In this document: piece by piece, positions 1 through 64,000 of the stretch
Layout: every line of letters starts with the position of its first letter
Position numbering within the stretch: position 1 is the stretch's first letter
Source: Candidatus Polarisedimenticolaceae bacterium
Lineage (GTDB): Bacteria > Pseudomonadota > Gammaproteobacteria > Chromatiales > Chromatiaceae
Length of the DNA: 64,000 nucleotides
Assembly: GCA_021648685.1 (NCBI GenBank)
Contig: JAKISI010000003.1
Location: 1 to 64,000 of the forward strand
Reading direction: 5' to 3'
Program-made: the position numbers and the translations under genes
The notes under the pieces: model-generated
What the model was told of the DNA's origin: nothing
The model's database searches: none
Seen by the model: only the letters and a program-made list of their open reading frames with translations

Positions 1-182
1 TTATTGCCTCGTTTATGTTTTACCGTATTTTGAAATAGCTTATTAAATCCTAGCTTTTCAAGAAATTTAACAACCGGAATTAGACCTGCCTTGCTGGTCA
101 TATTTTTGCCTGTGCGGTCAAAATGGATTTTTGCTGGTTTTTGGCGTGCTTTTGAGGAAGTATTTCTGCTGTTTTTACTCAT
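1..182 (-). pseudogene. IS transposase, N-terminal part (IS1380-like), cut by window edge
   Basis: Reading the minus strand from the ATG at 182 gives about 60 residues that run off the window start without a stop. They begin MSKNSRNTSSKARQKPAKIH and continue with a segment like 'FDRTGKNMTSKAGLIPVVKFLEKLGF', which resembles the N-terminus of IS1380-type DDE transposases. Only the N-terminus is visible, so it cannot be decided whether the gene is intact. The family call rests on memory of this N-terminal pattern. The IS end should lie between about 183 and 300, but I could not define a terminal repeat. Confidence 0.5.
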
Positions 183-389
183 GAAAATAATGACTCATCA
201 TTCGGTGTGATTTATGTGGTAACCGCATGATAAGTATATCATTATACTATTATTGATTCAGTAGGATTGCAGGATTTAGGTAATACTTACAGTGCGACAT
301 GGTAAGCAAATTTTGCCTGTTGAAGAAATTAAGGCAAAACAAGAGAGATAAACCTCAATGGGTGAAAGAGTAAAAAAGATAAAAACATC
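183..389. other. AT-rich spacer beside the IS
   Basis: No convincing gene is visible. The stretch is AT-rich near 225-255 and probably contains the outer end of the IS whose transposase begins at 182. A short open frame ending near 350 looks like a fragment at best. Confidence 0.3.
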
Positions 390-626
390 ATGGGAGGCCT
401 ATTGGTTGGCGTAAGACTAAGGATGAGATTTAACTTTACTCTGACCCCAGTTATCCAAGACCCCTGCAATCAGGCCATAGATCAGTGTGGCATGGCGCAT
501 TGTAAAACCCCGGAGGATCTTGAGATACGCCGGGCACTGGTTGAAACGCTGACACTGTGCCGGGCGGCGGATATAGAGTGGCAGAATATCCGGCGCTCCA
601 CCATTATTGGTAAAGAGCAGGGTTAA
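390..626 (+). CDS. Small hypothetical ORF, possibly a remnant
   Basis: This 78-codon frame has no family that I recognise. The C-terminal 45 residues (from MAHCKTPEDLEIRRALVE) have normal amino acid composition and could be real. The first 25 residues run across a repeat-like sequence at 432-453. A start at the internal ATG near 491 is therefore as plausible as the upstream one. It converges on the degQ-like gene and overlaps its stop by a few bases. It could equally be the tail of a gene truncated by the neighbouring IS. Confidence 0.25.
   Translation: MGGLLVGVRLRMRFNFTLTPVIQDPCNQAIDQCGMAHCKTPEDLEIRRALVETLTLCRAADIEWQNIRRSTIIGKEQG
432..453. repeat. Possible dispersed repeat motif (CTCTGACCCC type)
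   Basis: The core ACTTTACTCTGACCCCAGTT resembles a dispersed motif often seen beside RAYT transposases or IS remnants in environmental proteobacteria. Only one copy is visible here, so the assignment rests on recall, not on repetition within the window. Confidence 0.25.
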
Positions 627-1987
627 GGCAGCATAATATAAAGCTCTGCCCGGCCTCTTAGGATATTGAGCCAGACCTTTCTTCGGTTGCGTTGTTTGAG
701 GCGCTTCTCCAGCATCTCCAGATTGGCGATAGCCGTATCATTCATCCCGATGATGATATCGCCCTCGTGCAGCCCGGCGCGTGCAGCGGGGCTGTTGAAT
801 TCAACCGATGTGATGAGTATCCCTTCAATCTCGCCAGAGTAGCGGGGGTCGTTGGTAATATCGCGTAGGATGGTGCCGCGTAGCTGACGGTTGAGTTTTC
901 CGCCTTTGACCTTTCTGAGTTGTGGAAGCGCAATGGTTGCTGTCATGTTGTGGCTGCGCCCCTGCCGGATGACCTCAATATCCAGTTCAGACCCAACCGG
1001 CAGCAGACCGACCACATTGCGCAGATCGAGGGTGTTGCGGAGTGGTTTGCCATTGATGGCGGTGACTACATCGCCAACCCTCAGCCCGGCGCGCTCGGCA
1101 GGCGAATCCGGGGTGACCTGGGTGATGATGGCTCCCTGGTGCTGATTCAGGTCAAAGCTCTGTGCCAGCTCGTGGGTCAGGTCCTGGGCGCCGACCCCCA
1201 GCCGCCCCCGGCGAACCTCTCCGTACTGGATGAGTTGCGCCATAATGCTTTTGGCCATGTTGATGGGGATGGCAAAACCAATGCCCACATTGCCGCCACT
1301 GGGGCCGATGATGGCGGTATTGATGCCGACTAGCTCGCCCCGCAGGCTGACCAGTGCGCCGCCAGAGTTTCCGGGGTTGATGGAGGCGTCGGTCTGGATG
1401 AAATCCTCGTAGGATTCAATGCCGAGCCCGCTTCGCCCCAGCGCACTGACGATGCCGGAAGTGACGGTCTGCCCCAGTCCAAAAGGGTTGCCGATGGCGA
1501 CCACAAAGTCACCTACCTCAAGCTGGCTGGAGTCGGCGGAGGGGATGGCAGTGAGATTGTCCGCCTCTATCTGCAGCACGGCGATGTCGGTATCCGGGTC
1601 GGCGCCAACCAGCTTGGCCTTGATCTGGCGGCCATCCTGTAGCCGAATGATTACGATCTCTGCATCCTTTATGACATGGTGGTTGGTCAGGATATACCCC
1701 TGCCTGCTGTCGACAATAACGCCAGAGCCAAGCCCCTGGGTGCGCCGTTCACGCTGTATGCCCGGCACGTTAAAGAATCGCTGGAAGAGGGGGTCGTCAA
1801 ACAGTGAACTGCGTTCAATAACCCGCCCCTGGGTGGTGATGTTGACCACGGCAGGGGTGACCTGCTTCAGCATAGGTGCCAGGCTGGGTAGTGGTCTGCC
1901 GTCTACCGAGGCGGGCAGGCCGCCCCATGCGAAGGCGCTGAAAAACAGCAGGGAGAGGCAGGTCAGATGGCGGCTCATGATGTTCAT
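623..1987 (-). CDS. degQ: DegP/DegQ-family periplasmic serine endoprotease
   Basis: This is a trypsin-like HtrA protease of the envelope, expected to degrade or chaperone misfolded periplasmic proteins. The 454-residue protein has a signal peptide (about residues 1-22, ending AFAWGG). The catalytic triad is visible: His104 in TNHHV, Asp134 in DTDIAVLQI and Ser208 in GNSGG. Two PDZ domains follow, at about 255-345 and 370-450; the first contains the GLRVGDVV carboxylate-binding-type loop. Length and domain order match DegQ/DegP/MucD. The start at 1987 gives a normal signal sequence; MSRHLTC at residue 4 is an alternative. It lies downstream of znuA on the same strand with an 80-base gap, so it may be cotranscribed. 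DegQ, DegP and MucD cannot be separated with certainty from sequence alone. Confidence 0.93.
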   Translation of the reverse strand: MNIMSRHLTCLSLLFFSAFAWGGLPASVDGRPLPSLAPMLKQVTPAVVNITTQGRVIERSSLFDDPLFQRFFNVPGIQRERRTQGLGSGVIVDSRQGYILTNHHVIKDAEIVIIRLQDGRQIKAKLVGADPDTDIAVLQIEADNLTAIPSADSSQLEVGDFVVAIGNPFGLGQTVTSGIVSALGRSGLGIESYEDFIQTDASINPGNSGGALVSLRGELVGINTAIIGPSGGNVGIGFAIPINMAKSIMAQLIQYGEVRRGRLGVGAQDLTHELAQSFDLNQHQGAIITQVTPDSPAERAGLRVGDVVTAINGKPLRNTLDLRNVVGLLPVGSELDIEVIRQGRSHNMTATIALPQLRKVKGGKLNRQLRGTILRDITNDPRYSGEIEGILITSVEFNSPAARAGLHEGDIIIGMNDTAIANLEMLEKRLKQRNRRKVWLNILRGRAELYIMLP

Positions 1988-2066
1988 AGTTTCTAAAATG
2001 GGTTTGGGGTGGTTGCAGATAGATAGGGGCGGGTGCTGAAAAGTTCAACCCGGATGAACGCGGTTG

Positions 2067-3053
2067 CTACTCTGTGACAGGGCTTTTCTCTTCGAACTCA
2101 TCACCAGCATAGATCTGGCACAGACAGCTGACAAAGTCGCTCACCAATCGGCGCATCAGGATGAAGTACATATCCGGGCCGGGGGGGATGCTGCTGCCGA
2201 TGGGGTCAAGGGTACCGCTGTAGTATTGGCCATCGCCCGCCAGGATTTTCAGGTGTGATGAGGGGAATTGAGGCTCGCTGAAGATGCAGTGCGCATTGGT
2301 CTCCTGGAGCTTTTGCTGTATCTCGCGCAGGCGGCGGGCACCAGGCTTGCGGCCAGGGTCGAGGGTGACGGAGCCTGCCGGTGTAAGGTGGTAACGGTGT
2401 TCAAAGTATTGATAGGCGTCATGGAATACAATGTGGGGCTTGTTGATTGCGGTGGCCACGACAGCGCTGATTTCAAGGTGCAGATTCTCCAGCCGGAAGA
2501 TCAGCCGCTGGGCATTCTCCTGATATTGGCTTGCGTGCTCTGTATCCATCTTGCTGAGGGTGTCAGCCACTGCCTGGGCAATAATCTTGGCATTGAGTGG
2601 ATCCAGCCAGACATGGCTGTCGATATGTTCAGGCTGTTGTGCTGTGGCATGCCCATGGGCATCTTGGGTGTTATGGTGCTCTTTTTCCCAGATGCCACCC
2701 TTGCGCAGGGGCAACAGCAGCAGTTTTGGCAGCGCCAGAATCTTGAGGGTCTGCTGGTTTTTGGATCTGTTCTCAAGGGGGCGTCGCAGAAAACCCTCTG
2801 CCTCCTCCCCCAGCCAGATGATCAGATCGGCCTGGCTCAGGAGGCGCATCTGTGAGGGTTTGAGGCGAGTGTTATGCGGAGATATTCCGCCTTTGACCAG
2901 CAACTCGGGTGTGCTGATGCCTCTCATCACCCCTGCCACCAGTGAGTGGATGGGTGCCATGCTGACCAGAACCCTGGGTGGTTCAGCGGCGCTGACCCAT
3001 GCGGGCATGGCTAAAATAAACACCCATAGTGTGAAATAAAAACGTAAAATCAT
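2067..3053 (-). CDS. znuA: Zinc ABC transporter, periplasmic zinc-binding protein ZnuA
   Basis: This is the solute-binding component of the high-affinity zinc importer. The frame stays open to 3989, but that upstream part is antisense to znuC. The start at 3053 gives a clean signal peptide (MILRFYFTLWVFILAMPAWVSAAEPP) and a 328-residue protein, normal for the family. Metal ligands expected for ZnuA are visible: His36 (SMAPIHSL), His60 (ISPHNTRL), His147 (DSHVWLDP) and His211 (FHDAYQYF). A His-rich acidic loop spans about residues 125-143. Two cysteines near the C-terminus (FVSCLCQIY) and one at AHCIFSEPQ could form the usual disulfide. It is divergent from znuC across 87 bases, the natural place for a Zur operator, but no clear palindrome is visible there. 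Confidence 0.93.
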   Translation of the reverse strand: MILRFYFTLWVFILAMPAWVSAAEPPRVLVSMAPIHSLVAGVMRGISTPELLVKGGISPHNTRLKPSQMRLLSQADLIIWLGEEAEGFLRRPLENRSKNQQTLKILALPKLLLLPLRKGGIWEKEHHNTQDAHGHATAQQPEHIDSHVWLDPLNAKIIAQAVADTLSKMDTEHASQYQENAQRLIFRLENLHLEISAVVATAINKPHIVFHDAYQYFEHRYHLTPAGSVTLDPGRKPGARRLREIQQKLQETNAHCIFSEPQFPSSHLKILAGDGQYYSGTLDPIGSSIPPGPDMYFILMRRLVSDFVSCLCQIYAGDEFEEKSPVTE

Positions 3054-3140
3054 TGGCTTAAAATACCGGTTTATTCTAAAGAGCGTTATGCCCTTGTTTA
3101 CTATTATGTCACCAACACGACCATTTGCTGTAATTGATTC

Positions 3141-3905
3141 ATGACCAAGCCCCGGATGCTTGTTGAAGCCAAAGCGATCACGCTCTCCCTGAGTGGTCGA
3201 AAGATACTGGATGCGGTCGACATCTGTGTTCATGCGGGTGAGATTCTGGCCATGATTGGTCCCAATGGCGCGGGTAAAACCACCCTGGTGCGCATCATAT
3301 TGGGGCTGTTGAAAGCCGATACGGGTCAGCGCTTCTCTGCACCAGAGCTGCGCATTGGTTATATGCCACAGCGCATTGTGGTGGATCCGGTTCTGCCGCT
3401 GACGGTGCGGCGTTTTCTGACCCTGAGCCATCGCGCCACTGAGCAGCAGCTGCGCCAGGTGCTGGATGAAGTGGGCGTCGAACGGCTGCTGAAAAGCCCG
3501 GTGCAGCATATCTCGGGTGGCGAGATGCAGCGTGTAATGCTGGCGCGAGCACTGCTGAGAAGACCGGATCTGCTGGTGCTGGACGAGCCGGTGCAGGGAG
3601 TGGATGTCACCGGGCAGGCCGCGCTGTTTGACCTGATCGCCACGATCCGGGATCGCCATGGCTGCGGCATCCTCATGGTCTCGCATGACCTGCATCTGGT
3701 GATGGCCAAGGCGGACCGGGTACTCTGTCTGAATCAACATGTCTGCTGCTTTGGTCGTCCTGAAACGGTGAGCAGTGACCCCTCCTACCTGGAGCTGTTT
3801 GGCTCCTACCCCAGCATGGCACTTTATACCCACAACCATGACCGCTGCCATGGCCTGCATGGCCGGGTGGAGAGTCCTGGCAAGGGAGATACCGGGCATG
3901 GATGA
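3141..3905 (+). CDS. znuC: Zinc ABC transporter ATP-binding protein ZnuC
   Basis: This is the ATPase subunit that powers zinc import through ZnuB. The 254-residue protein shows Walker A (GPNGAGKT, residues 40-47), the ABC signature (ISGGEMQ, 124-130), Walker B (LLVLDEP, 144-150) and the H-loop (VSHDLHL). The C-terminus is His-rich (YTHNHDRCHGLHG), as often seen in ZnuC. It is the first gene of a + strand run znuC-znuB-mazG, and its last 8 bases overlap the znuB start. It is transcribed divergently from znuA. Confidence 0.95.
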   Translation: MTKPRMLVEAKAITLSLSGRKILDAVDICVHAGEILAMIGPNGAGKTTLVRIILGLLKADTGQRFSAPELRIGYMPQRIVVDPVLPLTVRRFLTLSHRATEQQLRQVLDEVGVERLLKSPVQHISGGEMQRVMLARALLRRPDLLVLDEPVQGVDVTGQAALFDLIATIRDRHGCGILMVSHDLHLVMAKADRVLCLNQHVCCFGRPETVSSDPSYLELFGSYPSMALYTHNHDRCHGLHGRVESPGKGDTGHG

Positions 3906-4680
3906 CTTCATGTTGCGTGCCCTGGTTGCCGGCCTGGGTGTGGCATTGGTGACGGGCCCGCTGGGCGTCTTCGTGGTCTGGCGGCGCATGGCCTATTTTG
4001 GCGATACCCTGGCGCACTCAGCACTGCTGGGTGTGGCGCTGGGGTTTCTGCTGGAGGTCAACATCAACCTGGCCATCATCCTGGTCTGCACCACCCTGGC
4101 GCTGCTGCTGGTGGGGCTGCAAAACCAGCGCCGACTGGCCAGCGATACCATCCTGGGTATCCTCTCGCACAGCGCACTCTCACTGGGGCTGATTGTGCTG
4201 GCCTTCATGGAGACACTGCGCATCGACCTGATAGGCTACCTGTTTGGTGACATCCTGGCGGTTACAGTGATGGACATCTACTGGATCTTTGCGGGCGGGC
4301 TGGTGGCGCTGCTGCTGTTGCTGTGGATCTGGCGACCCCTGCTCTCGATGACGGTGCATGAAGAGCTGGCCCAGGTCGAAGGGGTGCCGGTGGTGCCGGT
4401 CAGGCTGGCCTTTATGCTGCTGATTGCACTGGTGATTGCGGTGGCCATGAAGGTGGTCGGCATCCTGCTGATCACCTCGCTGCTGATCATCCCGGCTGCA
4501 ACGGCGCGCCGTTTTGCGCAGACGCCGGAGCAGATGGCGCTATTGGCGGCAATCGTGGGCTGTCTGGCGGTGAGTGGCGGCCTGTTTGGCTCGCTCCAGT
4601 GGGATCTGCCCGCCGGCCCGGCGGTGGTGGTTGCCGCAGCTTTGCTCTTTTTTACCGCCATCTGCTGGAGAAGGGCATGA
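3898..4680 (+). CDS. znuB: Zinc ABC transporter permease ZnuB
   Basis: This is the inner-membrane permease of the zinc importer. The open frame begins at 3775, but the ATG at 3898 (MDDFMLRALVAGLGVALVTG) has an AGGGAG ribosome-binding site and gives 260 residues, the usual ZnuB length. Multiple hydrophobic helices are evident, with the typical motifs VVWRRMAYFGDTLAHSALLG near the N-terminus and GILLITSLLIIPAATAR near residue 190. It overlaps znuC by 8 bases and mazG by 4 (ATGA), so the three genes are translationally coupled. Confidence 0.94.
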   Translation: MDDFMLRALVAGLGVALVTGPLGVFVVWRRMAYFGDTLAHSALLGVALGFLLEVNINLAIILVCTTLALLLVGLQNQRRLASDTILGILSHSALSLGLIVLAFMETLRIDLIGYLFGDILAVTVMDIYWIFAGGLVALLLLLWIWRPLLSMTVHEELAQVEGVPVVPVRLAFMLLIALVIAVAMKVVGILLITSLLIIPAATARRFAQTPEQMALLAAIVGCLAVSGGLFGSLQWDLPAGPAVVVAAALLFFTAICWRRA

Positions 4681-5474
4681 GCCAGTCCATTACCGAACTG
4701 CTGGAGATTATGGCCCGACTGCGAGACCCGCAACAAGGCTGCCCCTGGGATCAAAAACAGACTTTTGCCACTATCGCCCCCTACACCATCGAGGAGGCCT
4801 ATGAGGTTGTGGAGGCGATCAGCCAGGGCGATATGGATGAGCTGCGGGATGAGCTGGGTGATCTGCTGTTTCAAGTGGTCTTCTATGCCCAGATGGCCAA
4901 AGAGATTAAAGCCTTTGATTTCGATGACGTGGTGGCCGGCATCTGTGAAAAGATGCAGCGCAGGCATCCGCATGTCTTTGCCGATGCAAAAATCGCCACT
5001 GCGGAGGCGCAAACACTGGCCTGGGAGCGGCAGAAATCAACCGAGCGCAAGGCCAGGGCGGGTGATCAACCACACAGCCTGCTGGATGGCGTAGCTACTG
5101 CACTGCCTGCTCTGATGCGCTCTGAAAAACTGCAACGCCGTGCGGCGCGCGGCGGCTTTGACTGGCCGGATCTGTCGGGTGTTATCGCCAAGGTGCAGGA
5201 GGAGCTGGATGAGGTTACCGTCGAGCTGGAGCAGGGTGCCAGCAAAGAGCGGATTGCCGAAGAGATAGGCGACCTGCTGATGGCCTGCGCCAACCTGGCC
5301 CGCAAGGCAGGGGTGGATGCCGAGATGGCGCTGGTGGCGGGAAACCGCAAGTTTGAACGCCGTTTTCACGGCATTGAAAAGCGTATTGCAGCGCAGGGGC
5401 AGCAGATGACTGAGCTGACTCTGGATGAGCTGGAGACCCACTGGCAGGCGGTTAAATCGGATGAAAATCGCTAA
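4677..5474 (+). CDS. mazG: Nucleoside triphosphate pyrophosphohydrolase MazG
   Basis: This enzyme hydrolyses NTPs or dNTPs to monophosphates, clearing aberrant nucleotides and modulating stress signalling. The ATG at 4677 overlaps the znuB stop (ATGA) and gives 265 residues, matching E. coli MazG. It has two MazG repeats. The first carries the GCPWDQKQTF motif and metal-binding acidic helices (TIEEAYEVVEAI, then DELRDELGDLLFQV, residues 38-66). The second carries LDEVTVELEQG and EEIGDLLMACANLARK. The RRHPHVF motif sits near residues 95-101. Translation coupling to znuB is clear, but a functional link to zinc import is not obvious. Confidence 0.94.
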   Translation: MSQSITELLEIMARLRDPQQGCPWDQKQTFATIAPYTIEEAYEVVEAISQGDMDELRDELGDLLFQVVFYAQMAKEIKAFDFDDVVAGICEKMQRRHPHVFADAKIATAEAQTLAWERQKSTERKARAGDQPHSLLDGVATALPALMRSEKLQRRAARGGFDWPDLSGVIAKVQEELDEVTVELEQGASKERIAEEIGDLLMACANLARKAGVDAEMALVAGNRKFERRFHGIEKRIAAQGQQMTELTLDELETHWQAVKSDENR

Positions 5475-5536
5475 TACACGACCAGGTTATATTGACAGAT
5501 GGAGCAGAATAAAAAACAGAAGAGATGGAAGGTTGG

Positions 5537-6511
5537 CTACAATATGGTTTTCATGGCAGAAAAACCAGTGATTCTACGGATGCGGCTGAAACAGTGCTGC
5601 GCTTCCATATAATCGCGTTTCAGATAGACCAGCCACTGTTTGATGCGCATACCAATGTGTCTATCCTTAACATCATCCTCCATTGATGTTCCCATCTGTA
5701 GCAGCAGGGGGCGAATATCATCCCATCCCATCGGTTCATAATCGACACCCTGCTGATGACATCGGATCTGCTTTGCCAGGTCTGGTTTTGTAATAGCGCC
5801 CCGGCCAATCATGATATCATCGCAACCGCTGATTTGACGGCAGCGCAGGTAATCTTCAACGCTGTTGATATCACCATTGGCCACCACTGGAATCGCTGTA
5901 TTTTCATTGATGCGTGCCAGCCACTCCCAGCGTGCCGGGGCACTGTACCCATCGAGCCGGGTGCGTGCATGTACGGTGATGGAGTCGGCACCGGCCTCTT
6001 GCACAGCAAGTGCATTGTCTACGGCAAGGTCGGTATTCTCATAACCCAATCGCAGCTTGGCAGTGACCGGGATGTGGGCGGCTACCGCCAGGCGAACCGC
6101 CTTTACAATGGCGTAAAGACGCGTCGGGTCTTTTAATAAAACCGCCCCACCTGCTTTGCGGTTTACCAGGCGCGAAGGGCAGCCAAAATTGATGTCGATG
6201 GCGGGTGCGCCCAAATCAGCTGCCTTGCGGGCATTGATGGCCATGGTTTCGGGATGGCCGCCCAACAGTTGAATAACGACGGGGGTGCCGGACAGCGTCG
6301 ACCCACCATCATTCAACTCAGGAGCGATGCGGTGAAAAACCTTCTTTGGGAGTGGCTGATCCGTGACACGAATAAACTCTGATACGCAGCTGTGGTATCC
6401 GCCAATGGCCGTCAGGATGCCACGCATGCGGTGATCGACCACCCCTTCCATTGGTGCAAGCATAACTCTCATTGGCAGTGGCTCTGGAGGGGTGATAAAT
6501 CCAGGCATCAT
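5537..6511 (-). CDS. dusC: tRNA-dihydrouridine synthase, DusC-like
   Basis: This FMN-dependent enzyme reduces specific uridines in tRNA to dihydrouridine; DusC acts on U16. The TIM-barrel start is VMLAPMEGVVDHRMR. The catalytic Cys is at residue 111 in INFGCPSRLVNRKAGGAVLLKD, and the FMN/phosphate-binding segments VVANGDI and DDIMIGRGA follow. The run EFIRVTDQPLPKKVFHRIAPEL matches the DusC subfamily better than DusA or DusB as I recall them. The first Met gives 324 residues. Met14 (MRVMLAPMEG) would give 311, closer to DusC, and neither has a strong ribosome-binding site. It converges on mazG with a 62-base gap. Confidence 0.9.
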   Translation of the reverse strand: MMPGFITPPEPLPMRVMLAPMEGVVDHRMRGILTAIGGYHSCVSEFIRVTDQPLPKKVFHRIAPELNDGGSTLSGTPVVIQLLGGHPETMAINARKAADLGAPAIDINFGCPSRLVNRKAGGAVLLKDPTRLYAIVKAVRLAVAAHIPVTAKLRLGYENTDLAVDNALAVQEAGADSITVHARTRLDGYSAPARWEWLARINENTAIPVVANGDINSVEDYLRCRQISGCDDIMIGRGAITKPDLAKQIRCHQQGVDYEPMGWDDIRPLLLQMGTSMEDDVKDRHIGMRIKQWLVYLKRDYMEAQHCFSRIRRITGFSAMKTIL

Positions 6512-6625
6512 GTCTGGAAAAATCAGTTGACTGCTTTGAGGTAAGTCAAGTCTAAGTGTATGGTGATCGACGAATTCATCTAAAAGCCAGACTTTAACTG
6601 ATTAATCCAGGTTCAGGACTCCGTT

Positions 6626-7795
6626 ATGAGTAAAATCCCCGCTGTTGCACGGCGTATGGCGCATATCCAGCCCTTTTATGTGATGGATCTCCTGGCGCGT
6701 GCGCGCGCGCTTGAGGCTCAAGGCCGCTCGATCATCCACATGGAGATTGGTGAGCCGGATTTTATCACCCCAGCGCCCATTATTGAGGCTGGGCAGCGTG
6801 CTTTGAGCGCGGGACATACCCACTATACCCCCGCACTGGGGCTGCCTGCGTTACGGCAGGGGATTGCAGCGTCCTATCAGCTGGATTATGGGATTGCCGT
6901 TGAGCCATCCCGGGTGCTGGTGACGCCGGGGTCATCGGGCGCGCTACAGCTGGTGATGAGTGTGCTGATCAATCCCGGGGATGCGGTGTTGATGGCAGAC
7001 CCCGGCTATCCCTGCAACCGGCATTTTGTGCGGTTGGTGGAGGGTATTCCAATCAGCGTGCCGGTGGGCTCCGGGACGGGTTATCAGCTGACTGCGGATC
7101 TGGTGGGTCGGGCATGGACGCCGCAAACCCGGGCGGTGTTGGTGGCATCGCCCTCCAATCCAACAGGTACGCTGCTCTCAGCGAAGGCGCTGCGTGAGAT
7201 CTATCAGATAGTCAAGGCCAGGGGTGGGGTGCTGATTGTCGATGAGATCTACCAGGGGTTGATCTACGATGGTGAGGGTTGCTCGGCACTCTCGATCGCA
7301 GATGATATCTTTGTGATCAACAGCTTTTCAAAGTTTTACGGCATGACAGGATGGCGGCTGGGGTGGGTGGTGGCTCCCCCTGGCTATGTGGAGCCGATGG
7401 ATCGTCTGGCGCAGAATATCTTTCTGGCGGCTTCAACGCTGTCACAGCATGCAGCATTGGAGGCTTTCTCAGATGAGGTGGCTGCTATTTTGGAGGAGCG
7501 CCGCCGGGAGTACAGGCAGCGGCGGGACTATCTGCTGCCAGCCCTCCAGTCACTGGGGTTTGATATTCCTGTAGTGCCTGGCGGAGCCTTTTATCTCTAT
7601 GCCGGAAGCCGCCGGTTGACCCCGGACAGTTTTAAGTTTGCCCAGTCACTGCTCAATGAAGCTGGTGTGGCGGTAACACCGGGGCGGGATTTTGGCGACC
7701 ACAAACCCGAGCAGCATATCCGCTTTGCCTATACCACCTGTCTGGCAAATCTTGCAGAGGGTGTTGAGCGGATCAAATGCTTTCTGAGTCAGTGA
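6626..7795 (+). CDS. Class I/II PLP-dependent aminotransferase
   Basis: This is a fold-type I aminotransferase of the aspartate/alanine aminotransferase group. The 389-residue protein shows the conserved features: HMEIGEPDF near the N-terminus, SPSNPTG at 175-181, DEIYQGL at 206-212, the PLP-binding Lys236 in NSFSKFYGMTGWRLG, and an arginine near the C-terminus (HIRFAYTT) for substrate carboxylate binding. The ATG at 6626 follows a weak purine-rich region. It converges on cysZ, overlapping its end by 7 bases. The substrate cannot be assigned from sequence. Confidence 0.9.
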   Translation: MSKIPAVARRMAHIQPFYVMDLLARARALEAQGRSIIHMEIGEPDFITPAPIIEAGQRALSAGHTHYTPALGLPALRQGIAASYQLDYGIAVEPSRVLVTPGSSGALQLVMSVLINPGDAVLMADPGYPCNRHFVRLVEGIPISVPVGSGTGYQLTADLVGRAWTPQTRAVLVASPSNPTGTLLSAKALREIYQIVKARGGVLIVDEIYQGLIYDGEGCSALSIADDIFVINSFSKFYGMTGWRLGWVVAPPGYVEPMDRLAQNIFLAASTLSQHAALEAFSDEVAAILEERRREYRQRRDYLLPALQSLGFDIPVVPGGAFYLYAGSRRLTPDSFKFAQSLLNEAGVAVTPGRDFGDHKPEQHIRFAYTTCLANLAEGVERIKCFLSQ

Positions 7796-8520
7796 TGCTC
7801 TTTTTGAAGCTGCTCATGCCAGTAGACGGTTGCACCCGCCACGGCAGCAGGCATGGCCAGGAAATTCAGAACAGGAATCATCATCAGCAAAGTGGTGCTG
7901 CCGCCAAAACCAAGGGATGTCAGCCGGGCAGCTTTTAGGCGAATATGTTGCGTTTTAAAGTCCAGATTGTGGTTTGCCATGGGGTAGTCGGCATATTCCA
8001 GAGCCAGGAACCAGGCATTAAAGAGCAGCCACAGAAAGGGGGCGATGATATTTACGCCGGGTATTGCGAACAGTATCAGCAGGGGAATGACCCGAATCAG
8101 AAAATACCCCAGTTTTACAAGTTCAGATTTAAGAGCCGGTATCAGGTTTTTCATGATGCTGCCGCCAGCCTGCGCAGGTGATGAGCCAGACAGTATCAGC
8201 TCAACCTGCTCTGCCAGTTGACTGTTGAATGGAGCTGCAACCAGATTGGCCAGTACGGTGAAGCTGTAGACAATAACCAGCAGCATGGTGAGTGCAAAGA
8301 GCGGCCAGAGCAGCCAGCGCAGGAAGGCGAACCAGCTCTCTTCCGGCAGCAACCAGTCGATCAGCTCCTGAAACTGGCTGATGCCAAACCAGGCCAGAAG
8401 AGAGAAGATGATGATATTTACCAGCAGTGGGATGAGAACAAAACGGCGCAGACTTGGGCGCATAATAAGGCCAAACCCTCGTATCAGATAGCGTGCACCG
8501 GTGAGTGGATTGTTTGGCAT
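7789..8520 (-). CDS. cysZ: Sulfate transporter CysZ
   Basis: This inner-membrane sulfate permease supplies cysteine biosynthesis. The 243-residue protein begins MPNNPLTGARYLIRGFGLI, typical of CysZ. It has long hydrophobic segments at about 22-45, 68-95 and 145-180, and near the C-terminus the signature region ARLTSLGFGGSTTLLMMIPVLNFLAMPAAVAGAT is present. Length matches the family. It is a single minus-strand gene whose 3' end overlaps the aminotransferase. No other cys genes are in the window. Confidence 0.92.
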   Translation of the reverse strand: MPNNPLTGARYLIRGFGLIMRPSLRRFVLIPLLVNIIIFSLLAWFGISQFQELIDWLLPEESWFAFLRWLLWPLFALTMLLVIVYSFTVLANLVAAPFNSQLAEQVELILSGSSPAQAGGSIMKNLIPALKSELVKLGYFLIRVIPLLILFAIPGVNIIAPFLWLLFNAWFLALEYADYPMANHNLDFKTQHIRLKAARLTSLGFGGSTTLLMMIPVLNFLAMPAAVAGATVYWHEQLQKEHH

Positions 8521-8905
8521 CTTGTTTCGGCTCCTTAATCTACAAGGTTATCAAGGTTCAAGGTTATCAAGGTTGGTATTTTACCGTGCCAGCAGCTGGG
8601 TTGTCTTCTGGCAAAAATGATATTGGGCGCGAAATCAGGGTCTCTTGCATCGGTTGCTAATGTGGTTGGCAATATAGTTGGCAGGCTAGTGGTCTTTAGA
8701 TTAGAATGCGGTTGGTGATGCGTGAATTTAGGAAGAATTATCCTTAAAGTCATTGGATTAGGCGATATTCTTAATGAATTCTTAAATAAATATATTTTGT
8801 ATGTCTGGTCGGGCAATAGCTCAATAGTTGGTAAGGTTTTGCAGGTGAATGCCCCCTGACCGGATTGTCAGTTACTTCAAAATTGGAAGAATGAGGGGGG
8901 AAGTC
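8521..8905. promoter_or_regulatory. Intergenic region upstream of the exopolysaccharide locus
   Basis: This 385-base gap separates cysZ (minus) from the first exopolysaccharide gene (plus), so it should hold the main promoter of the locus. It becomes strongly AT-rich from about 8690 to 8800. A sequence resembling a sigma-54 site (TGGCAATATAGTTGGC, 8667-8682) has a mismatch at the critical -12 GC. No sigma-70 site stands out. The open frame on the minus strand here has no recognisable protein features. Confidence 0.35.
8543..8574. repeat. Tandem 16-bp direct repeat (2 copies)
   Basis: The unit CAAGGTTATCAAGGTT occurs twice back to back just upstream of the cysZ start. Each unit itself contains two CAAGGTT halves. 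It could be a binding-site array or a slippage product; no regulator is suggested by the sequence. Confidence 0.6.
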
Positions 8906-9535
8906 GTGAGAATCTATCACGTTGTTCACAAAGCTTATCCATGGTCTCTGTTGCTGCTGCTTATGCTGCTGGGGGCATGTTCAGCAAAATATCCACAACT
9001 ACCTACCACCACGGGCGATGCCCGTTTCTCTACGCAATACCTGATCGGGCCTGGTGATACGGTCGAGATTTTCGTATGGCGGAATCCTGATGTCTCCACC
9101 TCTGTCCCCGTGCGGCCTGATGGACATCTGACCGCGCCTCTCCTGGAAGATCTGCCCGCAGCCGGCAAAACGCCAACCGAGCTGGCGCGAGAGATTGAGG
9201 AGAAACTCTCCACCTACCTGCGCGACCCTCTGGTGACCGTGATTGTAAATGGTTTTGTTGGAACCTATGATCAGCAGATCAGAATTGTTGGTGAAGCAGC
9301 AGAGCCGCAATCAATACTCTATCGTGACTCAATGACGGCACTCGATGTTGTGATTGCAGTGGGCGGCATGACAGAGTTTGCAGATGCCAACAAAACCAGC
9401 ATCATTCGTGTTGTTGATGGCAAGCAAAAACAGTTTACGGTGAGGCTGGATGATCTTATTCGTGATGGAGACATTACAGCCAATGTAGATATGCAGCCGG
9501 GCGATATCCTGATTATTCCTGAAGCATGGTTCTAG
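8906..9535 (+). CDS. XrtA/PEP-CTERM system polysaccharide export lipoprotein (Wza-like)
   Basis: This is the outer-membrane export component of the exosortase A-associated exopolysaccharide machinery. The GTG at 8906 is preceded by a strong AGGGGGGAA ribosome-binding site. It yields a lipoprotein signal with lipobox LLGAC at about residues 24-28. The open frame also allows ATG at 8849 or 8891. The mature part has the Poly_export domain (YLIGPGDTVEIFVWRNPDVS) followed by a SLBB-type repeat (IRIVGEAAEPQSI to MQPGDILIIPEAWF). At about 209 residues it is the short form typical of XrtA loci, not full-length Wza. It is the first gene of the + strand exopolysaccharide run. Confidence 0.9.
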   Translation: MRIYHVVHKAYPWSLLLLLMLLGACSAKYPQLPTTTGDARFSTQYLIGPGDTVEIFVWRNPDVSTSVPVRPDGHLTAPLLEDLPAAGKTPTELAREIEEKLSTYLRDPLVTVIVNGFVGTYDQQIRIVGEAAEPQSILYRDSMTALDVVIAVGGMTEFADANKTSIIRVVDGKQKQFTVRLDDLIRDGDITANVDMQPGDILIIPEAWF

Positions 9536-9585
9536 ATATACGCCGCCCCATTTCACCTGTTCAGAGATATAGATGATTTCGAATT

Positions 9586-11274
9586 ATGCATGATTTAATT
9601 CGTCAGCTGGTGGTCTATATTCGCGGTATTTTGCGCTACCGCTGGTGGATGCTCAGTGTTGCGTGGGTGGTCTGCATCGTAGGGTGGCTGGTTGTTGCCA
9701 ATTTGCCTGATCAATATCGGGCATCGGCCAAGGTGTTCGTTGATACCAACTCCCTGCTGAAACCGCTGCTGAGAGGGCTGGCGGTGCAGACCAATGAGCA
9801 GCACAGAATCAGGTTGATGACCAAAACCCTGTTGAGTCGCCCCAATCTGGAAAAGGTGACTCGCATGACCGATCTTGACCTGAAGGCCAAAACCCCAGAA
9901 GAAATGGAGCAGTTACTGGATGAGTTGAAAAGGGATATTGAGTTTAGAGGGGCTGGAGGTCGAAGGGATAATATGTATAGCATTGGCTATACCAGTGAGG
10001 ATCCTGAATTGGCAAAGCTCATTGTCAAGTCGCTTTTAACGATTTTTGTTGAAAGCAATCTGGGGGAGTCACGCAAAGAGCAGGATACGGCGCACCAGTT
10101 TTTAGAGCAGCAGATTGAGGAGTATGAAGCGCGGCTACTGGAGGCCGAGAATAGCCTGGCAGCATTCAAGCAGCAGAACATGGGGTTCATGTCGGGCAGT
10201 GCCGATGGCTATTATCAGCGGTTGGGCAGCATGAAGGATCAACTGCAGTCCGCAAATCTGCAACTGAAGATTCAACGTGATCGAATGAAGGTGCTTAAGC
10301 AGCAACTGGAAGGAGAGGTGCCAACATTTGGTTTGGTTCAACAGGATTATCTTAATGATCCTGGTGTTATTGCAGCTACCTCAGAGACCGAGAACCGGAT
10401 AAAAAATTTAAACCTCAAGCTGGATGAGCTGCTGATCAGGTACACAGACCAACATCCAGATGTTACGGCTATACAGCAAACTATCAAGACATTGAAAGAG
10501 AAGCTGGCTAAAGATGAGGCGGATGCGATTAAAGTCGCTGAGGAGCAGGCAGCGCTGGAGCCAGACGCGCCACCTCCGGTTGAGCTTGAGCGTAATGTGG
10601 TTTATCAGCAGATGAAGATGGCTTATTCAGCTGCTGAGGCGGAGGTGGCTGCAAAGCAAGCGGTCGTAAGCGAATATACGCGCCGGATAGAGGTGCTAGA
10701 GTCAGCGGTAGACCGCGTACTGAAGGTGGAAGCGGAAAAAGCACAACTGAATCGTGATTATTCGACCGTCAAAAAGAACTACACGGAGCTGGTTGCGCGT
10801 CTGGAATCAGCTCGCATGGCACGAAAAGTGGATACCCGAACGGATGCGGTGAAATTTCGTGTGATTGAGCCACCCAGGGTGCCGCATGAGCCATCAGGCC
10901 CCAACCGTATCCTCTTAAGCAGTGGTGTCTTTGCGGTTGGCCTTGGTCTTGGTCTGGCGCTGGCGTTTCTGATGTCACAGCTGCGCCCCACCTTTGATGA
11001 TCGCCGCATCATGGGTGAACTCACCGGGCTGCCTGTACTGGGCAGCGTTGATATGGTCTGGACAGAGGTGCAAAGAAAAGGGCGTGCATCAAGAGGGCTG
11101 GTCTTCTCTGTGGTCTTTCTCGGATTAGTGGCAACCTACGGCGCTGTTTTGAGCCTCTACCTGCTGGATATCGACATTGGATTGCAGACGGAAGAGATGC
11201 GCTCAATATACGACAAAATACGCGCTTATATCAGCTTTGAGTCCCTTATAAATATGGCTAATTCCAAGGTGTGA
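9586..11274 (+). CDS. XrtA system polysaccharide chain length determinant (Wzz-like)
   Basis: This inner-membrane co-polymerase controls polysaccharide chain length and partners with the downstream tyrosine kinase. The 562-residue protein has an N-terminal membrane helix (WWMLSVAWVVCIVGWLVVA, about 21-40) and a Wzz domain (LPDQYRASAKVFVDTNSLLKPLL). A long periplasmic coiled-coil runs from about 170 to 420, rich in Glu, Lys and Gln, and a second membrane helix follows near 445-465. The PPRVPHEPSGPNRILL segment before it is the Pro-rich motif seen in Wzz proteins. An extra hydrophobic helix (GLVFSVVFLGLVATYGAVLSLYLL) lies near the C-terminus. Confidence 0.92.
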   Translation: MHDLIRQLVVYIRGILRYRWWMLSVAWVVCIVGWLVVANLPDQYRASAKVFVDTNSLLKPLLRGLAVQTNEQHRIRLMTKTLLSRPNLEKVTRMTDLDLKAKTPEEMEQLLDELKRDIEFRGAGGRRDNMYSIGYTSEDPELAKLIVKSLLTIFVESNLGESRKEQDTAHQFLEQQIEEYEARLLEAENSLAAFKQQNMGFMSGSADGYYQRLGSMKDQLQSANLQLKIQRDRMKVLKQQLEGEVPTFGLVQQDYLNDPGVIAATSETENRIKNLNLKLDELLIRYTDQHPDVTAIQQTIKTLKEKLAKDEADAIKVAEEQAALEPDAPPPVELERNVVYQQMKMAYSAAEAEVAAKQAVVSEYTRRIEVLESAVDRVLKVEAEKAQLNRDYSTVKKNYTELVARLESARMARKVDTRTDAVKFRVIEPPRVPHEPSGPNRILLSSGVFAVGLGLGLALAFLMSQLRPTFDDRRIMGELTGLPVLGSVDMVWTEVQRKGRASRGLVFSVVFLGLVATYGAVLSLYLLDIDIGLQTEEMRSIYDKIRAYISFESLINMANSKV

Positions 11275-11286
11275 TTGGATATTGCA

Positions 11287-12309
11287 ATGAGTATTATTGA
11301 AAAAGCGGTTGATAAGCTGAGAAGCGATGATCCCTCTGCAAGCAAAAAGGATCAACAGCCAGTTGATGCCGCTGGCAATTCTCGATATCTGAAAACGGAT
11401 CAACATAGTCTCCACCAGGAAGCCCTGGCTCCAACACCACCCTCGCCTGCAACTGAGCAGAGCAAAACCCAGCAGCCTAAAACAGGATTAGAGCCTGATT
11501 CTTCAGCGCAGCGCGAAGAGTTAATCGAATCAGAACCTCCAGCTGCCAAGCCGCCAGATGTTGAAATCATGGCGTTGAACCTGGATGGGATTATGACGAA
11601 GGATGCGCATCGAAGTCGGCAGGCGGAAGAGATGCGCATGATCAAACGGCCGATATTGCAGAGTGCATTTGGTAAAAAGCACAAGCCATCTGAACACTCC
11701 AACCTTTTAATGGTGACCAGTGCCATTGCAGGAGAGGGCAAGACATTTACCTCACTGAATCTGGCGCTCTCCATTGCGGCAGAGATGGATCGTACCGTCC
11801 TGATCGTTGATTCAGATCTGGCCAAGCCCGGTCTCTCAAGGCTGTTAACCATAGGTAGCAGACCAGGGCTGAGTGATTATCTGCGTGATGAAGAGAAAGA
11901 CATTGGCAAACTGCTGCTACGCACCGATATACCCAAACTTACCGTGCTGCCTGCGGGTTCTCGCCATGCCCACTCCACAGAATTGTTGGCCAGCAACCGA
12001 ATGAAACAGCTGTTTCATGAATTGGCTGTGCGCTATCCAGACCGAATCGTGATATTTGATTCACCACCGCTGCTGGTGACCAGTGAGGCAAGCGTTCTGG
12101 CCAGCTTTATAGGGCAGATCGTACTGGTAGTAGAGTCAGGGAAAACCGCTCAACACCTGGTAAAGGATGCGTTGGCGCAGTTGGGCTCCACAGAGAATGT
12201 TTCACTGATACTCAACAAGTGTAAGAAAGGCTTTTTATCGACTCAAATGGGAAGCTATGGTTACGGCTATGGTTACGGATACGGTAGTGAAAGTGATCAA
12301 AAACAATAA
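11287..12309 (+). CDS. XrtA-associated tyrosine autokinase (BY-kinase)
   Basis: This is a cytoplasmic bacterial tyrosine kinase expected to cycle with the Wzz-like protein to control polymerisation. The start at 11287 (MSIIEKAVDKLRS) matches the usual start of this family; an in-frame TTG at 11275 is less likely. After a Pro/Gln-rich linker (about 20-90) come Walker A (AGEGKT, 148-153), Walker A' (VLIVDSDLAKPG, 171-182) and Walker B (IVIFDSPPLL). The C-terminus carries a tyrosine cluster (GSYGYGYGYGYGSE) for autophosphorylation. That tail is encoded by a GGTTAC/GGCTAT repeat which also overlaps the start region of the next gene. Confidence 0.92.
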   Translation: MSIIEKAVDKLRSDDPSASKKDQQPVDAAGNSRYLKTDQHSLHQEALAPTPPSPATEQSKTQQPKTGLEPDSSAQREELIESEPPAAKPPDVEIMALNLDGIMTKDAHRSRQAEEMRMIKRPILQSAFGKKHKPSEHSNLLMVTSAIAGEGKTFTSLNLALSIAAEMDRTVLIVDSDLAKPGLSRLLTIGSRPGLSDYLRDEEKDIGKLLLRTDIPKLTVLPAGSRHAHSTELLASNRMKQLFHELAVRYPDRIVIFDSPPLLVTSEASVLASFIGQIVLVVESGKTAQHLVKDALAQLGSTENVSLILNKCKKGFLSTQMGSYGYGYGYGYGSESDQKQ

Positions 12310-13726
12310 ACAGCCACTGTATCTGCTTTGCATGCTAATGATCGGCATGGGGGGGCTGTTTCCAGTGCTGCTGGTTGCGGGTGACTGGAAGATCTCCCCT
12401 AATGTTTCGATAAAGGGAACCTATACCGATAATGCCAACCTCTTCAGCGCGGACAAAAAGGGCGGATTTTATACTCAAGTTACACCGGGGGTAGCCATTA
12501 AGCGTGAAGGTGCAGGAAGGATAAAGATGAATGCTAACTACTCGCTTAGCTATACCGGAAACAGGCCGGGAAGCAGAGGTCGTACGGTTGCACATTCACT
12601 GGCTTCAAAGATGCAGGCAGAGCTGTATAAAGATGTTATATTTCTTGACGCAGGTGCAGGAGCGCGTCTCGGTTCAGCAACAAGCGGGGGGCAGAGAGGG
12701 GGCGATAGTGTGGGTGATATCAGTGACCCCATACAGACCTATACCTATAGCTTAAGCCCCTATACCAGGCATCATCTTGGGCGTTATGCCGATATCCTTG
12801 CGCGCTATACATTTAATCAGGTGATAAATTCAGGTGGGAGAAGCCTGGATAGCTATAGCAATCAGGCAGTAATATCGATCAACAGCGGCTCTTATTTTAC
12901 ACGCTTTCCCTGGGGGGTAAGCTATCGGCAGAGCAGAATAAATAATGAAGGCGGTGCGGCTGCTAGTGAAACCACAAGTATCAATGCAAATATCAGTTAT
13001 GTTTATAACCGCAAATGGCGCATAAATCTTAACGGTGGCAAAGTCGATTATGACATCCAGAGCAGCCGCTCATCTACGGATAGTGTTACCTGGAGTACAG
13101 GTGCAACCTGGACGCCAACGCCAAGGACAGATATAGACTTTTCGTATGGACGACAGATGTTTGGGCAAAATTATGGGTTTGATTTAAATCATCGGTGGCG
13201 GCGCGCCACATGGAGAGCAAGCTATAAAAAGGCGCTGACTAATTCAAGAGCCCAGCAGCTGGCACAATCAAATAACGCGATTGGATTCAGCGGAAACCAG
13301 AGCGCTAACTATCAACGTTACTCTGACTATGCCACCCTCACCGATGAATACTATGTCATCGAGACCTTAAACACAGGGTTCACCCTGGGTACACGCAGAA
13401 GCAATTTCAGTGTTGATGCGCACTTTACCCGCCGTGAATATGAAGTATCCGGGAACAAGGGGCGTGATATTGGCACAAACACAAGCTGGAGCCGACAGCT
13501 GACTCCCAAAACAGATCTAAAAGCAGCCGTGTCATGGCAGAAAAACCGGGCAAATGAGAATGCCAGAGAGGACACGCGGTGGACATGGAGCCTGGGTTTA
13601 AGCAAAAGGCTAACGGAACAGACCAGTGCAAATCTTGATTATAAACACAGACGTCTCGACTCTACAGCAAATACCGGTGAATATAGAGAGAATCAAATCA
13701 GCCTTTCACTCGCCTCAAGATGGTAA
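12293..13726 (+). CDS. XrtA/PEP-CTERM-associated outer membrane beta-barrel protein
   Basis: This is an exported protein of the TIGR03016 type always found beside XrtA kinases, probably the outer-membrane channel for the polysaccharide. The frame opens at 12257, inside the kinase tail repeat. The GTG at 12293 gives a normal signal peptide (VIKNNKQPLYLLCMLMIGMGGLFPVLLVAG) and overlaps the kinase by 17 bases. The rest is rich in alternating polar/aromatic strands (for example GTYTDNANLF, ARYTFNQVINSG, FTLGTRRSNFSV) and ends with a strand plus terminal Trp (ISLSLASRW), as in beta-barrels. The start is uncertain. Confidence 0.85.
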   Translation: MIKNNKQPLYLLCMLMIGMGGLFPVLLVAGDWKISPNVSIKGTYTDNANLFSADKKGGFYTQVTPGVAIKREGAGRIKMNANYSLSYTGNRPGSRGRTVAHSLASKMQAELYKDVIFLDAGAGARLGSATSGGQRGGDSVGDISDPIQTYTYSLSPYTRHHLGRYADILARYTFNQVINSGGRSLDSYSNQAVISINSGSYFTRFPWGVSYRQSRINNEGGAAASETTSINANISYVYNRKWRINLNGGKVDYDIQSSRSSTDSVTWSTGATWTPTPRTDIDFSYGRQMFGQNYGFDLNHRWRRATWRASYKKALTNSRAQQLAQSNNAIGFSGNQSANYQRYSDYATLTDEYYVIETLNTGFTLGTRRSNFSVDAHFTRREYEVSGNKGRDIGTNTSWSRQLTPKTDLKAAVSWQKNRANENAREDTRWTWSLGLSKRLTEQTSANLDYKHRRLDSTANTGEYRENQISLSLASRW

Positions 13727-13733
13727 CTGATTC

Positions 13734-14759
13734 ATGTACGAAGATTTTTATGGCTTGACAGGAAAGCCGTTCCAACTAAGCCCCGATGCCAGGTTTTTCT
13801 TTAATAGTAAAGGCCATAACCGGGCGATGGCCTATCTTCGTTATGGGCTTGAGCAGGGGGAGGGCTTCATTGTAATCACGGGTGGCATTGGCACCGGAAA
13901 AACCATGTTGGTGCGTAACCTGTTTGATGAGCTGGATAGCACCCGCGTTGTCGCAGCAGAGCTGGTTACAACACAGGTAGAACCCGAAGATGTTCTGCGG
14001 ATAGTCTGCGCATCGTATGGGCTGGCTCATGAAGGCGTAACAAAAGCAGCACTGCTGAACAATCTGGAGGCCTTTCTACATGACCGCTATAAAGAGGGCA
14101 AACGAGTGCTTCTGGTCATTGACGAAGCGCAAAACCTGCCAGAGCGCTCTATTGAAGAGCTACGCATGCTGGCCAATTTTCAGGTGGGCGGCCGTGCATT
14201 GATCCAAAGTTTTTTACTGGGCCAGAATGAACTGAAGCACACCTTGCAACGGCCCAGCATGGAACAGTTTCGCCAGCGTGTTATCGCCTCTTATGATCTG
14301 CGCGCCTTGAATGAAGAGGAGATGAAAAACTACATCCTGCACCGGCTTCGACTGGTTGGCTGGCATGAAGACCCAAAAATAGAAAACGAGGTGTTTGGAA
14401 AGATCTATGAGTTTACCAACGGAATTCCCCGCAGGGTCAATACACTTTGCGACCGCATCCTGCTCTTTGGATGCCTGGAAGAGAGGCATCAGATTGATCT
14501 TGCTGCACTGAAAAAAGTTACCGACGAGATAAAGGAAGAGGGCTGGTGTTCATCCAATACCGCTCAACCCAAGCAACCCCCTGTGGGAAAAAAATATAAA
14601 ACTGCCAAATCACCTGCGGATTCAGAACTGATCCAGAGAATAGCGATCTTGGAGGCCGAAATAGATGCCCTCAAAGCCGGGATGAGAGCCGACAGAAGGA
14701 TGGTTGAAGTCATGCAGCTGAAACTGGATATGAGTGGTGAAGAAGAGTATGAAGAATAA
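13734..14759 (+). CDS. XrtA/PEP-CTERM-associated AAA ATPase (ExeA/GspA-like)
   Basis: This is a cytoplasmic AAA ATPase of the TIGR03015 type, a fixed neighbour in exosortase A polysaccharide loci whose partner is unknown. The 341-residue protein starts MYEDFYGLTGKPFQLSPDAR, typical of ExeA-like ATPases. It has Walker A GGIGTGKT (50-57), Walker B VLLVIDEAQN (125-134), and an arginine-rich segment FTNGIPRRVNTLCDR. After a Lys/Pro linker the last 45 residues form a coiled coil (LIQRIAILEAEIDALKAG). It begins 8 bases after the barrel gene and overlaps wecB slightly. Confidence 0.9.
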   Translation: MYEDFYGLTGKPFQLSPDARFFFNSKGHNRAMAYLRYGLEQGEGFIVITGGIGTGKTMLVRNLFDELDSTRVVAAELVTTQVEPEDVLRIVCASYGLAHEGVTKAALLNNLEAFLHDRYKEGKRVLLVIDEAQNLPERSIEELRMLANFQVGGRALIQSFLLGQNELKHTLQRPSMEQFRQRVIASYDLRALNEEEMKNYILHRLRLVGWHEDPKIENEVFGKIYEFTNGIPRRVNTLCDRILLFGCLEERHQIDLAALKKVTDEIKEEGWCSSNTAQPKQPPVGKKYKTAKSPADSELIQRIAILEAEIDALKAGMRADRRMVEVMQLKLDMSGEEEYEE

Positions 14760-15903
14760 TAAACTCAGTATTTTGTGCATTGTTGGGGCGCGCCCCAATT
14801 TCATGAAGATAGCGCCGATGATGCGCATTTTCAATCAACCAGGCAGTGGCATCTCAGCAAAGCTTTTGCATACAGGTCAGCACTATGATGCGGCCATGAA
14901 GGCGTCATTTTTTGATCAGCTTGGTATTCCCGAGCCTGATGTGGATCTGGGTGTTGGATCATCCAGCCATGCCGTGCAGACGGCTGAAATAATGAAGCAA
15001 TTTGAGCCGCAGCTGGATCTCATCCAGCCTGATCTTGTGCTGGTGGTTGGTGATGTGAACTCCACCATTGCCTGTGCACTTGTGGCGGTAAAAAAAGGCA
15101 TTCCTGTTGTTCATGTTGAGGCGGGTCTGCGAAGCTATGACCGGGATATGCCCGAAGAGATCAACCGGGTGCTGACCGACCAGATTTCAGAGCTATTATT
15201 GACCACAGAAAAAAATGCCCAGGCCAATCTGGTACGCGAGGGCATTGATCCAAAGCGCATTCACTTTGTTGGTAATGTGATGATTGACACGCTCTTTGCA
15301 AACCGGGAACGCGCCGTGCCACCAAAAGAGGTGTTGGCCGGTTTAACCAATCCGGCGCAATTCCTGGAGGCAGAATCGGGTTATGGATTGGTGACACTGC
15401 ACCGCCCCTCAAATGTAGATAACCCTGAAGTGCTGGCACGGTTGCTCGAGACCTTTGCAGAGATCAGCCAGCGCATGCCGCTCATCTTTCCTGTGCATCC
15501 GCGTACGCGTGGACGAATTAACGCGGCCGATTTAACCGGGTTGTTGGACTCAGATCGGATTGCATTGTTACCCCCCTTAGGCTACCTGGAGCTGCTGGGT
15601 CTAATGAATTCAGCGCAACTGGTACTGACCGATTCGGGTGGTATTCAGGAAGAGACCACAGCACTGGGCATTCCATGTATTACCTTGCGTGAAAATACAG
15701 AACGACCCATTACGGTAGAGCAGGGAACCAATACCATTGTCGGCTCTGATCCAAAGCGCATCAAAGCCAGCTTTGAGCAGATTGTTACCACTGGAGGGAA
15801 GCGAGGCAGGGTGCCAGAACTTTGGGATGGGAAAGCTGCGGAGCGGGTTGCTGATGTTCTACTTCAATGGGGATCGAGAGCGGCATCTGCAAAGAGCCCT
15901 TGA
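14749..15903 (+). CDS. wecB: UDP-N-acetylglucosamine 2-epimerase (non-hydrolysing)
   Basis: This enzyme interconverts UDP-GlcNAc and UDP-ManNAc, supplying ManNAc-type sugars for the polysaccharide. The ATG at 14749 has a GAAGAAG site upstream and gives 384 residues; an earlier in-frame ATG lies at 14734. Conserved elements are visible: IVGARPNFMK near the N-terminus, HTGQHYD, GDVNST (Asp102), HVEAGLRSYDRDMPEE (Glu124), TLHRPSNVD (His218) and TDSGGIQEE. All expected catalytic residues appear present. It overlaps the ATPase gene by about 11 bases. Confidence 0.94.
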   Translation: MKNNKLSILCIVGARPNFMKIAPMMRIFNQPGSGISAKLLHTGQHYDAAMKASFFDQLGIPEPDVDLGVGSSSHAVQTAEIMKQFEPQLDLIQPDLVLVVGDVNSTIACALVAVKKGIPVVHVEAGLRSYDRDMPEEINRVLTDQISELLLTTEKNAQANLVREGIDPKRIHFVGNVMIDTLFANRERAVPPKEVLAGLTNPAQFLEAESGYGLVTLHRPSNVDNPEVLARLLETFAEISQRMPLIFPVHPRTRGRINAADLTGLLDSDRIALLPPLGYLELLGLMNSAQLVLTDSGGIQEETTALGIPCITLRENTERPITVEQGTNTIVGSDPKRIKASFEQIVTTGGKRGRVPELWDGKAAERVADVLLQWGSRAASAKSP

Positions 15904-15905
15904 TC

Positions 15906-16775
15906 GTGAAGCAACGGATCGCATGCGATAAAGATGGGCAGATCATCAATGCAATGAGCGTTGATGTTGAGGAGTACTTCCAGGTTTCTGCTTTTGAAAA
16001 TCATATCAACAGATCCGATTGGGGCAGATTGCCAGGGCGGGCAGAGGCAAGCGTTGACCAGATACTGACGCTCTTTTCAGACCAATCAATCAAAGCCACA
16101 TTTTTCACCCTTGGCTGGATGGCCGAGCGTTATCCACAAATGGTACGACGCATCGTTGATGAGGGGCATGAACTGGCCAGCCATGGCTGGTCTCATATTC
16201 GTGTCAGCGGCCAAAAACCAGATGAATTCCGAAGTGATGTAATCCGCACACGAGCCACCCTTGAAGACCTGTCAGGTCAACAGATAAAGGGCTACCGGGC
16301 AGCGAGTTACTCGATCGGCGCTAAAAATCTCTGGGCACTGGATATTCTGGAAGAGACAGGGCATATCTACAGCTCCAGCATCTTCCCGATTAAACATGAT
16401 CACTACGGCATGCCAGAGGCCCCGCGTTTTGCATTCCACCCAAATGGAGGCAATCTGCTTGAAGTGCCAGTAACAACTGTTGAGGTAATGGGGCGTAAAA
16501 TCCCCTGCGGTGGTGGTGGGTGGTTTCGTTTTTTCCCTTATGCCTTTTCACACTGGGCCATTAAGCATGTCAACGAAACGGAAGGACAATCAGCCATTTT
16601 TTATTTTCACCCATGGGAGATAGATTTTAACCAACCCAGACAGCAGGGGTTGCCGTATAAAACCCGCTTTCGGCACTACCTGAATCTTAGGCAAATGGAG
16701 CAAAGGCTTACCCGGCTGCTACAAGATTTTCACTGGAGCAGTATGGATGAGGTTTTTCTGGGAACAGAGGAGTAA
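15906..16775 (+). CDS. XrtA system polysaccharide deacetylase
   Basis: This NodB-type carbohydrate esterase is expected to remove N-acetyl groups from the exopolysaccharide or its precursor. The frame opens at 15867; the GTG at 15906, just after the wecB stop, gives about 289 residues. The family core begins MSVDVEEYFQVSAFEN, with the metal/catalytic Asp20. The second metal-binding motif is ASHGWSHIR (His93 and His97). The motifs KGYRAASYSIG and FYFHPWEID, typical of the XrtA deacetylase (TIGR03006), are also present. The start is uncertain; ATG 15954 would remove only a non-conserved N-terminus. Confidence 0.88.
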   Translation: MKQRIACDKDGQIINAMSVDVEEYFQVSAFENHINRSDWGRLPGRAEASVDQILTLFSDQSIKATFFTLGWMAERYPQMVRRIVDEGHELASHGWSHIRVSGQKPDEFRSDVIRTRATLEDLSGQQIKGYRAASYSIGAKNLWALDILEETGHIYSSSIFPIKHDHYGMPEAPRFAFHPNGGNLLEVPVTTVEVMGRKIPCGGGGWFRFFPYAFSHWAIKHVNETEGQSAIFYFHPWEIDFNQPRQQGLPYKTRFRHYLNLRQMEQRLTRLLQDFHWSSMDEVFLGTEE

Positions 16776-16781
16776 CTTGCG

Positions 16782-17813
16782 TTGAGTAAAATAAAAATCA
16801 GTGAACTGACGCAGATTGATTTTGATCGCTGGGATGCTTTTGTTGAGCACTGTAGCGAAGCTACCTTTTTTCACCGTGCCGGTTGGAAAGAGGTGATTGA
16901 ACAGAGCTTTGGACATAAAACCCATTTCTTGCTCGCCGAGCGGAATGGTGCTATCGAAGGGGTGCTGCCATTGGGCCATGTCAACAGCCTGCTGTTTGGA
17001 AATAACCTGGTATCCCTGCCATTCTGTGTCTATGGTGGTGTGGTAGCAGAAAATCCTGAAGCGCGTAGCGCATTAGAGCAGGCGGCCTGCGCATTGGCTG
17101 ACCAGTTGGGTGTGGACTCGCTAGAGATGCGCAATCTCCAACCACAAAATAAAGATTGGCCAACCAAAGAGCTGCATGTCACCTTCCGCAAAGAGATAGA
17201 TGCCGACCCTGAAATAAATATGATGGCCATTCCACGGAAACAACGAGCCATGGTGCGAAAAGGTATCAAGGCCGGATTGATCGGTGAGCTGGATGATGGC
17301 TGTGATCGTCTTTATCAAATCTATTCTGAAAGCGTGCGTAATCTGGGTACACCTGTATTCAGCAAACGCTATTTACAAAATCTGCGCAGAGTGTTTGGAG
17401 ATGCCTGCGAAGTATTGATGATCACCCACGAAGGAAAGGATATTGCCGGTGTAATGAGTTTCTATTTTAGAGACCAGGTACTGCCATACTATGGAGGTAG
17501 CATTGCCGCTGCACGCACAGTAAAAGGCAATGACTTTATGTATTGGGATCTGATGTGCCGAGCAGGCGAGCGGGGTGTGCGTATCTTTGACTATGGCCGC
17601 AGCAAGAGAGGCACAGGCCCCTACAGTTTTAAAAAGAACTGGGGGTTCACCCCAGAGCCGCTGCATTACGAATACTATCTGGTAAAGGCAAAGGCAATGC
17701 CAGAGATCAATCCAACCAACCCCAAGTATCAGCTTTTTATCCGTGTCTGGAAAAAGTTGCCATTGCCGATAGTCAAAACAATTGGCCCGCTGCTAGCGAA
17801 AGACCTGGGTTGA
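16782..17813 (+). CDS. FemAB-family XrtA/PEP-CTERM-associated protein
   Basis: This is a GNAT-fold FemAB-like aminoacyl- or acyl-transferase of the TIGR03019 type, a constant member of XrtA loci. It may add an amino acid or acyl group to the glycan. It starts with TTG at 16782, preceded by AGAGGAG. The 343-residue protein shows a FemAB-like N-terminal half (FFHRAGWKEVIEQSFGHKTHFLLAERNGAIEGVLPL) and a C-terminal GNAT half (KDIAGVMSFYFRDQVLPYYGGS, then FDYGRSKRGTGPYSFKKNWGF). The latter motif is the best family marker. The substrate is unknown. Confidence 0.9.
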   Translation: MSKIKISELTQIDFDRWDAFVEHCSEATFFHRAGWKEVIEQSFGHKTHFLLAERNGAIEGVLPLGHVNSLLFGNNLVSLPFCVYGGVVAENPEARSALEQAACALADQLGVDSLEMRNLQPQNKDWPTKELHVTFRKEIDADPEINMMAIPRKQRAMVRKGIKAGLIGELDDGCDRLYQIYSESVRNLGTPVFSKRYLQNLRRVFGDACEVLMITHEGKDIAGVMSFYFRDQVLPYYGGSIAAARTVKGNDFMYWDLMCRAGERGVRIFDYGRSKRGTGPYSFKKNWGFTPEPLHYEYYLVKAKAMPEINPTNPKYQLFIRVWKKLPLPIVKTIGPLLAKDLG

Positions 17814-17826
17814 TTGGGGAGTTGCA

Positions 17827-19059
17827 GTGGAAGCTACCGATAAAAAGCCAGCCCTACTTTTTTTGGTTCACCGTATACCCTTCCCCCCAAATAAAGGCGA
17901 TAAGATTCGTTCTTACCATCTGCTGAAATTCTTACTAAAACAGTACCGTGTTTTCCTGGGTGCCTTTATTGATGATAAAGCAGATTGGAAGCATGTCTCG
18001 CAACTACAAGATTGGTGCGAAGAGAGCTGCTTTATAGAGCTGAATCCTGCTCAAGCAAAAATAAAAAGCCTGCAAGGACTGTTTCTTAAACAGCCCTTGA
18101 CCTTGCCATACTATGCCAGTGATCAGCTTCAGACATGGGTAGACCAGACGATACAGCAACATAATATACAACGGACGCTGGTCTTCTCTTCAGCCATGGC
18201 TCAATACCTTCTGGCACCAAAATATGGAAAAATATGCAGAGTCATTGATTTTGTAGATGTTGATTCAGATAAATGGCAGCAATATTCAGAACGTAAGCCC
18301 TGGCCTCTAAGTTGGGTTTACAAACGTGAAGCCCAAGAGTTACTTTGTTTTGAGCGTGAAGTGGCCATGCAATTTGATGCCAGTCTCTTTGTATCCAGTG
18401 CAGAGGCGCAGTTCTTTAAAGAGCGGGTGCCAGACTGTGCTGAGCGCGTGGATCATTTCAACAATGGCGTTGATACAGAATACTTCTCACCGGATGAGAA
18501 TTTTCCAACCCCTTACAATGAAAGCGAAAAAGTTTTGGTCTTCTCAGGCGCCATGGATTACTGGCCAAATGTTGATGCAGTGATCTGGTTCGCACGGGAT
18601 GTGCTGCCTAAAATCAGAGCGCAACACCCTGATGTGCGATTTTTCATTGTGGGCAGCAACCCCACGGATGCCGTACAACAACTGGCTGCATATCCAGGGG
18701 TTGTTGTGACCGGATTTGTTTTGGATATACGACCTTATCTACAGCATGCCACCTTTGCAGTGGTTCCGATGCGTGTTGCCAGAGGCATCCAAAATAAAGT
18801 ATTAGAAGCCATGGCGATGGCAAAATCTGTACTGGTTACGCCATCAGGCATTGAGGGTATTGATGCAGAACCGGATAAAGATGTGGTGATGGCAGACAAT
18901 TCTGAATCCCTGGTGCGCCAATCGCTGCTTTTGCTGCGGCAGAACGGCAGTGCCATGGGTGCAAAGGCGCGTGAGTTCGTATGTAAGAATTTCAACTGGA
19001 ATGAGAACCTTCCAAAAGTAGGAGAGCTTCTTGAGCAAGGCAGCACAAAAAAGATTTGA
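17827..19059 (+). CDS. XrtA system sugar transferase (TIGR03087-type, GT4-like)
   Basis: This is a cytoplasmic glycosyltransferase for lipid-linked oligosaccharide assembly. The GTG start at 17827 has GGGGAG upstream. The N-terminus (LFLVHRIPFPPNKGDKIRSY) is diagnostic of this XrtA-linked family. The C-terminal GT-B domain has VLVFSGAMDYWPNVDAVIWF and the nucleotide-sugar site IQNKVLEAMAMAKSVLVTPSGIEGI. At 410 residues it is normal in length. It overlaps the exosortase gene by 29 bases in another frame. Confidence 0.92.
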   Translation: MEATDKKPALLFLVHRIPFPPNKGDKIRSYHLLKFLLKQYRVFLGAFIDDKADWKHVSQLQDWCEESCFIELNPAQAKIKSLQGLFLKQPLTLPYYASDQLQTWVDQTIQQHNIQRTLVFSSAMAQYLLAPKYGKICRVIDFVDVDSDKWQQYSERKPWPLSWVYKREAQELLCFEREVAMQFDASLFVSSAEAQFFKERVPDCAERVDHFNNGVDTEYFSPDENFPTPYNESEKVLVFSGAMDYWPNVDAVIWFARDVLPKIRAQHPDVRFFIVGSNPTDAVQQLAAYPGVVVTGFVLDIRPYLQHATFAVVPMRVARGIQNKVLEAMAMAKSVLVTPSGIEGIDAEPDKDVVMADNSESLVRQSLLLLRQNGSAMGAKAREFVCKNFNWNENLPKVGELLEQGSTKKI

Positions 19060-20605
19060 AAGCGGCTTGGTAGAGGCCCATCAATACTGGAGAGTCCCAG
19101 TAGTACTGGCGCTTGGTGTGTTGGTTGGTATTCTGGCGCTATACCACCAGACAGCGTGGTCTATGATCTCTATCTGGCTACGTTCAGATACCTTTGCGCA
19201 TGGTTTTTTGATCCTTCCTATCTCTGCCTGGCTGATTTGGGACAGGCGCAAAGCTCTCACAAACCTGGTTCCAAAGCCAGAATACCGTGCTCTGGTGGTG
19301 CTCTTTGGGGTTGGCTTTTTATGGTTGCTGGGGGATGCAGTAGATGCGCTGGTTGTTCAGCAGCTCGCGCTTGTTTTTATGCTGATCTCTGGCTTGTGGG
19401 TGGTGCTTGGCAACCAGGTCTGCCTGGCCATACTTTTTCCATTACTGTTTCTTCTGTTTGCTGTTCCGATGGGGGAGGAGTTGGTGCCTTCCCTGATGGA
19501 GTTTACTGCTGACTTTACGGTCAAGCTTATACAAATAACGGGTATTCCCGTTTATCGGGAAGGGCTGTTTTTTAGTCTTCCCAGTGGAGAGTGGTCAGTA
19601 GTTGAGGCTTGCAGCGGAATTCGCTACCTCATTGCCTCTATCACTTTAGGCAGCCTCTTTGCCTACCTTACCTACAGCAGTATGACCAAGCGCCTGATTT
19701 TTATGGTGGCAGCAATCATTGTCCCCATTTTTGCGAATGGAATGCGTGCCTACATCATTGTCATGCTGGGTCACTTCAGTGATATGACAGTAGCGGTTGG
19801 TGTAGACCATTTGATTTATGGCTGGGTTTTTTTTGGCGTTGTCATGCTAATTATGTTTAGTGTCGGCGCTATTTGGCGCGACCCTGAAGAGTGTAGTTCC
19901 AAGGCAGGTGACAACATAGGCGCGGCAGCTTTAATTCCACGAAATGGCGCAGCTGGTTTTTGGCGGGCTGGTGTGATTACACTGCTGGCAGTCTCTCTTT
20001 GGCCTCTGGCTTCTGCCGGGCTGAATCAATACCAGCCTGCAACCTCATCTGCACCTGTACAGGCACCCGTTGGAGCAAATGGTTGGCAGCGCATTGAAAA
20101 ACTGGCATGGAGTTGGGAGCCTGAAATTATAGGTGCAGATAGTGTTGCCTTGCAGTTTTATCGTAAGGGTGACGCTGTGGTCAGCCTCTTCTTGTGGCAA
20201 TTTCTTAGCCAGAAGCAAGGTGCAGAGCTGGTAAGCTCGCAGAATCTGATTCTAAAAAAAGATGAGACTATGTGGCGCAGTGTTGAGACGAAAAATATTC
20301 GCGCTACGCTAAAGAATAAAGAAGTATCTCTTGAACAGAGCCACCTGAAAGGGCGAGAGATGCAGCTGTTGGTCTGGCGGTGGTATCGTGTGGGCAGTGA
20401 ATATACTGCGAATAACTATGCAGCCAAGCTACTGGAGGCAAAATCTCGCCTGATGTTTGGGCGACGTGATGGTGCCATTATGATGCTTGCCGCCCCTTTT
20501 GCAGAAAAGCCAGCTACCGCAACAGCCGCCATGCAGGATTTTTTAGATGAGATGCTGCCAGAGATTGAGTTGGCATTAGACCAGGCATCTGGTGAAGCTG
20601 AATGA
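19031..20605 (+). CDS. xrtA: Exosortase A fused to EpsI domain
   Basis: This is a polytopic inner-membrane cysteine transpeptidase-like enzyme that recognises PEP-CTERM sorting signals. The start is a TTG at 19031 with AGGAGAGC upstream. About eight hydrophobic helices fill residues 20-290. The proposed catalytic residues are visible: Cys194 (VVEACSGIRYL), Arg239 (FANGMRAYII) and His260 (GVDHLIYGW). Residues from about 310 to 524 form the EpsI domain (DUF3485 type), including a membrane helix (AGVITLLAVSLWPLASAGL) and LWQFLSQKQGAELVSSQN. EpsI fused to the exosortase is a known arrangement. No PEP-CTERM substrate is encoded in this window. Confidence 0.95.
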   Translation: MSKAAQKRFESGLVEAHQYWRVPVVLALGVLVGILALYHQTAWSMISIWLRSDTFAHGFLILPISAWLIWDRRKALTNLVPKPEYRALVVLFGVGFLWLLGDAVDALVVQQLALVFMLISGLWVVLGNQVCLAILFPLLFLLFAVPMGEELVPSLMEFTADFTVKLIQITGIPVYREGLFFSLPSGEWSVVEACSGIRYLIASITLGSLFAYLTYSSMTKRLIFMVAAIIVPIFANGMRAYIIVMLGHFSDMTVAVGVDHLIYGWVFFGVVMLIMFSVGAIWRDPEECSSKAGDNIGAAALIPRNGAAGFWRAGVITLLAVSLWPLASAGLNQYQPATSSAPVQAPVGANGWQRIEKLAWSWEPEIIGADSVALQFYRKGDAVVSLFLWQFLSQKQGAELVSSQNLILKKDETMWRSVETKNIRATLKNKEVSLEQSHLKGREMQLLVWRWYRVGSEYTANNYAAKLLEAKSRLMFGRRDGAIMMLAAPFAEKPATATAAMQDFLDEMLPEIELALDQASGEAE

Positions 20606-21765
20606 CAGGAAGCCAAAAACAGCCGCCATTGATTGCTCATATCATCTATGCGTTAAGTATTGGTGGTTTAGAAAACGGGCTGGTTAACATTATTAACCGC
20701 ATGCCGCCTGATCGCTATCGGCATGTCATCATATGTTTGTCGGGGTATGATGATTTCGCAAAGCGTATAGATCGGGATGATGTTTGTCTGTTTTCACTAA
20801 GCAAACGCCCAGGCAAGGATTTAGATCTTTACCGGCGCTGTTTTAACCTCCTCCGCGAGTTAAAACCGGACATTGTGCATACACGCAATCTGACGGCATT
20901 AGAGATGCAACTCCCAGCCTTTTTTGCAGGGGTGTCTGCACGGGTTCATAGCGAACATGGCTGGGGAGCGGGTGATCCCGCCGGTAATAATAGAAAAAAC
21001 CAGCTTATACGAAAGATAGTAAGACCATTTGTTAAACATTATATTCCATTATCAGCAGAGCTCGAAGGCTATTTGCGAGATAAAATAGGTGTTGATTCAA
21101 AGCGCCTGACACGTATCTGCAATGGTGTTGATACCCGGAAATTCTCACCTGCAACACAGGCCAGAAGCCATTACCCAGAAACATTCAAACCACAAAACAT
21201 CAAAGTAATTGGCGCAATTGGGAGAATGGATGCAGTTAAAGACCCGCTGATCTTGATAAAAGCATTTGTCTTGTTGCTACAGCGCAGGCCTGAATTAAAA
21301 GAGTATCTTCGCCTGGTTTGGATTGGTGATGGCTCACAGCTTAAAGTGTCTAAAGAGGCGCTGACCAGCTATGGGCTGGATAGCATAACCTGGTTTCCAG
21401 GTTCGCGTCATGATGTAGCCTGCATCATGCGGGGCTTTAACCTATATGTTTTATCTTCATTGTCAGAAGGCATCTCAAACACCCTGATGGAAGCGATGGC
21501 AACGGGGCTGCCTGCTGTTGCAACAAATGTAGGGGGCAATGCTGAGCTGGTTTCAGATGGTGAGACAGGCATGCTTGTTGAAAAAGCCAATGCAGAGGCT
21601 TTGGCTGATGCGATGAATTGCTATATTGAATCACCGGATTTATGTGAGAAACATGGTGCTGCCGGCAGAAAAAAGGCAGAAGAAAAATTCAGTTTGGACT
21701 CAATGGTCACTAGATATATGGGGGTATACGACAGAGTTCTTGGTGAAGCTGGAAAAAGATGTTAA
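20602..21765 (+). CDS. XrtA system sugar transferase (TIGR03088-type, GT4)
   Basis: This glycosyltransferase has the usual order after exosortase A. The 387-residue protein starts MTGSQKQPPLIAHIIYALSIGGLENGLVNIINRMP, with the GGLENG donor-loop region typical of the family. The C-terminal half has RMDAVKDPLILIKAF and the motif EGISNTLMEAMATGLPAVATNVGGNAEL, which carries the E(x)7E nucleotide-sugar signature. It overlaps xrtA by 4 bases (ATGA). It is the last gene before the toxin-antitoxin insertion. Confidence 0.92.
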   Translation: MTGSQKQPPLIAHIIYALSIGGLENGLVNIINRMPPDRYRHVIICLSGYDDFAKRIDRDDVCLFSLSKRPGKDLDLYRRCFNLLRELKPDIVHTRNLTALEMQLPAFFAGVSARVHSEHGWGAGDPAGNNRKNQLIRKIVRPFVKHYIPLSAELEGYLRDKIGVDSKRLTRICNGVDTRKFSPATQARSHYPETFKPQNIKVIGAIGRMDAVKDPLILIKAFVLLLQRRPELKEYLRLVWIGDGSQLKVSKEALTSYGLDSITWFPGSRHDVACIMRGFNLYVLSSLSEGISNTLMEAMATGLPAVATNVGGNAELVSDGETGMLVEKANAEALADAMNCYIESPDLCEKHGAAGRKKAEEKFSLDSMVTRYMGVYDRVLGEAGKRC

Positions 21766-21836
21766 TGGATATAAATGGCTGCAATGCTGTGTTAGCCGCA
21801 GAAGACAAAAGGCACACGTAGTGCTAGACTCCAAGG

Positions 21837-22112
21837 ATGAAAACATATGCATGGAATTCAGAGAAAAATGAACGGCTCAAGGCAGATCGAGGAATCTCCT
21901 TTGAAGATATTATCCTCAATATCCAGCTTGGAAACGAGGTCGATCTCTTCGATCACCCGAACCAGGAGCGTTACCCTGGACAGCAAATTTCGGTAGTGCT
22001 GATAGAGAATTACGCCTACCTCGTGCCATTTGCTGAGAATGAGAGTGAATTATTTCTGAAAACTATCATTCCTAGCCGCAAGGCCACACGAAAATATGTT
22101 GGTGGTTCATAA
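21837..22112 (+). CDS. BrnT-like type II toxin
   Basis: This is a 91-residue small basic protein resembling the BrnT ribonuclease toxin group. It starts YAWNSEKNERLKADRGISFEDI, the conserved N-terminal helix and strand, and ends LKTIIPSRKATRKYVGG, the typical basic C-terminal segment. It overlaps the next gene by one base (TAATG). It sits between two XrtA genes that are usually adjacent, so the pair looks like an insertion. Toxin activity is inferred from family only. Confidence 0.75.
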   Translation: MKTYAWNSEKNERLKADRGISFEDIILNIQLGNEVDLFDHPNQERYPGQQISVVLIENYAYLVPFAENESELFLKTIIPSRKATRKYVGGS

Positions 22113-22393
22113 TGAGTAAATTAGATCAAGAAGAGCAGGAGATTCTTGAAGCCTTTGAGTCAGGTAATCTCAAGCATGTTAAGAATTCCGCTCGAGAAAT
22201 TAAACGGCATCAAACCATTGCAGAGGCAACCTTTAAAAAAGATGCCCGCATCAATATTCGGTTGTCGTCTCGGGATCTTAGAGCGCTTCAAGCCCGAGCC
22301 CTACGTGAAGGTATGCCATATCAAACTCTAGTATCTAGTATTCTACACAAATTCGTAGATGGTCAATTGGTTGATAAAATGACTAACAAGTAG
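22112..22393 (+). CDS. Antitoxin paired with BrnT-like toxin
   Basis: This 93-residue protein is translationally coupled to the toxin. An acidic N-terminal helix (MSKLDQEEQEILEAFESG) precedes a ribbon-helix-helix-like domain (DARINIRLSSRDLRALQARALREGMPYQTLVSSILHKFVDG). It is therefore likely to bind DNA and repress the pair as well as neutralise the toxin. The order toxin then antitoxin matches BrnTA. The BrnA/CopG subfamily is not certain. Confidence 0.75.
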   Translation: MSKLDQEEQEILEAFESGNLKHVKNSAREIKRHQTIAEATFKKDARINIRLSSRDLRALQARALREGMPYQTLVSSILHKFVDGQLVDKMTNK

Positions 22394-22537
22394 CTCCAGC
22401 AAACATTCAAAATAGCGCGGCTTTTGTGCATTCCGTTTTGGCTGTTGCTGAGCTATGGTGTTATCGGAATTTGTTACTTTATTTAGCAGTGATAAACGAT
22501 AGAAGATGTTAGGAAAAATAATAACGGTAATTATTAA

Positions 22538-24451
22538 ATGTGCGGCATAACAGGAATTGTTGATACGCTGGGCAAGCGTGAGATTGATCGTGACCTTCTG
22601 CATCGCATGAATGAATCACAGTACCATCGTGGCCCGGATGAGGGCGGGATTCATATTGAGCCGGGTGTTGGTCTGGCGCATCGGCGACTATCCATCATAG
22701 ATCTATCAAGTGGGCAGCAACCACTTTTTAATGAAGATGGATCGGTTGTTATTGTCTATAACGGTGAGATCTATAATTTCCAACAGCTTTCTGAAGAGCT
22801 GAAAGCGGCAGGGCATCGATTCAAAACGCACTGTGATACAGAGGTGATCGTCCATGCCTGGGAAGAGTGGGGAGAGGCATGCGTTGAACACTTTCGAGGA
22901 ATGTTTGCCTTTGCCATCTGGGATCGTCGTCAAGAAATGCTCTTTATGGCGCGAGACCGTCTCGGCATCAAACCCCTCTTTTATGCCCATCTGAGCAATG
23001 GGCAGCTGCTGTTTGGATCAGAGCTGAAGGCGATTTTTGAACACCCTGAATTGAAATGGGAGATAGATCCAAAAGCGGTTGAAGAGTATTTTGGTTATGG
23101 CTATGTGCCAGAGCCAAGAACAATCTTGAAAAATGTCTACAAACTCTCACCAGGACATCACTTAACAATAAGGCGAGGGGGGAAAACTCCTGAACCAGTT
23201 GAGTATTGGGATGTACCTTTTCAACTAAGCCCGGCGATGGACGAGGTTGAGGCACAGGAAGAGATGATAAGACGCCTGCGTGAGGCGGTGGATATTCGGC
23301 TTGTATCAGAGGTTCCTTTGGGCGCTTTTCTCTCCGGTGGTGTGGACTCCAGTGCCGTAGTTGCCATGATGGCTGGGTTATCCAGCGATCCCGTCAATAC
23401 ATGCTCGATCTCCTTTGGTGATCCGAAATTCAATGAGGCCAAGTATGCCCAGGAGGTTGCAGAGCGTTATGCAACCAACCATCAAGTAGGAGAGGTAGAC
23501 CCCAATGATTTTGGCCTGCTGAAAAAGCTGGCTGGACTCTACGATGAACCGTATGCCGATAGTTCTGCCATGCCCACCTACCGTGTTTGTGAGTTAGCAC
23601 GTAAGCATGTGACGGTAGCGTTGTCTGGTGATGGCGGTGATGAAAATCTTGCTGGCTATCGGCGTTATCGTTGGCACACCTATGAAGAGAAGATGCGTTC
23701 TCTCATGCCGTTAGCTCTTCGTAGGTCTCTATTCGGTTTTCTAGGCGCCGCATATCCAAAATTGGATTGGGCACCAAAAATATTTCGTGGTAAAAGCACC
23801 TTTCAGTCCTTGGCTCGTGACAGTGTAGAGGGCTATTTTCACAGTATCAGTATCTTCTCAAATGAGATGCGAAGCCAGCTCTTCAGTGATAGTTTTAAAA
23901 GTGAATTGCAAGGGTATAACGGTGTCGAGGTATTACGCCGACATGCACAAAATTCGCCGACGGATCACCCGCTCTCACTGGTTCAATATCTGGATATGAA
24001 GACCTACCTGGTTGGCGATATCCTGACCAAGGTAGACCGGGCAAGCATGGCGCATTCACTAGAGGTGCGGGTACCGTTACTGGATCACAAACTGGTTGAA
24101 TGGATCTCCAGCTTGCCACCAAACCTCAAACTAAAAGGTCGGGAAGGAAAATATATCTTTAAGAAAGGGTTGGAGCCTCTGCTGCCCAATAGCATTCTCT
24201 ACCGACCAAAGATGGGGTTTGCTGTTCCGTTGGCAGGCTGGTTTAGAGGTTCACTAAAGCAACAAGTTCGTGATGTCTTGCTGGGGTCGGAAATTATGGA
24301 TACGGGTATCTTTAATAAAAAATACCTCGAACACTTGATAGATCAACATCAATCAGGCCTGCGTGATTATAGTGCCCCTATCTGGACATTACTGATGTTT
24401 GCCGCCTTTCAAAAAAAGCTCCCAGGGCACAGTCAGGGGTTAAATGGATGA
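22538..24451 (+). CDS. XrtA/PEP-CTERM system amidotransferase (asparagine synthase-like, active glutaminase)
   Basis: This is a glutamine-dependent amidotransferase of the asparagine synthase B fold (TIGR03108-type). The 637-residue protein has the N-terminal nucleophile Cys2 (MCGITGIV) and glutaminase motifs YHRGPDEGG and VYNGEIYN. The ATP-pyrophosphatase domain contains SGGVDSS (266-272) and ALSGDGGDENLAGY. It amidates an unknown carboxylate, presumably in the glycan pathway. Its stop overlaps the next start (ATGA). The 144 bases upstream are AT-rich and may carry a promoter, since the toxin-antitoxin insertion separates this gene from the upstream run. Confidence 0.92.
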   Translation: MCGITGIVDTLGKREIDRDLLHRMNESQYHRGPDEGGIHIEPGVGLAHRRLSIIDLSSGQQPLFNEDGSVVIVYNGEIYNFQQLSEELKAAGHRFKTHCDTEVIVHAWEEWGEACVEHFRGMFAFAIWDRRQEMLFMARDRLGIKPLFYAHLSNGQLLFGSELKAIFEHPELKWEIDPKAVEEYFGYGYVPEPRTILKNVYKLSPGHHLTIRRGGKTPEPVEYWDVPFQLSPAMDEVEAQEEMIRRLREAVDIRLVSEVPLGAFLSGGVDSSAVVAMMAGLSSDPVNTCSISFGDPKFNEAKYAQEVAERYATNHQVGEVDPNDFGLLKKLAGLYDEPYADSSAMPTYRVCELARKHVTVALSGDGGDENLAGYRRYRWHTYEEKMRSLMPLALRRSLFGFLGAAYPKLDWAPKIFRGKSTFQSLARDSVEGYFHSISIFSNEMRSQLFSDSFKSELQGYNGVEVLRRHAQNSPTDHPLSLVQYLDMKTYLVGDILTKVDRASMAHSLEVRVPLLDHKLVEWISSLPPNLKLKGREGKYIFKKGLEPLLPNSILYRPKMGFAVPLAGWFRGSLKQQVRDVLLGSEIMDTGIFNKKYLEHLIDQHQSGLRDYSAPIWTLLMFAAFQKKLPGHSQGLNG

Positions 24452-25662
24452 GCAGAATGAAGATCCTGCACATACTGGATCACTCCATTCCACTGCACAG
24501 TGGCTACACATTTCGCAGCCGTGCAATTATTGAGCAGCAGCGAGGTTTTGGTTGGCAGACTGCTCATCTGACAGGCACCAAACAGGGGAAGAGTGAGCAG
24601 GGTGAAGAAGAGGTTGATGGCCTCTGTTTTTATCGCACAGGCTCCCCGAACGGCTATCTTTCCAAGTTGCCACTAATTAATCAGCTGAGCGTTATCACCA
24701 GCCTGAATCATCGGCTTGACAGTGTTATTGAACGTGAAAAGCCAGATGTCCTGCATGCTCACTCCCCATGCCTGAATGGTATTGCAGCGCTACGTGCTGG
24801 CAAGCGCCACCAACTCCCCGTTGTTTATGAATGCAGAGCTTTTTGGGAGGATGCCGCTGCTGATCATGGCACCAGCAATGAGTGGGGGTTGCGCTATCGC
24901 TTGACGCGGGCGGTGGAGACCTATGTGTTTAAAAATGCAGACGCTGTAACAACCATCTGTGAAGGGCTGCGCAAAGACATTATTGATCGTGGCATAGCTG
25001 CAGATAAGGTTACTGTAATACCAAATGCAGTTGACATTAACCGATTCAGCGCTGAACGGGGCACAGATCAGACGTTGGCAAACGAACTTGGGTTGGCAGG
25101 GAAATCTGTGCTGGGTTTCATCGGTTCATTTTATGCGTATGAAGGGCTGCCGCTACTGCTGGATGCAATGCCTGCTATTTTAGAGGTATCTCCTGATGTG
25201 CGTCTGCTGCTAGTGGGTGGTGGCCCTCAGGAGCAGTTGTTAAAACAAAAAACTAAAGAGATGGGGCTTGTGGATGCAGTGGTCTTTACTGGCCGTGTTC
25301 CCCATGATGGTGTGCACAACTACTACGATTTGGTCGATATTTTTGTCTATCCGAGGCTGCCCATGCGCCTCACTGATTTGGTAACACCACTAAAGCCACT
25401 GGAAGCGATGGCGCAGCGGCGTCTGGTTGTTGCTTCAGATGTGGGCGGACATAAAGAGCTCATAGAAGATGGCAAGAATGGCCTGCTGTTTTCTGCTGAT
25501 AGTGCTGATGATCTGGCTAAAACGGTATTGAAATTATTGTCTGACCGGGAAAGCTGGTCAACCTTTCAAGATAACGGCAGAGCCTTTGTTGAAAATGAGC
25601 GTAATTGGGAAAAGAGTGTAGGATATTATAAACAGGTTTATCCCATGGCGCAGGGTAAATAA
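24448..25662 (+). CDS. Exosortase A-associated glycosyltransferase (TIGR04063-type)
   Basis: This GT4 glycosyltransferase of 404 residues begins MSRMKILHILDHSIPLHSGYTFRSRAI, diagnostic of the family. The HSGYTFR segment corresponds to the donor/acceptor loop. The C-terminal domain has VLGFIGSFYAYEGLPLLLDAMP and LVTPLKPLEAMAQRRLVVASDVGGHKELI. It is coupled to the amidotransferase through a 4-base overlap and followed after 6 bases by another glycosyltransferase. Confidence 0.92.
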   Translation: MSRMKILHILDHSIPLHSGYTFRSRAIIEQQRGFGWQTAHLTGTKQGKSEQGEEEVDGLCFYRTGSPNGYLSKLPLINQLSVITSLNHRLDSVIEREKPDVLHAHSPCLNGIAALRAGKRHQLPVVYECRAFWEDAAADHGTSNEWGLRYRLTRAVETYVFKNADAVTTICEGLRKDIIDRGIAADKVTVIPNAVDINRFSAERGTDQTLANELGLAGKSVLGFIGSFYAYEGLPLLLDAMPAILEVSPDVRLLLVGGGPQEQLLKQKTKEMGLVDAVVFTGRVPHDGVHNYYDLVDIFVYPRLPMRLTDLVTPLKPLEAMAQRRLVVASDVGGHKELIEDGKNGLLFSADSADDLAKTVLKLLSDRESWSTFQDNGRAFVENERNWEKSVGYYKQVYPMAQGK

Positions 25663-25668
25663 ATAAGC

Positions 25669-26772
25669 ATGGGCAATGAGAATAAACCCCGGATTGGACT
25701 AATCGGTCCATTACCCCCGCCTTACGGAGGTATGGCAAATCAAGCCTTGCAGCTCAGTCGACTATTAGAGTCAGAGGGGTACACTATTCATTTTGTACAA
25801 GTTAACGCGCCCTATTCACCTGCATGGGTTGGAGGCATAAAAGGGGTGCGAGCAGTGATGCGCATGTTTCCTTACCTATGGCGTCTCTGGGTAACCGCTG
25901 GCAAGGTTGATCTTTTTCATATCATGGCAAATTCTGGCTGGTCTTGGCATCTGTTTGCGACCCCTGCGGTTTGGATTGCAGCATTACGAGATAAGCCTGT
26001 CATCATAAACTATCATGGTGGAGAGGCTGGGGGTTTTTTTCAGCGCTCCTATCGCTGGGTAAAGCCAAGCCTTAATAAATCACGACTGATTGTGGTCCCC
26101 TCTGGTTTCTTACAACAAATGTTTACAGTGTATGGGCATGCAACGCGCATCATCCCCAACATTATTGATTTGGAAAAATTCTATAGCATTAAAAAAGAAA
26201 AAAAATCTGATCAGGTGCATATTATAGTGACGCGAAACCTAGAAGCTATCTATGACGTAGCTACAGCTATCCGTGCTTTTGCGCTCATTAATAAAGAGTA
26301 CCCTGATGCCAAGCTCAGCATTGCAGGCGAAGGCCCTGAAAAACAAGCGTTAGAGATATTGGTTGAGCAATTGAAGATTGGCAAGGCAGTAACATTTACT
26401 GGCCGCTTAGCCAATGAGCAAATGGCTGAACTCTATCGAACAGCAGATATTATGATCAATCCTAGTCTAGCCGATAATATGCCCATATCCATTTTAGAGG
26501 CGCTTGCCTCTGAAGTGGCTGTAGTTTCCACTAATGTGGGCGGAATTCCCTACTTAGTCGAGCACGAAAAGACAGCACTGCTTGTTGAGCCTGGTGCACA
26601 TGAAACAATGGCTGAAGCCATTTGCCAGTTATTGGGCGATGATGAAAAATCTCAGCAGATGGTAAAGAGTGGGCTTGAGCAGGTTAAAGAATATAGCTGG
26701 CAATCTGTTTGTGAGCGATGGATGCAAGCCTACCATGGTGTACAAAATGGTCTGCAAAAGGGAAAGTCATGA
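25669..26772 (+). CDS. GT4-family glycosyltransferase
   Basis: This 367-residue GT-B enzyme has an N-terminal GLIGPLPPPYGGMANQALQL glycine-rich loop and a C-terminal donor site NMPISILEALASEVAVVSTNVGGIPYLV. It presumably adds one sugar during repeat-unit assembly; linkage and sugar are not predictable. It is coupled to the following CoA-ligase-like gene by an ATGA overlap. Confidence 0.9.
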   Translation: MGNENKPRIGLIGPLPPPYGGMANQALQLSRLLESEGYTIHFVQVNAPYSPAWVGGIKGVRAVMRMFPYLWRLWVTAGKVDLFHIMANSGWSWHLFATPAVWIAALRDKPVIINYHGGEAGGFFQRSYRWVKPSLNKSRLIVVPSGFLQQMFTVYGHATRIIPNIIDLEKFYSIKKEKKSDQVHIIVTRNLEAIYDVATAIRAFALINKEYPDAKLSIAGEGPEKQALEILVEQLKIGKAVTFTGRLANEQMAELYRTADIMINPSLADNMPISILEALASEVAVVSTNVGGIPYLVEHEKTALLVEPGAHETMAEAICQLLGDDEKSQQMVKSGLEQVKEYSWQSVCERWMQAYHGVQNGLQKGKS

Positions 26773-28121
26773 GCTTATATACCAGTGTGATTTCAAACCT
26801 CGTTTTTCCACTGCATGAAAAACTTAAACGACACAGCACAGTCTCAGTGCGCAAACAGATGGAAGAGACCCAATGGTGGACGCAAGAGCAGTTAAAGAGC
26901 CTTCAACTGGAGCGGTTGCAAAAACTGATCACATCTACCTATAACCATGTACCCTATTACAGAAAAGTATTGCAGGAGTTAGAACTCAAACCAGCAGATT
27001 TTACAACTTTGGAAGATCTCCAGAAGCTACCGTTACTGACAAAAGATCTAATCCGTGCCCATACTGAAGAGCTAAAAGCTGATAATGCTCAAGGGCTGGC
27101 AAGATTCAATACGGGTGGATCTACTGGGGAGCCATTAATTTTCTTTATTGGAAAAGAGCGTGTAAGCCATGATGTGGCCGCAAAATGGCGGGCGACCCGT
27201 TGGTGGGATGTGGATATTGGCGACCCTGAAATTGTGGTTTGGGGCTCGCCGATAGAGCTGGGTTCCCAGGATCGGGTGCGGAAAATTCGGGATCAGATGC
27301 TTCGAACGAAGCTAATCTCTGCTTTCGAAATGTCAGTGAAGAACCTTGACCGTTTTATTGAAGAGATTCGTTCTTTTAGTCCAAAAATGTTATTTGGCTA
27401 CCCATCTTCTCTCTCCTTGATTGCTCGACATGCTCAAAAGCAGGGCGTTTGCTTAGATAAATTGAATATTAAAGTGGCTTTTGTGACTTCAGAGCGGCTA
27501 TATGATGATCAGCGTAAGGATATTGAAGAGACCTTTGGTTGCCCGGTAGCCAATGGTTATGGCGGTCGTGATGCCGGCTTTATTGCTCACCAATGCCCAG
27601 AAGGCGGGATGCACATTACGGCTGAAGATGTCATTGTCGAGATCGTGGATAAAAATGGTAATACCCAACAATCGGGGGAAGCTGGTGAGGTTGTGATAAC
27701 GCATCTTGCTACCCAGGAGTTCCCATTTATCCGTTATAGAACGGGCGATGTAGCGGTGCTGGATGACCAGGCTTGTTCATGTGGCCGGGGTCTGCCTTTG
27801 CTGAAAGATATTCAGGGGCGCACAACGGACTTCATTATTGCGGCTGATGGCACTGCAATGCATGGCTTGGCCCTTATCTATGTTATACGTGACTTGGAGG
27901 GGGTATCTGATTTCAAGATTATTCAGCAGTCCCTCAGTGTAATAGATGTGCAGATAGTTCCAGATAATCAGTATCAAAACGGTGTTGAGGAAGCAATACG
28001 GCAAGGGTTCAAAAAGAGATTGGGGCAAGGTGTAACAATTAACGTGGAGAAAGTTGATCAAATTGCATCAGAAAAGTCTGGAAAATACCGTTATGTAATG
28101 AGTAAAGTTTTGGTGCAATGA
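26769..28121 (+). CDS. Phenylacetate-CoA ligase-like AMP-binding enzyme
   Basis: This adenylate-forming enzyme is of the PaaK/CapK type, frequent in capsule and exopolysaccharide loci. The ATG at 26769 has GGGAAAG upstream and overlaps the previous stop, giving 450 residues. The AMP-binding P-loop is FNTGGSTGEPL near residue 115. Later motifs are NGYGGRDAGFIAHQC, FIRYRTGDVA and a Cys pair (DQACSCGRGLPLLKDIQGRTTDF) as in PaaK. It probably activates an acid for transfer to the glycan. The gene is followed by a palindromic element instead of another coupled gene. Confidence 0.88.
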   Translation: MSLYTSVISNLVFPLHEKLKRHSTVSVRKQMEETQWWTQEQLKSLQLERLQKLITSTYNHVPYYRKVLQELELKPADFTTLEDLQKLPLLTKDLIRAHTEELKADNAQGLARFNTGGSTGEPLIFFIGKERVSHDVAAKWRATRWWDVDIGDPEIVVWGSPIELGSQDRVRKIRDQMLRTKLISAFEMSVKNLDRFIEEIRSFSPKMLFGYPSSLSLIARHAQKQGVCLDKLNIKVAFVTSERLYDDQRKDIEETFGCPVANGYGGRDAGFIAHQCPEGGMHITAEDVIVEIVDKNGNTQQSGEAGEVVITHLATQEFPFIRYRTGDVAVLDDQACSCGRGLPLLKDIQGRTTDFIIAADGTAMHGLALIYVIRDLEGVSDFKIIQQSLSVIDVQIVPDNQYQNGVEEAIRQGFKKRLGQGVTINVEKVDQIASEKSGKYRYVMSKVLVQ

Positions 28122-28144
28122 TTGCTTATGAGAGTTTCGTGGAG

Positions 28145-28311
28145 CCAGGAGGCTGTCCGAGAATAGGAGCTACAGTGAGGAAAAGCCGGATTTGGCCAGG
28201 TTCCCCCATTATTTTCGTTAAATATGCCCAATATTCGCCTTAAATAATGAAAAAACCTGACTCAAACCAGCTTCCCCTCACCATGATTCCTATTCTCGGA
28301 CAGCCTCCTGG
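28145..28311. mobile_element. 167-bp palindromic MITE-like element, copy 1
   Basis: The element has perfect 22-bp terminal inverted repeats, whose outer 20 bases are CCAGGAGGCTGTCCGAGAAT. The whole interior is an imperfect palindrome: the arm at about 28183-28216 pairs with about 28238-28272. The centre reads GTTAAATATGCCCAATATTC. A second copy is at 56175-56338 with the same ends and centre but different arms. No ORF is present, so a transposase in trans would be needed. The folded transcript could also act as a terminator or processing site between the CoA-ligase-like and O-ligase genes. Confidence 0.8.
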
Positions 28312-28355
28312 ATATTCACCTGGCTGTGATATGCCGTATCATCTGTTGCTAAATT

Positions 28356-29672
28356 ATGCGTGATATTGCAATCGTACTCATTGTATTTGGCAGCGTGCCA
28401 TTTATCCTGGCGCGACCTTATATCGGCGTACTGATGTGGTCGTGGTTGGGTTATATGAACCCCCATCGACTAGCCTATGGTTTTGCGTATGATTTTCCTT
28501 TTGCGCAAGTTGTTGCCATTGCAACAATTATAGGTTTACTGTTTAGCCAGGAACCTAAGCGTATCCCGCTAAACTCATTGACCATATTCTGGTTCATGTT
28601 CCTTCTGTGGATGGGGGTTACCACAATTTTTGCTATTTCCCCTGATGTGTCACAAGAGCAGTTAATTAAGGTTGCTAAAATTCAACTTGTTGCCATTATA
28701 ACACTGATGGTGATATCGGATCGGGCACGTCTCAATCTGCTTATTTGGGTAATAGTGCTTTCCATTGGTTATTATGGAATCAAAGGCGGAATTTTTACTA
28801 TCATAACGGGTGGCAGCCATCATGTTTGGGGGCCTTCGGGTAGCTTTATCCAGGGCAATAATGAGTTGGCACTTGCTTTGCTTATGACAATTCCACTTGC
28901 CAATTATCTGCGTAGCATTGCTGTTAATATATGGGTGCAGCGAGGGTTATTGTTGGTTATTATACTCATGGGGGTATCTGCAATTGGCAGCCAGTCACGA
29001 GGAGCCCTCTTGGCTGCTGGGGCAGTGATGTTATGGTTCTTGCTAAAGAGCAAGCAAAAATTAAAGATGGGTCTTGCGTTGCTGCTGCTGGGTGTGTCTG
29101 TTGTGGTTTTTATGCCAAGTTCTTGGCATGAGCGTATGGATACCATCGACACCTACCAGGAAGATGCCTCAGCCATGGGGCGGATTAATGCATGGCAAGC
29201 CGCAATAAGTCTGGCTTCGAGTCGTTTTACAGGGGGAGGGTTTGACGGAATAAACATAAGGTCAATATTTGTTATGCATGCTCCAATTCCAGAGAAATAC
29301 CATGATGCACACAGCATTTACTTTGAGGTACTGGGCGATCACGGCATACCTGGACTGTTGCTCTTCTTGTTAGTGGGCATTTTAGCTTTTAAGAGGTCTA
29401 ATGAGCTTGTGCGCCGAACTCATGATGTCAAGGAGTTAGCATGGCTAAATACCTTGGCGAGAATGATACAGGTCAGTCTTATTGCCTATGCGACAGGAGG
29501 AGCATTTCTTGGGCTGGCGTACTTTGATCTTTTCTATCATCTTTTGGCAATTATTGTGATAGGTACTCACTTGGTTGAGAAGCATGTGATGGAATTTGAG
29601 CAGAGTGAAATACTGACAGTAGAGTCAAGGGGCAGAGGCGCTAATGCAGAGAATAAGAGGTCATGGTATTGA
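28356..29672 (+). CDS. Putative O-glycosylation ligase, exosortase A-associated (Wzy/WaaL fold)
   Basis: This polytopic membrane protein of 438 residues belongs to the O-antigen ligase/polymerase group, TIGR03097-type. It begins MRDIAIVLIVFGSVPFILARPYIGVLMWSWLGYMNPHRL, a family hallmark. About ten hydrophobic helices are present. The loop GPSGSFIQGNNELALALLM and GSQSRGALLAAG match the ligase core. A large periplasmic loop with HDAHSIYFEVLGDHGIPGLLLF carries the conserved His region. It could polymerise repeat units or transfer glycan to protein; which of these cannot be read from the sequence. Confidence 0.9.
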   Translation: MRDIAIVLIVFGSVPFILARPYIGVLMWSWLGYMNPHRLAYGFAYDFPFAQVVAIATIIGLLFSQEPKRIPLNSLTIFWFMFLLWMGVTTIFAISPDVSQEQLIKVAKIQLVAIITLMVISDRARLNLLIWVIVLSIGYYGIKGGIFTIITGGSHHVWGPSGSFIQGNNELALALLMTIPLANYLRSIAVNIWVQRGLLLVIILMGVSAIGSQSRGALLAAGAVMLWFLLKSKQKLKMGLALLLLGVSVVVFMPSSWHERMDTIDTYQEDASAMGRINAWQAAISLASSRFTGGGFDGINIRSIFVMHAPIPEKYHDAHSIYFEVLGDHGIPGLLLFLLVGILAFKRSNELVRRTHDVKELAWLNTLARMIQVSLIAYATGGAFLGLAYFDLFYHLLAIIVIGTHLVEKHVMEFEQSEILTVESRGRGANAENKRSWY

Positions 29673-30706
29673 AGACACCGCCAGCCATTGAAAAGCAAAC
29701 CAAATTGAAAGACATGGGCTTCATGAACCTTGGGAGCATAGGATTTAAGCTAGCGGCTATTGGTTTAAAAGGCCTGGCGGATGCTTTTTCAATAGGGCCT
29801 GGCGGTAACCGGCTCTCTATCCTGATCTATCATCGTGTGCTGCCGAAACTTGACCCCATGTATGAAGGTGATGTGGATGCGGTTTCGTTTAACTGGCAAA
29901 TGAAACTGATTGCTGAGCATTTCTCTCCGCTATCCTTGCCTGATGCAGCCTGTTGTCTAAAGGAGGGAAGGCTGCCTCCACGGGCAGTCTGCGTGACCTT
30001 TGATGATGGGTATGCTGATAACTTGACCACGGCGCTTCCGATATTGAAGCGCCATGCCATTCCTGCAACCATTTTCATTGCCACGGGATACCTGAATGGC
30101 TCCATGATGTGGAATGATGCTGTGAAAGAAGCGTTACGCGTGTTGCCGGATGAAGAGCTGGATCTTTCCAATGACGATCTAGGTATCTATCGGCTGGAAA
30201 CCCAGGCAGATCGGGTCATGGCTGCTATGAGTCTAATTGATCACTTAAAGCTGCTGCAGACCAGTGTTAGAGATGACATGGCGAAGCAGCTGTTGGAAGC
30301 CGCCGGAAATCCTGAGGCACACCTGATGGCGAGTTCCGATCAGGTTCGAGAACTACATAAAGCCGGCATGGATATTGGAGCACACACGGTCACCCACCCT
30401 ATTCTGTCGAAGTTGAGTGCGGCAGAGGCATACAGAGAGATAACAGAGAGCAAAGAGCAACTTGAGGCGTTGACGGGTGAAAAGGTAACCCTCTTTGCCT
30501 ACCCGAATGGAATTCCAGGGGATGACTACAGTTCTGAGCATGTGCAGATGGTAAAGCGGGCTGGGTTCACCGCTGGGGTATCGACCAGCCACGGAGTGGC
30601 AAACCGTTTTTCCGATCTCTTCCAGCTTCCACGCTACACGCCATGGGATCGAACTCCTTCCCGGTTCATGGCCAGAATAGTTCGGAATGTAATGCGGGTT
30701 ACCTGA
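29663..30706 (+). CDS. Polysaccharide deacetylase family protein
   Basis: This second NodB-type carbohydrate esterase of the locus has 347 residues. Motif 1 is TFDDGYADN (Asp pair) near residue 113. The His motif is GAHTVTHPIL near 238, and YPNG lies near residue 274. The N-terminal stretch includes SILIYHRVLP, typical of PgaB/IcaB-like deacetylases. It overlaps the O-ligase by 10 bases. The first 20 residues are not conserved-looking, and Met18 or Met21 are alternative starts. Confidence 0.87.
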   Translation: MVLKTPPAIEKQTKLKDMGFMNLGSIGFKLAAIGLKGLADAFSIGPGGNRLSILIYHRVLPKLDPMYEGDVDAVSFNWQMKLIAEHFSPLSLPDAACCLKEGRLPPRAVCVTFDDGYADNLTTALPILKRHAIPATIFIATGYLNGSMMWNDAVKEALRVLPDEELDLSNDDLGIYRLETQADRVMAAMSLIDHLKLLQTSVRDDMAKQLLEAAGNPEAHLMASSDQVRELHKAGMDIGAHTVTHPILSKLSAAEAYREITESKEQLEALTGEKVTLFAYPNGIPGDDYSSEHVQMVKRAGFTAGVSTSHGVANRFSDLFQLPRYTPWDRTPSRFMARIVRNVMRVT

Positions 30707-30725
30707 TTGTGCACAGTCTTTAGAA

Positions 30726-30809
30726 ATGCTGAAAAGTCAATGGGTTGCACCGCCTGGCATTGATGACCCCGATACCCGAGTGATTGTCGGCAATGGCGTA
30801 CTGACTTAA
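30726..30809 (+). other. Short coding-like remnant
   Basis: A 27-codon frame reads MLKSQWVAPPGIDDPDTRVI and ends GNGVLT. The open frame extends upstream into the deacetylase end. The composition looks like the tail of a longer protein, but I do not recognise it. It could be a chance ORF. Confidence 0.2.
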
Positions 30810-30844
30810 TGAGCAGGCTCTAAATAGGATGCATTATTATCCCG

Positions 30845-31624
30845 GTGTGTGTAAAAATGCTGAACAGGTGGAAGAAAGTGATTTTAAAACAGCCTCTTAG
30901 AGCGAACGCTTTCTTGGTGCTTTTTCTTGGCAGTGGGATGCTATCGCAATTGGTGTATGGTTACGGCTTTGAGCCAACGGCAGTAGAGTGGGCAACATGG
31001 CCTGTATATTGTAAAGCGGCATACATAAGAACCGGCGCCAGTGCGCAAACGCCTTTCACTCAGATGGTGTCTAAGGCACAGAGAAAGGCGTGGATGAGGC
31101 GTTATGCAGCTTATTTGTCCGGTGGCTTACACCACTACTGCACAGGGGGCATCTACTTTAGGCGAGCAAAGGTAGCTTCAAATGAAGGAGGTAGAACCTT
31201 TTTGCTCACAAGGGCGCTTGGTGAGTTCAACTATACAGCTATACGTATACAGGAAAACCACCCACTGTGGTCAGAGATTTATGCCAATGTAGGTTTGGTT
31301 AACTGGGAACTAGGGCATCATGAAAAGGCATTCAGTGCCTTGAATACAGGTATTCGCGTTCAGCCGGAGTCACCCTCAGCCTATCTGGCCATGGCGCAAC
31401 TATTTTTTAAGGAGAAAAAACTGGGTAAGGCTGTTGATATTTTGAAAAGAGCCAAGGCTAAAATAGGAGATAAGTCCGTAGAGCTAAGTTATTTTCTTGG
31501 GCTTGCATACTTTGAAACTGGGCAGATGGAAAAGGCCAAAGAGGAAGCAAAGAAAGCCTATGAGGGAGGGTACCCACTTCTTGGCCTAAAAAACAAACTA
31601 AAGCGCAAAGGGATTTTATGGTAG
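30845..31624 (+). CDS. Exported TPR-repeat protein of unknown function
   Basis: This 259-residue protein is not a family I recognise. A hydrophobic segment (AFLVLFLGSGMLSQLVYGYG, about 21-40) acts as a signal or membrane anchor. The region that follows has two cysteines and aromatic residues (PVYCKAAYIRTG, GGLHHYCTGGIYFRRAK). Residues about 150-245 contain two to three tetratricopeptide repeats (EIYANVGLVNWELGHHEKAFSALNTGIRVQPESPSAYLAMAQLFF and following). The start is GTG at 30845 or ATG at 30857. Position suggests a role in the polysaccharide system, perhaps as a scaffold. Confidence 0.65.
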   Translation: MCVKMLNRWKKVILKQPLRANAFLVLFLGSGMLSQLVYGYGFEPTAVEWATWPVYCKAAYIRTGASAQTPFTQMVSKAQRKAWMRRYAAYLSGGLHHYCTGGIYFRRAKVASNEGGRTFLLTRALGEFNYTAIRIQENHPLWSEIYANVGLVNWELGHHEKAFSALNTGIRVQPESPSAYLAMAQLFFKEKKLGKAVDILKRAKAKIGDKSVELSYFLGLAYFETGQMEKAKEEAKKAYEGGYPLLGLKNKLKRKGILW

Positions 31625-31660
31625 CCATGATGAGGGTGGTTGTTTTGAACGAGTGCTGCT

Positions 31661-31770
31661 CTAGTACATTAACCACATTATATTGGCGGATAAAGAGTAC
31701 GGCCAAGAGCGATGGAATAGCTCAATCTAAAGCGCTGCTATCCGTCAATATAACCTGGACGGTGTACTAG
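31661..31770. mobile_element. 110-bp inverted-repeat element (possible IS630-type MITE)
   Basis: Imperfect 32-bp inverted arms (31661-31692 and 31739-31770) share CTAGTACA, TTATATTG and CGGATA blocks. The ends CTAG...CTAG recall TA-targeting IS630/Tc1 elements. The 46-base centre has no ORF. It lies between the TPR gene and the flippase. The family is inferred from the ends only. Confidence 0.55.
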
Positions 31771-31840
31771 TGTGTAACAGCAGATTTGGTGAAGCAAGTA
31801 AAGCTTCTGATCTTTTCCCCTCGGTAGGTTTCTGTTAGCT

Positions 31841-33283
31841 GTGGGCATTCGCAGATCGTTGGCATACTCGTTCACTGAGCGATATGCATCACTTGGGATT
31901 CAGTTTCTATCCACTGTAATAATTGCCCGCCTTCTTTCGCCTCAGGAGATTGGTATCTACTCCGTAGGTGCTGGGGTAATCGCAATTGCTCAAGCCTTTC
32001 GTGACTTTGGGGTTAGCGCATACCTTATTCAGGAACCTGAGCTAACTCAGGAGCGACAAAGGGCGGCCTTCACAGTTACACTGGTGATTGCCTGGATGAT
32101 ATCACTCACGATATTGATGGGAGCAGAGACTGTTGCTGAATTTTACAGTGATATAAAGGTGCGTGATGTATTAAGCGTTCTTGCACTGTGTTTCTTTATT
32201 ATCCCATTTGGCTCGGTCACGCTTGCTTTATTGAGGCGGGATATGGCGTTTAATGTCATTTTTCGTATCAATGTTATAAGCACATTAGTTCACTCGGGAG
32301 TAGGGCTTACCCTGGCAATACTAGGATATGGCTTTATGAGTCTGGCTTGGGCAGCGTTTGCTGGAACGCTTGCCACGGTTGTTGGGGCGCTTATGGCTCG
32401 GCCTGCGACAGTTATATTAATGCCATCTACCAAAGAAATTCGTCGAGTACTCGGCTTTGGCGGAAAAATGAGCCTTGTCTCATTCGCATCTGAGGCGGGA
32501 AACAGCGCGCCTGATTTGGTAATTGGACGGACGCATGGGTTTGATGCCGTGGGCTATTTTAGTCGTGCCATGGGCTTTGTCATGCTCTTTGAGCGTATAG
32601 TGTTAGATGGATTGCGAGGAGTTCTGCTTCCCTATTTTTCGAGTGAGAACAGATCTGGTTCTGACATGACAAGTAAAATAGAAGTTGCAGTTATCAGTGT
32701 GCTTGGTGTCTCTTGGCCTATGCTTGCATTTATGGGAATAATGGCTGATCAGCTTATTATGATACTGTATGGGTCTCAGTGGCAAGAGTCTGCAATGTTA
32801 GCGCAGATGATTGTAGTAGCTATTGCTATCCGCTGTCTAAATCCTATTTTTGCGGCCTTGTTAGTGTCAATGGGTAAAGTGAATCAAGTGACTTTTGTGC
32901 AGCTAGGTTACCAGTCGCTAAAAATCGTGATTATAGTTATTTCAAGTTTTTATGGTTTAAAGGCAATCTGTGTAGGTTTAATTGTAAGTGAGATTATTGG
33001 ATTTATCGGTTATATGTTGATGTTACAGCGTAGTAATATTTTGGGCTATAAGGCATTAATGCATGCTGTTACACAGGCATCTCTTCTTGTCATCAGCGCA
33101 TGTGGCCCCGTGATTTTATTTTTTGAGATATTTGTTTTGAATAGTGAGCTGCCAATAATCATTGAAGTTATTTTTGCATGTGCTATATGGTTGCTGGGTG
33201 TTATAGCGGGGATTTATACTTTTAGTCATCCGCTTAAAAAAGAAATAGAATCACTTGCTAAAAAAATATACAGTAATTTTTAG
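31841..33283 (+). CDS. Oligosaccharide flippase / lipopolysaccharide biosynthesis protein (Wzx-like)
   Basis: This polytopic MOP-superfamily transporter of 480 residues is expected to flip lipid-linked repeat units. The start is GTG at 31841 (MGIRRSLAYSFTERYASLGIQFLSTVIIARLLSPQEIGIYSV), which is typical of Wzx/TuaB proteins. About twelve to fourteen hydrophobic helices are evident. The GGKMSLVSFASEAGNSAPDLVIGRTHGFDAVGYFSRA segment matches the family midpoint. Base composition here becomes more AT-rich than in the upstream XrtA genes. A second flippase lies at 49712-51154. Confidence 0.9.
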   Translation: MGIRRSLAYSFTERYASLGIQFLSTVIIARLLSPQEIGIYSVGAGVIAIAQAFRDFGVSAYLIQEPELTQERQRAAFTVTLVIAWMISLTILMGAETVAEFYSDIKVRDVLSVLALCFFIIPFGSVTLALLRRDMAFNVIFRINVISTLVHSGVGLTLAILGYGFMSLAWAAFAGTLATVVGALMARPATVILMPSTKEIRRVLGFGGKMSLVSFASEAGNSAPDLVIGRTHGFDAVGYFSRAMGFVMLFERIVLDGLRGVLLPYFSSENRSGSDMTSKIEVAVISVLGVSWPMLAFMGIMADQLIMILYGSQWQESAMLAQMIVVAIAIRCLNPIFAALLVSMGKVNQVTFVQLGYQSLKIVIIVISSFYGLKAICVGLIVSEIIGFIGYMLMLQRSNILGYKALMHAVTQASLLVISACGPVILFFEIFVLNSELPIIIEVIFACAIWLLGVIAGIYTFSHPLKKEIESLAKKIYSNF

Positions 33284-33321
33284 AAAGTTATATTAGACAG
33301 GGTGACTCGTGGTGTGCAGAT

Positions 33322-34026
33322 ATGAATAAAATAGAGGAGTCTGAGCGGTTCTCCCAAGAGAGTGCGACGTACAACGCTATGTTTGAAACAGGTGGAGATT
33401 CCGGGATATTTGATCTTCCGTACAAACGCTCTCCATATTACCCTCTTTACCAAGAGGTATTCCGGACGATCAAGCGACTGGGTGCGGATAATGTTCTTGA
33501 AGTTGGTTGTGGGACTGGTGGACTTGCCCACTTTCTGCTGGAAAAAACCTTGCTGCAGTATCATGGCTTTGATTTTAGTGAGGTTGCAGTTAATAAAGCT
33601 ATACAGCGGACTGGGAGAAAGGATCTGTTTAATGTTGGGGATGCAACATTTGCAAGCAGTTATCCAGATAGTTATGAAGCTATTATTTGTACAGAAGTTT
33701 TGGAGCATGTGCCCGAGGATCGGAAAATTATAGAACACTGGGCGAAAGGAACAAAAATTATATGTAGCGTTCCTAATTTTGATTCTCGTTATCATGTGCG
33801 TGTATTTAAGACAGATGCCGAGGTTTGTGAGCGCTATGGGGATCTTATTGATATAGACAGTGTGAGTCAAATAAAGAAGCCGGTTGTGAATGATCTCTCA
33901 TGGCGTAATCGGTTGCGTCAGCTTCGTTGGAATAGATATCGGCCTAAGCGGATAGTAGAGTTACTTGGGTTAGGTGATTTCGATAAAGTGGGTGGTTGGT
34001 TTGTAGTGAGGGGGACTCGCAAGTGA
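33322..34026 (+). CDS. Class I SAM-dependent methyltransferase
   Basis: This 234-residue methyltransferase has motif I VLEVGCGTGGLAHFLL (about 55-70), motif II YHGFDFSEVAVNKA and motif IV AIICTEVLEHVPEDRKI. It may methylate a sugar of the glycan, as methyltransferases in such loci often do, but the acceptor is not predictable. The 71-base spacer after it precedes a glycosyltransferase. Confidence 0.87.
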   Translation: MNKIEESERFSQESATYNAMFETGGDSGIFDLPYKRSPYYPLYQEVFRTIKRLGADNVLEVGCGTGGLAHFLLEKTLLQYHGFDFSEVAVNKAIQRTGRKDLFNVGDATFASSYPDSYEAIICTEVLEHVPEDRKIIEHWAKGTKIICSVPNFDSRYHVRVFKTDAEVCERYGDLIDIDSVSQIKKPVVNDLSWRNRLRQLRWNRYRPKRIVELLGLGDFDKVGGWFVVRGTRK

Positions 34027-34103
34027 TTGCTAAATGCTCGGTTGATTGTGTTTTGGCAGCCAGTGAGTTACTACTGGTCATTCAAGTTAAGTAAGGTGTG
34101 TAC

Positions 34104-35315
34104 ATGGTGGATTCCATTGAGTTACAGCTAATAAAACCAATTATAGCTTTTGCTCCCCATCCTTGGGACGATGGACCCTGGATGAATAGGCAGAATTTGC
34201 TGGCTGGGTTGGCGCAGAGAGGCTGGCCTGTCGTATATAATCATGGGCCACTCGATTTATGGATGCGAAATGGAGCAGCGTGGAAAGCTGCAAAAAGATT
34301 TGGGTGCATGGAACAGCTCGATGGGGTTTTAGTTGATAGGCCGGGAAAATGGATGCCTCGATGGCAAACATGGCCTTTATGGGATAATAAAGCGATTGCG
34401 ATGCATTCACGCCGCTTGCGTTCTGCGGTTAATATAAAGCCAGGTGATGATTTTGTAGCTTTTCTTTTTCATCCATGTTTTTGGCCCTATATCCAGAGCT
34501 TAAAGCCCCGAACTGTCGCATTTCATGTCTATGATGTGTATTCACAAATGGATAATTGGTCTGACTTAGATCAGCAGTTTTTAGAGCAAGTTGTGGAATC
34601 TGCAGATCTTCTTACAGCGGCGACAATGGGAATGGCTCGGGCATTACCTGGAAATGCACTCGATCGGGTGCGGATTCTTCCCAATGGGGTTAATTTGTCT
34701 TTGTTTGATCTGACCATGAACCCAGTGATTCCCTGCCCTACTGATTTGGCAGAGATTCCGCACCCAAGAATAGGTAACACGGGAACCTTAAATAGAAAAA
34801 TGGATTTTCAGCTTATAGCTGATATTGCGGCTCAGCGGCCTGAATGGCACTGGGTTATGGTCGGGTTGCTTCCTGAAGAGGAGTTACTTGCTGATGAGGT
34901 AGCATGTAAAGGTTTGGCTGCTTGCCGTCAAAGAGCCAATATACACTTTCTTGGTCCAAAGCAGCAAAAGGAGGTTCCAGCTTACACTTATCATATGGAT
35001 GTTAACACCATATGTTATCGCATCAGGGAAGGTGAGTGGGTAGGGGCGGGTTATCCGGTAAAGTTAAATGAGTATTTAGCAGTGGGTAAGCCAGTAGTTG
35101 CTGCAGCACAAGAGGCCGTTGTTCAATATTTTTCTGATGTAGTAGCAATAGCTTCTGGAACTGAAGAGTGGGTGGCGGCACTGGAACATGCTGTAATGTC
35201 GGGTGGTGTTAGCACGGTGGAGCAGAGGCGTGCTAAAGCGGAGGAAAATACCTGGGATCGGCGTGTCGATCAATTAGAAATGTGGTTGAAGCAGGCACTG
35301 GAAAAGGGTGAGTGA
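34104..35315 (+). CDS. Glycosyltransferase (GT-B fold)
   Basis: This 403-residue glycosyltransferase starts at the ATG at 34104, which has AGTAAGG upstream; an in-frame GTG at 34098 is weaker. The N-terminal half has FAPHPWDDGPWMNRQNLLAGLAQRGWPV. The C-terminal half has HPRIGNTGTLNRKMDFQLIADIAAQRPEWHWVMVG and AGYPVKLNEYLAVGKPVVAAA. The latter corresponds to the donor-binding region. It is coupled to the next gene (TGATG). Confidence 0.85.
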   Translation: MVDSIELQLIKPIIAFAPHPWDDGPWMNRQNLLAGLAQRGWPVVYNHGPLDLWMRNGAAWKAAKRFGCMEQLDGVLVDRPGKWMPRWQTWPLWDNKAIAMHSRRLRSAVNIKPGDDFVAFLFHPCFWPYIQSLKPRTVAFHVYDVYSQMDNWSDLDQQFLEQVVESADLLTAATMGMARALPGNALDRVRILPNGVNLSLFDLTMNPVIPCPTDLAEIPHPRIGNTGTLNRKMDFQLIADIAAQRPEWHWVMVGLLPEEELLADEVACKGLAACRQRANIHFLGPKQQKEVPAYTYHMDVNTICYRIREGEWVGAGYPVKLNEYLAVGKPVVAAAQEAVVQYFSDVVAIASGTEEWVAALEHAVMSGGVSTVEQRRAKAEENTWDRRVDQLEMWLKQALEKGE

Positions 35316-36157
35316 TGAATGCTCGTTTATTGAAGAGGAGTAGACAGAAAATAAAATCGTTTGTAATCCATCGCTTTCTTTCGTTTGATGCTGGTGAGTT
35401 TCAGGGCTGTTTGCGGAAACTCGGTATTGGTTCGGGTGATATTGTTATGGTCCATGCCTCCTGGAATTCTTCCAATGGTTTTAAAGGACGCCCCGCCGAG
35501 ATGATCCAGGCTATCAAACAGGTGCTTGGGCCGAGTGGTCTTCTCAGCATGCCCTCATTGACCTACCAGAATCAAAGCTCTAGTGAGTTCCTGGCGGAAG
35601 GCAAGTCAATGAATGTACGTAGAAGCCCCTCACGGATGGGTCTTCTAAGTGAGGTATTTCGCCGCAACCAAGACGTGGTCAGGAGTCTTAGCCCCACTCA
35701 TCCCATTCTTGCCTGGGGAGAACGAGCGGAGGAGTTCGTGGCTGGCCACGAGCAGGTTAAAAAGCCCTTTGGAGAGGATACCCCTTTTAGCCGGCTGCTG
35801 GAGTGGAAAGGCAAGATTTTGACCATAGATGCCCCATTTTCAACCATTACCTTCTGCCATTATTTAGAGGATCGTATTGCGGCCTGTTTACCCTTTGATC
35901 TGTATGAGCCGGAGCCGGTTACAGGTGTGGTGGTGGATTATGAGGGACGGCAGATTGAAGTGCCGACACAGGTGCTGAGCAAAACGGCGAACAGGCTCCG
36001 CCGTGATGATTGGTTAGAGGAAGAGATGAGGCGCCAAGGTGTCTTGCATTACCGAAAGATAGGGAATACAAGGCTGATGCTCGTTGATACAATTGCCATG
36101 ACAGAAGTGGTTGACAAAATGTATGCGGAAGGAAGAAGTTTCTTTGCGGTACCGTAG
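35315..36157 (+). CDS. AAC(3)-family N-acyl/acetyltransferase
   Basis: This 280-residue protein has the aminoglycoside 3-N-acetyltransferase fold. Conserved stretches are GDIVMVHASWNSSNGFKGRPAEMIQAIKQVLG, LLSMPSLTYQNQ, RRSPSRMGLLSEVFR and SLSPTHPILAWG. Members in polysaccharide loci acylate amino sugars, so a glycan-modifying role is more likely here than antibiotic resistance. The ATG at 35315 has AAAAGGG upstream and overlaps the glycosyltransferase stop. Confidence 0.86.
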   Translation: MNARLLKRSRQKIKSFVIHRFLSFDAGEFQGCLRKLGIGSGDIVMVHASWNSSNGFKGRPAEMIQAIKQVLGPSGLLSMPSLTYQNQSSSEFLAEGKSMNVRRSPSRMGLLSEVFRRNQDVVRSLSPTHPILAWGERAEEFVAGHEQVKKPFGEDTPFSRLLEWKGKILTIDAPFSTITFCHYLEDRIAACLPFDLYEPEPVTGVVVDYEGRQIEVPTQVLSKTANRLRRDDWLEEEMRRQGVLHYRKIGNTRLMLVDTIAMTEVVDKMYAEGRSFFAVP

Positions 36158-36269
36158 GTGATAACGGTTTGCTATGTTTCCTACACTCCATCTGATCTAA
36201 ATTATTCCATGCGCGTTCCTAAGTGATTTTATTGAGCTGTATAGTGGCTGGAAATCCAGGATATCAAAT

Positions 36270-36464
36270 ATGTCTGAAATAGGTATAACTGCCATGGAAA
36301 AAATGAAAATCGGTGATGAAAAGAGCGATTATGCTTTTTGGAGCACGCAGCCGTTTGAAGCGAGAATTACAGCGCTTGAGGTAATCAGGGCGGAGTATAA
36401 TAAGTGGAAATATCATGATCAGCAAAGATTTCAAAGAGTGTATAGAATTCTTAAACAAGAATAA
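36270..36464 (+). CDS. Small protein of a nucleotidyltransferase toxin-antitoxin-like module
   Basis: This 64-residue protein ends ALEVIRAEYNKWKYHDQQRF and RVYRILKQE, a pattern I recall for small proteins encoded just upstream of nucleotidyltransferase-like genes. The start may be the internal ATG at 36294. Its partner at 36415 overlaps it and is truncated, so the module is probably dead. Confidence 0.5.
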   Translation: MSEIGITAMEKMKIGDEKSDYAFWSTQPFEARITALEVIRAEYNKWKYHDQQRFQRVYRILKQE

Positions 36465-36510
36465 GGTTAAGCATCTTTTGGTTGGTGGGTATGCCCTTGG
36501 ATTACAATGA
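36415..36510 (+). pseudogene. Truncated nucleotidyltransferase-like gene
   Basis: The frame MISKDFKECIEFLNKNKVKH-LLVGGYALGLQ stops after 31 residues. It matches the N-terminus of nucleotidyltransferase proteins, whose full form continues into the metal-binding domain with a D-x-D type motif. Here the sequence ends before that domain. No continuation is recognisable downstream, which points to a deletion. Confidence 0.55.
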
Positions 36511-36633
36511 TAGTTTACTCTGCCTGAAAAGTGTGGCGCGGGAGAAGTACTATATGGACGTAGTGATTACAAACCTAAGGATGGAAATCTGCACGCTATG
36601 TTCTGTGGGAATTATCAGCGGAGGCAGCTGCCT

Positions 36634-37041
36634 TTATGACTGAGAGAGGAAATCTGATACGGATATGGCAGTAGACGGAAATTCTTTTAATATTTTGTTA
36701 TCTTGAGTAACTAATTTTGTATCAAAATGATGAGCAAGTGCAATAAATTCACAGTCGTATGATGAGCAGTTACTTCCATCTATTAGTGCAAGTACCTGTG
36801 ATGATGGAACATCATATTCATTTTGAATTATAATTGACTCAGCGGTATCTTGAAGTTGCATCGCTTTTTCCAGAGTGATGATTTTCTTTCTAAGATAAAG
36901 AGCCATGACATTACGAAACTCGCTTTTCCAAAGTATTGGCGCTGACCAGTCAGGATCAATTTCATAAAGGCTCTCAACTGAGTTTGTATGTGAAGTCGGG
37001 AGCAGAAGATAAGAAATAATATTAGTGTCAGCAATAATCAT
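36634..37041 (-). CDS. PIN-domain toxin (VapC/FitB-type)
   Basis: This 135-residue PIN ribonuclease has the first acidic residue in MIIADTNIISYL (Asp5) and others in WKSEFRNVMALYLRKK, and SSYDCEFIALAHHFDTKLVTQDNKIL near the C-terminus. The latter segment holds the conserved Asp/Glu cluster. It overlaps the antitoxin stop by 4 bases (ATGA). It appears intact, unlike neighbouring toxin-antitoxin genes. Confidence 0.85.
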   Translation of the reverse strand: MIIADTNIISYLLLPTSHTNSVESLYEIDPDWSAPILWKSEFRNVMALYLRKKIITLEKAMQLQDTAESIIIQNEYDVPSSQVLALIDGSNCSSYDCEFIALAHHFDTKLVTQDNKILKEFPSTAISVSDFLSQS

Positions 37042-37280
37042 GGCCTTCCTTCATTTATGGCCTGATCAATATCTTCTGCCGTAATGGTGTTAGGTTTGAT
37101 CTGAGAGCGAATGGCTCGAATCAAGCTAAGTCGCTCATCCGGGCTGATTCGCTTAGGAAGCAGGGAGCGTTTGAGGCACACAATAACTTCGCTGTTAATG
37201 CTTCTATGATGTTGTTTTGCAATCTTTTTAAGCTCATCGTAGAGGTTATCTGGGATGTTCTTTATAGTCAAAGCTGGCAT
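37038..37280 (-). CDS. FitA/VapB-type ribbon-helix-helix antitoxin
   Basis: The start at 37280 (MPALTIKNIPDNLYDELKKIAKQHHRSINSEVI) matches the FitA-type Arc-like DNA-binding domain; the frame opens 18 bases earlier. The C-terminal part (ERLSLIRAIRSQIKPNTITAEDIDQAINEGRP) should wrap the toxin. It is coupled to the PIN toxin and is likely autoregulated. Confidence 0.85.
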   Translation of the reverse strand: MPALTIKNIPDNLYDELKKIAKQHHRSINSEVIVCLKRSLLPKRISPDERLSLIRAIRSQIKPNTITAEDIDQAINEGRP

Positions 37281-37364
37281 GGTGCAGTTCTCCATCAATT
37301 ACGCATGGTTGCATTATGGTTGCGAAACGCAGTTTAATCAAGTGGCAGGTATGCTCTAACAGGT

Positions 37365-37796
37365 TCATCCTTGTGCCGAGCTAAACTCCGGAGCCTCGGG
37401 ATTCCCTGCAAGAGGATAAAATGAGTTAGTGCCCCCCCGGTGGGGACGCACTGAAAGAGATAACTCTTGCTTGCCAAAAGCCTGGCTGACAGGGCAGCAG
37501 TGAGACCTGAGGGTAACCCCGGCAAAGGGGGCCTGAAGCCAGGCAAATAAATTTGGAATAAAGGCTGTCATGCCAAAAGAGTTTTTTGATTGAAAGAGGT
37601 ACGTTACGTTTAAGGCTGCCAGATTCATTGCGTGATGAAGAGAAGTCATTAGCAAAGAAATGAAGATATGTCCATGGCGCCATAGTCTGGTACAGCCACA
37701 ATAGGGACAGCGTTCGGGACGATAGGCTTCTGGATTAGCATTGATCGCATGAAGCTGTTGCGCAAGTGTGCAGATGCCTGCCAAAATGACGGTCAT
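37365..37796 (-). pseudogene. Truncated transposase-like gene with zinc-ribbon N-terminus
   Basis: The first 43 residues (MTVILAGICTLAQQLHAINA, then PERCPYCGCTRLWRHGH) match the N-terminal zinc ribbon of DUF6431/IS-type transposase proteins. After about 37665 the homology-like sequence stops and the frame continues through what looks like unrelated sequence. The gene is therefore probably truncated. Nothing resembling a catalytic domain remains. Confidence 0.45.
37375..37545. other. GC-rich, hairpin-rich segment of unknown nature
   Basis: Several inverted repeats are visible, for example around 37429-37452 (GTGCCCCCCC paired with GGGGACGCAC) and around 37480-37545 (GCCTGGCT with AAGCCAGGC). 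The composition differs from the AT-rich surroundings. It might be an intron, recombination-site or structured RNA fragment, but I cannot name it. Confidence 0.25.
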
Positions 37797-38013
37797 GGTC
37801 GGTCTCCTTTTTTGTTTGTGATGGGTTTAGATGCGTATCACGATATCAAAAGTGTAATCGTGCGAAGAAAATCCAGGAAATACAGACCTTAAATCCTGAA
37901 AATCCTGTTAATCTTGTCGCATGAAGTTATTTAGAGGTTACTCAGATCTCTGTTTAGATATGGAATTTGTGGATAATGAAAATCATCTGTCCAAAATAAA
38001 ATGAGGTATAGAA

Positions 38014-38234
38014 ATGCTCAAGCAATTAACAGCTATTTTTTAAAAAGAAGATGATGTATATGTGGCGCTATGTCCAGAGGTTATGTAGCAAGCCAGGGCG
38101 ATACCGTTGCAGAAGCAAGATCAAATTTAAAGGAAGTGTTGGAGCTGTTTTTTGAAATAGCCTCGCCGGAAGAAATTAGCACACGTCTGCATGATGAGGT
38201 TTATATAACTCATGTGGAAGTGGCAGTTGGGTAG
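38014..38234 (+). pseudogene. hicB: Decayed HicB-type antitoxin
   Basis: The frame starts MLKQLTAIF, then meets a stop. It resumes as KEDDVYVALCPEV, and shifts frame before ASQGDTVAEARSNLKEVLEL. The last part reads EEISTRLHDEVYITHVEVAVG. Together they give a recognisable HicB with one stop and one frameshift. The order with the overlapping hicA remnant downstream is the reverse-order (HicB first) arrangement that is common. Confidence 0.7.
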
Positions 38235-38446
38235 ACTCAAAGTATTTTCGGGCAAAGAAATTTGTCAAATACTTGAAAGGCATGGATTTCAAGAGGTCAG
38301 GAGACGTGGAAGCCATGTCATTATGCAGAAGCAATTTTCAGGGAGCACGGTCACAGTCCCTGTGCCGGATCATTAAAGAAATTAGAATGGGTACATTGAT
38401 GTCAATCATTCGCCAATCAGGTATGCAACGCTCTGAGTTTGAATAA
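38227..38446 (+). pseudogene. hicA: Frameshifted HicA-type toxin
   Basis: The TTG at 38227 opens MGRLKVFSGKEICQILERHG and continues through RRRGSHVIMQK to VTVPVPDH, with the catalytic His in GSHVIM. After 38373 a one-base shift is needed to continue as KEIRMGTLMSIIRQSGMQRSEFE to the stop at 38446. The catalytic part is intact but the C-terminal helix is out of frame, so the toxin is probably inactive. It overlaps the hicB remnant by 8 bases. Confidence 0.72.
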
Positions 38447-38657
38447 ATATTTTATAAATATCTGTGCTAATACCCAAATCTTCCGCTCCAGGCTCACGCC
38501 CAAAGGCAACATGGATGTGTTGAATGCAGATAATGCAGGAGCATTTATCTGCCTTACCTGCAATCCCTGTAGGCGAAACACTCGCTGTGCTCGCGGGGCA
38601 GGCTCACTGTGAAATCTGAGAATCATTAATCAAGATAAAAGTCGGAGATATACCAAA

Positions 38658-38753
38658 ATGAATCTAAAGCAAATCGAAGATGAGGCGCTTCATCTGCCCG
38701 AAGAAGAACGCGTAGAATTAGCCCAGAAACTACTCTGGGTGCTTAAGTGGTGA
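38658..38753 (+). pseudogene. Truncated addiction-module component
   Basis: A 31-residue frame, MNLKQIEDEALHLPEEERVE followed by LAQKLLWVLKW, matches the N-terminus of putative addiction-module proteins (TIGR02574-type, usually 70-80 residues). The rest is missing and the next gene begins 7 bases downstream. It is likely another decayed toxin-antitoxin fragment. Confidence 0.55.
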
Positions 38754-38759
38754 AATATA

Positions 38760-39905
38760 ATGTCCTTTGTTAATGTAGTTGCTCAAAAACTGCGCGTGTT
38801 TCGTGAGAGCGCTGGGCTTGGCGGTACTGAGTTGCTTGATAATCAGGTGCACTTGGAGGCTGCCATCCAATGGCTAAAGCATGCTCAGGATATGACGCCA
38901 GATGATGGGGTTTCGCAAACGTACCTGGTTCGAAGCCATCGCTGGGCACCCTCCTATCCTGAGACCACTGGTTACATCATTCCAACCTTCTATGACTATT
39001 GGAAGCTCAGTGGCGATTCTGATTGCCGTGACCGTGCCCGCCGCATGACTGACTGGGAGTGCGATATTCAACTCCCGGATGGTGGAGTGCTTGCAGGCGC
39101 CCTTGGTGATTCTGACCAGCCCACTATCTTTAATACCGGGCAGGTGCTGTTTGGTTGGGTGCGAGCCTTTCAAGAGGAGGGAAATGAATGTTACCGGGAG
39201 GCGGCTGCCAAGGCAGCAAACTGGCTGTGTGATGTGCAGGATGATGATGGTTGTTGGCGCCGGTTTGGTTCACCTCTGACTACCCGTAATATAAACCTCT
39301 ACAATACCCGATCTGCCTGGGGCTTGGCTGAGGTTCACCGAATTACTGAAGAGAAGCGCTTTTTTGATGCGGCTGTGCAGAATTTGGAGTGGGCGTTGGC
39401 GCAACAGCAGGATAATGGGTGGTTCCCCCATAATTGCCTGCAAGATGATACGCAGCCGTTTGTCCATACCATCGCTTATGCCATGCGGGGGTTTCTGGAG
39501 ATTGGTGACTATGCCAAGCGAGAGGATCTGTTGGCGGCAGCAGTAAAGGTCGGTGATGCTGTGTTGCAAGCCTTACCTGAAAATGGTGCTCTTCCAGGGC
39601 GTTTTGATGCCAAATGGCAACCAACCGTGCGCTGGTCATGCCTGACGGGTAATGCCCAGATAGCGATTAATTGGGGGCGACTCTATCAGATCACAGGTGA
39701 ATCCCGGTTTCGTGATGCGGTGCCTCGTATCAACCGATTTACCAAATCTACCCAGAAGCTGAAGGGTATTCAGAATGAGTTGGGTGGGATCAAAGGGTCG
39801 CATCCCATCAATGGAGGGTATCATCCCTGGCAGTATCCAAACTGGGCGGCCAAGTTTTTTGCAGATGCTTTAATGATAGAGATGGCTTTGGAGGACAAAC
39901 CTTGA
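38760..39905 (+). CDS. Alpha/alpha-barrel protein, six-hairpin glycosidase-like, unknown function
   Basis: This 381-residue soluble protein has no signal peptide. It is rich in repeating helix pairs of the (alpha/alpha) barrel type, with repeats such as TGYIIPTFYDYWKLSGDSDC, NTGQVLFGWVRAFQEEGNECYREAA, NTRSAWGLAEVHRIT and HTIAYAMRGFLEIGDYAKRED. Conserved-looking Trp/Asp/Asn positions (DDGCWRRFG, DNGWFPHNC, LTGNAQIAINWGRLY) recall six-hairpin glycosidases and lyases. It is coupled to the next methyltransferase gene. A sugar-modifying role is plausible but unproven. Confidence 0.7.
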   Translation: MSFVNVVAQKLRVFRESAGLGGTELLDNQVHLEAAIQWLKHAQDMTPDDGVSQTYLVRSHRWAPSYPETTGYIIPTFYDYWKLSGDSDCRDRARRMTDWECDIQLPDGGVLAGALGDSDQPTIFNTGQVLFGWVRAFQEEGNECYREAAAKAANWLCDVQDDDGCWRRFGSPLTTRNINLYNTRSAWGLAEVHRITEEKRFFDAAVQNLEWALAQQQDNGWFPHNCLQDDTQPFVHTIAYAMRGFLEIGDYAKREDLLAAAVKVGDAVLQALPENGALPGRFDAKWQPTVRWSCLTGNAQIAINWGRLYQITGESRFRDAVPRINRFTKSTQKLKGIQNELGGIKGSHPINGGYHPWQYPNWAAKFFADALMIEMALEDKP

Positions 39906-40918
39906 GCTGTAGCATGGGTACAGAGATGACAGATCTACTGGGTTTTTTGCGATGCCCGCGCACGAAGTCTCACCTTGTAGCAAAGGGAGATGGTTTTTTG
40001 TACTCCATGCAAGGTGGTTACCGCTATCCTATTGTGCACGGGGTTCCGGACTTGCGACTGTTTGACCCGCCGTATACCACGCGTGAGGAGGAACTGCGTA
40101 TCGTCAATGCTATGGCCGAAGTTGCTGGTGATGTGGCATACGAAAGTCTAATGACTTTCTATGCCAATGAACTGGCTCAATATCGAGATCCAGAGCGCAT
40201 TCAAAATGATATTAGACACCGTTTGGCGCTACTGGAGCGCTCCCCGTCTCGTCTTGTGCATTTGTTTGAGAAGGCTTGCGTAAGCAAATTGCCTGCTGGT
40301 TCAGTCGCCCTTGATCTAGGGTGCGGTTCCGGTGAGGCTATCGGTGCATTGATAGAACACGGGGCCAAGCAGGTAATTGGTATCGATATTTCTCTTATCG
40401 AGCTTGTACTTGCAAAAAAACTCCTTTCGGAGCAGGGTGTAGCGGCGTTACTGGTTGCCGGTTGTGCAGAAGCAATGCCGTTTTCAGACGAGGTGTTCGA
40501 TTTTATCTATTCACCGGATGTGATTGAGCATGTTTCCGATCAATCCATTTACCTCCAGGAGGCTTGCCGTATCCTGCACAAGGAAGGCCGGATGTTGTTA
40601 AACTCGCCTAACCGTTATTCCTTGTTCACTTTTGAGCCTCACGTCGGTATCTGGGGGCTTACATTTTTACCACGACCATGGATTGATCCAGTATGCCGCA
40701 TGTTGGGGAGAGGGCCTTATGTGGGCAAGCGGCTTGTCTCTTTGCCTGAGCTGCGCAGGCTAATTAAAGGCAGCTTTGTGTTGTTCGATATTTTTGCCCG
40801 AAATTCTAATCCCAAATCAAGTTCGATTGTGGGGCGCATTTATCATGCATTGAGTCCAATTTCGGTATCTGTATATGCATATATTGCGGATCAGCATGTA
40901 GTTTTGGTTCGCAAGTAG
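39902..40918 (+). CDS. SAM-dependent methyltransferase with Trm112-like N-terminus
   Basis: This 338-residue protein starts with TTG at 39902 behind GGAGG, overlapping the previous stop by 4 bases. The first 60 residues are Trm112-like (LLGFLRCPRTKSHL, GYRYPIVHGVPDLRLFD) but keep only one cysteine of the usual zinc site. The class I methyltransferase core follows: VALDLGCGSGEAIGAL, VIGIDIS, FDFIYSPDVIEHV and LNSPNRYS. The acceptor is unknown, perhaps a sugar or lipid-linked glycan. Confidence 0.85.
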   Translation: MSCSMGTEMTDLLGFLRCPRTKSHLVAKGDGFLYSMQGGYRYPIVHGVPDLRLFDPPYTTREEELRIVNAMAEVAGDVAYESLMTFYANELAQYRDPERIQNDIRHRLALLERSPSRLVHLFEKACVSKLPAGSVALDLGCGSGEAIGALIEHGAKQVIGIDISLIELVLAKKLLSEQGVAALLVAGCAEAMPFSDEVFDFIYSPDVIEHVSDQSIYLQEACRILHKEGRMLLNSPNRYSLFTFEPHVGIWGLTFLPRPWIDPVCRMLGRGPYVGKRLVSLPELRRLIKGSFVLFDIFARNSNPKSSSIVGRIYHALSPISVSVYAYIADQHVVLVRK

Positions 40919-40942
40919 AATGTTCTATTTTTCATCTGATGG

Positions 40943-40963
40943 AAAAAGGGGACGCTACCCTTT
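40943..40963. repeat. REP sequence, inverted copy upstream of RAYT
   Basis: AAAGGGGACGCTACCCTTT is the reverse complement of the REP units found downstream of the transposase. Its short arms (AAAGGG/CCCTTT) can form a hairpin. Together with the downstream copies it frames the RAYT gene as inverted ends. Confidence 0.75.
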
Positions 40964-40990
40964 GGTATATGAATCCAGTATTATTCATCC

Positions 40991-41662
40991 ATGCCAAGGC
41001 TAGCTAGAAGCGTATTCCCTAATGTTCCCCATCACATTACCCAGCGTGGGAACCGTCGTGAAGATATCTTTTTTAAAGACAATGATCGGGAGTTTTATCT
41101 GGAATGGTTGGGTGAGTATTGCGATAAATGGCAGGTAAAAATTCTGGCTTGGTGTTTGATGACTAATCATATTCACCTTATTCTGGAGCCAACAACTGAA
41201 GAAGGTTTACAGCGGGTTCTAAAGCCATTGCATATGCGCTATGCACAGCGAATAAATAGAGCCAGAGACTGGAAGGGGCATTTATGGCAGGGTCGATTCT
41301 TTTCCTCGCCTCTGGATGAAGCCTACACGTGGGCGGCCATTCGATATGTGGAAACAAACCCCGTGCGGGCTGGAATGGTAGAAAGGGCGGAGGAATATCG
41401 CTGGTCAAGTGCGGCAGCACATTGTGGTTTAACAAAAAGCCAGATATTGGCTCGGGTAAAAATGGAGGATGTCATACCTGAAAGCGAATGGACTGACTGG
41501 CTGGCTGAGTCAGAAGAAGAGCATGCTGTAAAACTGCTACGAAGAAATGTAGAAAAAGGGTTGCCCTGTGGCTGTGAACAGTTTGTAGCATCACTTGAAA
41601 AGATGGCGAAAAGAGCGCTTCGGTTTCGCCCACAGGGCAGACCTGCTGTTAATAAAGGGTAG
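40991..41662 (+). CDS. REP-associated tyrosine transposase (RAYT, TnpA-REP)
   Basis: This Y1 HUH-type transposase of 223 residues is thought to mobilise REP hairpins. It begins MPRLARSVFPNVPHHITQRG, typical of the family. The HUH motif is MTNHIHLILEP (about residues 57-67) and the probable catalytic Tyr lies in the helix HMRYAQRINRARDW. HLWQGRFFSSPLDEAYTWAAIRYVETNPVRAGMV is conserved. The final codons and stop (NKG, TAG) fall within the first downstream REP copy. Confidence 0.9.
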   Translation: MPRLARSVFPNVPHHITQRGNRREDIFFKDNDREFYLEWLGEYCDKWQVKILAWCLMTNHIHLILEPTTEEGLQRVLKPLHMRYAQRINRARDWKGHLWQGRFFSSPLDEAYTWAAIRYVETNPVRAGMVERAEEYRWSSAAAHCGLTKSQILARVKMEDVIPESEWTDWLAESEEEHAVKLLRRNVEKGLPCGCEQFVASLEKMAKRALRFRPQGRPAVNKG

Positions 41663-41732
41663 CGTCCCCTTTATTCATAAAGGGTAGCGTCCCCTTTATT
41701 CCCCTTTATTCAAGGGTAGCGTCCCCTTTATT
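41654..41732. repeat. REP array: three copies of AAAGGGTAGCGTCCCCTTTATT
   Basis: Near-identical units lie at 41654-41675, 41679-41700 and 41712-41732, separated by a few bases. Each has AAAGGG/CCCTTT arms around a TAGCGTC loop. They are the cognate repeats of the adjacent RAYT. The first unit contains the transposase stop codon. Confidence 0.85.
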
Positions 41733-41768
41733 CTCTTTATTCTAATTATTTGCGCATATGAGGATATT

Positions 41769-42047
41769 GTGGCGTTGAACATACGAAATAGTGAAACAGA
41801 AAATTTGGCAGCTGAGTTGGCTAAGTTGACCGGAGAGTCAAAAACCAGGGCGGTCAAGAAGGCCCTTGTGGCGAGGTTGGCGTTGCTGAAACAACGTAAC
41901 CGGAATGCCCAAAACTTAGCCGATGAGCTGGATGAAATCGCCAACCACTGTGCAGGATTGCCGGTATTGGATAGTCGTAATCCAGAGGAGTTACTCTATA
42001 AAGGCAATGATTTTTCACAAACAGATATAAAAATCTATGAGTATTGA
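41769..42047 (+). CDS. vapB: Orphan VapB-family antitoxin
   Basis: This 92-residue protein starts with GTG at 41769 (MALNIRNSETENLAAELAKLTGESKTRAVKKAL), typical of the VapB/Rv0623-like antitoxins. It ends LLYKGNDFSQTDIKIYEY. In intact loci a VapC PIN toxin starts at this point, but here REP-rich sequence follows and no PIN frame is visible. The C-terminal extension KIYEY may result from loss of the original junction. Confidence 0.7.
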   Translation: MALNIRNSETENLAAELAKLTGESKTRAVKKALVARLALLKQRNRNAQNLADELDEIANHCAGLPVLDSRNPEELLYKGNDFSQTDIKIYEY

Positions 42048-42073
42048 GAGTGTTCGTTCTCTGTTCTCTGCGG

Positions 42074-42139
42074 AAAAGGGTAGCGTCCCCTTTATTTCCT
42101 CCCTTTATTTCCCTTTATTTCCCCTTTATTCTGTCGGCC
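42074..42139. repeat. REP copy plus degenerate CCCTTTATTT repeats
   Basis: A fourth REP unit at 42074-42096 is followed by short repeats of TCCCTTTATT to about 42138. It replaces the position expected for vapC and abuts the 3' end of the minus-strand glycosyltransferase. Confidence 0.75.
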
Positions 42140-42179
42140 GAATTTAGAATTTTAGCCGCACATCCCGAAGTTGCTGGCT

Positions 42180-43595
42180 TTAGCCGGTGGAGTCTTCGCT
42201 TCCCGAACCAATTGTCTTGCGGAGAATCTTCTCCAGCCGCTGGCTGATATTCCACCGCTCAAATTGTTGCAAATAATCTTCATCGCGGGCAAGAGTTTCC
42301 GGCACTTCTGATTCAAGTAGCCTGCGAAGAGCCGTCTTGCATTGCTCGACCGATTCCGCCGGTACGACGCAACCGATTCCCGCTCGCTCGATGATCTCTT
42401 GGGTGGCACCGGGGTCGGCCAGGGCGAAGATGGGTCGCCGGGCAGCAATATATTCGAACAGTTTGCCCGGGATTACGCCGTCCGATGTTTTTCCTGTATC
42501 GACGATGAGCAGCAGGTAGTCGGCGTTTACCTGTGTCCGCATGGCTTGATCGTATGGCACGTCACCAGGAAAGAGGTAGATGTTGTTGATCTCGTACTGG
42601 GTCAGTATCTCATCGTAACGCTGCTGGATCTCCGGTGATACGCCGCCGAGGATGTGTACGCGCACTTTGTCCTTGATGTTCGGCTGTTCTTGGGCGAGCT
42701 GTCCCAGAGCCTCGGCAAAGGCGTACCCGCGTCGATTCTTGAAGAGCCTGCCTGTGAAGACGAAGTCGATGGTGTCGTTCACTGCTCTTGGTGCATCAAG
42801 ATAGGGGGTATAGATCTCTGGGTCGTAGCCGTTGGTGAGAGTGTCGAAACGTGCTTGAGTGCCCTTGAGCAGTTGTTTCAGGAATGCGGTTTTTTGTTCT
42901 GAGACGCCGATGATGATGTTGGCGTGTTTCATGTAGCGGCGTTCGAGAGCCAGCTCTAAACGCTCACGAAGCGGGTTGATCCACTCTCTCAGCACGTCGC
43001 CGTACCAGAGGTCTCGGTAGTCAACAACCCAGGGGATGCCCAGCTCTTTTTGGAGTTGGTAGCCAATTCTGGCTGCACTAAAGGGTGGCAGGGTGGTGTA
43101 GACCACATCAATCTGTTGTTCCGTGCAGATCTGCTTGGCGAGAGGCAGCGCCTGCCGAGACCAAGAGCGGTAATCATCAGGGATGTTCACCCAGTTTCTG
43201 AGCAGATATTTGTAGGCACAGAGTGGGAGATCGAAAATGGAAGCGCGTGGATGGTTTCCAGATGGTCGGCCGGATTCGGGAGAAGCTGCGACTGGTGATG
43301 CATCGGCCTGCACGGTCGGGCTTTTGTAACCGAGCAAGCGCTTGATGCGGTCAATGGTTTCAGATTCGATGTCGGGCCAGGGTGCTCGATAGACCTCGAC
43401 ACCTTCCGGAACCTCCGCCTCCAGACTGGAGATATATATGGGGGAGTCTTTTCTTGGCTCAACGGTCAGCACGATCACTTTCCAACCGAGCTGCGTCAGG
43501 TGCTCTGCGAATTTTACGGAGCGAATGCGGCCGATGGTTTTAATGGGAGGGAATTCTCCGGCGATGATCAGGATGGTTTTGCGGTTGCTGATCAC
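42180..43595 (-). CDS. GT4-family glycosyltransferase
   Basis: The GTG at 43595 overlaps the stop of the upstream gene (GTGA) and gives 471 residues; the open frame extends 33 bases further. The N-terminus ISNRKTILIIAGEFPPIKTIGRIR is a GT-B start. The middle carries a Pro/Ser-rich insertion (SPTVQADASPVAASPESGRPSGNHPRA) that is unusual in length. The C-terminal domain has IDFVFTGRLFKNRRGYAFAEAL and DGVIPGKLFEYIAARRPIFALADP. It forms a two-gene minus-strand unit with the next gene and presumably acts in glycan assembly. Confidence 0.87.
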   Translation of the reverse strand: MISNRKTILIIAGEFPPIKTIGRIRSVKFAEHLTQLGWKVIVLTVEPRKDSPIYISSLEAEVPEGVEVYRAPWPDIESETIDRIKRLLGYKSPTVQADASPVAASPESGRPSGNHPRASIFDLPLCAYKYLLRNWVNIPDDYRSWSRQALPLAKQICTEQQIDVVYTTLPPFSAARIGYQLQKELGIPWVVDYRDLWYGDVLREWINPLRERLELALERRYMKHANIIIGVSEQKTAFLKQLLKGTQARFDTLTNGYDPEIYTPYLDAPRAVNDTIDFVFTGRLFKNRRGYAFAEALGQLAQEQPNIKDKVRVHILGGVSPEIQQRYDEILTQYEINNIYLFPGDVPYDQAMRTQVNADYLLLIVDTGKTSDGVIPGKLFEYIAARRPIFALADPGATQEIIERAGIGCVVPAESVEQCKTALRRLLESEVPETLARDEDYLQQFERWNISQRLEKILRKTIGSGSEDSTG

Positions 43596-44818
43596 TCTGT
43601 TGCATTCTCCCCAACAAGGCGCTGGCATAGACAGTAGAAACGTTGGGCGCCAATCGACATACTGGAGTCCCGTGCGATCTGAAGGCCCTGTTTCTCGATC
43701 TGGTTGCGAAGTGCATCGTCGGTAAGGAGTTGTATGACCGATGCTGCCACTTCGTCGGTTTTTGTGCCGTCCACCAATAGCCCGTTTTGTTTGTCCCGTA
43801 CTGCTTCCACCACGCCACCGGCTCGGCCGCCGATTACGGCTCGGCCGCAGGCATTAGCTTCCAGGAAGACAAGCCCAAAGCCTTCGGTATCATGGTCGGA
43901 GAGTTCCCGGTTCGGCATTATAAATAGGTCGCAGGAGCGGTAGTGATCTGCCAGCTCGTCGTCAGGGACTCTCCCGGCAAAGGTGACGTGGTCAGTTAGG
44001 CCGAGTGAGGTGGTAAGTGAGCGGAGTTTCTCTTCGTAAGGGCCGTTGCCAATAATCAGGTAGTGTACGTTTGGGCACTGTTTTAAAATAGCTGGGAGTG
44101 CCTGAATTGTCGTGTCGAACCCTTTGCGCGGGATGAGTCGGCCGACCGTGAGCAGTATGCGTTTGCCCTCAAGGCCATAACGTTCCATAAGGGTGGAATT
44201 TACTGGTCCTGGCTGGAATTTGTTCAGATCTACGCCATTAGTAATAAGCTCAATTTTCTCTGGTGGTACATCCATCAGGTCAATCAATGCCTGGCGGGTG
44301 AAGTTACTTACAGCCACGATCGCATCATTGTTGTGAAGGGCTTTCCGGCGCTTGCGGCCAAAAAAACGGTAGTTGCTGACGGTAGTGATCTCTTCACCAT
44401 GAATGTAGTTGACCATTTTGCAGCCCAGCCAGCGCTTGGCTAATAAACCTAGCCAGCTTCCTGATACCAGTTCGCCGATGCAGACTACATCTATGTTTTC
44501 ACTCCGAATGATGCGGCTGGCCTCACGCCAGACCCGATAGCGTAGCGGGATATCGACAGTAAGGGATATCCAAAGGGAGTGCCAACGGGAGCTTATTACA
44601 GTCTCTTGCGGGCGAACAAGCTCGATGCGGTGAATGGCGTAAGGTGCGTCGGCGTCTAATTCACGCCATCCATTAAGCTCTTCACCCGTCTGGTAATTTC
44701 GCCATGGGGCTAGTACACACATGCTGTTTGCAGGCGCATAGCGGCAGATGTTCTCATAGACAACCGCTGAGCCACCATGGATGGGAGGGAAGATGCTAGT
44801 AATGAATAGACATTTCAT
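43592..44818 (-). CDS. GT4-family glycosyltransferase
   Basis: This 408-residue GT-B glycosyltransferase begins MKCLFITSIFPPIHGGSAVVYENI. The core motifs are ITNGVDLNKFQPG, ILLTVGRLIPRKGFDTTIQALP and HDTEGFGLVFLEANACGRAVIGGRAGGVVEAV, the last with the E(x)7E signature. It is the first gene of the minus-strand pair, so its promoter should be in the 44819-45057 spacer. Confidence 0.9.
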   Translation of the reverse strand: MKCLFITSIFPPIHGGSAVVYENICRYAPANSMCVLAPWRNYQTGEELNGWRELDADAPYAIHRIELVRPQETVISSRWHSLWISLTVDIPLRYRVWREASRIIRSENIDVVCIGELVSGSWLGLLAKRWLGCKMVNYIHGEEITTVSNYRFFGRKRRKALHNNDAIVAVSNFTRQALIDLMDVPPEKIELITNGVDLNKFQPGPVNSTLMERYGLEGKRILLTVGRLIPRKGFDTTIQALPAILKQCPNVHYLIIGNGPYEEKLRSLTTSLGLTDHVTFAGRVPDDELADHYRSCDLFIMPNRELSDHDTEGFGLVFLEANACGRAVIGGRAGGVVEAVRDKQNGLLVDGTKTDEVAASVIQLLTDDALRNQIEKQGLQIARDSSMSIGAQRFYCLCQRLVGENATE

Positions 44819-45057
44819 ACGGTATTGTTGTATACGCCGCTTGCTTAGTATTTCTTTCAGTAGATGTAGGTTTCTTGCGCTCCGGGAAGCAATAAAATCA
44901 TACCAGCATTTCTATACAAGTTGCTATAAGATATCGCTGCTGCCCGGAGAAAGTTGCGGCACCCAGTCGTAACATAGTGTAATAATAGGGGAAAAACCAA
45001 CCAGATGCCTGTTACCGACTTGAGCCGTGTTTTGTGCCCTAAACTATCCTAGGAAGA

Positions 45058-45249
45058 CTCGGTTGGATTGTTCCGCCAGATAATATTTCATCCCTAAAAA
45101 CCGTGCTGCAGAATCTTATAGAGAATGGTACTGCGTTGTGCTCACCAGATAGTGATTTTGTTGGTGGGTTTGAGCGTCGTAAATTAGTGCAACGGCTTGC
45201 AGAGGTGCTCAACCAAGTTGTTGATGAACCAGCGTCTGTGCAGGGTTAA
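45058..45249 (+). pseudogene. C-terminal remnant of a glycosyltransferase
   Basis: Reading from 45058 gives LGWIVPPDNISSLKTVLQNL, then CSPDSDFVGGFERRKLVQRLAEVLNQVV and a stop at 45249. This looks like the tail of a GT4 enzyme, where the donor domain ends and the last helix packs back. No start or upstream domain is present, so it is a truncated gene. It marks a rearrangement point between the minus-strand pair and the second XrtA segment. Confidence 0.55.
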
Positions 45250-45260
45250 CGGTATTTCAC

Positions 45261-46370
45261 TTGCAAACTGTAGCGCCAATGGAAGTAAAATCATTTTTAC
45301 AATTTGAGCATTTACCATCGGCGTGCAATGCGCTTTTTGAGTCAGCTGCAGCTGAGAGTCCGTTTCTCTCCAGAGAGTGGTTTGAGCACCTGGCTGCTAA
45401 TGCGCTCGATCCAGGTGATGAGATAGTTCTTATTGTTGCTTTTACCAATGAAGGAGAAGCAGCGTGTATTTTACCGTTGCTGCGCCCCGGAAGCTCTGCT
45501 CATTTAGTGTCTATAAAACGATTAGGTGCGTTGCAAAATTTCTATACCCCTGATTTCAGACCCTTGATGCGAGCCGGGGTAGCTGGTGTTGAGGGGATGG
45601 CGGCAATCGCGCACTATCTCTCTTCCAGGTGCTGTTCAATAGATGTAGTGGATATTGGTCCTATACCGAAAGATGAATCAGCTTTTGAGATTTACCAAAA
45701 GGCAGTAAATGAGGCGGGATTTTCATCCAAAGCATATTTTCGTTTTGGTAATCATTATCTGCTGCTCAAAGGGCAAAGCTATAAAGCCTATATGAGTGAA
45801 TTACCATCGCAACTGCGCCATACCCTGGTTCGTAAAGGGCGGCGGCTGGACAGGGAAAAAACAGTAGAATACCGTTTGGTGACAGAGCTGGCGGATGTCC
45901 CGGCTGCTGCACAGGCCTATGATGTTATCTACCGTGAAAGCTGGAAACGACCAGAGCCATACCCGGATTTTATGGAAGGGTTGATGGCTATGGCGGCAGA
46001 CAAGGGATGGCTTCGGTTAGGTTTGTTGTGTATTGATGGTGAACCGGCCGCCTCACATCTCTGGTTTATCTCAGGAGATATTGCATATATATATAAGCTT
46101 GCCTATAGAGAGCGCTATCAAAAATACTCACCTGGTACGCTGCTTATGGGGTGGATGATGGAGCAGGCCATTGATAAAGAGGGTGTGCATAAAGTGGATT
46201 TCTTGACGGGTGATGATAGGTATAAATCTGACTGGATGTCTCATCGATCTGAATTATGGGGTATATTAGCGATGAATCAGGGGACCTGGTGTGGAAAGGC
46301 AATTGCCCTGAGAGAAAAGCTCTATTCATATGCTGCAGGCAAGATGCGTGCAGATGTAAGACAAATTTAG
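45261..46370 (+). CDS. GNAT-family (CelD/BcsL-like) acyltransferase, XrtA-associated
   Basis: This 369-residue protein has a double-GNAT, FemAB/CelD-like layout. The N-terminal part has ESPFLSREWFEHLAANAL and LIVAFTNEGEAACILPLL. The C-terminal part has HTLVRKGRRLDREKTVEYRLV, RLGLLCIDGEPAASHLWFISGDIAYIYKLAYRERYQKYSPGTLLM and KVDFLTGDDRYKSDWM. The GDDRYK segment near the C-terminus is typical. The start is TTG at 45261 or ATG at 45279, both without a strong ribosome-binding site. It leads the acyl carrier protein/hydrolase set and could transfer the carrier-bound group. Confidence 0.83.
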   Translation: MQTVAPMEVKSFLQFEHLPSACNALFESAAAESPFLSREWFEHLAANALDPGDEIVLIVAFTNEGEAACILPLLRPGSSAHLVSIKRLGALQNFYTPDFRPLMRAGVAGVEGMAAIAHYLSSRCCSIDVVDIGPIPKDESAFEIYQKAVNEAGFSSKAYFRFGNHYLLLKGQSYKAYMSELPSQLRHTLVRKGRRLDREKTVEYRLVTELADVPAAAQAYDVIYRESWKRPEPYPDFMEGLMAMAADKGWLRLGLLCIDGEPAASHLWFISGDIAYIYKLAYRERYQKYSPGTLLMGWMMEQAIDKEGVHKVDFLTGDDRYKSDWMSHRSELWGILAMNQGTWCGKAIALREKLYSYAAGKMRADVRQI

Positions 46371-46394
46371 CATCACCGGTTTCAGGAGACCATA

Positions 46395-46646
46395 ATGGCT
46401 GTTGTGGATGAGGTTAGAGAAGTGCTGAGAGATACACTTCAATTGGGAAGCAGGGCAGATGAGCTGGAAGAGAGTTCGCCACTGCTCGGCAGTTTACCTG
46501 AGTTTGATTCAATGGCTGTAATCACGATCATTACATCTCTGGAAGAGCAATATGAGTTCATGGTGAGCGATGATGAGATTGATGCAGAGGCGTTTGAGAC
46601 GGTGGGTACACTGGTAGATTTTGTGCAGTACAAACTTGCCCAGTAG
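46395..46646 (+). CDS. Acyl carrier protein
   Basis: This 83-residue acidic four-helix carrier has its phosphopantetheine attachment Ser39 in PEFDSMAVITI. AGGAGA lies upstream of the ATG at 46395. Its neighbours (acyltransferase, two alpha/beta hydrolases, and further on an AMP-forming ligase and PLP decarboxylase) suggest a dedicated carrier for a substituent, not fatty acid synthesis. Its stop overlaps the GTG start of the next gene. Confidence 0.9.
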   Translation: MAVVDEVREVLRDTLQLGSRADELEESSPLLGSLPEFDSMAVITIITSLEEQYEFMVSDDEIDAEAFETVGTLVDFVQYKLAQ

Positions 46647-47566
46647 TGAGTAAAATTATTGATCCACATCCGCTTTTCCTTCCCGGCCCATCTGGACAGC
46701 TGTTCGCCCTTCATCTTCCGCCCGTAGCGCCAACCTTATGCCGCCAGTATCTGATTCATATCCCTGCTTTTGCTGAGGAGATGAATAAAGCGCGGCATCT
46801 GGTTGCATTGCAAGCACGTGCTTTTGCGCAGCAAGGTGTTGGGGTGCTCATCTTGGATTTATTCGGTACGGGTGATAGTACGGGTGATTTTAAGGATGCC
46901 ACCTGGTCTGCCTGGAAGGAAGATGTGGCGTCTGCTGTGATGTGGCTCAGGCAGCAGGGAGTGGAGCGTATCTCCCTCTGGGGCCTGAGGCTGGGTTGCC
47001 TGTTGGCATTTGATTTTACACAGCAAAGAAGAGGAGAAATCGAAGGGTTGCTCTTTTGGCAGCCACTCCTTGATGGCAGGGTGGCTCTTGATCGGTTCTT
47101 GCGTTTGCAGGTTGCAGCAGGGGCACTTGGCAGAGGCTGCAAGGATACTGTGCAGGGCCTAAGGTCAAGGTTGGCCGCAGAGGAGACATTGGAGATTGGA
47201 GGTTACGAAATTTCACCCATATTGGTGCGTGAACTCGACCACTGTAGCTTTCAATCACTTGGTTTGCCAATGGTTGACAGGGTGGTGTGGGTTGAAATCA
47301 GACGCTTTACTGAATCAGCGGATAGTTTATCTGTTGTTGAGAGTGGTCACTCGCCAGATGTTCGCTTGTTACCTGCATCGAAAAGCATGATTGATGATTG
47401 GCAAGGGTGTGAAACCAAAATCAAGGTTGCGCAGGTGAATGGCCCTTCGTTTTGGCAATCACAGGTAACTGAACCGATGCCTGAGCTGCTAAGCAAGACA
47501 CTGGGGCTTTGGTGGGGTTCGGCATTACCCTCTTTTCAATCCAGTCAGCCGGAGGGGGATGAGTAA
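46646..47566 (+). CDS. Exosortase A-associated hydrolase 2 (alpha/beta fold)
   Basis: This alpha/beta hydrolase-fold protein of 306 residues starts with GTG at 46646, overlapping the ACP stop. It has LILDLFGTGDSTGDF (the DxxGxGxS loop) and the nucleophile-elbow region LWGLRLGCLL (111-120). The position expected for the catalytic Ser (G-x-S-x-G) is Arg115, so the classic nucleophile is missing. It may bind an acyl-ACP or act by another residue. The call follows TIGR03101-type proteins of XrtA loci. Confidence 0.85.
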   Translation: MSKIIDPHPLFLPGPSGQLFALHLPPVAPTLCRQYLIHIPAFAEEMNKARHLVALQARAFAQQGVGVLILDLFGTGDSTGDFKDATWSAWKEDVASAVMWLRQQGVERISLWGLRLGCLLAFDFTQQRRGEIEGLLFWQPLLDGRVALDRFLRLQVAAGALGRGCKDTVQGLRSRLAAEETLEIGGYEISPILVRELDHCSFQSLGLPMVDRVVWVEIRRFTESADSLSVVESGHSPDVRLLPASKSMIDDWQGCETKIKVAQVNGPSFWQSQVTEPMPELLSKTLGLWWGSALPSFQSSQPEGDE

Positions 47567-48412
47567 GTGATGGTTGAAGAGCGAGCCGTCATGTTTTCTT
47601 GCCAGGGTGAGTCACTTATTGGAATAGCTCATATTCCGGAAAAGCCAGCATCAAAGGGCGTTCTGGTAGTGGTGGGTGGCCCGCAGTATCGGGTAGGGAG
47701 TCACCGTCAGTTTCTGCTGCTGGCCAGGTCATTGGCTCAGGGGGGGGTGCCTGTGTTCCGTTTTGACTATCGTGGTATGGGTGATAGTGAAGGTGAGATA
47801 CGGGATTTTGAAGTGATCACTGACGATATCAGGGCAGCAATGGATGCCTTCATATCTGAAGTGGGAGTAAAGGAGGTTGTGCTTTGGGGGCTGTGTGATG
47901 CAGCCACTGCGGCCTGTTTTTATGCGCCAACGGATCGGCGTGTCCCCCATCTTGTTTTGCTGAATCCCTGGGTCAGGTCGGAGGAGGGTGAGGCAAAGGC
48001 CTATCTGAAACACTACTATCTGCATCGGATATTCAGTAGGGATTTTTGGCAGAAACTGATCACAGGCCGGTTTCAGCCAAGAGAGGCAATTCGATCCCTG
48101 CTGGAGCATAGCAAAAAGGCATTCAATGCCGGGGCAAGAGCGCCAGATGAGAGTGAGCGCTTGTCAAAGTTGTCAGGTCGTATGGCAGATGGGTTGGAAT
48201 CTTTTCCGGGGTCGGCGCTGGTGATTTTGAGTGGTGATGACCTGACTGCGGCTGAGTTTAAAGATGAGATAATGGGTTCTTTACGCTGGAAGGCACTGAT
48301 GGCGGAAAAGCTGGATATCAAAGAGCTGCCAGAGGCTGACCATACTTTCTCCCGGAGAGGTTGGCGCGATCAGGTTGCTGAATGGACGCTTGGATGGGTA
48401 CTGAAACCATAA
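47567..48412 (+). CDS. Exosortase A-associated hydrolase 1 (alpha/beta fold)
   Basis: This 281-residue alpha/beta hydrolase starts with GTG at 47567, one base after the previous stop (ATG at 47570 is an alternative), with GGAGGGGG upstream. It has VFRFDYRGMGDSEGE and the elbow VVLWGLCDAATAA. There the expected Ser is Cys110, followed by Asp111. A likely catalytic His is in LPEADHTFSRRGW, and a candidate acid is in ILSGDDLTA. A Cys-nucleophile hydrolase or thioester-acting enzyme is plausible. The next gene overlaps its end by 31 bases. Confidence 0.87.
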   Translation: MMVEERAVMFSCQGESLIGIAHIPEKPASKGVLVVVGGPQYRVGSHRQFLLLARSLAQGGVPVFRFDYRGMGDSEGEIRDFEVITDDIRAAMDAFISEVGVKEVVLWGLCDAATAACFYAPTDRRVPHLVLLNPWVRSEEGEAKAYLKHYYLHRIFSRDFWQKLITGRFQPREAIRSLLEHSKKAFNAGARAPDESERLSKLSGRMADGLESFPGSALVILSGDDLTAAEFKDEIMGSLRWKALMAEKLDIKELPEADHTFSRRGWRDQVAEWTLGWVLKP

Positions 48413-49662
48413 AGAGAGTGCTGCTGATTGCCTATCATTTCCCGCCTGTTGCAGGGAGTAGCGGCGTATTGAGGACGCTGAAGTTTGCACGATACCTTCC
48501 TGAGTTTGGCTGGCGGCCCTCAGTTTTAACGGTGCACCCGAGAGCCTATGAGCGTCTATCCGACAGCCAGCTTGCACAGGTATCCAGAGATGTACCTGTG
48601 GTCAGGGCCTTTGCCCTTGATGCTGCACGTCATATGGCGCTGGCTGGGCGTTATCCACGCTGCTTTGCGCTGCCGGATCGTTGGGTAAGCTGGCTGTTGG
48701 GGGCCGTTCCTGCCGGATTGAAGATGGTACGAGAACAGCGTCCTCTGGTTCTCTGGTCTACTTACCCTATGCCGACAGCGCATCTTGTTGGCCTCTTCCT
48801 GCATCGGCTAACAGGACTACCCTGGATTGCCGATTGTCGCGACAGCATGCTGGATGATACTTACCCGGCTGACCCATTAAAGCGCCGAATCCATGCCTGG
48901 ATTGAACGGCGTGTGGTTCATTCAGCCAAACGCATAGTGTTTACCACCCCAGGTACACTGCGAATGTATGCTGAGCGATATCCTGAGGTTCCTAAGGATC
49001 GATGGGTGCTGATTGCGAATGGCTATGATGAAGAGGATTTTTGCGAGCAGCTTAATGCTACTGTTGTGCCAGATGGTTTTTCGGGAAAACAGACATTGTT
49101 GCACAGTGGTTTGATCGACCCTGTTGACCGTGATCCACGCCCTTTTCTTACTGCGTTATCCCGGCTCAAGCAGTCTGGAGGTATTAAGCCGCAGGAGTTG
49201 CGCGTTGTGTTTCGTGCATCTGGATTGGATGATGAGTTGCGGTCATGGATTCATGCATTGGAGATAGATGATGTTGTGGAGACGGCACCACCACTTCCAT
49301 ATCATGAAGCGCTTGCTGAAATGAGAGAAGCAACCGCTTTGCTGCTATTGCAAGGTGCATGCTGCAATCACCAGATTCCGGCAAAACTTTACGAGTATCT
49401 TAGAGTGGGGCGCCCTATTGTCGGGCTTACTGATGCTGAGGGTGATAGTGCTGCACTATTGCGAGAGCTTGCCGCAGACACAATTCTGCCGCTGGATGAT
49501 GAAACTGTAATAATGGCGACCCTTCCCGATGTTCTCATGAAGTTACAGGCGGGGTGTTTACCGATAGCCGCTGATGAGGCTGTTGCATTGCATTCGAGGC
49601 GGAGCCGTACAGCAGAGCTTGCATTGTTGCTTGATCAGGTGATTCTGGAGGTGGGTAGCTAA
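48382..49662 (+). CDS. Glycosyltransferase (GT4-like)
   Basis: This 426-residue GT-B enzyme has N-terminal VLLIAYHFPPVAGSSGVLRTLKFARYLPEFGW, resembling the minus-strand enzyme at 42180. The C-terminal domain has TLLHSGLIDPVDRDPRPFLTAL and NHQIPAKLYEYLRVGRPIVGLTDAEGD. The start may be 48382 or ATG 48394; both lie inside hydrolase 1. It is the last gene of this + strand run and converges on the flippase. Confidence 0.87.
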   Translation: MDAWMGTETIKRVLLIAYHFPPVAGSSGVLRTLKFARYLPEFGWRPSVLTVHPRAYERLSDSQLAQVSRDVPVVRAFALDAARHMALAGRYPRCFALPDRWVSWLLGAVPAGLKMVREQRPLVLWSTYPMPTAHLVGLFLHRLTGLPWIADCRDSMLDDTYPADPLKRRIHAWIERRVVHSAKRIVFTTPGTLRMYAERYPEVPKDRWVLIANGYDEEDFCEQLNATVVPDGFSGKQTLLHSGLIDPVDRDPRPFLTALSRLKQSGGIKPQELRVVFRASGLDDELRSWIHALEIDDVVETAPPLPYHEALAEMREATALLLLQGACCNHQIPAKLYEYLRVGRPIVGLTDAEGDSAALLRELAADTILPLDDETVIMATLPDVLMKLQAGCLPIAADEAVALHSRRSRTAELALLLDQVILEVGS

Positions 49663-49711
49663 AGCCATTTGGCAGCTGTTACCAAAGCAAGGTTTGCTGT
49701 TGCATTGCAGT

Positions 49712-51154
49712 TTAGGCTCTGGAGCGCCTGAAAATCTGAAGCAGCTCCTGAGCATCACGGCGATTCAACAGCCAGACAGCAGCAACGTAGCTGGCTGCAC
49801 CGATAAGTATTTGAGTGGCCAGTCTGGCCATCCCCTCGAGATTGATGGTGAAATCAAAGGATATAATACAGAGCGCCATCAATACTGCTGGAATGGCCGA
49901 GCGACAAAGTTGTGTGAGTACCTCTAGTGCAGAGATATCTACAATCTGGGCCGTCCGAAAGATAACAACCAGTAAAATAGCGCAGGCAGCAATACTCCAT
50001 CCCATACTTACGCCAACCAGCCCTGCTTGTGATCCGATGGCGACTGCTACTGCCATCAGGACAAGACCAATGCCCATATTGCTAAAAGAGAGGCGAGCCA
50101 TGCCGAGCGCCTGTAAAAAAGGGGAGATGGCAGCCTGTGCGACGCGAACGGGCATGGCAAAAGAGATGATTTGAAGTGGCAGCACGGCATCAAGCCACTG
50201 TTCGCCCAGTAGTTGCGGTACAAAAACAGGTGCAGTAATGGCTATACCCCAGAAAACCGGAAATGAGAGTATGGCACTCAAGCGGATATATTTACAGAGG
50301 TAGTAATTTGGTGCGCCACCTGAACGATGTGCCTCGGCATAGGCGGGTAAGGCCACGGCATTCAGCGTTCCCTGCACCTTGGTTTGGGGAAGTTGAGCGA
50401 GCTCTTTTGCAACAGAATAACTGCCTAATTGTGTGCCGCCCAGGGTTAAGCCGATTATAAAAATATCGGCCTGTGACCATAGCTTCCAAAGCATCTGTTC
50501 CAATGTTACCCATGAGCTGAAGGCAAGTGTTTTGCGAAGGCCTCGAAAATCAAATGATGGCCAGCCAGGCAAGGTGGTGAAACATGCAAAAAGAATGGCG
50601 TTGAGAATATGTGTAAACAGCATGCCCCAAACCAGAGCCCACACGCCTTTGCCAAGGTAGGCCAATATAAGGGTTAGTATGCCGCCGCTCAATGTGCCTG
50701 TAAGTTCGATGAGTGAGATTGTGCGTAGATTGAGTTTGCGCAGCAACAGAGCCCTTGGCACAACCGTAAATCCACTTATCAAGAGCGTAAGGGCAAGTGT
50801 GAAAAGTACGGGTGTTAGCGCAGGAGTGTTGAAGAGGTTAGCGATAATGTGGGCGGTTGCGCTGAGGATCAACCCCAGAGTGGTTGCAACAGTAAGCGTA
50901 AAACCGAGAGTCTGGCGTATGAATGTTTCGGATAGGGTTTCAGCTTTTATCAATGCTGCGCCTAACCCGAATTCTGTTAGCGGGGAGAGCAAGGAGATGA
51001 ACAGCATGGCCAGAGCCATGGTTCCGTAATCCTGCGGGCTGAGCAGGCGAATGATATACAGTGTCATTGCCCAGCTTAATATTTGTCCAATAACTTTAAC
51101 GCCACCCGACCAGGCGAGAGCGTGCAGGACTAATCTGCGCAGATCTGGAGTCAC
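49712..51154 (-). CDS. Lipopolysaccharide biosynthesis protein / flippase (Wzx-like)
   Basis: This 480-residue polytopic MOP-superfamily transporter is the second flippase of the window. It starts with GTG at 51154 (MTPDLRRLVLHALAWSGGVKVIGQILSWAMTLYIIRLLSPQDYGTMAL). Pairs of hydrophobic helices run throughout. It is a single minus-strand gene between the glycosyltransferase and the amidotransferase, with a 102-base divergent spacer to the latter. Confidence 0.9.
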   Translation of the reverse strand: MTPDLRRLVLHALAWSGGVKVIGQILSWAMTLYIIRLLSPQDYGTMALAMLFISLLSPLTEFGLGAALIKAETLSETFIRQTLGFTLTVATTLGLILSATAHIIANLFNTPALTPVLFTLALTLLISGFTVVPRALLLRKLNLRTISLIELTGTLSGGILTLILAYLGKGVWALVWGMLFTHILNAILFACFTTLPGWPSFDFRGLRKTLAFSSWVTLEQMLWKLWSQADIFIIGLTLGGTQLGSYSVAKELAQLPQTKVQGTLNAVALPAYAEAHRSGGAPNYYLCKYIRLSAILSFPVFWGIAITAPVFVPQLLGEQWLDAVLPLQIISFAMPVRVAQAAISPFLQALGMARLSFSNMGIGLVLMAVAVAIGSQAGLVGVSMGWSIAACAILLVVIFRTAQIVDISALEVLTQLCRSAIPAVLMALCIISFDFTINLEGMARLATQILIGAASYVAAVWLLNRRDAQELLQIFRRSRA

Positions 51155-51256
51155 AGTGTCAGTAGCTTATTTGTGGTGGCTGAAAACGGATCTATTAGTA
51201 TGTTGTTGCTTAATGAAATAAGATTAACATCTAGCTATATTCTTTGGGAGGAATAG

Positions 51257-53089
51257 ATGTACGGATTCTGTGGATGGACTGGCTCAGAGCAGTGGAATAC
51301 AACGGCTGCGGTAGAAGCTGTCAGTCAAACCCTGGGTTGGGAAGGCAAGCAGGTAATATCTGATTTTGCTGGTGTCGCTGCTCAGTTTGTCTTGTGTAAA
51401 GAGCTCTATTCTATTGAGGTCTGGAACCAGGATGGGGTGGCGGCCATTGTGTTGGGTTCGCCTGAGTGGAGCAGTGAGCCGTATGCAGAGATAGTCCGTG
51501 GGCAAGGGCAGGCAGCCGCTTTTGCGAAAGGCTATCAAGAGATGGGGCCTAATATCCTGAAGCAGATTCACGGCCCTTTTGCTGTAGCAGTCACCGTTGA
51601 AGATAAGGTGTTTTTGGCGGTAGACCGCCTTGGTATTCATGCGCTGAGCTACGGTTTAAAAGATGGCATATTCGCATTTGGTTCCTCACCCCGAAGTGTG
51701 GCGGCACATCCAGCCTTTGGCTTGGATCTGAATCCCCAGGCAATATTTCACTTCTTTTTCTTTTCGGATGTCCCCAGTCCAGGTTCTATCTACCCGGATG
51801 TTGAGAAGTTGCAGCCAGCCCAATATGTAGAGTATTCCAATGGTCGCCTGCATCGGGATTTTTACTGGGATATAAAATATGTCGATGCAGGTGCGCCTCA
51901 ATTTGAAGAGTTAAAGGGCCGTTTTCATGAGACGCTTGAAAATGCAGTGCGCCGCAGTTATGACGGGGCGCCAGCCGCCGCTTTTTTGAGTGGCGGCACA
52001 GATAGCTCCACGGTAACGGGTGTGCTGGCCCGTGTTGCGGGAGAGTCGGTACATACCTATTCGATGGGTTTCTCTGTCGATGGGTTTGATGAGATGGAGT
52101 ATGCCAGAATAGCGGTCAAGCATTTTGGAGCAACTCCCCACGAGTTCTATGTGACACCAGAGGATGTGCTGAATACGCTGCCTGTTCTTGCCAGTGCCTA
52201 TGATGAACCTTTTGGCAATGAATCGGCCGTCTCTTCTTATCTGTGTGCCAGTTATGCAAAGAGAGATGGTGTAAAGGTGTTGCTGGCGGGGGATGGCGGT
52301 GATGAGGTTTTTGGCGGTAATGAGCGTTATTCAAAGCAGATGGTTTTTGAGCATTATGCCCGGATACCTGAATTCTTCTCTAAAAACATATTAGAGCCAG
52401 TTATTTTTGGCTTTCCTGGTGGCGGGGCGTTATGGCCTGTTCGAAAGGCGCGCAGCTACATTGAACAGGCGCATGTTCCGCTGCCAGATCGGCTGGAGAG
52501 CTATAACCATCTGTGTCGAACATCACTTGACTCTATTTTTGAACCGGAATTTCTGGATAAGATCAATCAGGATCAACCGATTGCGATGTTGCGAGAGAGC
52601 TATAATCGTGCGCAATCTGAACATCCTGTAAACCGGATGTTGCACTTGGATATGAAATTCACCTTGGCTGACAATGATCTGCGTAAGGTCTCCCGCACCT
52701 GTGAGGCAGCAGGTATTGAGGTGCGTTATCCATTGCTGGATGAGGCCTTGGTTGAATTTGCAGCTGAGCTGCCGCCAGACTACAAGGTGCGTGGTTCACA
52801 CTTGCGCTGGTTTTATAAGGAGGCGCTGAAAGGTTTTCTGCCCAAGGAGATCATTGAGAAGCAAAAGCATGGTTTTGGGCTGCCGTTTGGCGAATGGGCG
52901 CTTTCTCATCCATCTTTAAATGCTGAGGTGGAGAGGTTAACCCAGGACTTTATGGCACGCGGGATTATTCGCCCAGAGTATCTTTCAGAGGTAAAGCGTC
53001 GTCATGCTGAGGAGCATGCCACATTCTATGGCACTATGTTATGGCGGATTGCCATGTTGGAAGCGTGGATGCAGGCCCATGGTTATTAG
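51257..53089 (+). CDS. Asparagine synthase-like amidotransferase with degenerate glutaminase domain
   Basis: This 610-residue protein has a strong GGGAGG ribosome-binding site. The second residue is Tyr instead of Cys (MYGFCGWTG), and the glutaminase motif RGPD is missing, so glutamine hydrolysis by the usual route is not expected. The synthetase domain is intact: SGGTDSS (245-251) and LLAGDGGDEVFGGNERY. It could use free ammonia, take ammonia or an amine from a partner, or adenylate a substrate for another nucleophile. It converges on the PLP decarboxylase and is part of the second XrtA segment. Confidence 0.87.
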   Translation: MYGFCGWTGSEQWNTTAAVEAVSQTLGWEGKQVISDFAGVAAQFVLCKELYSIEVWNQDGVAAIVLGSPEWSSEPYAEIVRGQGQAAAFAKGYQEMGPNILKQIHGPFAVAVTVEDKVFLAVDRLGIHALSYGLKDGIFAFGSSPRSVAAHPAFGLDLNPQAIFHFFFFSDVPSPGSIYPDVEKLQPAQYVEYSNGRLHRDFYWDIKYVDAGAPQFEELKGRFHETLENAVRRSYDGAPAAAFLSGGTDSSTVTGVLARVAGESVHTYSMGFSVDGFDEMEYARIAVKHFGATPHEFYVTPEDVLNTLPVLASAYDEPFGNESAVSSYLCASYAKRDGVKVLLAGDGGDEVFGGNERYSKQMVFEHYARIPEFFSKNILEPVIFGFPGGGALWPVRKARSYIEQAHVPLPDRLESYNHLCRTSLDSIFEPEFLDKINQDQPIAMLRESYNRAQSEHPVNRMLHLDMKFTLADNDLRKVSRTCEAAGIEVRYPLLDEALVEFAAELPPDYKVRGSHLRWFYKEALKGFLPKEIIEKQKHGFGLPFGEWALSHPSLNAEVERLTQDFMARGIIRPEYLSEVKRRHAEEHATFYGTMLWRIAMLEAWMQAHGY

Positions 53090-53098
53090 CTGCTGACC

Positions 53099-54343
53099 TT
53101 AAACAATTAACTCCATACAGGATGGGTGGCTGAGAAAATGCTCCGGGCTGGCGGTATAACCGTAGGCGCCTGATTGGTAGATGGCTACTAAATCACCAAT
53201 TCCCGCCTGAGGTAGCTCCATCTTGTTCGCCAGTATATCCAGTGGAGTACAGAGCAGGCCAACAACATTGACCATTTCCAGTATCGTGGACTCCATTTTG
53301 TTTGCGATTGTGACGGGATAGTTTTTGCGTATTATCTGCCCAAAATTGCCTGATGCGGCCAGGTGGTGGTGCAGTCCGCCATCTGTGATCAGGAATTTCT
53401 CTCCGCGTGACTCTTTTATATCAATGATTTTGCAGATGTAGATTCCAGCTTCTCCTACAAGGTAGCGTCCCAGCTCGGTAACAATTTCTGCTTCGGGAAG
53501 TTCCGCTTTCAGTGAAGGCAGCAGCTTGTTCAGATTTTCTCCAATGGGTGCCAGATCAAGCCGCTTCTCTCCGGGAAAGTAGGGGATGCCCAATCCCCCA
53601 CCGATGTTGAGAGATTGTACTGTGTCTGGAGCCTGTTCACTGAGTCGGATCGCCAGGTTAAAGGTTTTTTCATGTGCTTCCATGATGGCTTCCGGGTTAA
53701 GGTTTTGCGAACCCCAGAAGATGTGGAAGCCAAAGAATTTCAGCCCCAGTTGGCCTAGCTCTTTCAGCATGGCTGGAACGCGTTCTGCATCGACGCCAAA
53801 CTGTTTTGGGCCGCCGCCCATTTTCATGCCGGAGGATTTGAGGTCGTAGTCCGGGTTTACCCGTACTGCTACGCGAGGGGCAATGCCCAGCACTTCGCCA
53901 ACCTGGGCAGTTCGGCGCATTTCACCCTCTGACTCGAGGTTGATGGTGATGCCTGCAGCGATGGCTTGGCGCAGTTCTTTATCCGTTTTTCCAGGGCCTG
54001 CTACGCTGATTTTGGTGGCGGGCATGGTGGTATCTAATGCTGTTTTCATCTCTCCTGCAGAGGCCAAGTCAAATCCATCTACCAGTCCTGCCAGGTGTTG
54101 CACAATGGCGGGCATAGGGTTGGCCTTGATGGCGTAATGAATATGAATCTCTTCTGGTAGTGAGTGCCGAAGGTTTTCTACACGTTCGGTAATCAGTTTT
54201 CTGTCGTAGGCGTAAAAAGGAGTTTGCCCCGCACGCTCTGCTAGCTGTGTGATAGGAACGCCGCCAATATACAGCTCTCCATCCATGATTGGGAACTGAT
54301 TCATTGGCGCATGTATCGGCCTTTTTTTCACTTTTGATTCCAT
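53099..54343 (-). CDS. PLP-dependent decarboxylase, exosortase A-associated (fold III)
   Basis: This 414-residue enzyme belongs to the diaminopimelate/ornithine decarboxylase group (TIGR03099-type). PLP binds Lys73 in IHYAIKANP. Other motifs are FDLASAGEMKTAL, FGFHIFWGSQ, NIGGGLGIPYF and ELGRYLVGEAG, and the substrate-side segment is LLCTPLDILANKM. It probably decarboxylates an amino acid, perhaps one bound to the carrier protein, as BtrK does in butirosin synthesis. It lies 3 bases downstream of the acyl ligase on the same strand and is cotranscribed with it. Confidence 0.9.
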   Translation of the reverse strand: MESKVKKRPIHAPMNQFPIMDGELYIGGVPITQLAERAGQTPFYAYDRKLITERVENLRHSLPEEIHIHYAIKANPMPAIVQHLAGLVDGFDLASAGEMKTALDTTMPATKISVAGPGKTDKELRQAIAAGITINLESEGEMRRTAQVGEVLGIAPRVAVRVNPDYDLKSSGMKMGGGPKQFGVDAERVPAMLKELGQLGLKFFGFHIFWGSQNLNPEAIMEAHEKTFNLAIRLSEQAPDTVQSLNIGGGLGIPYFPGEKRLDLAPIGENLNKLLPSLKAELPEAEIVTELGRYLVGEAGIYICKIIDIKESRGEKFLITDGGLHHHLAASGNFGQIIRKNYPVTIANKMESTILEMVNVVGLLCTPLDILANKMELPQAGIGDLVAIYQSGAYGYTASPEHFLSHPSCMELIV

Positions 54344-54346
54344 AAG

Positions 54347-55921
54347 TTAACTGAAGATATCTTGGTATTTTGAGGCTAATAGCTTTCGGTCAATTTTACC
54401 ATTTGGGTTTCTTGGCAGGCTGTCGGCATGTTCAATGGCGTGTGGCACCATGAAGTTGGGCAGCTCTTTTTTGCAGTGGGTGATGATGGCGTCGTTATTC
54501 AGAGGAGTCTCTGATGTGACGATAACCAAGATGCCCTGGCCTAGTGTGGGGTGAGGGATGCCAAGTGCAACAGCCTCGCTGACCAACTTGCTGGAGTAGA
54601 TCGCTTCTTCAATTTCGGTGGGGCTGATGCGATAGCCAGAGGTTTTTATCATGTCATCTTTGCGTCCGACAAAATAGAGAAATCCCTCTTCGTCCATTTT
54701 TACCCGGTCACCTGACCAGACGGCAATCTCTGGCATTGTGAGTGCGTTGTCCTGACCAGGGGTCGGTTTAAATATTTTTGCGGTTTTCTCCGGGGCATTC
54801 CAGTATCCCAGTGAGACCAGTGAGCCACGATGCACCAGTTCGCCAGGCTCGCCGGGCAAGCAGTGGCTGCCATCTTCGCGAACGACCATCACCTCGACGT
54901 TGGGGATCGCTTTGCCCATGGAGTCGGGGCGGTTGTCGATCTCCTCTGGTGGCAGGTAGGTTGAGCGAAAGGCTTCGGTCAGGCCGTACATGAGGTAGAA
55001 CTGGCTGTTGGGCAGGGCAGTGCGCAGGCTGTTGAGTGTCGCCTTGGGCATGGCACCACCGGAGTTTGTCATGTAGCGCAGCGATTTCACAGCCTCTTCT
55101 GGCCATTCAAGTTGGGTCAGCTGATTCCAGAGGGGCGGGACTGCCGCCAACCCGGTAATCTGGTGGTGCGCGACGGCTTTGACAACATCTCGTGGTAACA
55201 GGTAGTCCATCAGCACAACTGAAGCGCCTACTGAGAAGGCTGTCGTGAGTTGGCTGAGTCCATAATCAAAACTGAAAGGAAGAACGGCCAGTAACTTGTC
55301 TTCTGGCTTGTTTTCAAGATATTGGGCGACACTTTTGGCTCCCGCAACCATGTTTCTGTGTGAGAGTACAACGCCTTTGGGACTTCCAGTGCTGCCGGAA
55401 GTGTATAGGATGGCTGCCATATCATTGTCGATGCGGCGGTGATATTTGCAGTTTGTTGAGCTCTCGGTCAGTTGATCCCAGTTGAGAGTCTCTATGGCAT
55501 GCAGTTTCTGTATGGATGCCCTTTTGTTGTCAACCAGGATGATGGCTCTGAGGTCATGGCAGCCTGCAAGTGCATCGCTTAACAGCCTGAGTCGATCTGA
55601 TGAGGTGACCAGGATGCGGACATTGCAGTCTTTCAGGATGTAGCTCACCTGATTGGGTTTAAGTAGTGGGTTGACTGGAACAAATACACCGCCTGCCTTG
55701 GCTGCTCCAAAGATGCTACATACAGTCTCGGGGAGCTTTGGGAGATAGGTGGCTATTCGCTCGGATGGTTGCAATCCCAATGCGATAAACCCAGCGGCTG
55801 TTTGGCTGACATGCAAGGTGAGTTCAGAGTAGGTGAATGTTGCTTTCTTGTAAATGAGCGCCGGTGCATGTGGAGTACTGGCAGCCTGTTTTTCAATAAA
55901 ATAATGAATCAACCCTGACAT
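54347..55921 (-). CDS. AMP-forming acyl-CoA/ACP ligase, exosortase A-associated
   Basis: This 524-residue ANL-superfamily enzyme (TIGR03098-type) has the P-loop TSGSTGSPKG (174-183), LMYGLTEAFRSTYL, SGDRVKMDEEGFLYFVGRKDDMIKTSGYRISPTEIEE and the C-terminal catalytic Lys region NPNGKIDRKLL. It should activate a carboxylic or amino acid as adenylate and load it on the carrier protein or CoA. It is upstream of and coupled to the PLP decarboxylase. Its promoter lies in the AT-rich region beyond 55921. Confidence 0.9.
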   Translation of the reverse strand: MSGLIHYFIEKQAASTPHAPALIYKKATFTYSELTLHVSQTAAGFIALGLQPSERIATYLPKLPETVCSIFGAAKAGGVFVPVNPLLKPNQVSYILKDCNVRILVTSSDRLRLLSDALAGCHDLRAIILVDNKRASIQKLHAIETLNWDQLTESSTNCKYHRRIDNDMAAILYTSGSTGSPKGVVLSHRNMVAGAKSVAQYLENKPEDKLLAVLPFSFDYGLSQLTTAFSVGASVVLMDYLLPRDVVKAVAHHQITGLAAVPPLWNQLTQLEWPEEAVKSLRYMTNSGGAMPKATLNSLRTALPNSQFYLMYGLTEAFRSTYLPPEEIDNRPDSMGKAIPNVEVMVVREDGSHCLPGEPGELVHRGSLVSLGYWNAPEKTAKIFKPTPGQDNALTMPEIAVWSGDRVKMDEEGFLYFVGRKDDMIKTSGYRISPTEIEEAIYSSKLVSEAVALGIPHPTLGQGILVIVTSETPLNNDAIITHCKKELPNFMVPHAIEHADSLPRNPNGKIDRKLLASKYQDIFS

Positions 55922-56174
55922 AATTTATGAGCTCTTGATGGTTGTATGTGGTTTTTATGTGTGTAACAGGTTCAATAGCAGATTAGAGGAGAGATGTTCC
56001 CGTGATTCAATAAGCTGTGCCCTTCAACATATAAGGTGCAACGGAATTATAGCAGTCATTACTGATTATCCTAAGGAGATTGATGTGGGATGCTCACTGT
56101 ATAAAACTGGTTTTGTCAGTCAAGGCTCAGGGAGTCATTTGCGGGTGTTGGGTGGTGTCTTAGGCGTGTTCGAT
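55922..56174. other. Spacer without a recognisable gene
   Basis: The stretch between the acyl ligase start and the second palindromic element has a short + strand open frame with no protein-like features and no family that I recognise. It probably holds the promoter of the minus-strand acyl ligase operon. Confidence 0.4.
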
Positions 56175-56338
56175 CCAGGAGGCTGTCCGAGAATAGAAGA
56201 TCTACTGTAGAACAGCCATTTCGGCCAGATTTTCCGATCAAGCTCGTTAAATATGGCCTATATTCGTCTCATTTGATCGAAAAATCTGACTCAAAATGGC
56301 TGCTCCTCGCTACGATCTCTATTCTCGGGCAGCCTCCT
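56175..56338. mobile_element. 164-bp palindromic MITE-like element, copy 2
   Basis: It has the same ends as copy 1 (28145-28311): CCAGGAGGCTGTCCGAGAAT on the left, and CTATTCTCGGGCAGCCTCCT on the right with one mismatch. The centre GTTAAATATGGCCTATATTC is also shared. The arms (56211-56245 pairing with 56266-56301) differ from copy 1 but remain complementary to each other. The right arm supplies the last 15 codons and stop of the VanZ protein gene on the minus strand. Confidence 0.8.
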
Positions 56339-58690
56339 ATAAAGTTCCCATTTGTTGCGTTGATTTGCCAGAAACATCCAAACAGGAAGCTGTGCTAAAG
56401 CAATGATTCCCATAAGCGTTATTTGAGCAATTGCGTACCGGATAAACAGATTAATGCCGTCTGACATGTGCAGGCGGTCTGTGCTTAAAAGGAATTGAAG
56501 TGCTGAAAAAGTAGTTCCATATTTCTGGATGGCAGACTCTGTGCCTAAATAAAGAGCCAAATAGGCGGGTAAGATAGAAAACAATGCAATAATAATGCTT
56601 AAAACTCTACTGGGAAAGAATTTTGCAAATGAAGCAGAAAGTAATGATGCCGCTGTACCTAGAATGATTATCCAGATTGCAATAAGCATGCTGGATAGCC
56701 AGCTGCCTTGGTATAGCATGAGCTCTGTCAGGTTATCTGTAGATGCCTGTTCAGCTACTACCCAGTGAGAAAGTGGTAAAAGTAGAAATGCAGTAATAAG
56801 CCATCGCATCCCCCCTCTATTTCTTACTGAATAAAATGGTGATAGTGAGATCCATATTGCAGCAGCGCAGCTTAATAGCAAAGAAATAGCTCCAAATAGT
56901 GCTATGAATCGTGATAAAAGTTCCCACTCCCAAGGCCAATGCAGGATAGGGTATCCAAGAATGTCATGAATGCTTTCTATTGGAACTGCAATCCTTATAA
57001 AAAGGTACATCAAGCTTGCATGACATATGATTAACAGAGGGAATGTTATTATTTTTCTCTTCTCTTTTCCCTCCCCCATAAGCCAGCGCCCCAGGTAGGC
57101 AGGTATTCCCAGTCCCCAGTAGAACGCAACAGACAAGGATGTTAAACCAAGTAATTGGCTGCCACCTGAAAAAAGCTCTCGAATATTATACGGAATACCA
57201 GTTGACGTTAATGCAATGGTTCCAGTGATTATCATGCCTGCCATGCCTAAGAACATTGCTATGAATGGCTGGGTTAGCGTGTGTTTTTTCAGGGGTGTGG
57301 TTTCATGGTTGCTGTTGGGTTGAGATTGATATGCTTCTTTATGTTGTTTTCTCATTGAGTTAGCAACTATGGATGCCCCCCAATACCCTAATAATACTCC
57401 CAGTATTTTTAGCATTAAGTCGGTTATATCGGCATGTTTCCCGGGAATAAGCAGCTGTCCAGACTCTATCATTAACCCTGCAAATGCTCCGGCAACAAGG
57501 GTTAATAGCCTAATTGATTGAGGTGATATGCCTGCTTTATTGGTGTGAAATATAATAACGGACAATATTCCGTATGGCATAAAAAATAAGATTTTATGGA
57601 ACACTTCAGTAATTGCACGAAATTCAGTTCCATAATAGTAAGCGTGAAAAGGAACTTGCTTCAGAGTGGAGACGGCCTCTAGTATGTAGGTTCTGTCAGT
57701 ATTAAAATTGTAGGGGTACCAAAAAACAATCCCGAGAATAGTGGTCCAGACTGTAAATAGAATGCCTGCAATTAATAGAGGATGAGTGTCAATGCGCTCA
57801 CTTTGAAGGGGGTTTTTTGTTGCGCTCTGTGTCCAGTGTTTTTTTGATATGCGCCATAAAATAGCACCAATTGTGGCGCCTATTGCTGCTGTTATTAAAT
57901 CGGTAACATCTGCTGTGCGGCTGTATACGAATAGCTGCATGATCTCCAAAAGCAAAGCTGCGCTTAGGGTTAATCCCCATGCGTTAAGAGTTGATCTCTT
58001 GGTTGTAGCTAATAGGAGAAAGGATATGGGCGCCCAGATGATGCCGTCGACTGTTAAGTGATAGAGGTTTTCCACCCAATTGCTGCTTAGTGAAGAGAAT
58101 GGTATTAGGATTATCCTGCCTTCGCGCCATGAGCGATAAATTTCTACAGGGCTGATTGTAAGATCCAGAGGTAGCAGGTTATAGCCATAGATTACTGCAA
58201 GATATAGCAATAACAGCCGTTGCGAAATTGAGGATAATGAGTGGTTATCTTGCCACTGTGATAGCCATAATAAGAAACGTTCTCCTAGAAACCACCAAAT
58301 AAAAACCCCAATTATTGCTCCTATACCCTCGGCCGCGATGTCGTTCTGAGACACTGTGCGCTGTGGGAAGTAGAGTTGGATAAACTCAATTCCTGTACTT
58401 AGGATTAGGCATAGCGCTACTACTATTAATGAGCTAAGAAGGCGCCTTCTTGAGCCATGTTTAAGCCAAAGATAGCCGTTAAAAAGAAATGCAAGAGGAA
58501 TAAACAGCAGTATGTTCGCAACCCAATCTGCCCGTGAGTGAATACCCAGGTCTAGATAAGATATATTGCGGAATGTTTCCAGAGCTTGGTCGAATGGCAG
58601 CATCTGGAACTCTAAAGGAACTAGGCTGCCATAGATGACAAAAGTCAGGTAGAGCAATAGGCATTTTAGAGTGGTGCTTTTATGAACCAT
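56291..58690 (-). CDS. Multi-VanZ-domain integral membrane protein
   Basis: This 799-residue polytopic membrane protein is built from at least three VanZ-like units: about 10-145 (YGSLVPLEFQ, NILLFIPLAFLF, TGIEFIQLYFPQRTVSQNDIAAEGIGAIIG), 165-285 (LPLDLTISPVE, LLEIMQLFVYSRTADVTDLITAAIGATIG) and 310-440 (FHKILFFMPYGIL, IESGQLLIPGKHADITDLMLKILGVLLG). The remaining 350 residues are further membrane helices without a recognised domain. The last 15 residues and stop come from the palindromic element. The role is unknown; VanZ-like proteins are common in exosortase loci. Confidence 0.85.
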   Translation of the reverse strand: MVHKSTTLKCLLLYLTFVIYGSLVPLEFQMLPFDQALETFRNISYLDLGIHSRADWVANILLFIPLAFLFNGYLWLKHGSRRRLLSSLIVVALCLILSTGIEFIQLYFPQRTVSQNDIAAEGIGAIIGVFIWWFLGERFLLWLSQWQDNHSLSSISQRLLLLYLAVIYGYNLLPLDLTISPVEIYRSWREGRIILIPFSSLSSNWVENLYHLTVDGIIWAPISFLLLATTKRSTLNAWGLTLSAALLLEIMQLFVYSRTADVTDLITAAIGATIGAILWRISKKHWTQSATKNPLQSERIDTHPLLIAGILFTVWTTILGIVFWYPYNFNTDRTYILEAVSTLKQVPFHAYYYGTEFRAITEVFHKILFFMPYGILSVIIFHTNKAGISPQSIRLLTLVAGAFAGLMIESGQLLIPGKHADITDLMLKILGVLLGYWGASIVANSMRKQHKEAYQSQPNSNHETTPLKKHTLTQPFIAMFLGMAGMIITGTIALTSTGIPYNIRELFSGGSQLLGLTSLSVAFYWGLGIPAYLGRWLMGEGKEKRKIITFPLLIICHASLMYLFIRIAVPIESIHDILGYPILHWPWEWELLSRFIALFGAISLLLSCAAAIWISLSPFYSVRNRGGMRWLITAFLLLPLSHWVVAEQASTDNLTELMLYQGSWLSSMLIAIWIIILGTAASLLSASFAKFFPSRVLSIIIALFSILPAYLALYLGTESAIQKYGTTFSALQFLLSTDRLHMSDGINLFIRYAIAQITLMGIIALAQLPVWMFLANQRNKWELYRRLPENRDRSEEQPF

Positions 58691-58787
58691 GAGGCTCTGT
58701 TCTGGGTTCGTATGTTTTACTTGGTTAGTGATCGACTCAGTTTAAGGTATTAACAATATGGGTAGGGTATAGCGCTAAACCTGCACC

Positions 58788-59660
58788 CTACCGCTCCCGC
58801 CGCGAAAACATCAAGTTGGTTATCTGCTCGGAGACTATGCCGATCAAAAAGACCAGTAGTGAGGTGGTCAATAAGAGGGCGCTCATGTTGGTAAAACGCC
58901 CTTGCGTGATGTAGTTGTGCGCATAAAGCCCGATGCCCGAGAGAAAGGTAAAGATGCTAATCGGCAGAAATAGCTTTAATGGCGAGTAGAGTGAACCAAC
59001 CTTAAAGATAATCAGAAGAAATCGCATGCCATCTTTTATGGGGCGAATGTGACTCTTTTTGCTATGGCGTGGTTCGGCGTCTATTGGTGCATACTCCACG
59101 GTATAAGCGGAGCGGAAAAAAGACATGGTAATGGTTGTCGGGTAGGAGAAACCATTGGGCAGCAGATGTAGAAATGATTTGAATTTGTCGGCTTTGACCA
59201 CTCGAAACCCTGAGGTCAGATCCAGAATGGTGTGGCCTGTCATCCAGCTTGCGAGCTTGTTATATAGGCGGTTGGCGATGGATCGCCCAATGCTGGCCTG
59301 GGAGCCTTTTGTCCGTGCGCCAACTACCATATCCAAATTGTTTTTATTAAACTGCTGGAGGAGCAGCGCGATATCCTTCGGCTGGTGTTGCCCATCGGCA
59401 TCCATAAAGATGAAGACATCACTTGTGGCAATGCGAGCCCCTGATTTTACCGCGCCACCATTACCCAGGCTGTAGGGCAGGTTTAGTATTTTGACCCCGG
59501 GAATCTCATCCCCTAATTGTGCTGTATCGTCTGTAGAGCCATCATTGACTACGATGATCTCTGCCTCTGGGTGACGGTTCTGTAGCTCAGGTAGAAGCGC
59601 CCGGAGTGAGTGAGCCTCATTTTTAGCCGGGATAATGATGCTTATTTTCTGATTTGTCAT
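58788..59660 (-). CDS. GT2-family glycosyltransferase (polyprenyl-phosphate sugar synthase-like)
   Basis: This membrane-anchored GT-A enzyme shows ISIIIPAKNEAHSLRALL at the N-terminus, VVNDGSTDDTA and FMDADGQHQP (the DxD metal site), and RSIANRLYNKLASWMTGHTILDLTSGFRV. Two C-terminal helices anchor it (LKLFLPISIFTFLSGIGLYA and LLLTTSLLVFLIGIVSEQI). It resembles dolichol-phosphate mannosyltransferase-type enzymes, which load a sugar on a polyprenyl phosphate. The start at 59660 (MTNQKISI) is preferred over the ATG at 59684. Confidence 0.9.
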   Translation of the reverse strand: MTNQKISIIIPAKNEAHSLRALLPELQNRHPEAEIIVVNDGSTDDTAQLGDEIPGVKILNLPYSLGNGGAVKSGARIATSDVFIFMDADGQHQPKDIALLLQQFNKNNLDMVVGARTKGSQASIGRSIANRLYNKLASWMTGHTILDLTSGFRVVKADKFKSFLHLLPNGFSYPTTITMSFFRSAYTVEYAPIDAEPRHSKKSHIRPIKDGMRFLLIIFKVGSLYSPLKLFLPISIFTFLSGIGLYAHNYITQGRFTNMSALLLTTSLLVFLIGIVSEQITNLMFSRRER

Positions 59661-59749
59661 TGTGCCCGCTGTGGTTGCGCCCATGTTCGCGCACCATTGT
59701 AGAGCTCTTTAACACACTAAGATAGTATAGGTTTCAATGCCTGTCGGGC

Positions 59750-59782
59750 AAAAAACAGAGGGGCTACTAAGTAGCCCCTCTG
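59750..59782 (-). terminator. Rho-independent terminator of the octaheme cytochrome gene
   Basis: A perfect 12-bp hairpin (59756-59767 with 59771-59782, CAGAGGGGCTAC/GTAGCCCCTCTG) has a 3-base loop. In the minus direction it is followed by TTTTTT. It lies about 70 bases after the cytochrome stop. Confidence 0.88.
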
Positions 59783-59851
59783 CTCATTACTTCTTTTGCT
59801 TCTGAAAACAGTAACCGATGGTATAGCGGACTCGGTTAGCTGTTTGGAGTT

Positions 59852-61408
59852 TTACCAAACTACCGGCTCTAGCGTGATGGAGTCAAATATGGTGGTTACC
59901 ACAACCTCGCTAGGACATCCGCCATAGAATACAGCTGCGATCATGTGATCCTTCCAGAAGTAAACAACATTTGCCTCAATACCATCGCCAGAGGTGATGC
60001 GGGTTCCGGTATTTAAGCCAGGCAGGTACATGCTGAAGTTCTTGCCTCGGAGGAAGATGATCCTGTATTTTTCCAGGCATAGCGCGTGGCCAAGAATTAC
60101 GCCGGGTGTGATGGTTGCTGCAATAGGGTTGCTGAGTACGCTGCCTTTTTTGATCTGTATCCAGTAGTTGTCAGCAGGCAGTGTCCCTGGAATTGCCACC
60201 TGGAGAGCATCTACGGACTCTGAAAGAGGCGTCAGAACCGTTGTACTGCCTGCGCTGTCAGTCAGCTGTACGGTTGGCCTGTAGGTGGTTGCATTGCCTA
60301 GCCCGCCCTGGTTGATAAAGCCGCTGCCGAACAGGCTCATCTCAAATGCGGTGCCTGTTTTCCAGGTTGCCAGGTTGATGTTATTCAGCTGCGGGATGAT
60401 GGCAGCAGGTGTGGCTTCGACAAATGACAAGGAGCCGACCTCTCCATTGTTGCCGTGGCAGCCCCAGCAGTTGTCTGTGTTACCAATGTGACCCTGGTAG
60501 GCGGTTTCACTCCCGGGGACAATGCCATCACCATCGGCGTCGTACTCGATGTTGTGTAAGGATGCAATATCGTGGCAGCGCTGGCAGCCTCGAATCCCTT
60601 CTGCTGCTGGCTGGTCGATATTGTGACACCATTCACAGGGTGATCCTTTGGATGAGCCGGTAATGGTCGGTACGCCGGTTCCATGATGGTTCTGCTTGTT
60701 GGTGAATACGGTGATCGGACCAAATCCGCTGGGTACGTCCGGGGTGCCGATCGTATCGCCGTCTGCGGTGTTGTGGCAGAAGTCGCAGTTGCCCGGATTG
60801 GTGCCAGCTGAGCTGGTTATGTTGGTGTCACCATTTGGCTTTCCGCTCCGCCATGGGGTGATCATGCTTGGGTCGTAGGTTGGTGGGGGCGTGCCGGCAT
60901 CAAGGCTGCGAACCAGGCTGCCATGGCAGGTGCCGCATTCGCCCTCTTTAGCCAGTGGTGTGTCGTGGTGAACAGTGCGTTCCCCACCTTCCACAATGTG
61001 GCAGAAGAGGCAGTCCCTGAAGCTCTGGACCAGCTCCATTGCGCCGCTGGATCCAGCCGCTAATTCATGGCAGTTGAGACAGGTGTAGGTTGTGTCTTCA
61101 ATGCCGTCATTATCGGCATCCATGAAAGGGGGTTGCTCTGGCCCACCTGCAATCGCAGTAAACAGGTGCTGGTGGTGCCGATCCGGGAGGTAGGTGGTTT
61201 TAACCGGCACGCCTGCTGGCGGATCAACCTCTCCAACGGCTGCAGGTTTGTGGCATCGCCAGCAAACCTCTTTTGTCAGCAGGTTGAACTGGGTGTCAGG
61301 GATGCCTAGATGCTGGTTGACAGGTGGCGGTGGAATGGCTCCCCAGGCTGTCATTGATAGGCTTGCCAACAGGATGAAACTGATGATAAGTGGATGTGAT
61401 TTATTCAT
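59852..61408 (-). CDS. Octaheme c-type cytochrome with C-terminal beta-rich domain
   Basis: This exported multiheme cytochrome has 518 residues. A signal peptide (MNKSHPLIISFILLASLSMTAWGA) is followed by eight CxxCH sites: CWRCH, CLNCH, CLFCH, CGTCH, CDFCH, CEWCH, CQRCH and CWGCH, within about residues 49-325. The last 190 residues have no heme site. They look like beta-sandwich sequence (TAFEMSLFGSGFINQGGLGNATTYRPTVQLTD), similar to IPT/TIG-like or carbohydrate-binding folds, and include a further Cys pair. It should act in periplasmic or surface electron transfer. The exact electron partner cannot be inferred. Confidence 0.9.
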   Translation of the reverse strand: MNKSHPLIISFILLASLSMTAWGAIPPPPVNQHLGIPDTQFNLLTKEVCWRCHKPAAVGEVDPPAGVPVKTTYLPDRHHQHLFTAIAGGPEQPPFMDADNDGIEDTTYTCLNCHELAAGSSGAMELVQSFRDCLFCHIVEGGERTVHHDTPLAKEGECGTCHGSLVRSLDAGTPPPTYDPSMITPWRSGKPNGDTNITSSAGTNPGNCDFCHNTADGDTIGTPDVPSGFGPITVFTNKQNHHGTGVPTITGSSKGSPCEWCHNIDQPAAEGIRGCQRCHDIASLHNIEYDADGDGIVPGSETAYQGHIGNTDNCWGCHGNNGEVGSLSFVEATPAAIIPQLNNINLATWKTGTAFEMSLFGSGFINQGGLGNATTYRPTVQLTDSAGSTTVLTPLSESVDALQVAIPGTLPADNYWIQIKKGSVLSNPIAATITPGVILGHALCLEKYRIIFLRGKNFSMYLPGLNTGTRITSGDGIEANVVYFWKDHMIAAVFYGGCPSEVVVTTIFDSITLEPVVW

Positions 61409-61771
61409 TTAAGCCAACCCTCCCGGTGAATACAGGATTTATTTATATGGAGCAGCTCTCTCACCAGCCTGGTTTCGATCAGCTCATCGGCGAAATTGCT
61501 ATGTAACAGTTCCTAAGCTATAGGTTGCTTCTGCTTCTGCTTCTGCTTCTGCTTCTGCATCGTATACTAACAATGTCCATGCAGAATAAATAGTAATTCA
61601 AGTGGATGGAGGGCTTAAAACGGGAACCTAATTCACCAAAGCCACGGTCTTTTGTTAAGGCATTGAAAATAAAGATAATTATAGATGTTGATCGCGCAAT
61701 ACGTGCCATAGGTTTCGTCGGGCACAGACAGACAGGCAGGCAGAGCAGCTTTCCAAAACTGCAGGGGAGGA
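61409..61771. other. Intergenic region with a hexanucleotide repeat
   Basis: The divergent spacer between the cytochrome (minus) and the lipoprotein (plus) has no gene. A microsatellite of five GCTTCT units lies at 61527-61556. An open frame across 61606-61848 lacks protein-like features. Promoters for both flanking genes should lie here. Confidence 0.5.
61527..61556. repeat. Hexanucleotide microsatellite (GCTTCT)5
   Basis: Five perfect GCTTCT units occur in the divergent intergenic region, about 120 bases upstream of the cytochrome start. Slippage could vary spacing upstream of that gene, but no promoter element can be tied to it. Confidence 0.7.
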
Positions 61772-62146
61772 GTGAAGACAGTGAGATTACTAACCGTACT
61801 GCTGCCACTGCTGATGATTGCAGGCTGCTCAAAAGATGTTGCGCATGAAGATGCCGAATATCTGGAAACTGTGTTGGAAGGGCTCAGGCTGGAGATGAGT
61901 GCAGAGGATACCCGCGCATTTTTTCAGAAACAGAACCACCATCTACAGATCTACTGTGAGATGGCTCTGGTAGAGGAGCTGACGCCCTGTGCCAACGGTT
62001 ATCGCTCAACAGGTATTATCAAACTTCCCAGCAGTGATCCTGAACATGGCGTGGGGGTGGCAAGGGTGTATCTCAGGCTCAATGGCGACGGCATTCTGAA
62101 AGACTATTTTCATGATCTCTATTATGAAAAGCTGGATAACCGCTGA
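61772..62146 (+). CDS. Small hypothetical lipoprotein
   Basis: This 124-residue protein starts with GTG at 61772 after a strong GGGGAGG ribosome-binding site. Its lipoprotein signal is MKTVRLLTVLLPLLMIAGC, with the lipid-modified Cys at about residue 19. The mature part is acidic and has two further cysteines (QIYCEMALVEELTPCANG), which may form a disulfide. I do not recognise the family. It converges on purN with a 16-base gap. Confidence 0.75.
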   Translation: MKTVRLLTVLLPLLMIAGCSKDVAHEDAEYLETVLEGLRLEMSAEDTRAFFQKQNHHLQIYCEMALVEELTPCANGYRSTGIIKLPSSDPEHGVGVARVYLRLNGDGILKDYFHDLYYEKLDNR

Positions 62147-62162
62147 GGCACTTGCAAAATGT

Positions 62163-62825
62163 TCATTCACTGTCTGTCTGTGACGGGCTGATGATGGGGC
62201 TGCCCAGGGGTTTGCCATCCATCTCCAGCTGACGGCCACTTATGGCCAGCCGTCCCTCGGCAAACCAGCGTACCACCTGGGGGTAGATGATATGTTCCTG
62301 CTGTAGCACGCGAGCCGCCAGGCTCTCCTCTGTATCGCCTGTCTCTACAGCCACCTGGGCTTGCAGTATCACAGGGCCGCCATCCAGCTCCTCGGTTACA
62401 AAATGTACGCTGGCCCCGTGCAGGGTATCACCAGCCTCCAGGACGCGCTGGTGGGTGTGCAGCCCTTTATATTTGGGCAGCAGAGAGGGGTGAATATTAA
62501 GTAGACGCCCTGGGTAGTGCTGGACAAAAAGTGGCGAAAGGATGCGCATAAAGCCTGCCAGGATAACCAGGCCGGGCTGAAAACTGTCGATCAGCTCGAT
62601 CAGCGCCTGGTCGTACGCTTCACGGCTGGGGTAGGGTTTGTGGTTCAGTACTCGGGTCTCAATGCCTGCGGCGTGGGCGCGCTCCAGGCCATAGGCATCA
62701 TCACGGTTGCTGATGACGGCGGCCACCTTTATGGAAGGATTGCTGGCGGTGGCGTCAATAATGGCCTGTAGATTGCTGCCACTTCCGGAGATCAATGCAA
62801 CAACAGAGAGGGGCTGGCGGCTCAT
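62163..62825 (-). CDS. purN: Phosphoribosylglycinamide formyltransferase 1
   Basis: This enzyme transfers a formyl group from 10-formyltetrahydrofolate to GAR in purine synthesis. The 220-residue protein has ISGSGSNLQAIIDA (phosphate loop), LAGFMRIL, and the catalytic Asn and His in LLNIHPSLLPKYKG with Asp in TEELDGGPVILQ. Its ATG overlaps the purM stop (TGATG), so the two are coupled. Length is normal. Confidence 0.96.
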   Translation of the reverse strand: MSRQPLSVVALISGSGSNLQAIIDATASNPSIKVAAVISNRDDAYGLERAHAAGIETRVLNHKPYPSREAYDQALIELIDSFQPGLVILAGFMRILSPLFVQHYPGRLLNIHPSLLPKYKGLHTHQRVLEAGDTLHGASVHFVTEELDGGPVILQAQVAVETGDTEESLAARVLQQEHIIYPQVVRWFAEGRLAISGRQLEMDGKPLGSPIISPSQTDSE

Positions 62826-63886
62826 CAGGAGATGATCTCGATAGAGGCCGCCTTGTCAGAGGCCTCAATCTGCCCCAGTCGCCAGGCCTGCTCGCCCAGG
62901 CTGTTGAGCAGCTCGATGGTTTGATCTGCATCGGCCTTGGCAACACAGACCACCATGCCGACACCACAGTTGAAGGTGCGCAGCATCTCGGACTCTTCAA
63001 CGTGACCCTGCTGTTGCAGCCAATCAAACAGAGCCGGACGCTGCCAGGATTTGGCGTTGATAACCGCTTTGGTGCCCTGGGGCAGTACGCGGGGAAGATT
63101 CTCTGGCAGGCCGCCGCCGGTGATGTGAGCCAGGGCATGCACCTCAACCTGCTCGATCAGCGCCAGCAGTGGCTTTACATAGATGCGGGTGGGGATGAGC
63201 AGCGCCTCTCCCAATGGGCGTCCATCCGTCATGGTTTGATTCAGATCAGCACGGCTCACCTCCAGAATCTTGCGAATCAGTGAGTAGCCGTTGGAGTGGG
63301 GGCCACTGGAGGCCAGGCCAATTAGCGCATCGCCAGGCTGGACACGGGCGGGTTCAATGATCTTGTCCTTCTCCACGATGCCTACGCAGAAACCGGCCAA
63401 GTCATAATCATCGTCGCGGTAGATGCCGGGCATCTCGGCGGTTTCACCACCGGTCAGGGCGGCGCCGGACTGCTTGCAGCCCTCGGCAATCCCTTTGATG
63501 ACATCGGTTGCAATGTCCAGCTCAAGATGGGCGGTGGCATAGTAGTCGAGGAAAAAGAGCGGCTCTGCACCTGTCACAATAATATCGTTGACACACATCG
63601 CGACCAGATCAATGCCGATGGTATCGTGCTTGTTCAGCGCCAGTGCCAGCTTGAGTTTGGTACCCACGCCATCCGTTCCAGAGACCAGCACTGGCTGCTT
63701 GTAGCGATCCAGCGGCAGCTCAAAGAGCGCGCCAAAACCACCGAGCCCCGTCAATACACCGGGGCGGAAGGTCTCTCTTACCACCGGCTTGATGCGTTCG
63801 ACCAGGGCATTACCCGTGTCGATATCGACACCGGCATCACGATAGCTCAGGGTAGGGGGTGAATCGGTATCTTTGGTTTCGGCCAC
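62825..63886 (-). CDS. purM: Phosphoribosylformylglycinamidine cyclo-ligase (AIR synthetase)
   Basis: This ATP-dependent cyclase makes AIR from FGAM. The 353-residue protein shows [36 protein letters not shown] (metal/ATP site), [26 protein letters not shown] and [12 protein letters not shown]. Length and order match PurM. It is the first gene of purM-purN; the remaining 114 bases to the window end hold the promoter region and no recognised gene. Confidence 0.96.
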
Positions 63887-64000
63887 AGTCTGCTCCGGTG
63901 GGAGGTTTGGATATTCGGGGGGCTGATTCTATCAATGATGGCGAAGCTGGGGAATCGGTTGTGCTGATTTTAGACAGCGGCGGGTTGGCACGTTAGAATC

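Follow-up and report, generated by a model that had tools for sequence, protein, structure and literature searches.

Gene content of the locus

The window (the whole 64,000 nt stretch of DNA analysed) carries all of the genes named in a preliminary description of this sequence. A stand-alone acyl/aminoacyl carrier protein (ACP) is encoded at 46395–46646 on the plus strand. Its Ser39, reported within the motif EFDSM, was borne out, and the Pfam PP-binding domain (PF00550) scores 26.5 bits against a cut-off of 20.8. There follow on the same strand 'hydrolase 2', an alpha/beta-hydrolase pseudo-enzyme (46646–47566; TIGR03101, 270 bits, cut-off 203), 'hydrolase 1', an alpha/beta hydrolase and candidate acyltransferase (47567–48412; TIGR03100, 353 bits, cut-off 168), and, as context, a GT4-like glycosyltransferase (48382–49662; PF13579, 58 bits). 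A Wzx-type flippase, likewise context (49712–51154, minus strand; PF13440, 234 bits), and an AsnB-like amide ligase (51257–53089, plus strand; PF00733, 281 bits) come next. The minus strand then encodes a BtrK-like PLP fold-III decarboxylase (53099–54343; TIGR03099, 622 bits, cut-off 478) and a VinN-like AMP-forming ligase (54347–55921; TIGR03098, 814 bits, cut-off 592), with 3 bases between the ligase stop and the decarboxylase start, so that the spacing first described agrees with the gene coordinates. The exosortase A gene (XrtA) that gives the locus its context lies at 19031–20605 on the plus strand (TIGR03109, 356 bits, cut-off 208). GNAT- and FemAB-like transferases had been placed within 46395–55921. 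Both occur in the window, but the GNAT-type protein (Acetyltransf_6; 45261–46370, plus strand; PF13480, 114 bits) lies just 5′ of the ACP and hence just outside this range, and the XrtA-type FemAB protein (16782–17813) is far from the ACP, ligase and decarboxylase genes.

Eighty related loci were compared. The ligase was found in 74 of the 80, and in 70 of these 74 the open-frame coordinates place it immediately 5′ of the decarboxylase and in the same orientation; chance is therefore excluded as an explanation of this arrangement. The ACP is present in 54/80 loci within the DNA fetched. A genome-wide follow-up covered 13 of the 26 ACP-less loci and revealed a strong ACP (E-value at most 4.3e-18) elsewhere in 11 of the 13 genomes, with hydrolases 2 and 1 adjoining it in 9 of those 11; a convincing ACP was not found in the other 2 of the 13. 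Ser39, the phosphopantetheine site, is invariant among the aligned ACPs (55/55, window counted) and Asp38 nearly so (54/55). With this serine in the protein and a PPTase-family gene (one PF01648) in the genome, the window ACP has the marks of a carrier protein.

Ligase and decarboxylase

Among solved single-domain proteins, the ligase best matches VinN (248 bits, versus 148 for the better LgrA domain), an enzyme that charges an ACP with 3-methylaspartate. VinN Asp230, Ser299 and Arg331 align with ligase Asp219, Ser287 and Arg319. Among 73 aligned ligases both Asp219 and Arg319 are invariant (73/73), and position 287 is Ser in 61 and Thr in 12. The VinN-type triad likewise occurs in 13/13 ligases of varied context (window counted), and in full in none of seven other AMP-binding enzymes of the same genome, two of which align poorly. 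In VinN these residues hold the alpha-amino and alpha-carboxyl groups and leave the chain length unfixed; the triad is held to serve (methyl)aspartate there and, by similarity, in BolO. Moreover, a review of macrolactams lists the ligases for substrates with a beta-position carboxyl as loaders of 3-MeAsp or Asp. Judged from its residues, the window ligase is most likely to load aspartate on the ACP via the beta-carboxyl. Its earlier reading as an ACP amino-acid loader is thus backed by sequence likeness to VinN, an ACP-loading beta-amino-acid ligase.

Lys73 of the decarboxylase, in what we take to be the PLP-lysine motif, is conserved in 81/81 aligned sequences. A PDB sequence search gave BtrK (7ru7) as the closest solved protein, with 249 bits where the best diaminopimelate decarboxylase (DAPDC) reached 181, and profile comparison separated the two further (338 versus 224). 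A motif table of 43 rows was drawn up, in which the ten clear DAPDC rows comprise the genome's own LysA, eight class relatives and 2p3e. CE is present in 10/10 DAPDC rows where the XrtA-type enzymes and BtrK have CTP. RPxxY and MND are each present in 9/10 DAPDC rows, at places where the XrtA-type enzymes and BtrK carry HHH (HHQ in one XrtA-type row), (A/S)AS and R-x-NYP. RPxxY and CE(S/T)xD are tied to the DAPDC substrate; in their place the window enzyme has HHHLAASGNFGQ and CTPLD. In the tree it falls on the same side as BtrK, but the node uniting BtrK, the ACP-linked enzymes and TIGR03099 has modest support (84/67) and BtrK is a long branch. The BtrK-like character proposed in the preliminary description therefore stands, on the closest solved match and on the absence of DAPDC motifs. 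In the comparison suggested there, the motifs side with BtrK and not with DAPDC, but the fold does not separate them (BtrK Z 39.3 versus DAPDC 1twi Z 38.8).

A 45% identical decarboxylase on the Azoarcus plasmid pAZKH keeps HHH and lacks the AASGN loop, and neither a ligase nor an ACP is among the genes listed within 8 kb of it; homology alone is therefore no proof of ACP dependence. The AASGN loop is variable among ACP-linked decarboxylases too (Streptomyces, Paracoccus, Shinella).

Hydrolase pair and AsnB-like enzyme

Both alpha/beta hydrolases of the preliminary description are present, but they differ in their active sites. In hydrolase 1, Cys110 is found in all 44 aligned sequences (window counted), His259 in 42 (2 gaps) and Asp225 in 41 (2 gaps, 1 Ser), so that the nucleophile, acid and His of a catalytic alpha/beta hydrolase are in place, and the fold agrees. 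In hydrolase 2 the nucleophile place is taken by Arg115 (48/48, window counted), and Phe269-Trp270 stands where the catalytic His is expected (45/46, one gap); with the elbow-motif nucleophile missing, it was rejected as a catalytic alpha/beta hydrolase. Six natural fusions of hydrolases 2 and 1 were found. From these residues it is plausible that the Cys-bearing hydrolase 1 and the Arg-bearing hydrolase 2 form an acyltransferase pair. They lie outside the core of the pathway, because both are missing from 7 of the 54 ACP-bearing loci in the DNA fetched, and, of 10 genomes chosen for a decarboxylase that is below cut-off or has no clear XrtA beside it in the genome, just 2 have hydrolase 1 over cut-off.

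The AsnB-like enzyme keeps its synthetase site (Ser245, Asp249, Ser250 and Ser251 in 45/45). Its N-terminus, MYGFCGW, lacks the glutaminase Cys2 that marks a glutamine-dependent asparagine synthase, and Cys2 was found in 0 of the 37 AsnB-like proteins with a recognisable N-terminus, out of 46 from the loci. The asparagine synthase-like enzyme first described is thus present without its glutaminase cysteine. Assignment to TIGR03108, or to glutamine-dependent asparagine synthase, was rejected on this absence and on a score of 296 bits against a cut-off of 817. Of the 46 loci carrying the gene, 32 have it immediately 3′ of the decarboxylase and in the same orientation; in the window the two are convergent.

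Distribution and link to XrtA

The decarboxylase is over cut-off in 17 of 45 XrtA genomes; the 28 without it include G096, in which it is split over two contigs. Conversely, XrtA is below cut-off in 8 of 25 decarboxylase genomes, and one decarboxylase-bearing genome has no ligase over cut-off. ACP, ligase and decarboxylase are also found as a group in clusters of polysaccharide type from Shinella, Aureimonas, Paracoccus and S. meliloti, in none of which is an exosortase annotated within the 17–26 kb shown. The module is linked to XrtA, yet not obligatorily. For the loci with both module and XrtA, we also considered whether a beta-alanyl group, placed on a glycan or lipid-linked sugar via hydrolases 1 and 2, might be the amine nucleophile that XrtA uses to attach cleaved PEP-CTERM proteins. 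If true, the PEP-CTERM system would thereby gain its missing acceptor, but we regard this as a long shot. Given the 28/45 XrtA genomes without decarboxylase and the 8/25 decarboxylase genomes without XrtA, beta-alanyl would at best be one acceptor among several.

Proposed pathway and alternatives

Taken together, these data point to a pathway like that of VinN/VinO/VinL (BtrI/BtrK), in which an amino acid is decarboxylated while bound to an ACP, a reading of the first three steps to which we assign a probability of roughly 0.7. Phosphopantetheine would be attached to Ser39 of the ACP; the ligase would adenylate L-aspartate (or methylaspartate) at the side-chain carboxyl and hand the acyl group to the ACP; and the PLP enzyme would strip the free alpha-carboxyl, giving beta-alanyl-S-ACP with a carrier-bound free amine. 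The predicted mass changes on the ACP are +115 Da for aspartate, then −44 Da. These steps are proposed from homology to enzymes with tested reactions and from active-site residues; the two that follow, and the acceptor, are inferred. Hydrolase 1, with its Cys nucleophile and held by hydrolase 2, may take over the acyl group carried by the ACP and deliver it to an acceptor, for which a hydroxyl or amine on a sugar of the exopolysaccharide is the likeliest choice. The AsnB-like enzyme may couple an amine, which could be the newly made one, with a carboxylate to form a cap or cross-link, and should yield no ammonia from glutamine. The overall scheme of the preliminary description survives in its core, namely ligase, PLP enzyme and an ACP whose serine is invariant, a set that occurs within XrtA loci and beyond them, and its choice of transferase is changed. 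Likewise, the ACP-bound logic of its BtrK (glutamyl) example is kept, with aspartate, via its side-chain carboxyl to beta-alanyl-ACP, as the likely amino acid here.

The identity of the amino acid bears on the same logic. Glutamate (via the gamma-carboxyl to GABA-S-ACP), 3-methylaspartate or a beta-amino acid could be used instead, as BtrK, the closest solved decarboxylase, works on glutamyl-ACP, and the Thr for Ser287 in 12/73 ligases means that pockets vary; set against the (methyl)aspartate triad and the Asp or 3-MeAsp loaders of the review, we consider this unlikely. A larger departure would be an acyl-CoA/acyl-ACP ligase for fatty or organic acids, alongside a decarboxylase separately making a free amine (e.g. 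beta-alanine or a diamine) for use elsewhere in the locus. NCBI names the ligase 'acyl-CoA ligase', CoA-ligase types make up most of the 25 best-scoring families out of 106 that match (strongest 341 bits), and the pAZKH cluster agrees with such a separation; the VinN match and triad, the adjoining decarboxylase with an ACP nearby, and the missing DAPDC motifs nevertheless make it improbable. Least probable by far is a second diaminopimelate/lysine decarboxylase supplying lysine or cadaverine for the polysaccharide. The fold is shared and the lysA model TIGR01048 reaches 245 bits, but this is below its cut-off of 298, the DAPDC motifs are missing, and the genome has its own LysA-type gene (C27) inside the LysA clade (100/100).

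The transfer step is less certain. Hydrolase 1 could be a proofreading or release thioesterase, or remove a protecting group as VinJ reportedly does with the N-cap in the vicenistatin pathway, leaving transfer to a GNAT, FemAB or other enzyme. Its sequence and fold relatives, mostly esterases and lipases, are consistent with this, as are the N-capping of the carrier-bound amine in a parallel pathway (VinM) and the GNAT gene adjoining the ACP in the window. However, Cys for Ser in 44/44 sequences is, to our knowledge, unusual for a plain hydrolase, and GNAT relatives, weak ones counted, occur in only 20/80 loci. We would give this alternative somewhat less than even odds. The better candidate for moving the group is thus hydrolase 1 with its pseudo-enzyme partner, in place of the GNAT/FemAB-like transferase first suggested, with GNAT kept as an alternative.

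If the ACP-bound pathway is correct, several exosortase-locus families without an assigned substrate (the two 'hydrolases', the 'acyl-CoA ligase', the 'decarboxylase' and the AsnB-like enzyme) would become one pathway, and a positively charged beta-alanyl decoration would be predicted on the exopolysaccharides of many environmental proteobacteria. It would also provide a Cys/pseudo-enzyme alpha/beta-hydrolase pair as a candidate glycan acyltransferase.

Comparison with known systems

Chemistry of this kind has precedents in antibiotic biosynthesis and would be a first for exosortase/polysaccharide loci. VinN/VinO/VinL likewise comprise a stand-alone AMP ligase, a PLP decarboxylase and a stand-alone ACP (VinO and VinL being likened by description only), and the substrate-recognition triad of VinN is conserved in the window ligase. 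In vicenistatin biosynthesis the thioester is required before decarboxylation, and the product, capped with an alanyl group by VinM, acts as primer for a polyketide synthase, whereas the window genes neighbour a glycosyltransferase, a flippase, an exosortase and the alpha/beta-hydrolase pair. BtrK/BtrI of the butirosin side chain include the closest solved decarboxylase by sequence (top but tied by structure), also with an ACP-bound amino acid as substrate, but this is glutamate. The butirosin loading enzyme BtrJ is said to be of a different type.

BolO/BolC/BolN of the bolagladins (Burkholderia gladioli) comprise a VinN-like ligase, an ACP and a BtrK-like decarboxylase, with aspartate to beta-alanyl-ACP proposed; BolO and BolN are likened by description only. 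Bolagladin is lost when bolN is deleted, and beta-alanine fails to bring it back. That pathway differs in feeding an NRPS, with a flavin dehydrogenase coming next. A separate B. cenocepacia cluster encodes a ligase and a decarboxylase 48% and 50% identical to those of the window, plus ACP and acyl-CoA-dehydrogenase genes.

In the D-alanylation of teichoic acids, DltA/DltC, a ligase and a carrier protein, equip an envelope polymer with an acyl group that bears an amine. The likeness is in the ligase and carrier protein, but Dlt proceeds without decarboxylation; if the window pathway is as proposed, antibiotic-type carrier-protein chemistry would serve envelope polymers. Finally, TIGR03098, TIGR03099, TIGR03100 and TIGR03101 are NCBIfam 'exosortase A system-associated' models of the 'hypoth_equivalog' type that name no substrate, and the window proteins exceed their curated cut-offs. 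The present analysis adds to these models a link with the ACP, a division of the hydrolases into a Cys and an Arg type, and aspartate as the predicted substrate.

Gene content of the XrtA locus

All the genes named in the preliminary description, which had proposed a carrier-bound aminoacyl pathway, were present in the window. The exosortase A gene (XrtA, 19031-20605) lies in a locus that also contains genes for EPS export, a tyrosine kinase, FemAB, glycosyltransferases and a PEP-type O-ligase. Between 46395 and 55921 the gene order is ACP (46395-46646, +), hydrolase 2 (TIGR03101, 46646-47566, +), hydrolase 1 (TIGR03100, 47567-48412, +), a GT4-like glycosyltransferase, a Wzx-type flippase, an AsnB-like protein (51257-53089, +), decarboxylase (TIGR03099, 53099-54343, -) and ligase (TIGR03098, 54347-55921, -). 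The reported spacing of 3 bases between decarboxylase and ligase was borne out, and the ACP stop overlaps the hydrolase 2 start by one base. NCBI describes the four TIGR families as 'exosortase A system-associated' and gives no substrate. The ACP scored above the cut-off of no named NCBIfam model, its top match being AsbD (42 bits against 100).

The XrtA locus also contains a PaaK-like adenylate-forming enzyme (26718-28121), relatives of which occur in Massilia loci L030, L037 and L068. Adjoining the ligase is a 799-aa protein with three VanZ-type stretches (56291-58690), with matches, partly weak, in 10 of the best 80 of 584 loci. A second exosortase is encoded elsewhere in the same genome (G000:C57:3099-3881; 198 bits, below the XrtA cut-off).

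Conservation across related loci

Genome contigs were scanned with the decarboxylase and the best 80 of 584 loci were analysed; residue counts include the window's own protein. Within the fetched DNA of these 80, the ligase was found in 74 loci, ACP in 54 and the AsnB-like protein in 46. Hydrolase 1 was likewise found in 44 and, counting best matches, hydrolase 2 in 41; six fused frames raise the latter to 47. ACP was present in all 47 hydrolase 2 loci and was a same-strand neighbour in 45. A closer inspection of the six loci lacking a ligase revealed that three begin less than 0.7 kb from the locus end; for the other three, genome-wide searches found a ligase above cut-off elsewhere in two and none above it in one. 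ACP was missing from 26 loci, 13 of which were searched genome-wide, giving a strong ACP in 11 (E 4.3e-18 or better), a weak one in one and none in one. On the fetched pieces from these 11 genomes, ACP was followed by hydrolases 2 and 1 in nine and stood alone in two.

Decarboxylase and ligase

BtrK, the glutamyl-ACP decarboxylase of butirosin synthesis, was the top match of the decarboxylase among solved proteins. Forty-three relatives were aligned, including BtrK, 14 XrtA-type rows and ten clear diaminopimelate decarboxylase (DAPDC) rows. The DAPDC rows carry CE (10/10), MND (9/10) and RPxxY (9/10). At the corresponding sites, BtrK and the XrtA-type rows have CTP and HHH, with HHQ in a single XrtA-type row, and RPxxY is missing. 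Moreover, an (A/S)ASGN loop and R/K-x-N-Y/F are shared by XrtA-type enzymes and ACP-linked enzymes of Aureimonas, Shinella and B. cenocepacia, with variant forms in Streptomyces, Paracoccus and BtrK. The XrtA-type motif residues are invariant or nearly so across 81 aligned TIGR03099-type enzymes. An Azoarcus relative, for which no nearby ligase or ACP gene is listed, keeps HHH and lacks the AASGN loop; the loop may read the carrier arm.

A role in diaminopimelate or lysine decarboxylation has some resemblance in its favour. BtrK and DAPDC matches were not separable in the structure search. This function was nevertheless rejected on the motifs together with a separate LysA-type gene. The motifs side with BtrK; the structural match does not discriminate and so was not used as substrate evidence. 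A rhizoferrin paper (PMC7857480) groups BtrK in a single clade with DAPDC and further decarboxylases that have no polyamine role. In the tree, LysA is set apart (10 rows, 100/100), and L134, a divergent row labelled DAPDC-like, falls outside the LysA clade with SbnH. The node joining BtrK and TIGR03099 is weak (84/67), with long branches flagged.

A 45% identical decarboxylase annotated as 'alanine racemase' is found on plasmid pAZKH of Azoarcus sp. KH32C (L136:7941-9254), surrounded by genes of the formylmethanofuran and tetrahydromethanopterin type. Neither ligase nor ACP is listed there, and the enzyme is possibly a cofactor-pathway decarboxylase.

The top single-domain match of the ligase was VinN, the vicenistatin ligase. 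LgrA was rejected as its nearest relative, as the second A domain lacks the triad; its higher total score, and the fact that LgrA entries alone passed the strict limit of the profile search, stem from the summing of two domains. The VinN triad Asp230/Ser299/Arg331 (construct numbering read as +16) aligned with Asp219, Ser287 and Arg319 of the window's ligase. Across 73 aligned ligases the positions hold Asp (73/73), Ser (61) or Thr (12) and Arg (73/73), and Asp, Ser/Thr and Arg recur in 13/13 ligases of varied contexts; in a fourteenth such locus, L138, the ligase was not found. None of the seven other AMP-binding enzymes of the genome has the full triad, L145 and L146 being poorly aligned. 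The conserved triad points to an amino acid whose alpha groups are gripped by the enzyme and whose other carboxyl is activated, i.e. aspartate. The loaded amino acid is probably aspartate or methylaspartate, and aspartate itself is a somewhat less secure, though still good, prediction. Aspartate would be loaded on ACP, and removal of the alpha-carboxyl would yield beta-alanyl-S-ACP. For VinO, a macrolactam review (PMC11284099) states that a thioester is needed prior to decarboxylation. We put the probability of ACP-bound aminoacyl decarboxylation at roughly 0.85.

Link to XrtA and other genomic contexts

Among 232 genomes of the class, 45 have XrtA above cut-off, 25 have the decarboxylase above its own and 17 have both, counting the window's genome and leaving out G096, where the decarboxylase is split over two contigs (Fisher p = 1.6e-8, kinship ignored). 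XrtA was below cut-off in 8 of the 25 decarboxylase genomes, three of them showing a weaker match and the other five none. Loci were fetched from these eight and from two genomes with sub-cut-off decarboxylases. Six of the ten stretches contained an ACP match (one weak) and four none; one of the six, L116, had no ligase within the stretch. Hydrolase 1 was above cut-off in 2/10 of these genomes.

On plasmids, ACP, ligase and decarboxylase also occur together in polysaccharide-type clusters of Shinella, Aureimonas, Paracoccus and S. meliloti (the decarboxylase being in two frames in the last record), and in Streptomyces, accompanied by a holo-ACP synthase. No exosortase is annotated in any of these stretches, although the plasmid gene tables are incomplete. 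Given this XrtA-independent occurrence, the core unit is ACP, ligase and decarboxylase, with the hydrolases and AsnB-like protein an XrtA-type extension, and a polysaccharide is a more likely destination of the product than the exosortase. We favour, with some reserve, a polysaccharide as the acceptor.

The Streptomyces sp. NBC_01208 plasmid run is compact (L135:8001-11944), with decarboxylase, holo-ACP synthase, a hotdog protein, an AMP ligase with a VinN-type Asp/Thr/Arg triad and ACP, then ectoine-type genes. On Paracoccus ferrooxidans pFER4 (L137:5625-9206), in a GDP-fucose/GT61 cluster, an annotated serine acetyltransferase gene immediately preceding ligase, ACP and decarboxylase is a further transferase candidate.

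The proposed transfer step and the AsnB-like protein

The nucleophile elbow holds Cys110 in 44/44 hydrolase 1 proteins and Arg115 in 48/48 hydrolase 2 proteins, and the C-terminal stretch of the latter has Phe-Trp at the expected His place (45/46, one gap). Hydrolase 2-1 fusions occur in L025, L039, L040, L054, L057 and L063. The L054 fusion was modelled with AlphaFold (pLDDT 83, pTM 0.82); when the whole model was searched, both halves matched alpha/beta hydrolases, chiefly esterases/lipases, as plain hydrolysis would have it. DcsB and GrgF were also among the matches (7d78, Z 23.1; 6lzh, Z 22.5), with weak sequence matches too. Both enzymes use a cysteine and join acyl groups instead of hydrolysing them. 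A cysteine nucleophile with a dead partner would fit acyl transfer better than plain hydrolysis, and the pair is tentatively proposed as the transferase.

Seven of the best 80 of 584 loci have ACP without hydrolase 2. These contained no obvious transferase as a replacement, the neighbours being sulfate uptake/activation genes and beta-helix proteins. Unannotated proteins near the ligase in the Aureimonas, Shinella and S. meliloti clusters mostly had no Pfam match; one is methyltransferase-like and one a weak, sub-cut-off GNAT (E 0.014). In L014/L114, L045 and L081, which lack hydrolases 1 and 2, sulfate genes (ATP sulfurylase/APS kinase, CysN-type with APS kinase, sulfate-type transporter) adjoin ACP or lie one gene away, and the S. 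meliloti cluster has a sulfotransferase (L092:1362-2102). Such genes perhaps reflect sulfated polysaccharides.

The AsnB-like proteins keep the synthetase site, and Cys2 is absent in 37/37 with a readable N-terminus (best 80 of 584 loci; of 46, 7 unreadable and 2 short were excluded). Their likely reaction is therefore the coupling of a carboxylate with some amine that is not ammonia released from glutamine. The nearest solved proteins by profile were a hydroxyamidotransferase (127 bits), AsnB (96) and human-type asparagine synthetases (62-63), followed by CarA (47) and beta-lactam synthetase (46). A TIGR03108 relative in the same locus (22538-24451) has an intact Cys2.

Comparison with described PEP-CTERM systems

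In the portions consulted of open-licence exosortase/PEP-CTERM papers, including those on Dechloromonas (PMC2907700) and the stieleriacines (PMC7293339), no assignment of an ACP-ligase-decarboxylase pathway was found, and the terms decarboxylase, ligase, hydrolase and carrier are absent from the main text of Haft 2006 (PMC1569441). A passage of the stieleriacine paper, citing Craig et al. 2011, notes that N-acyl amino acid synthase genes often adjoin PEP-CTERM systems. That synthase is a separate amino-acid link of PEP-CTERM loci, distinct from the ACP-decarboxylase pathway.
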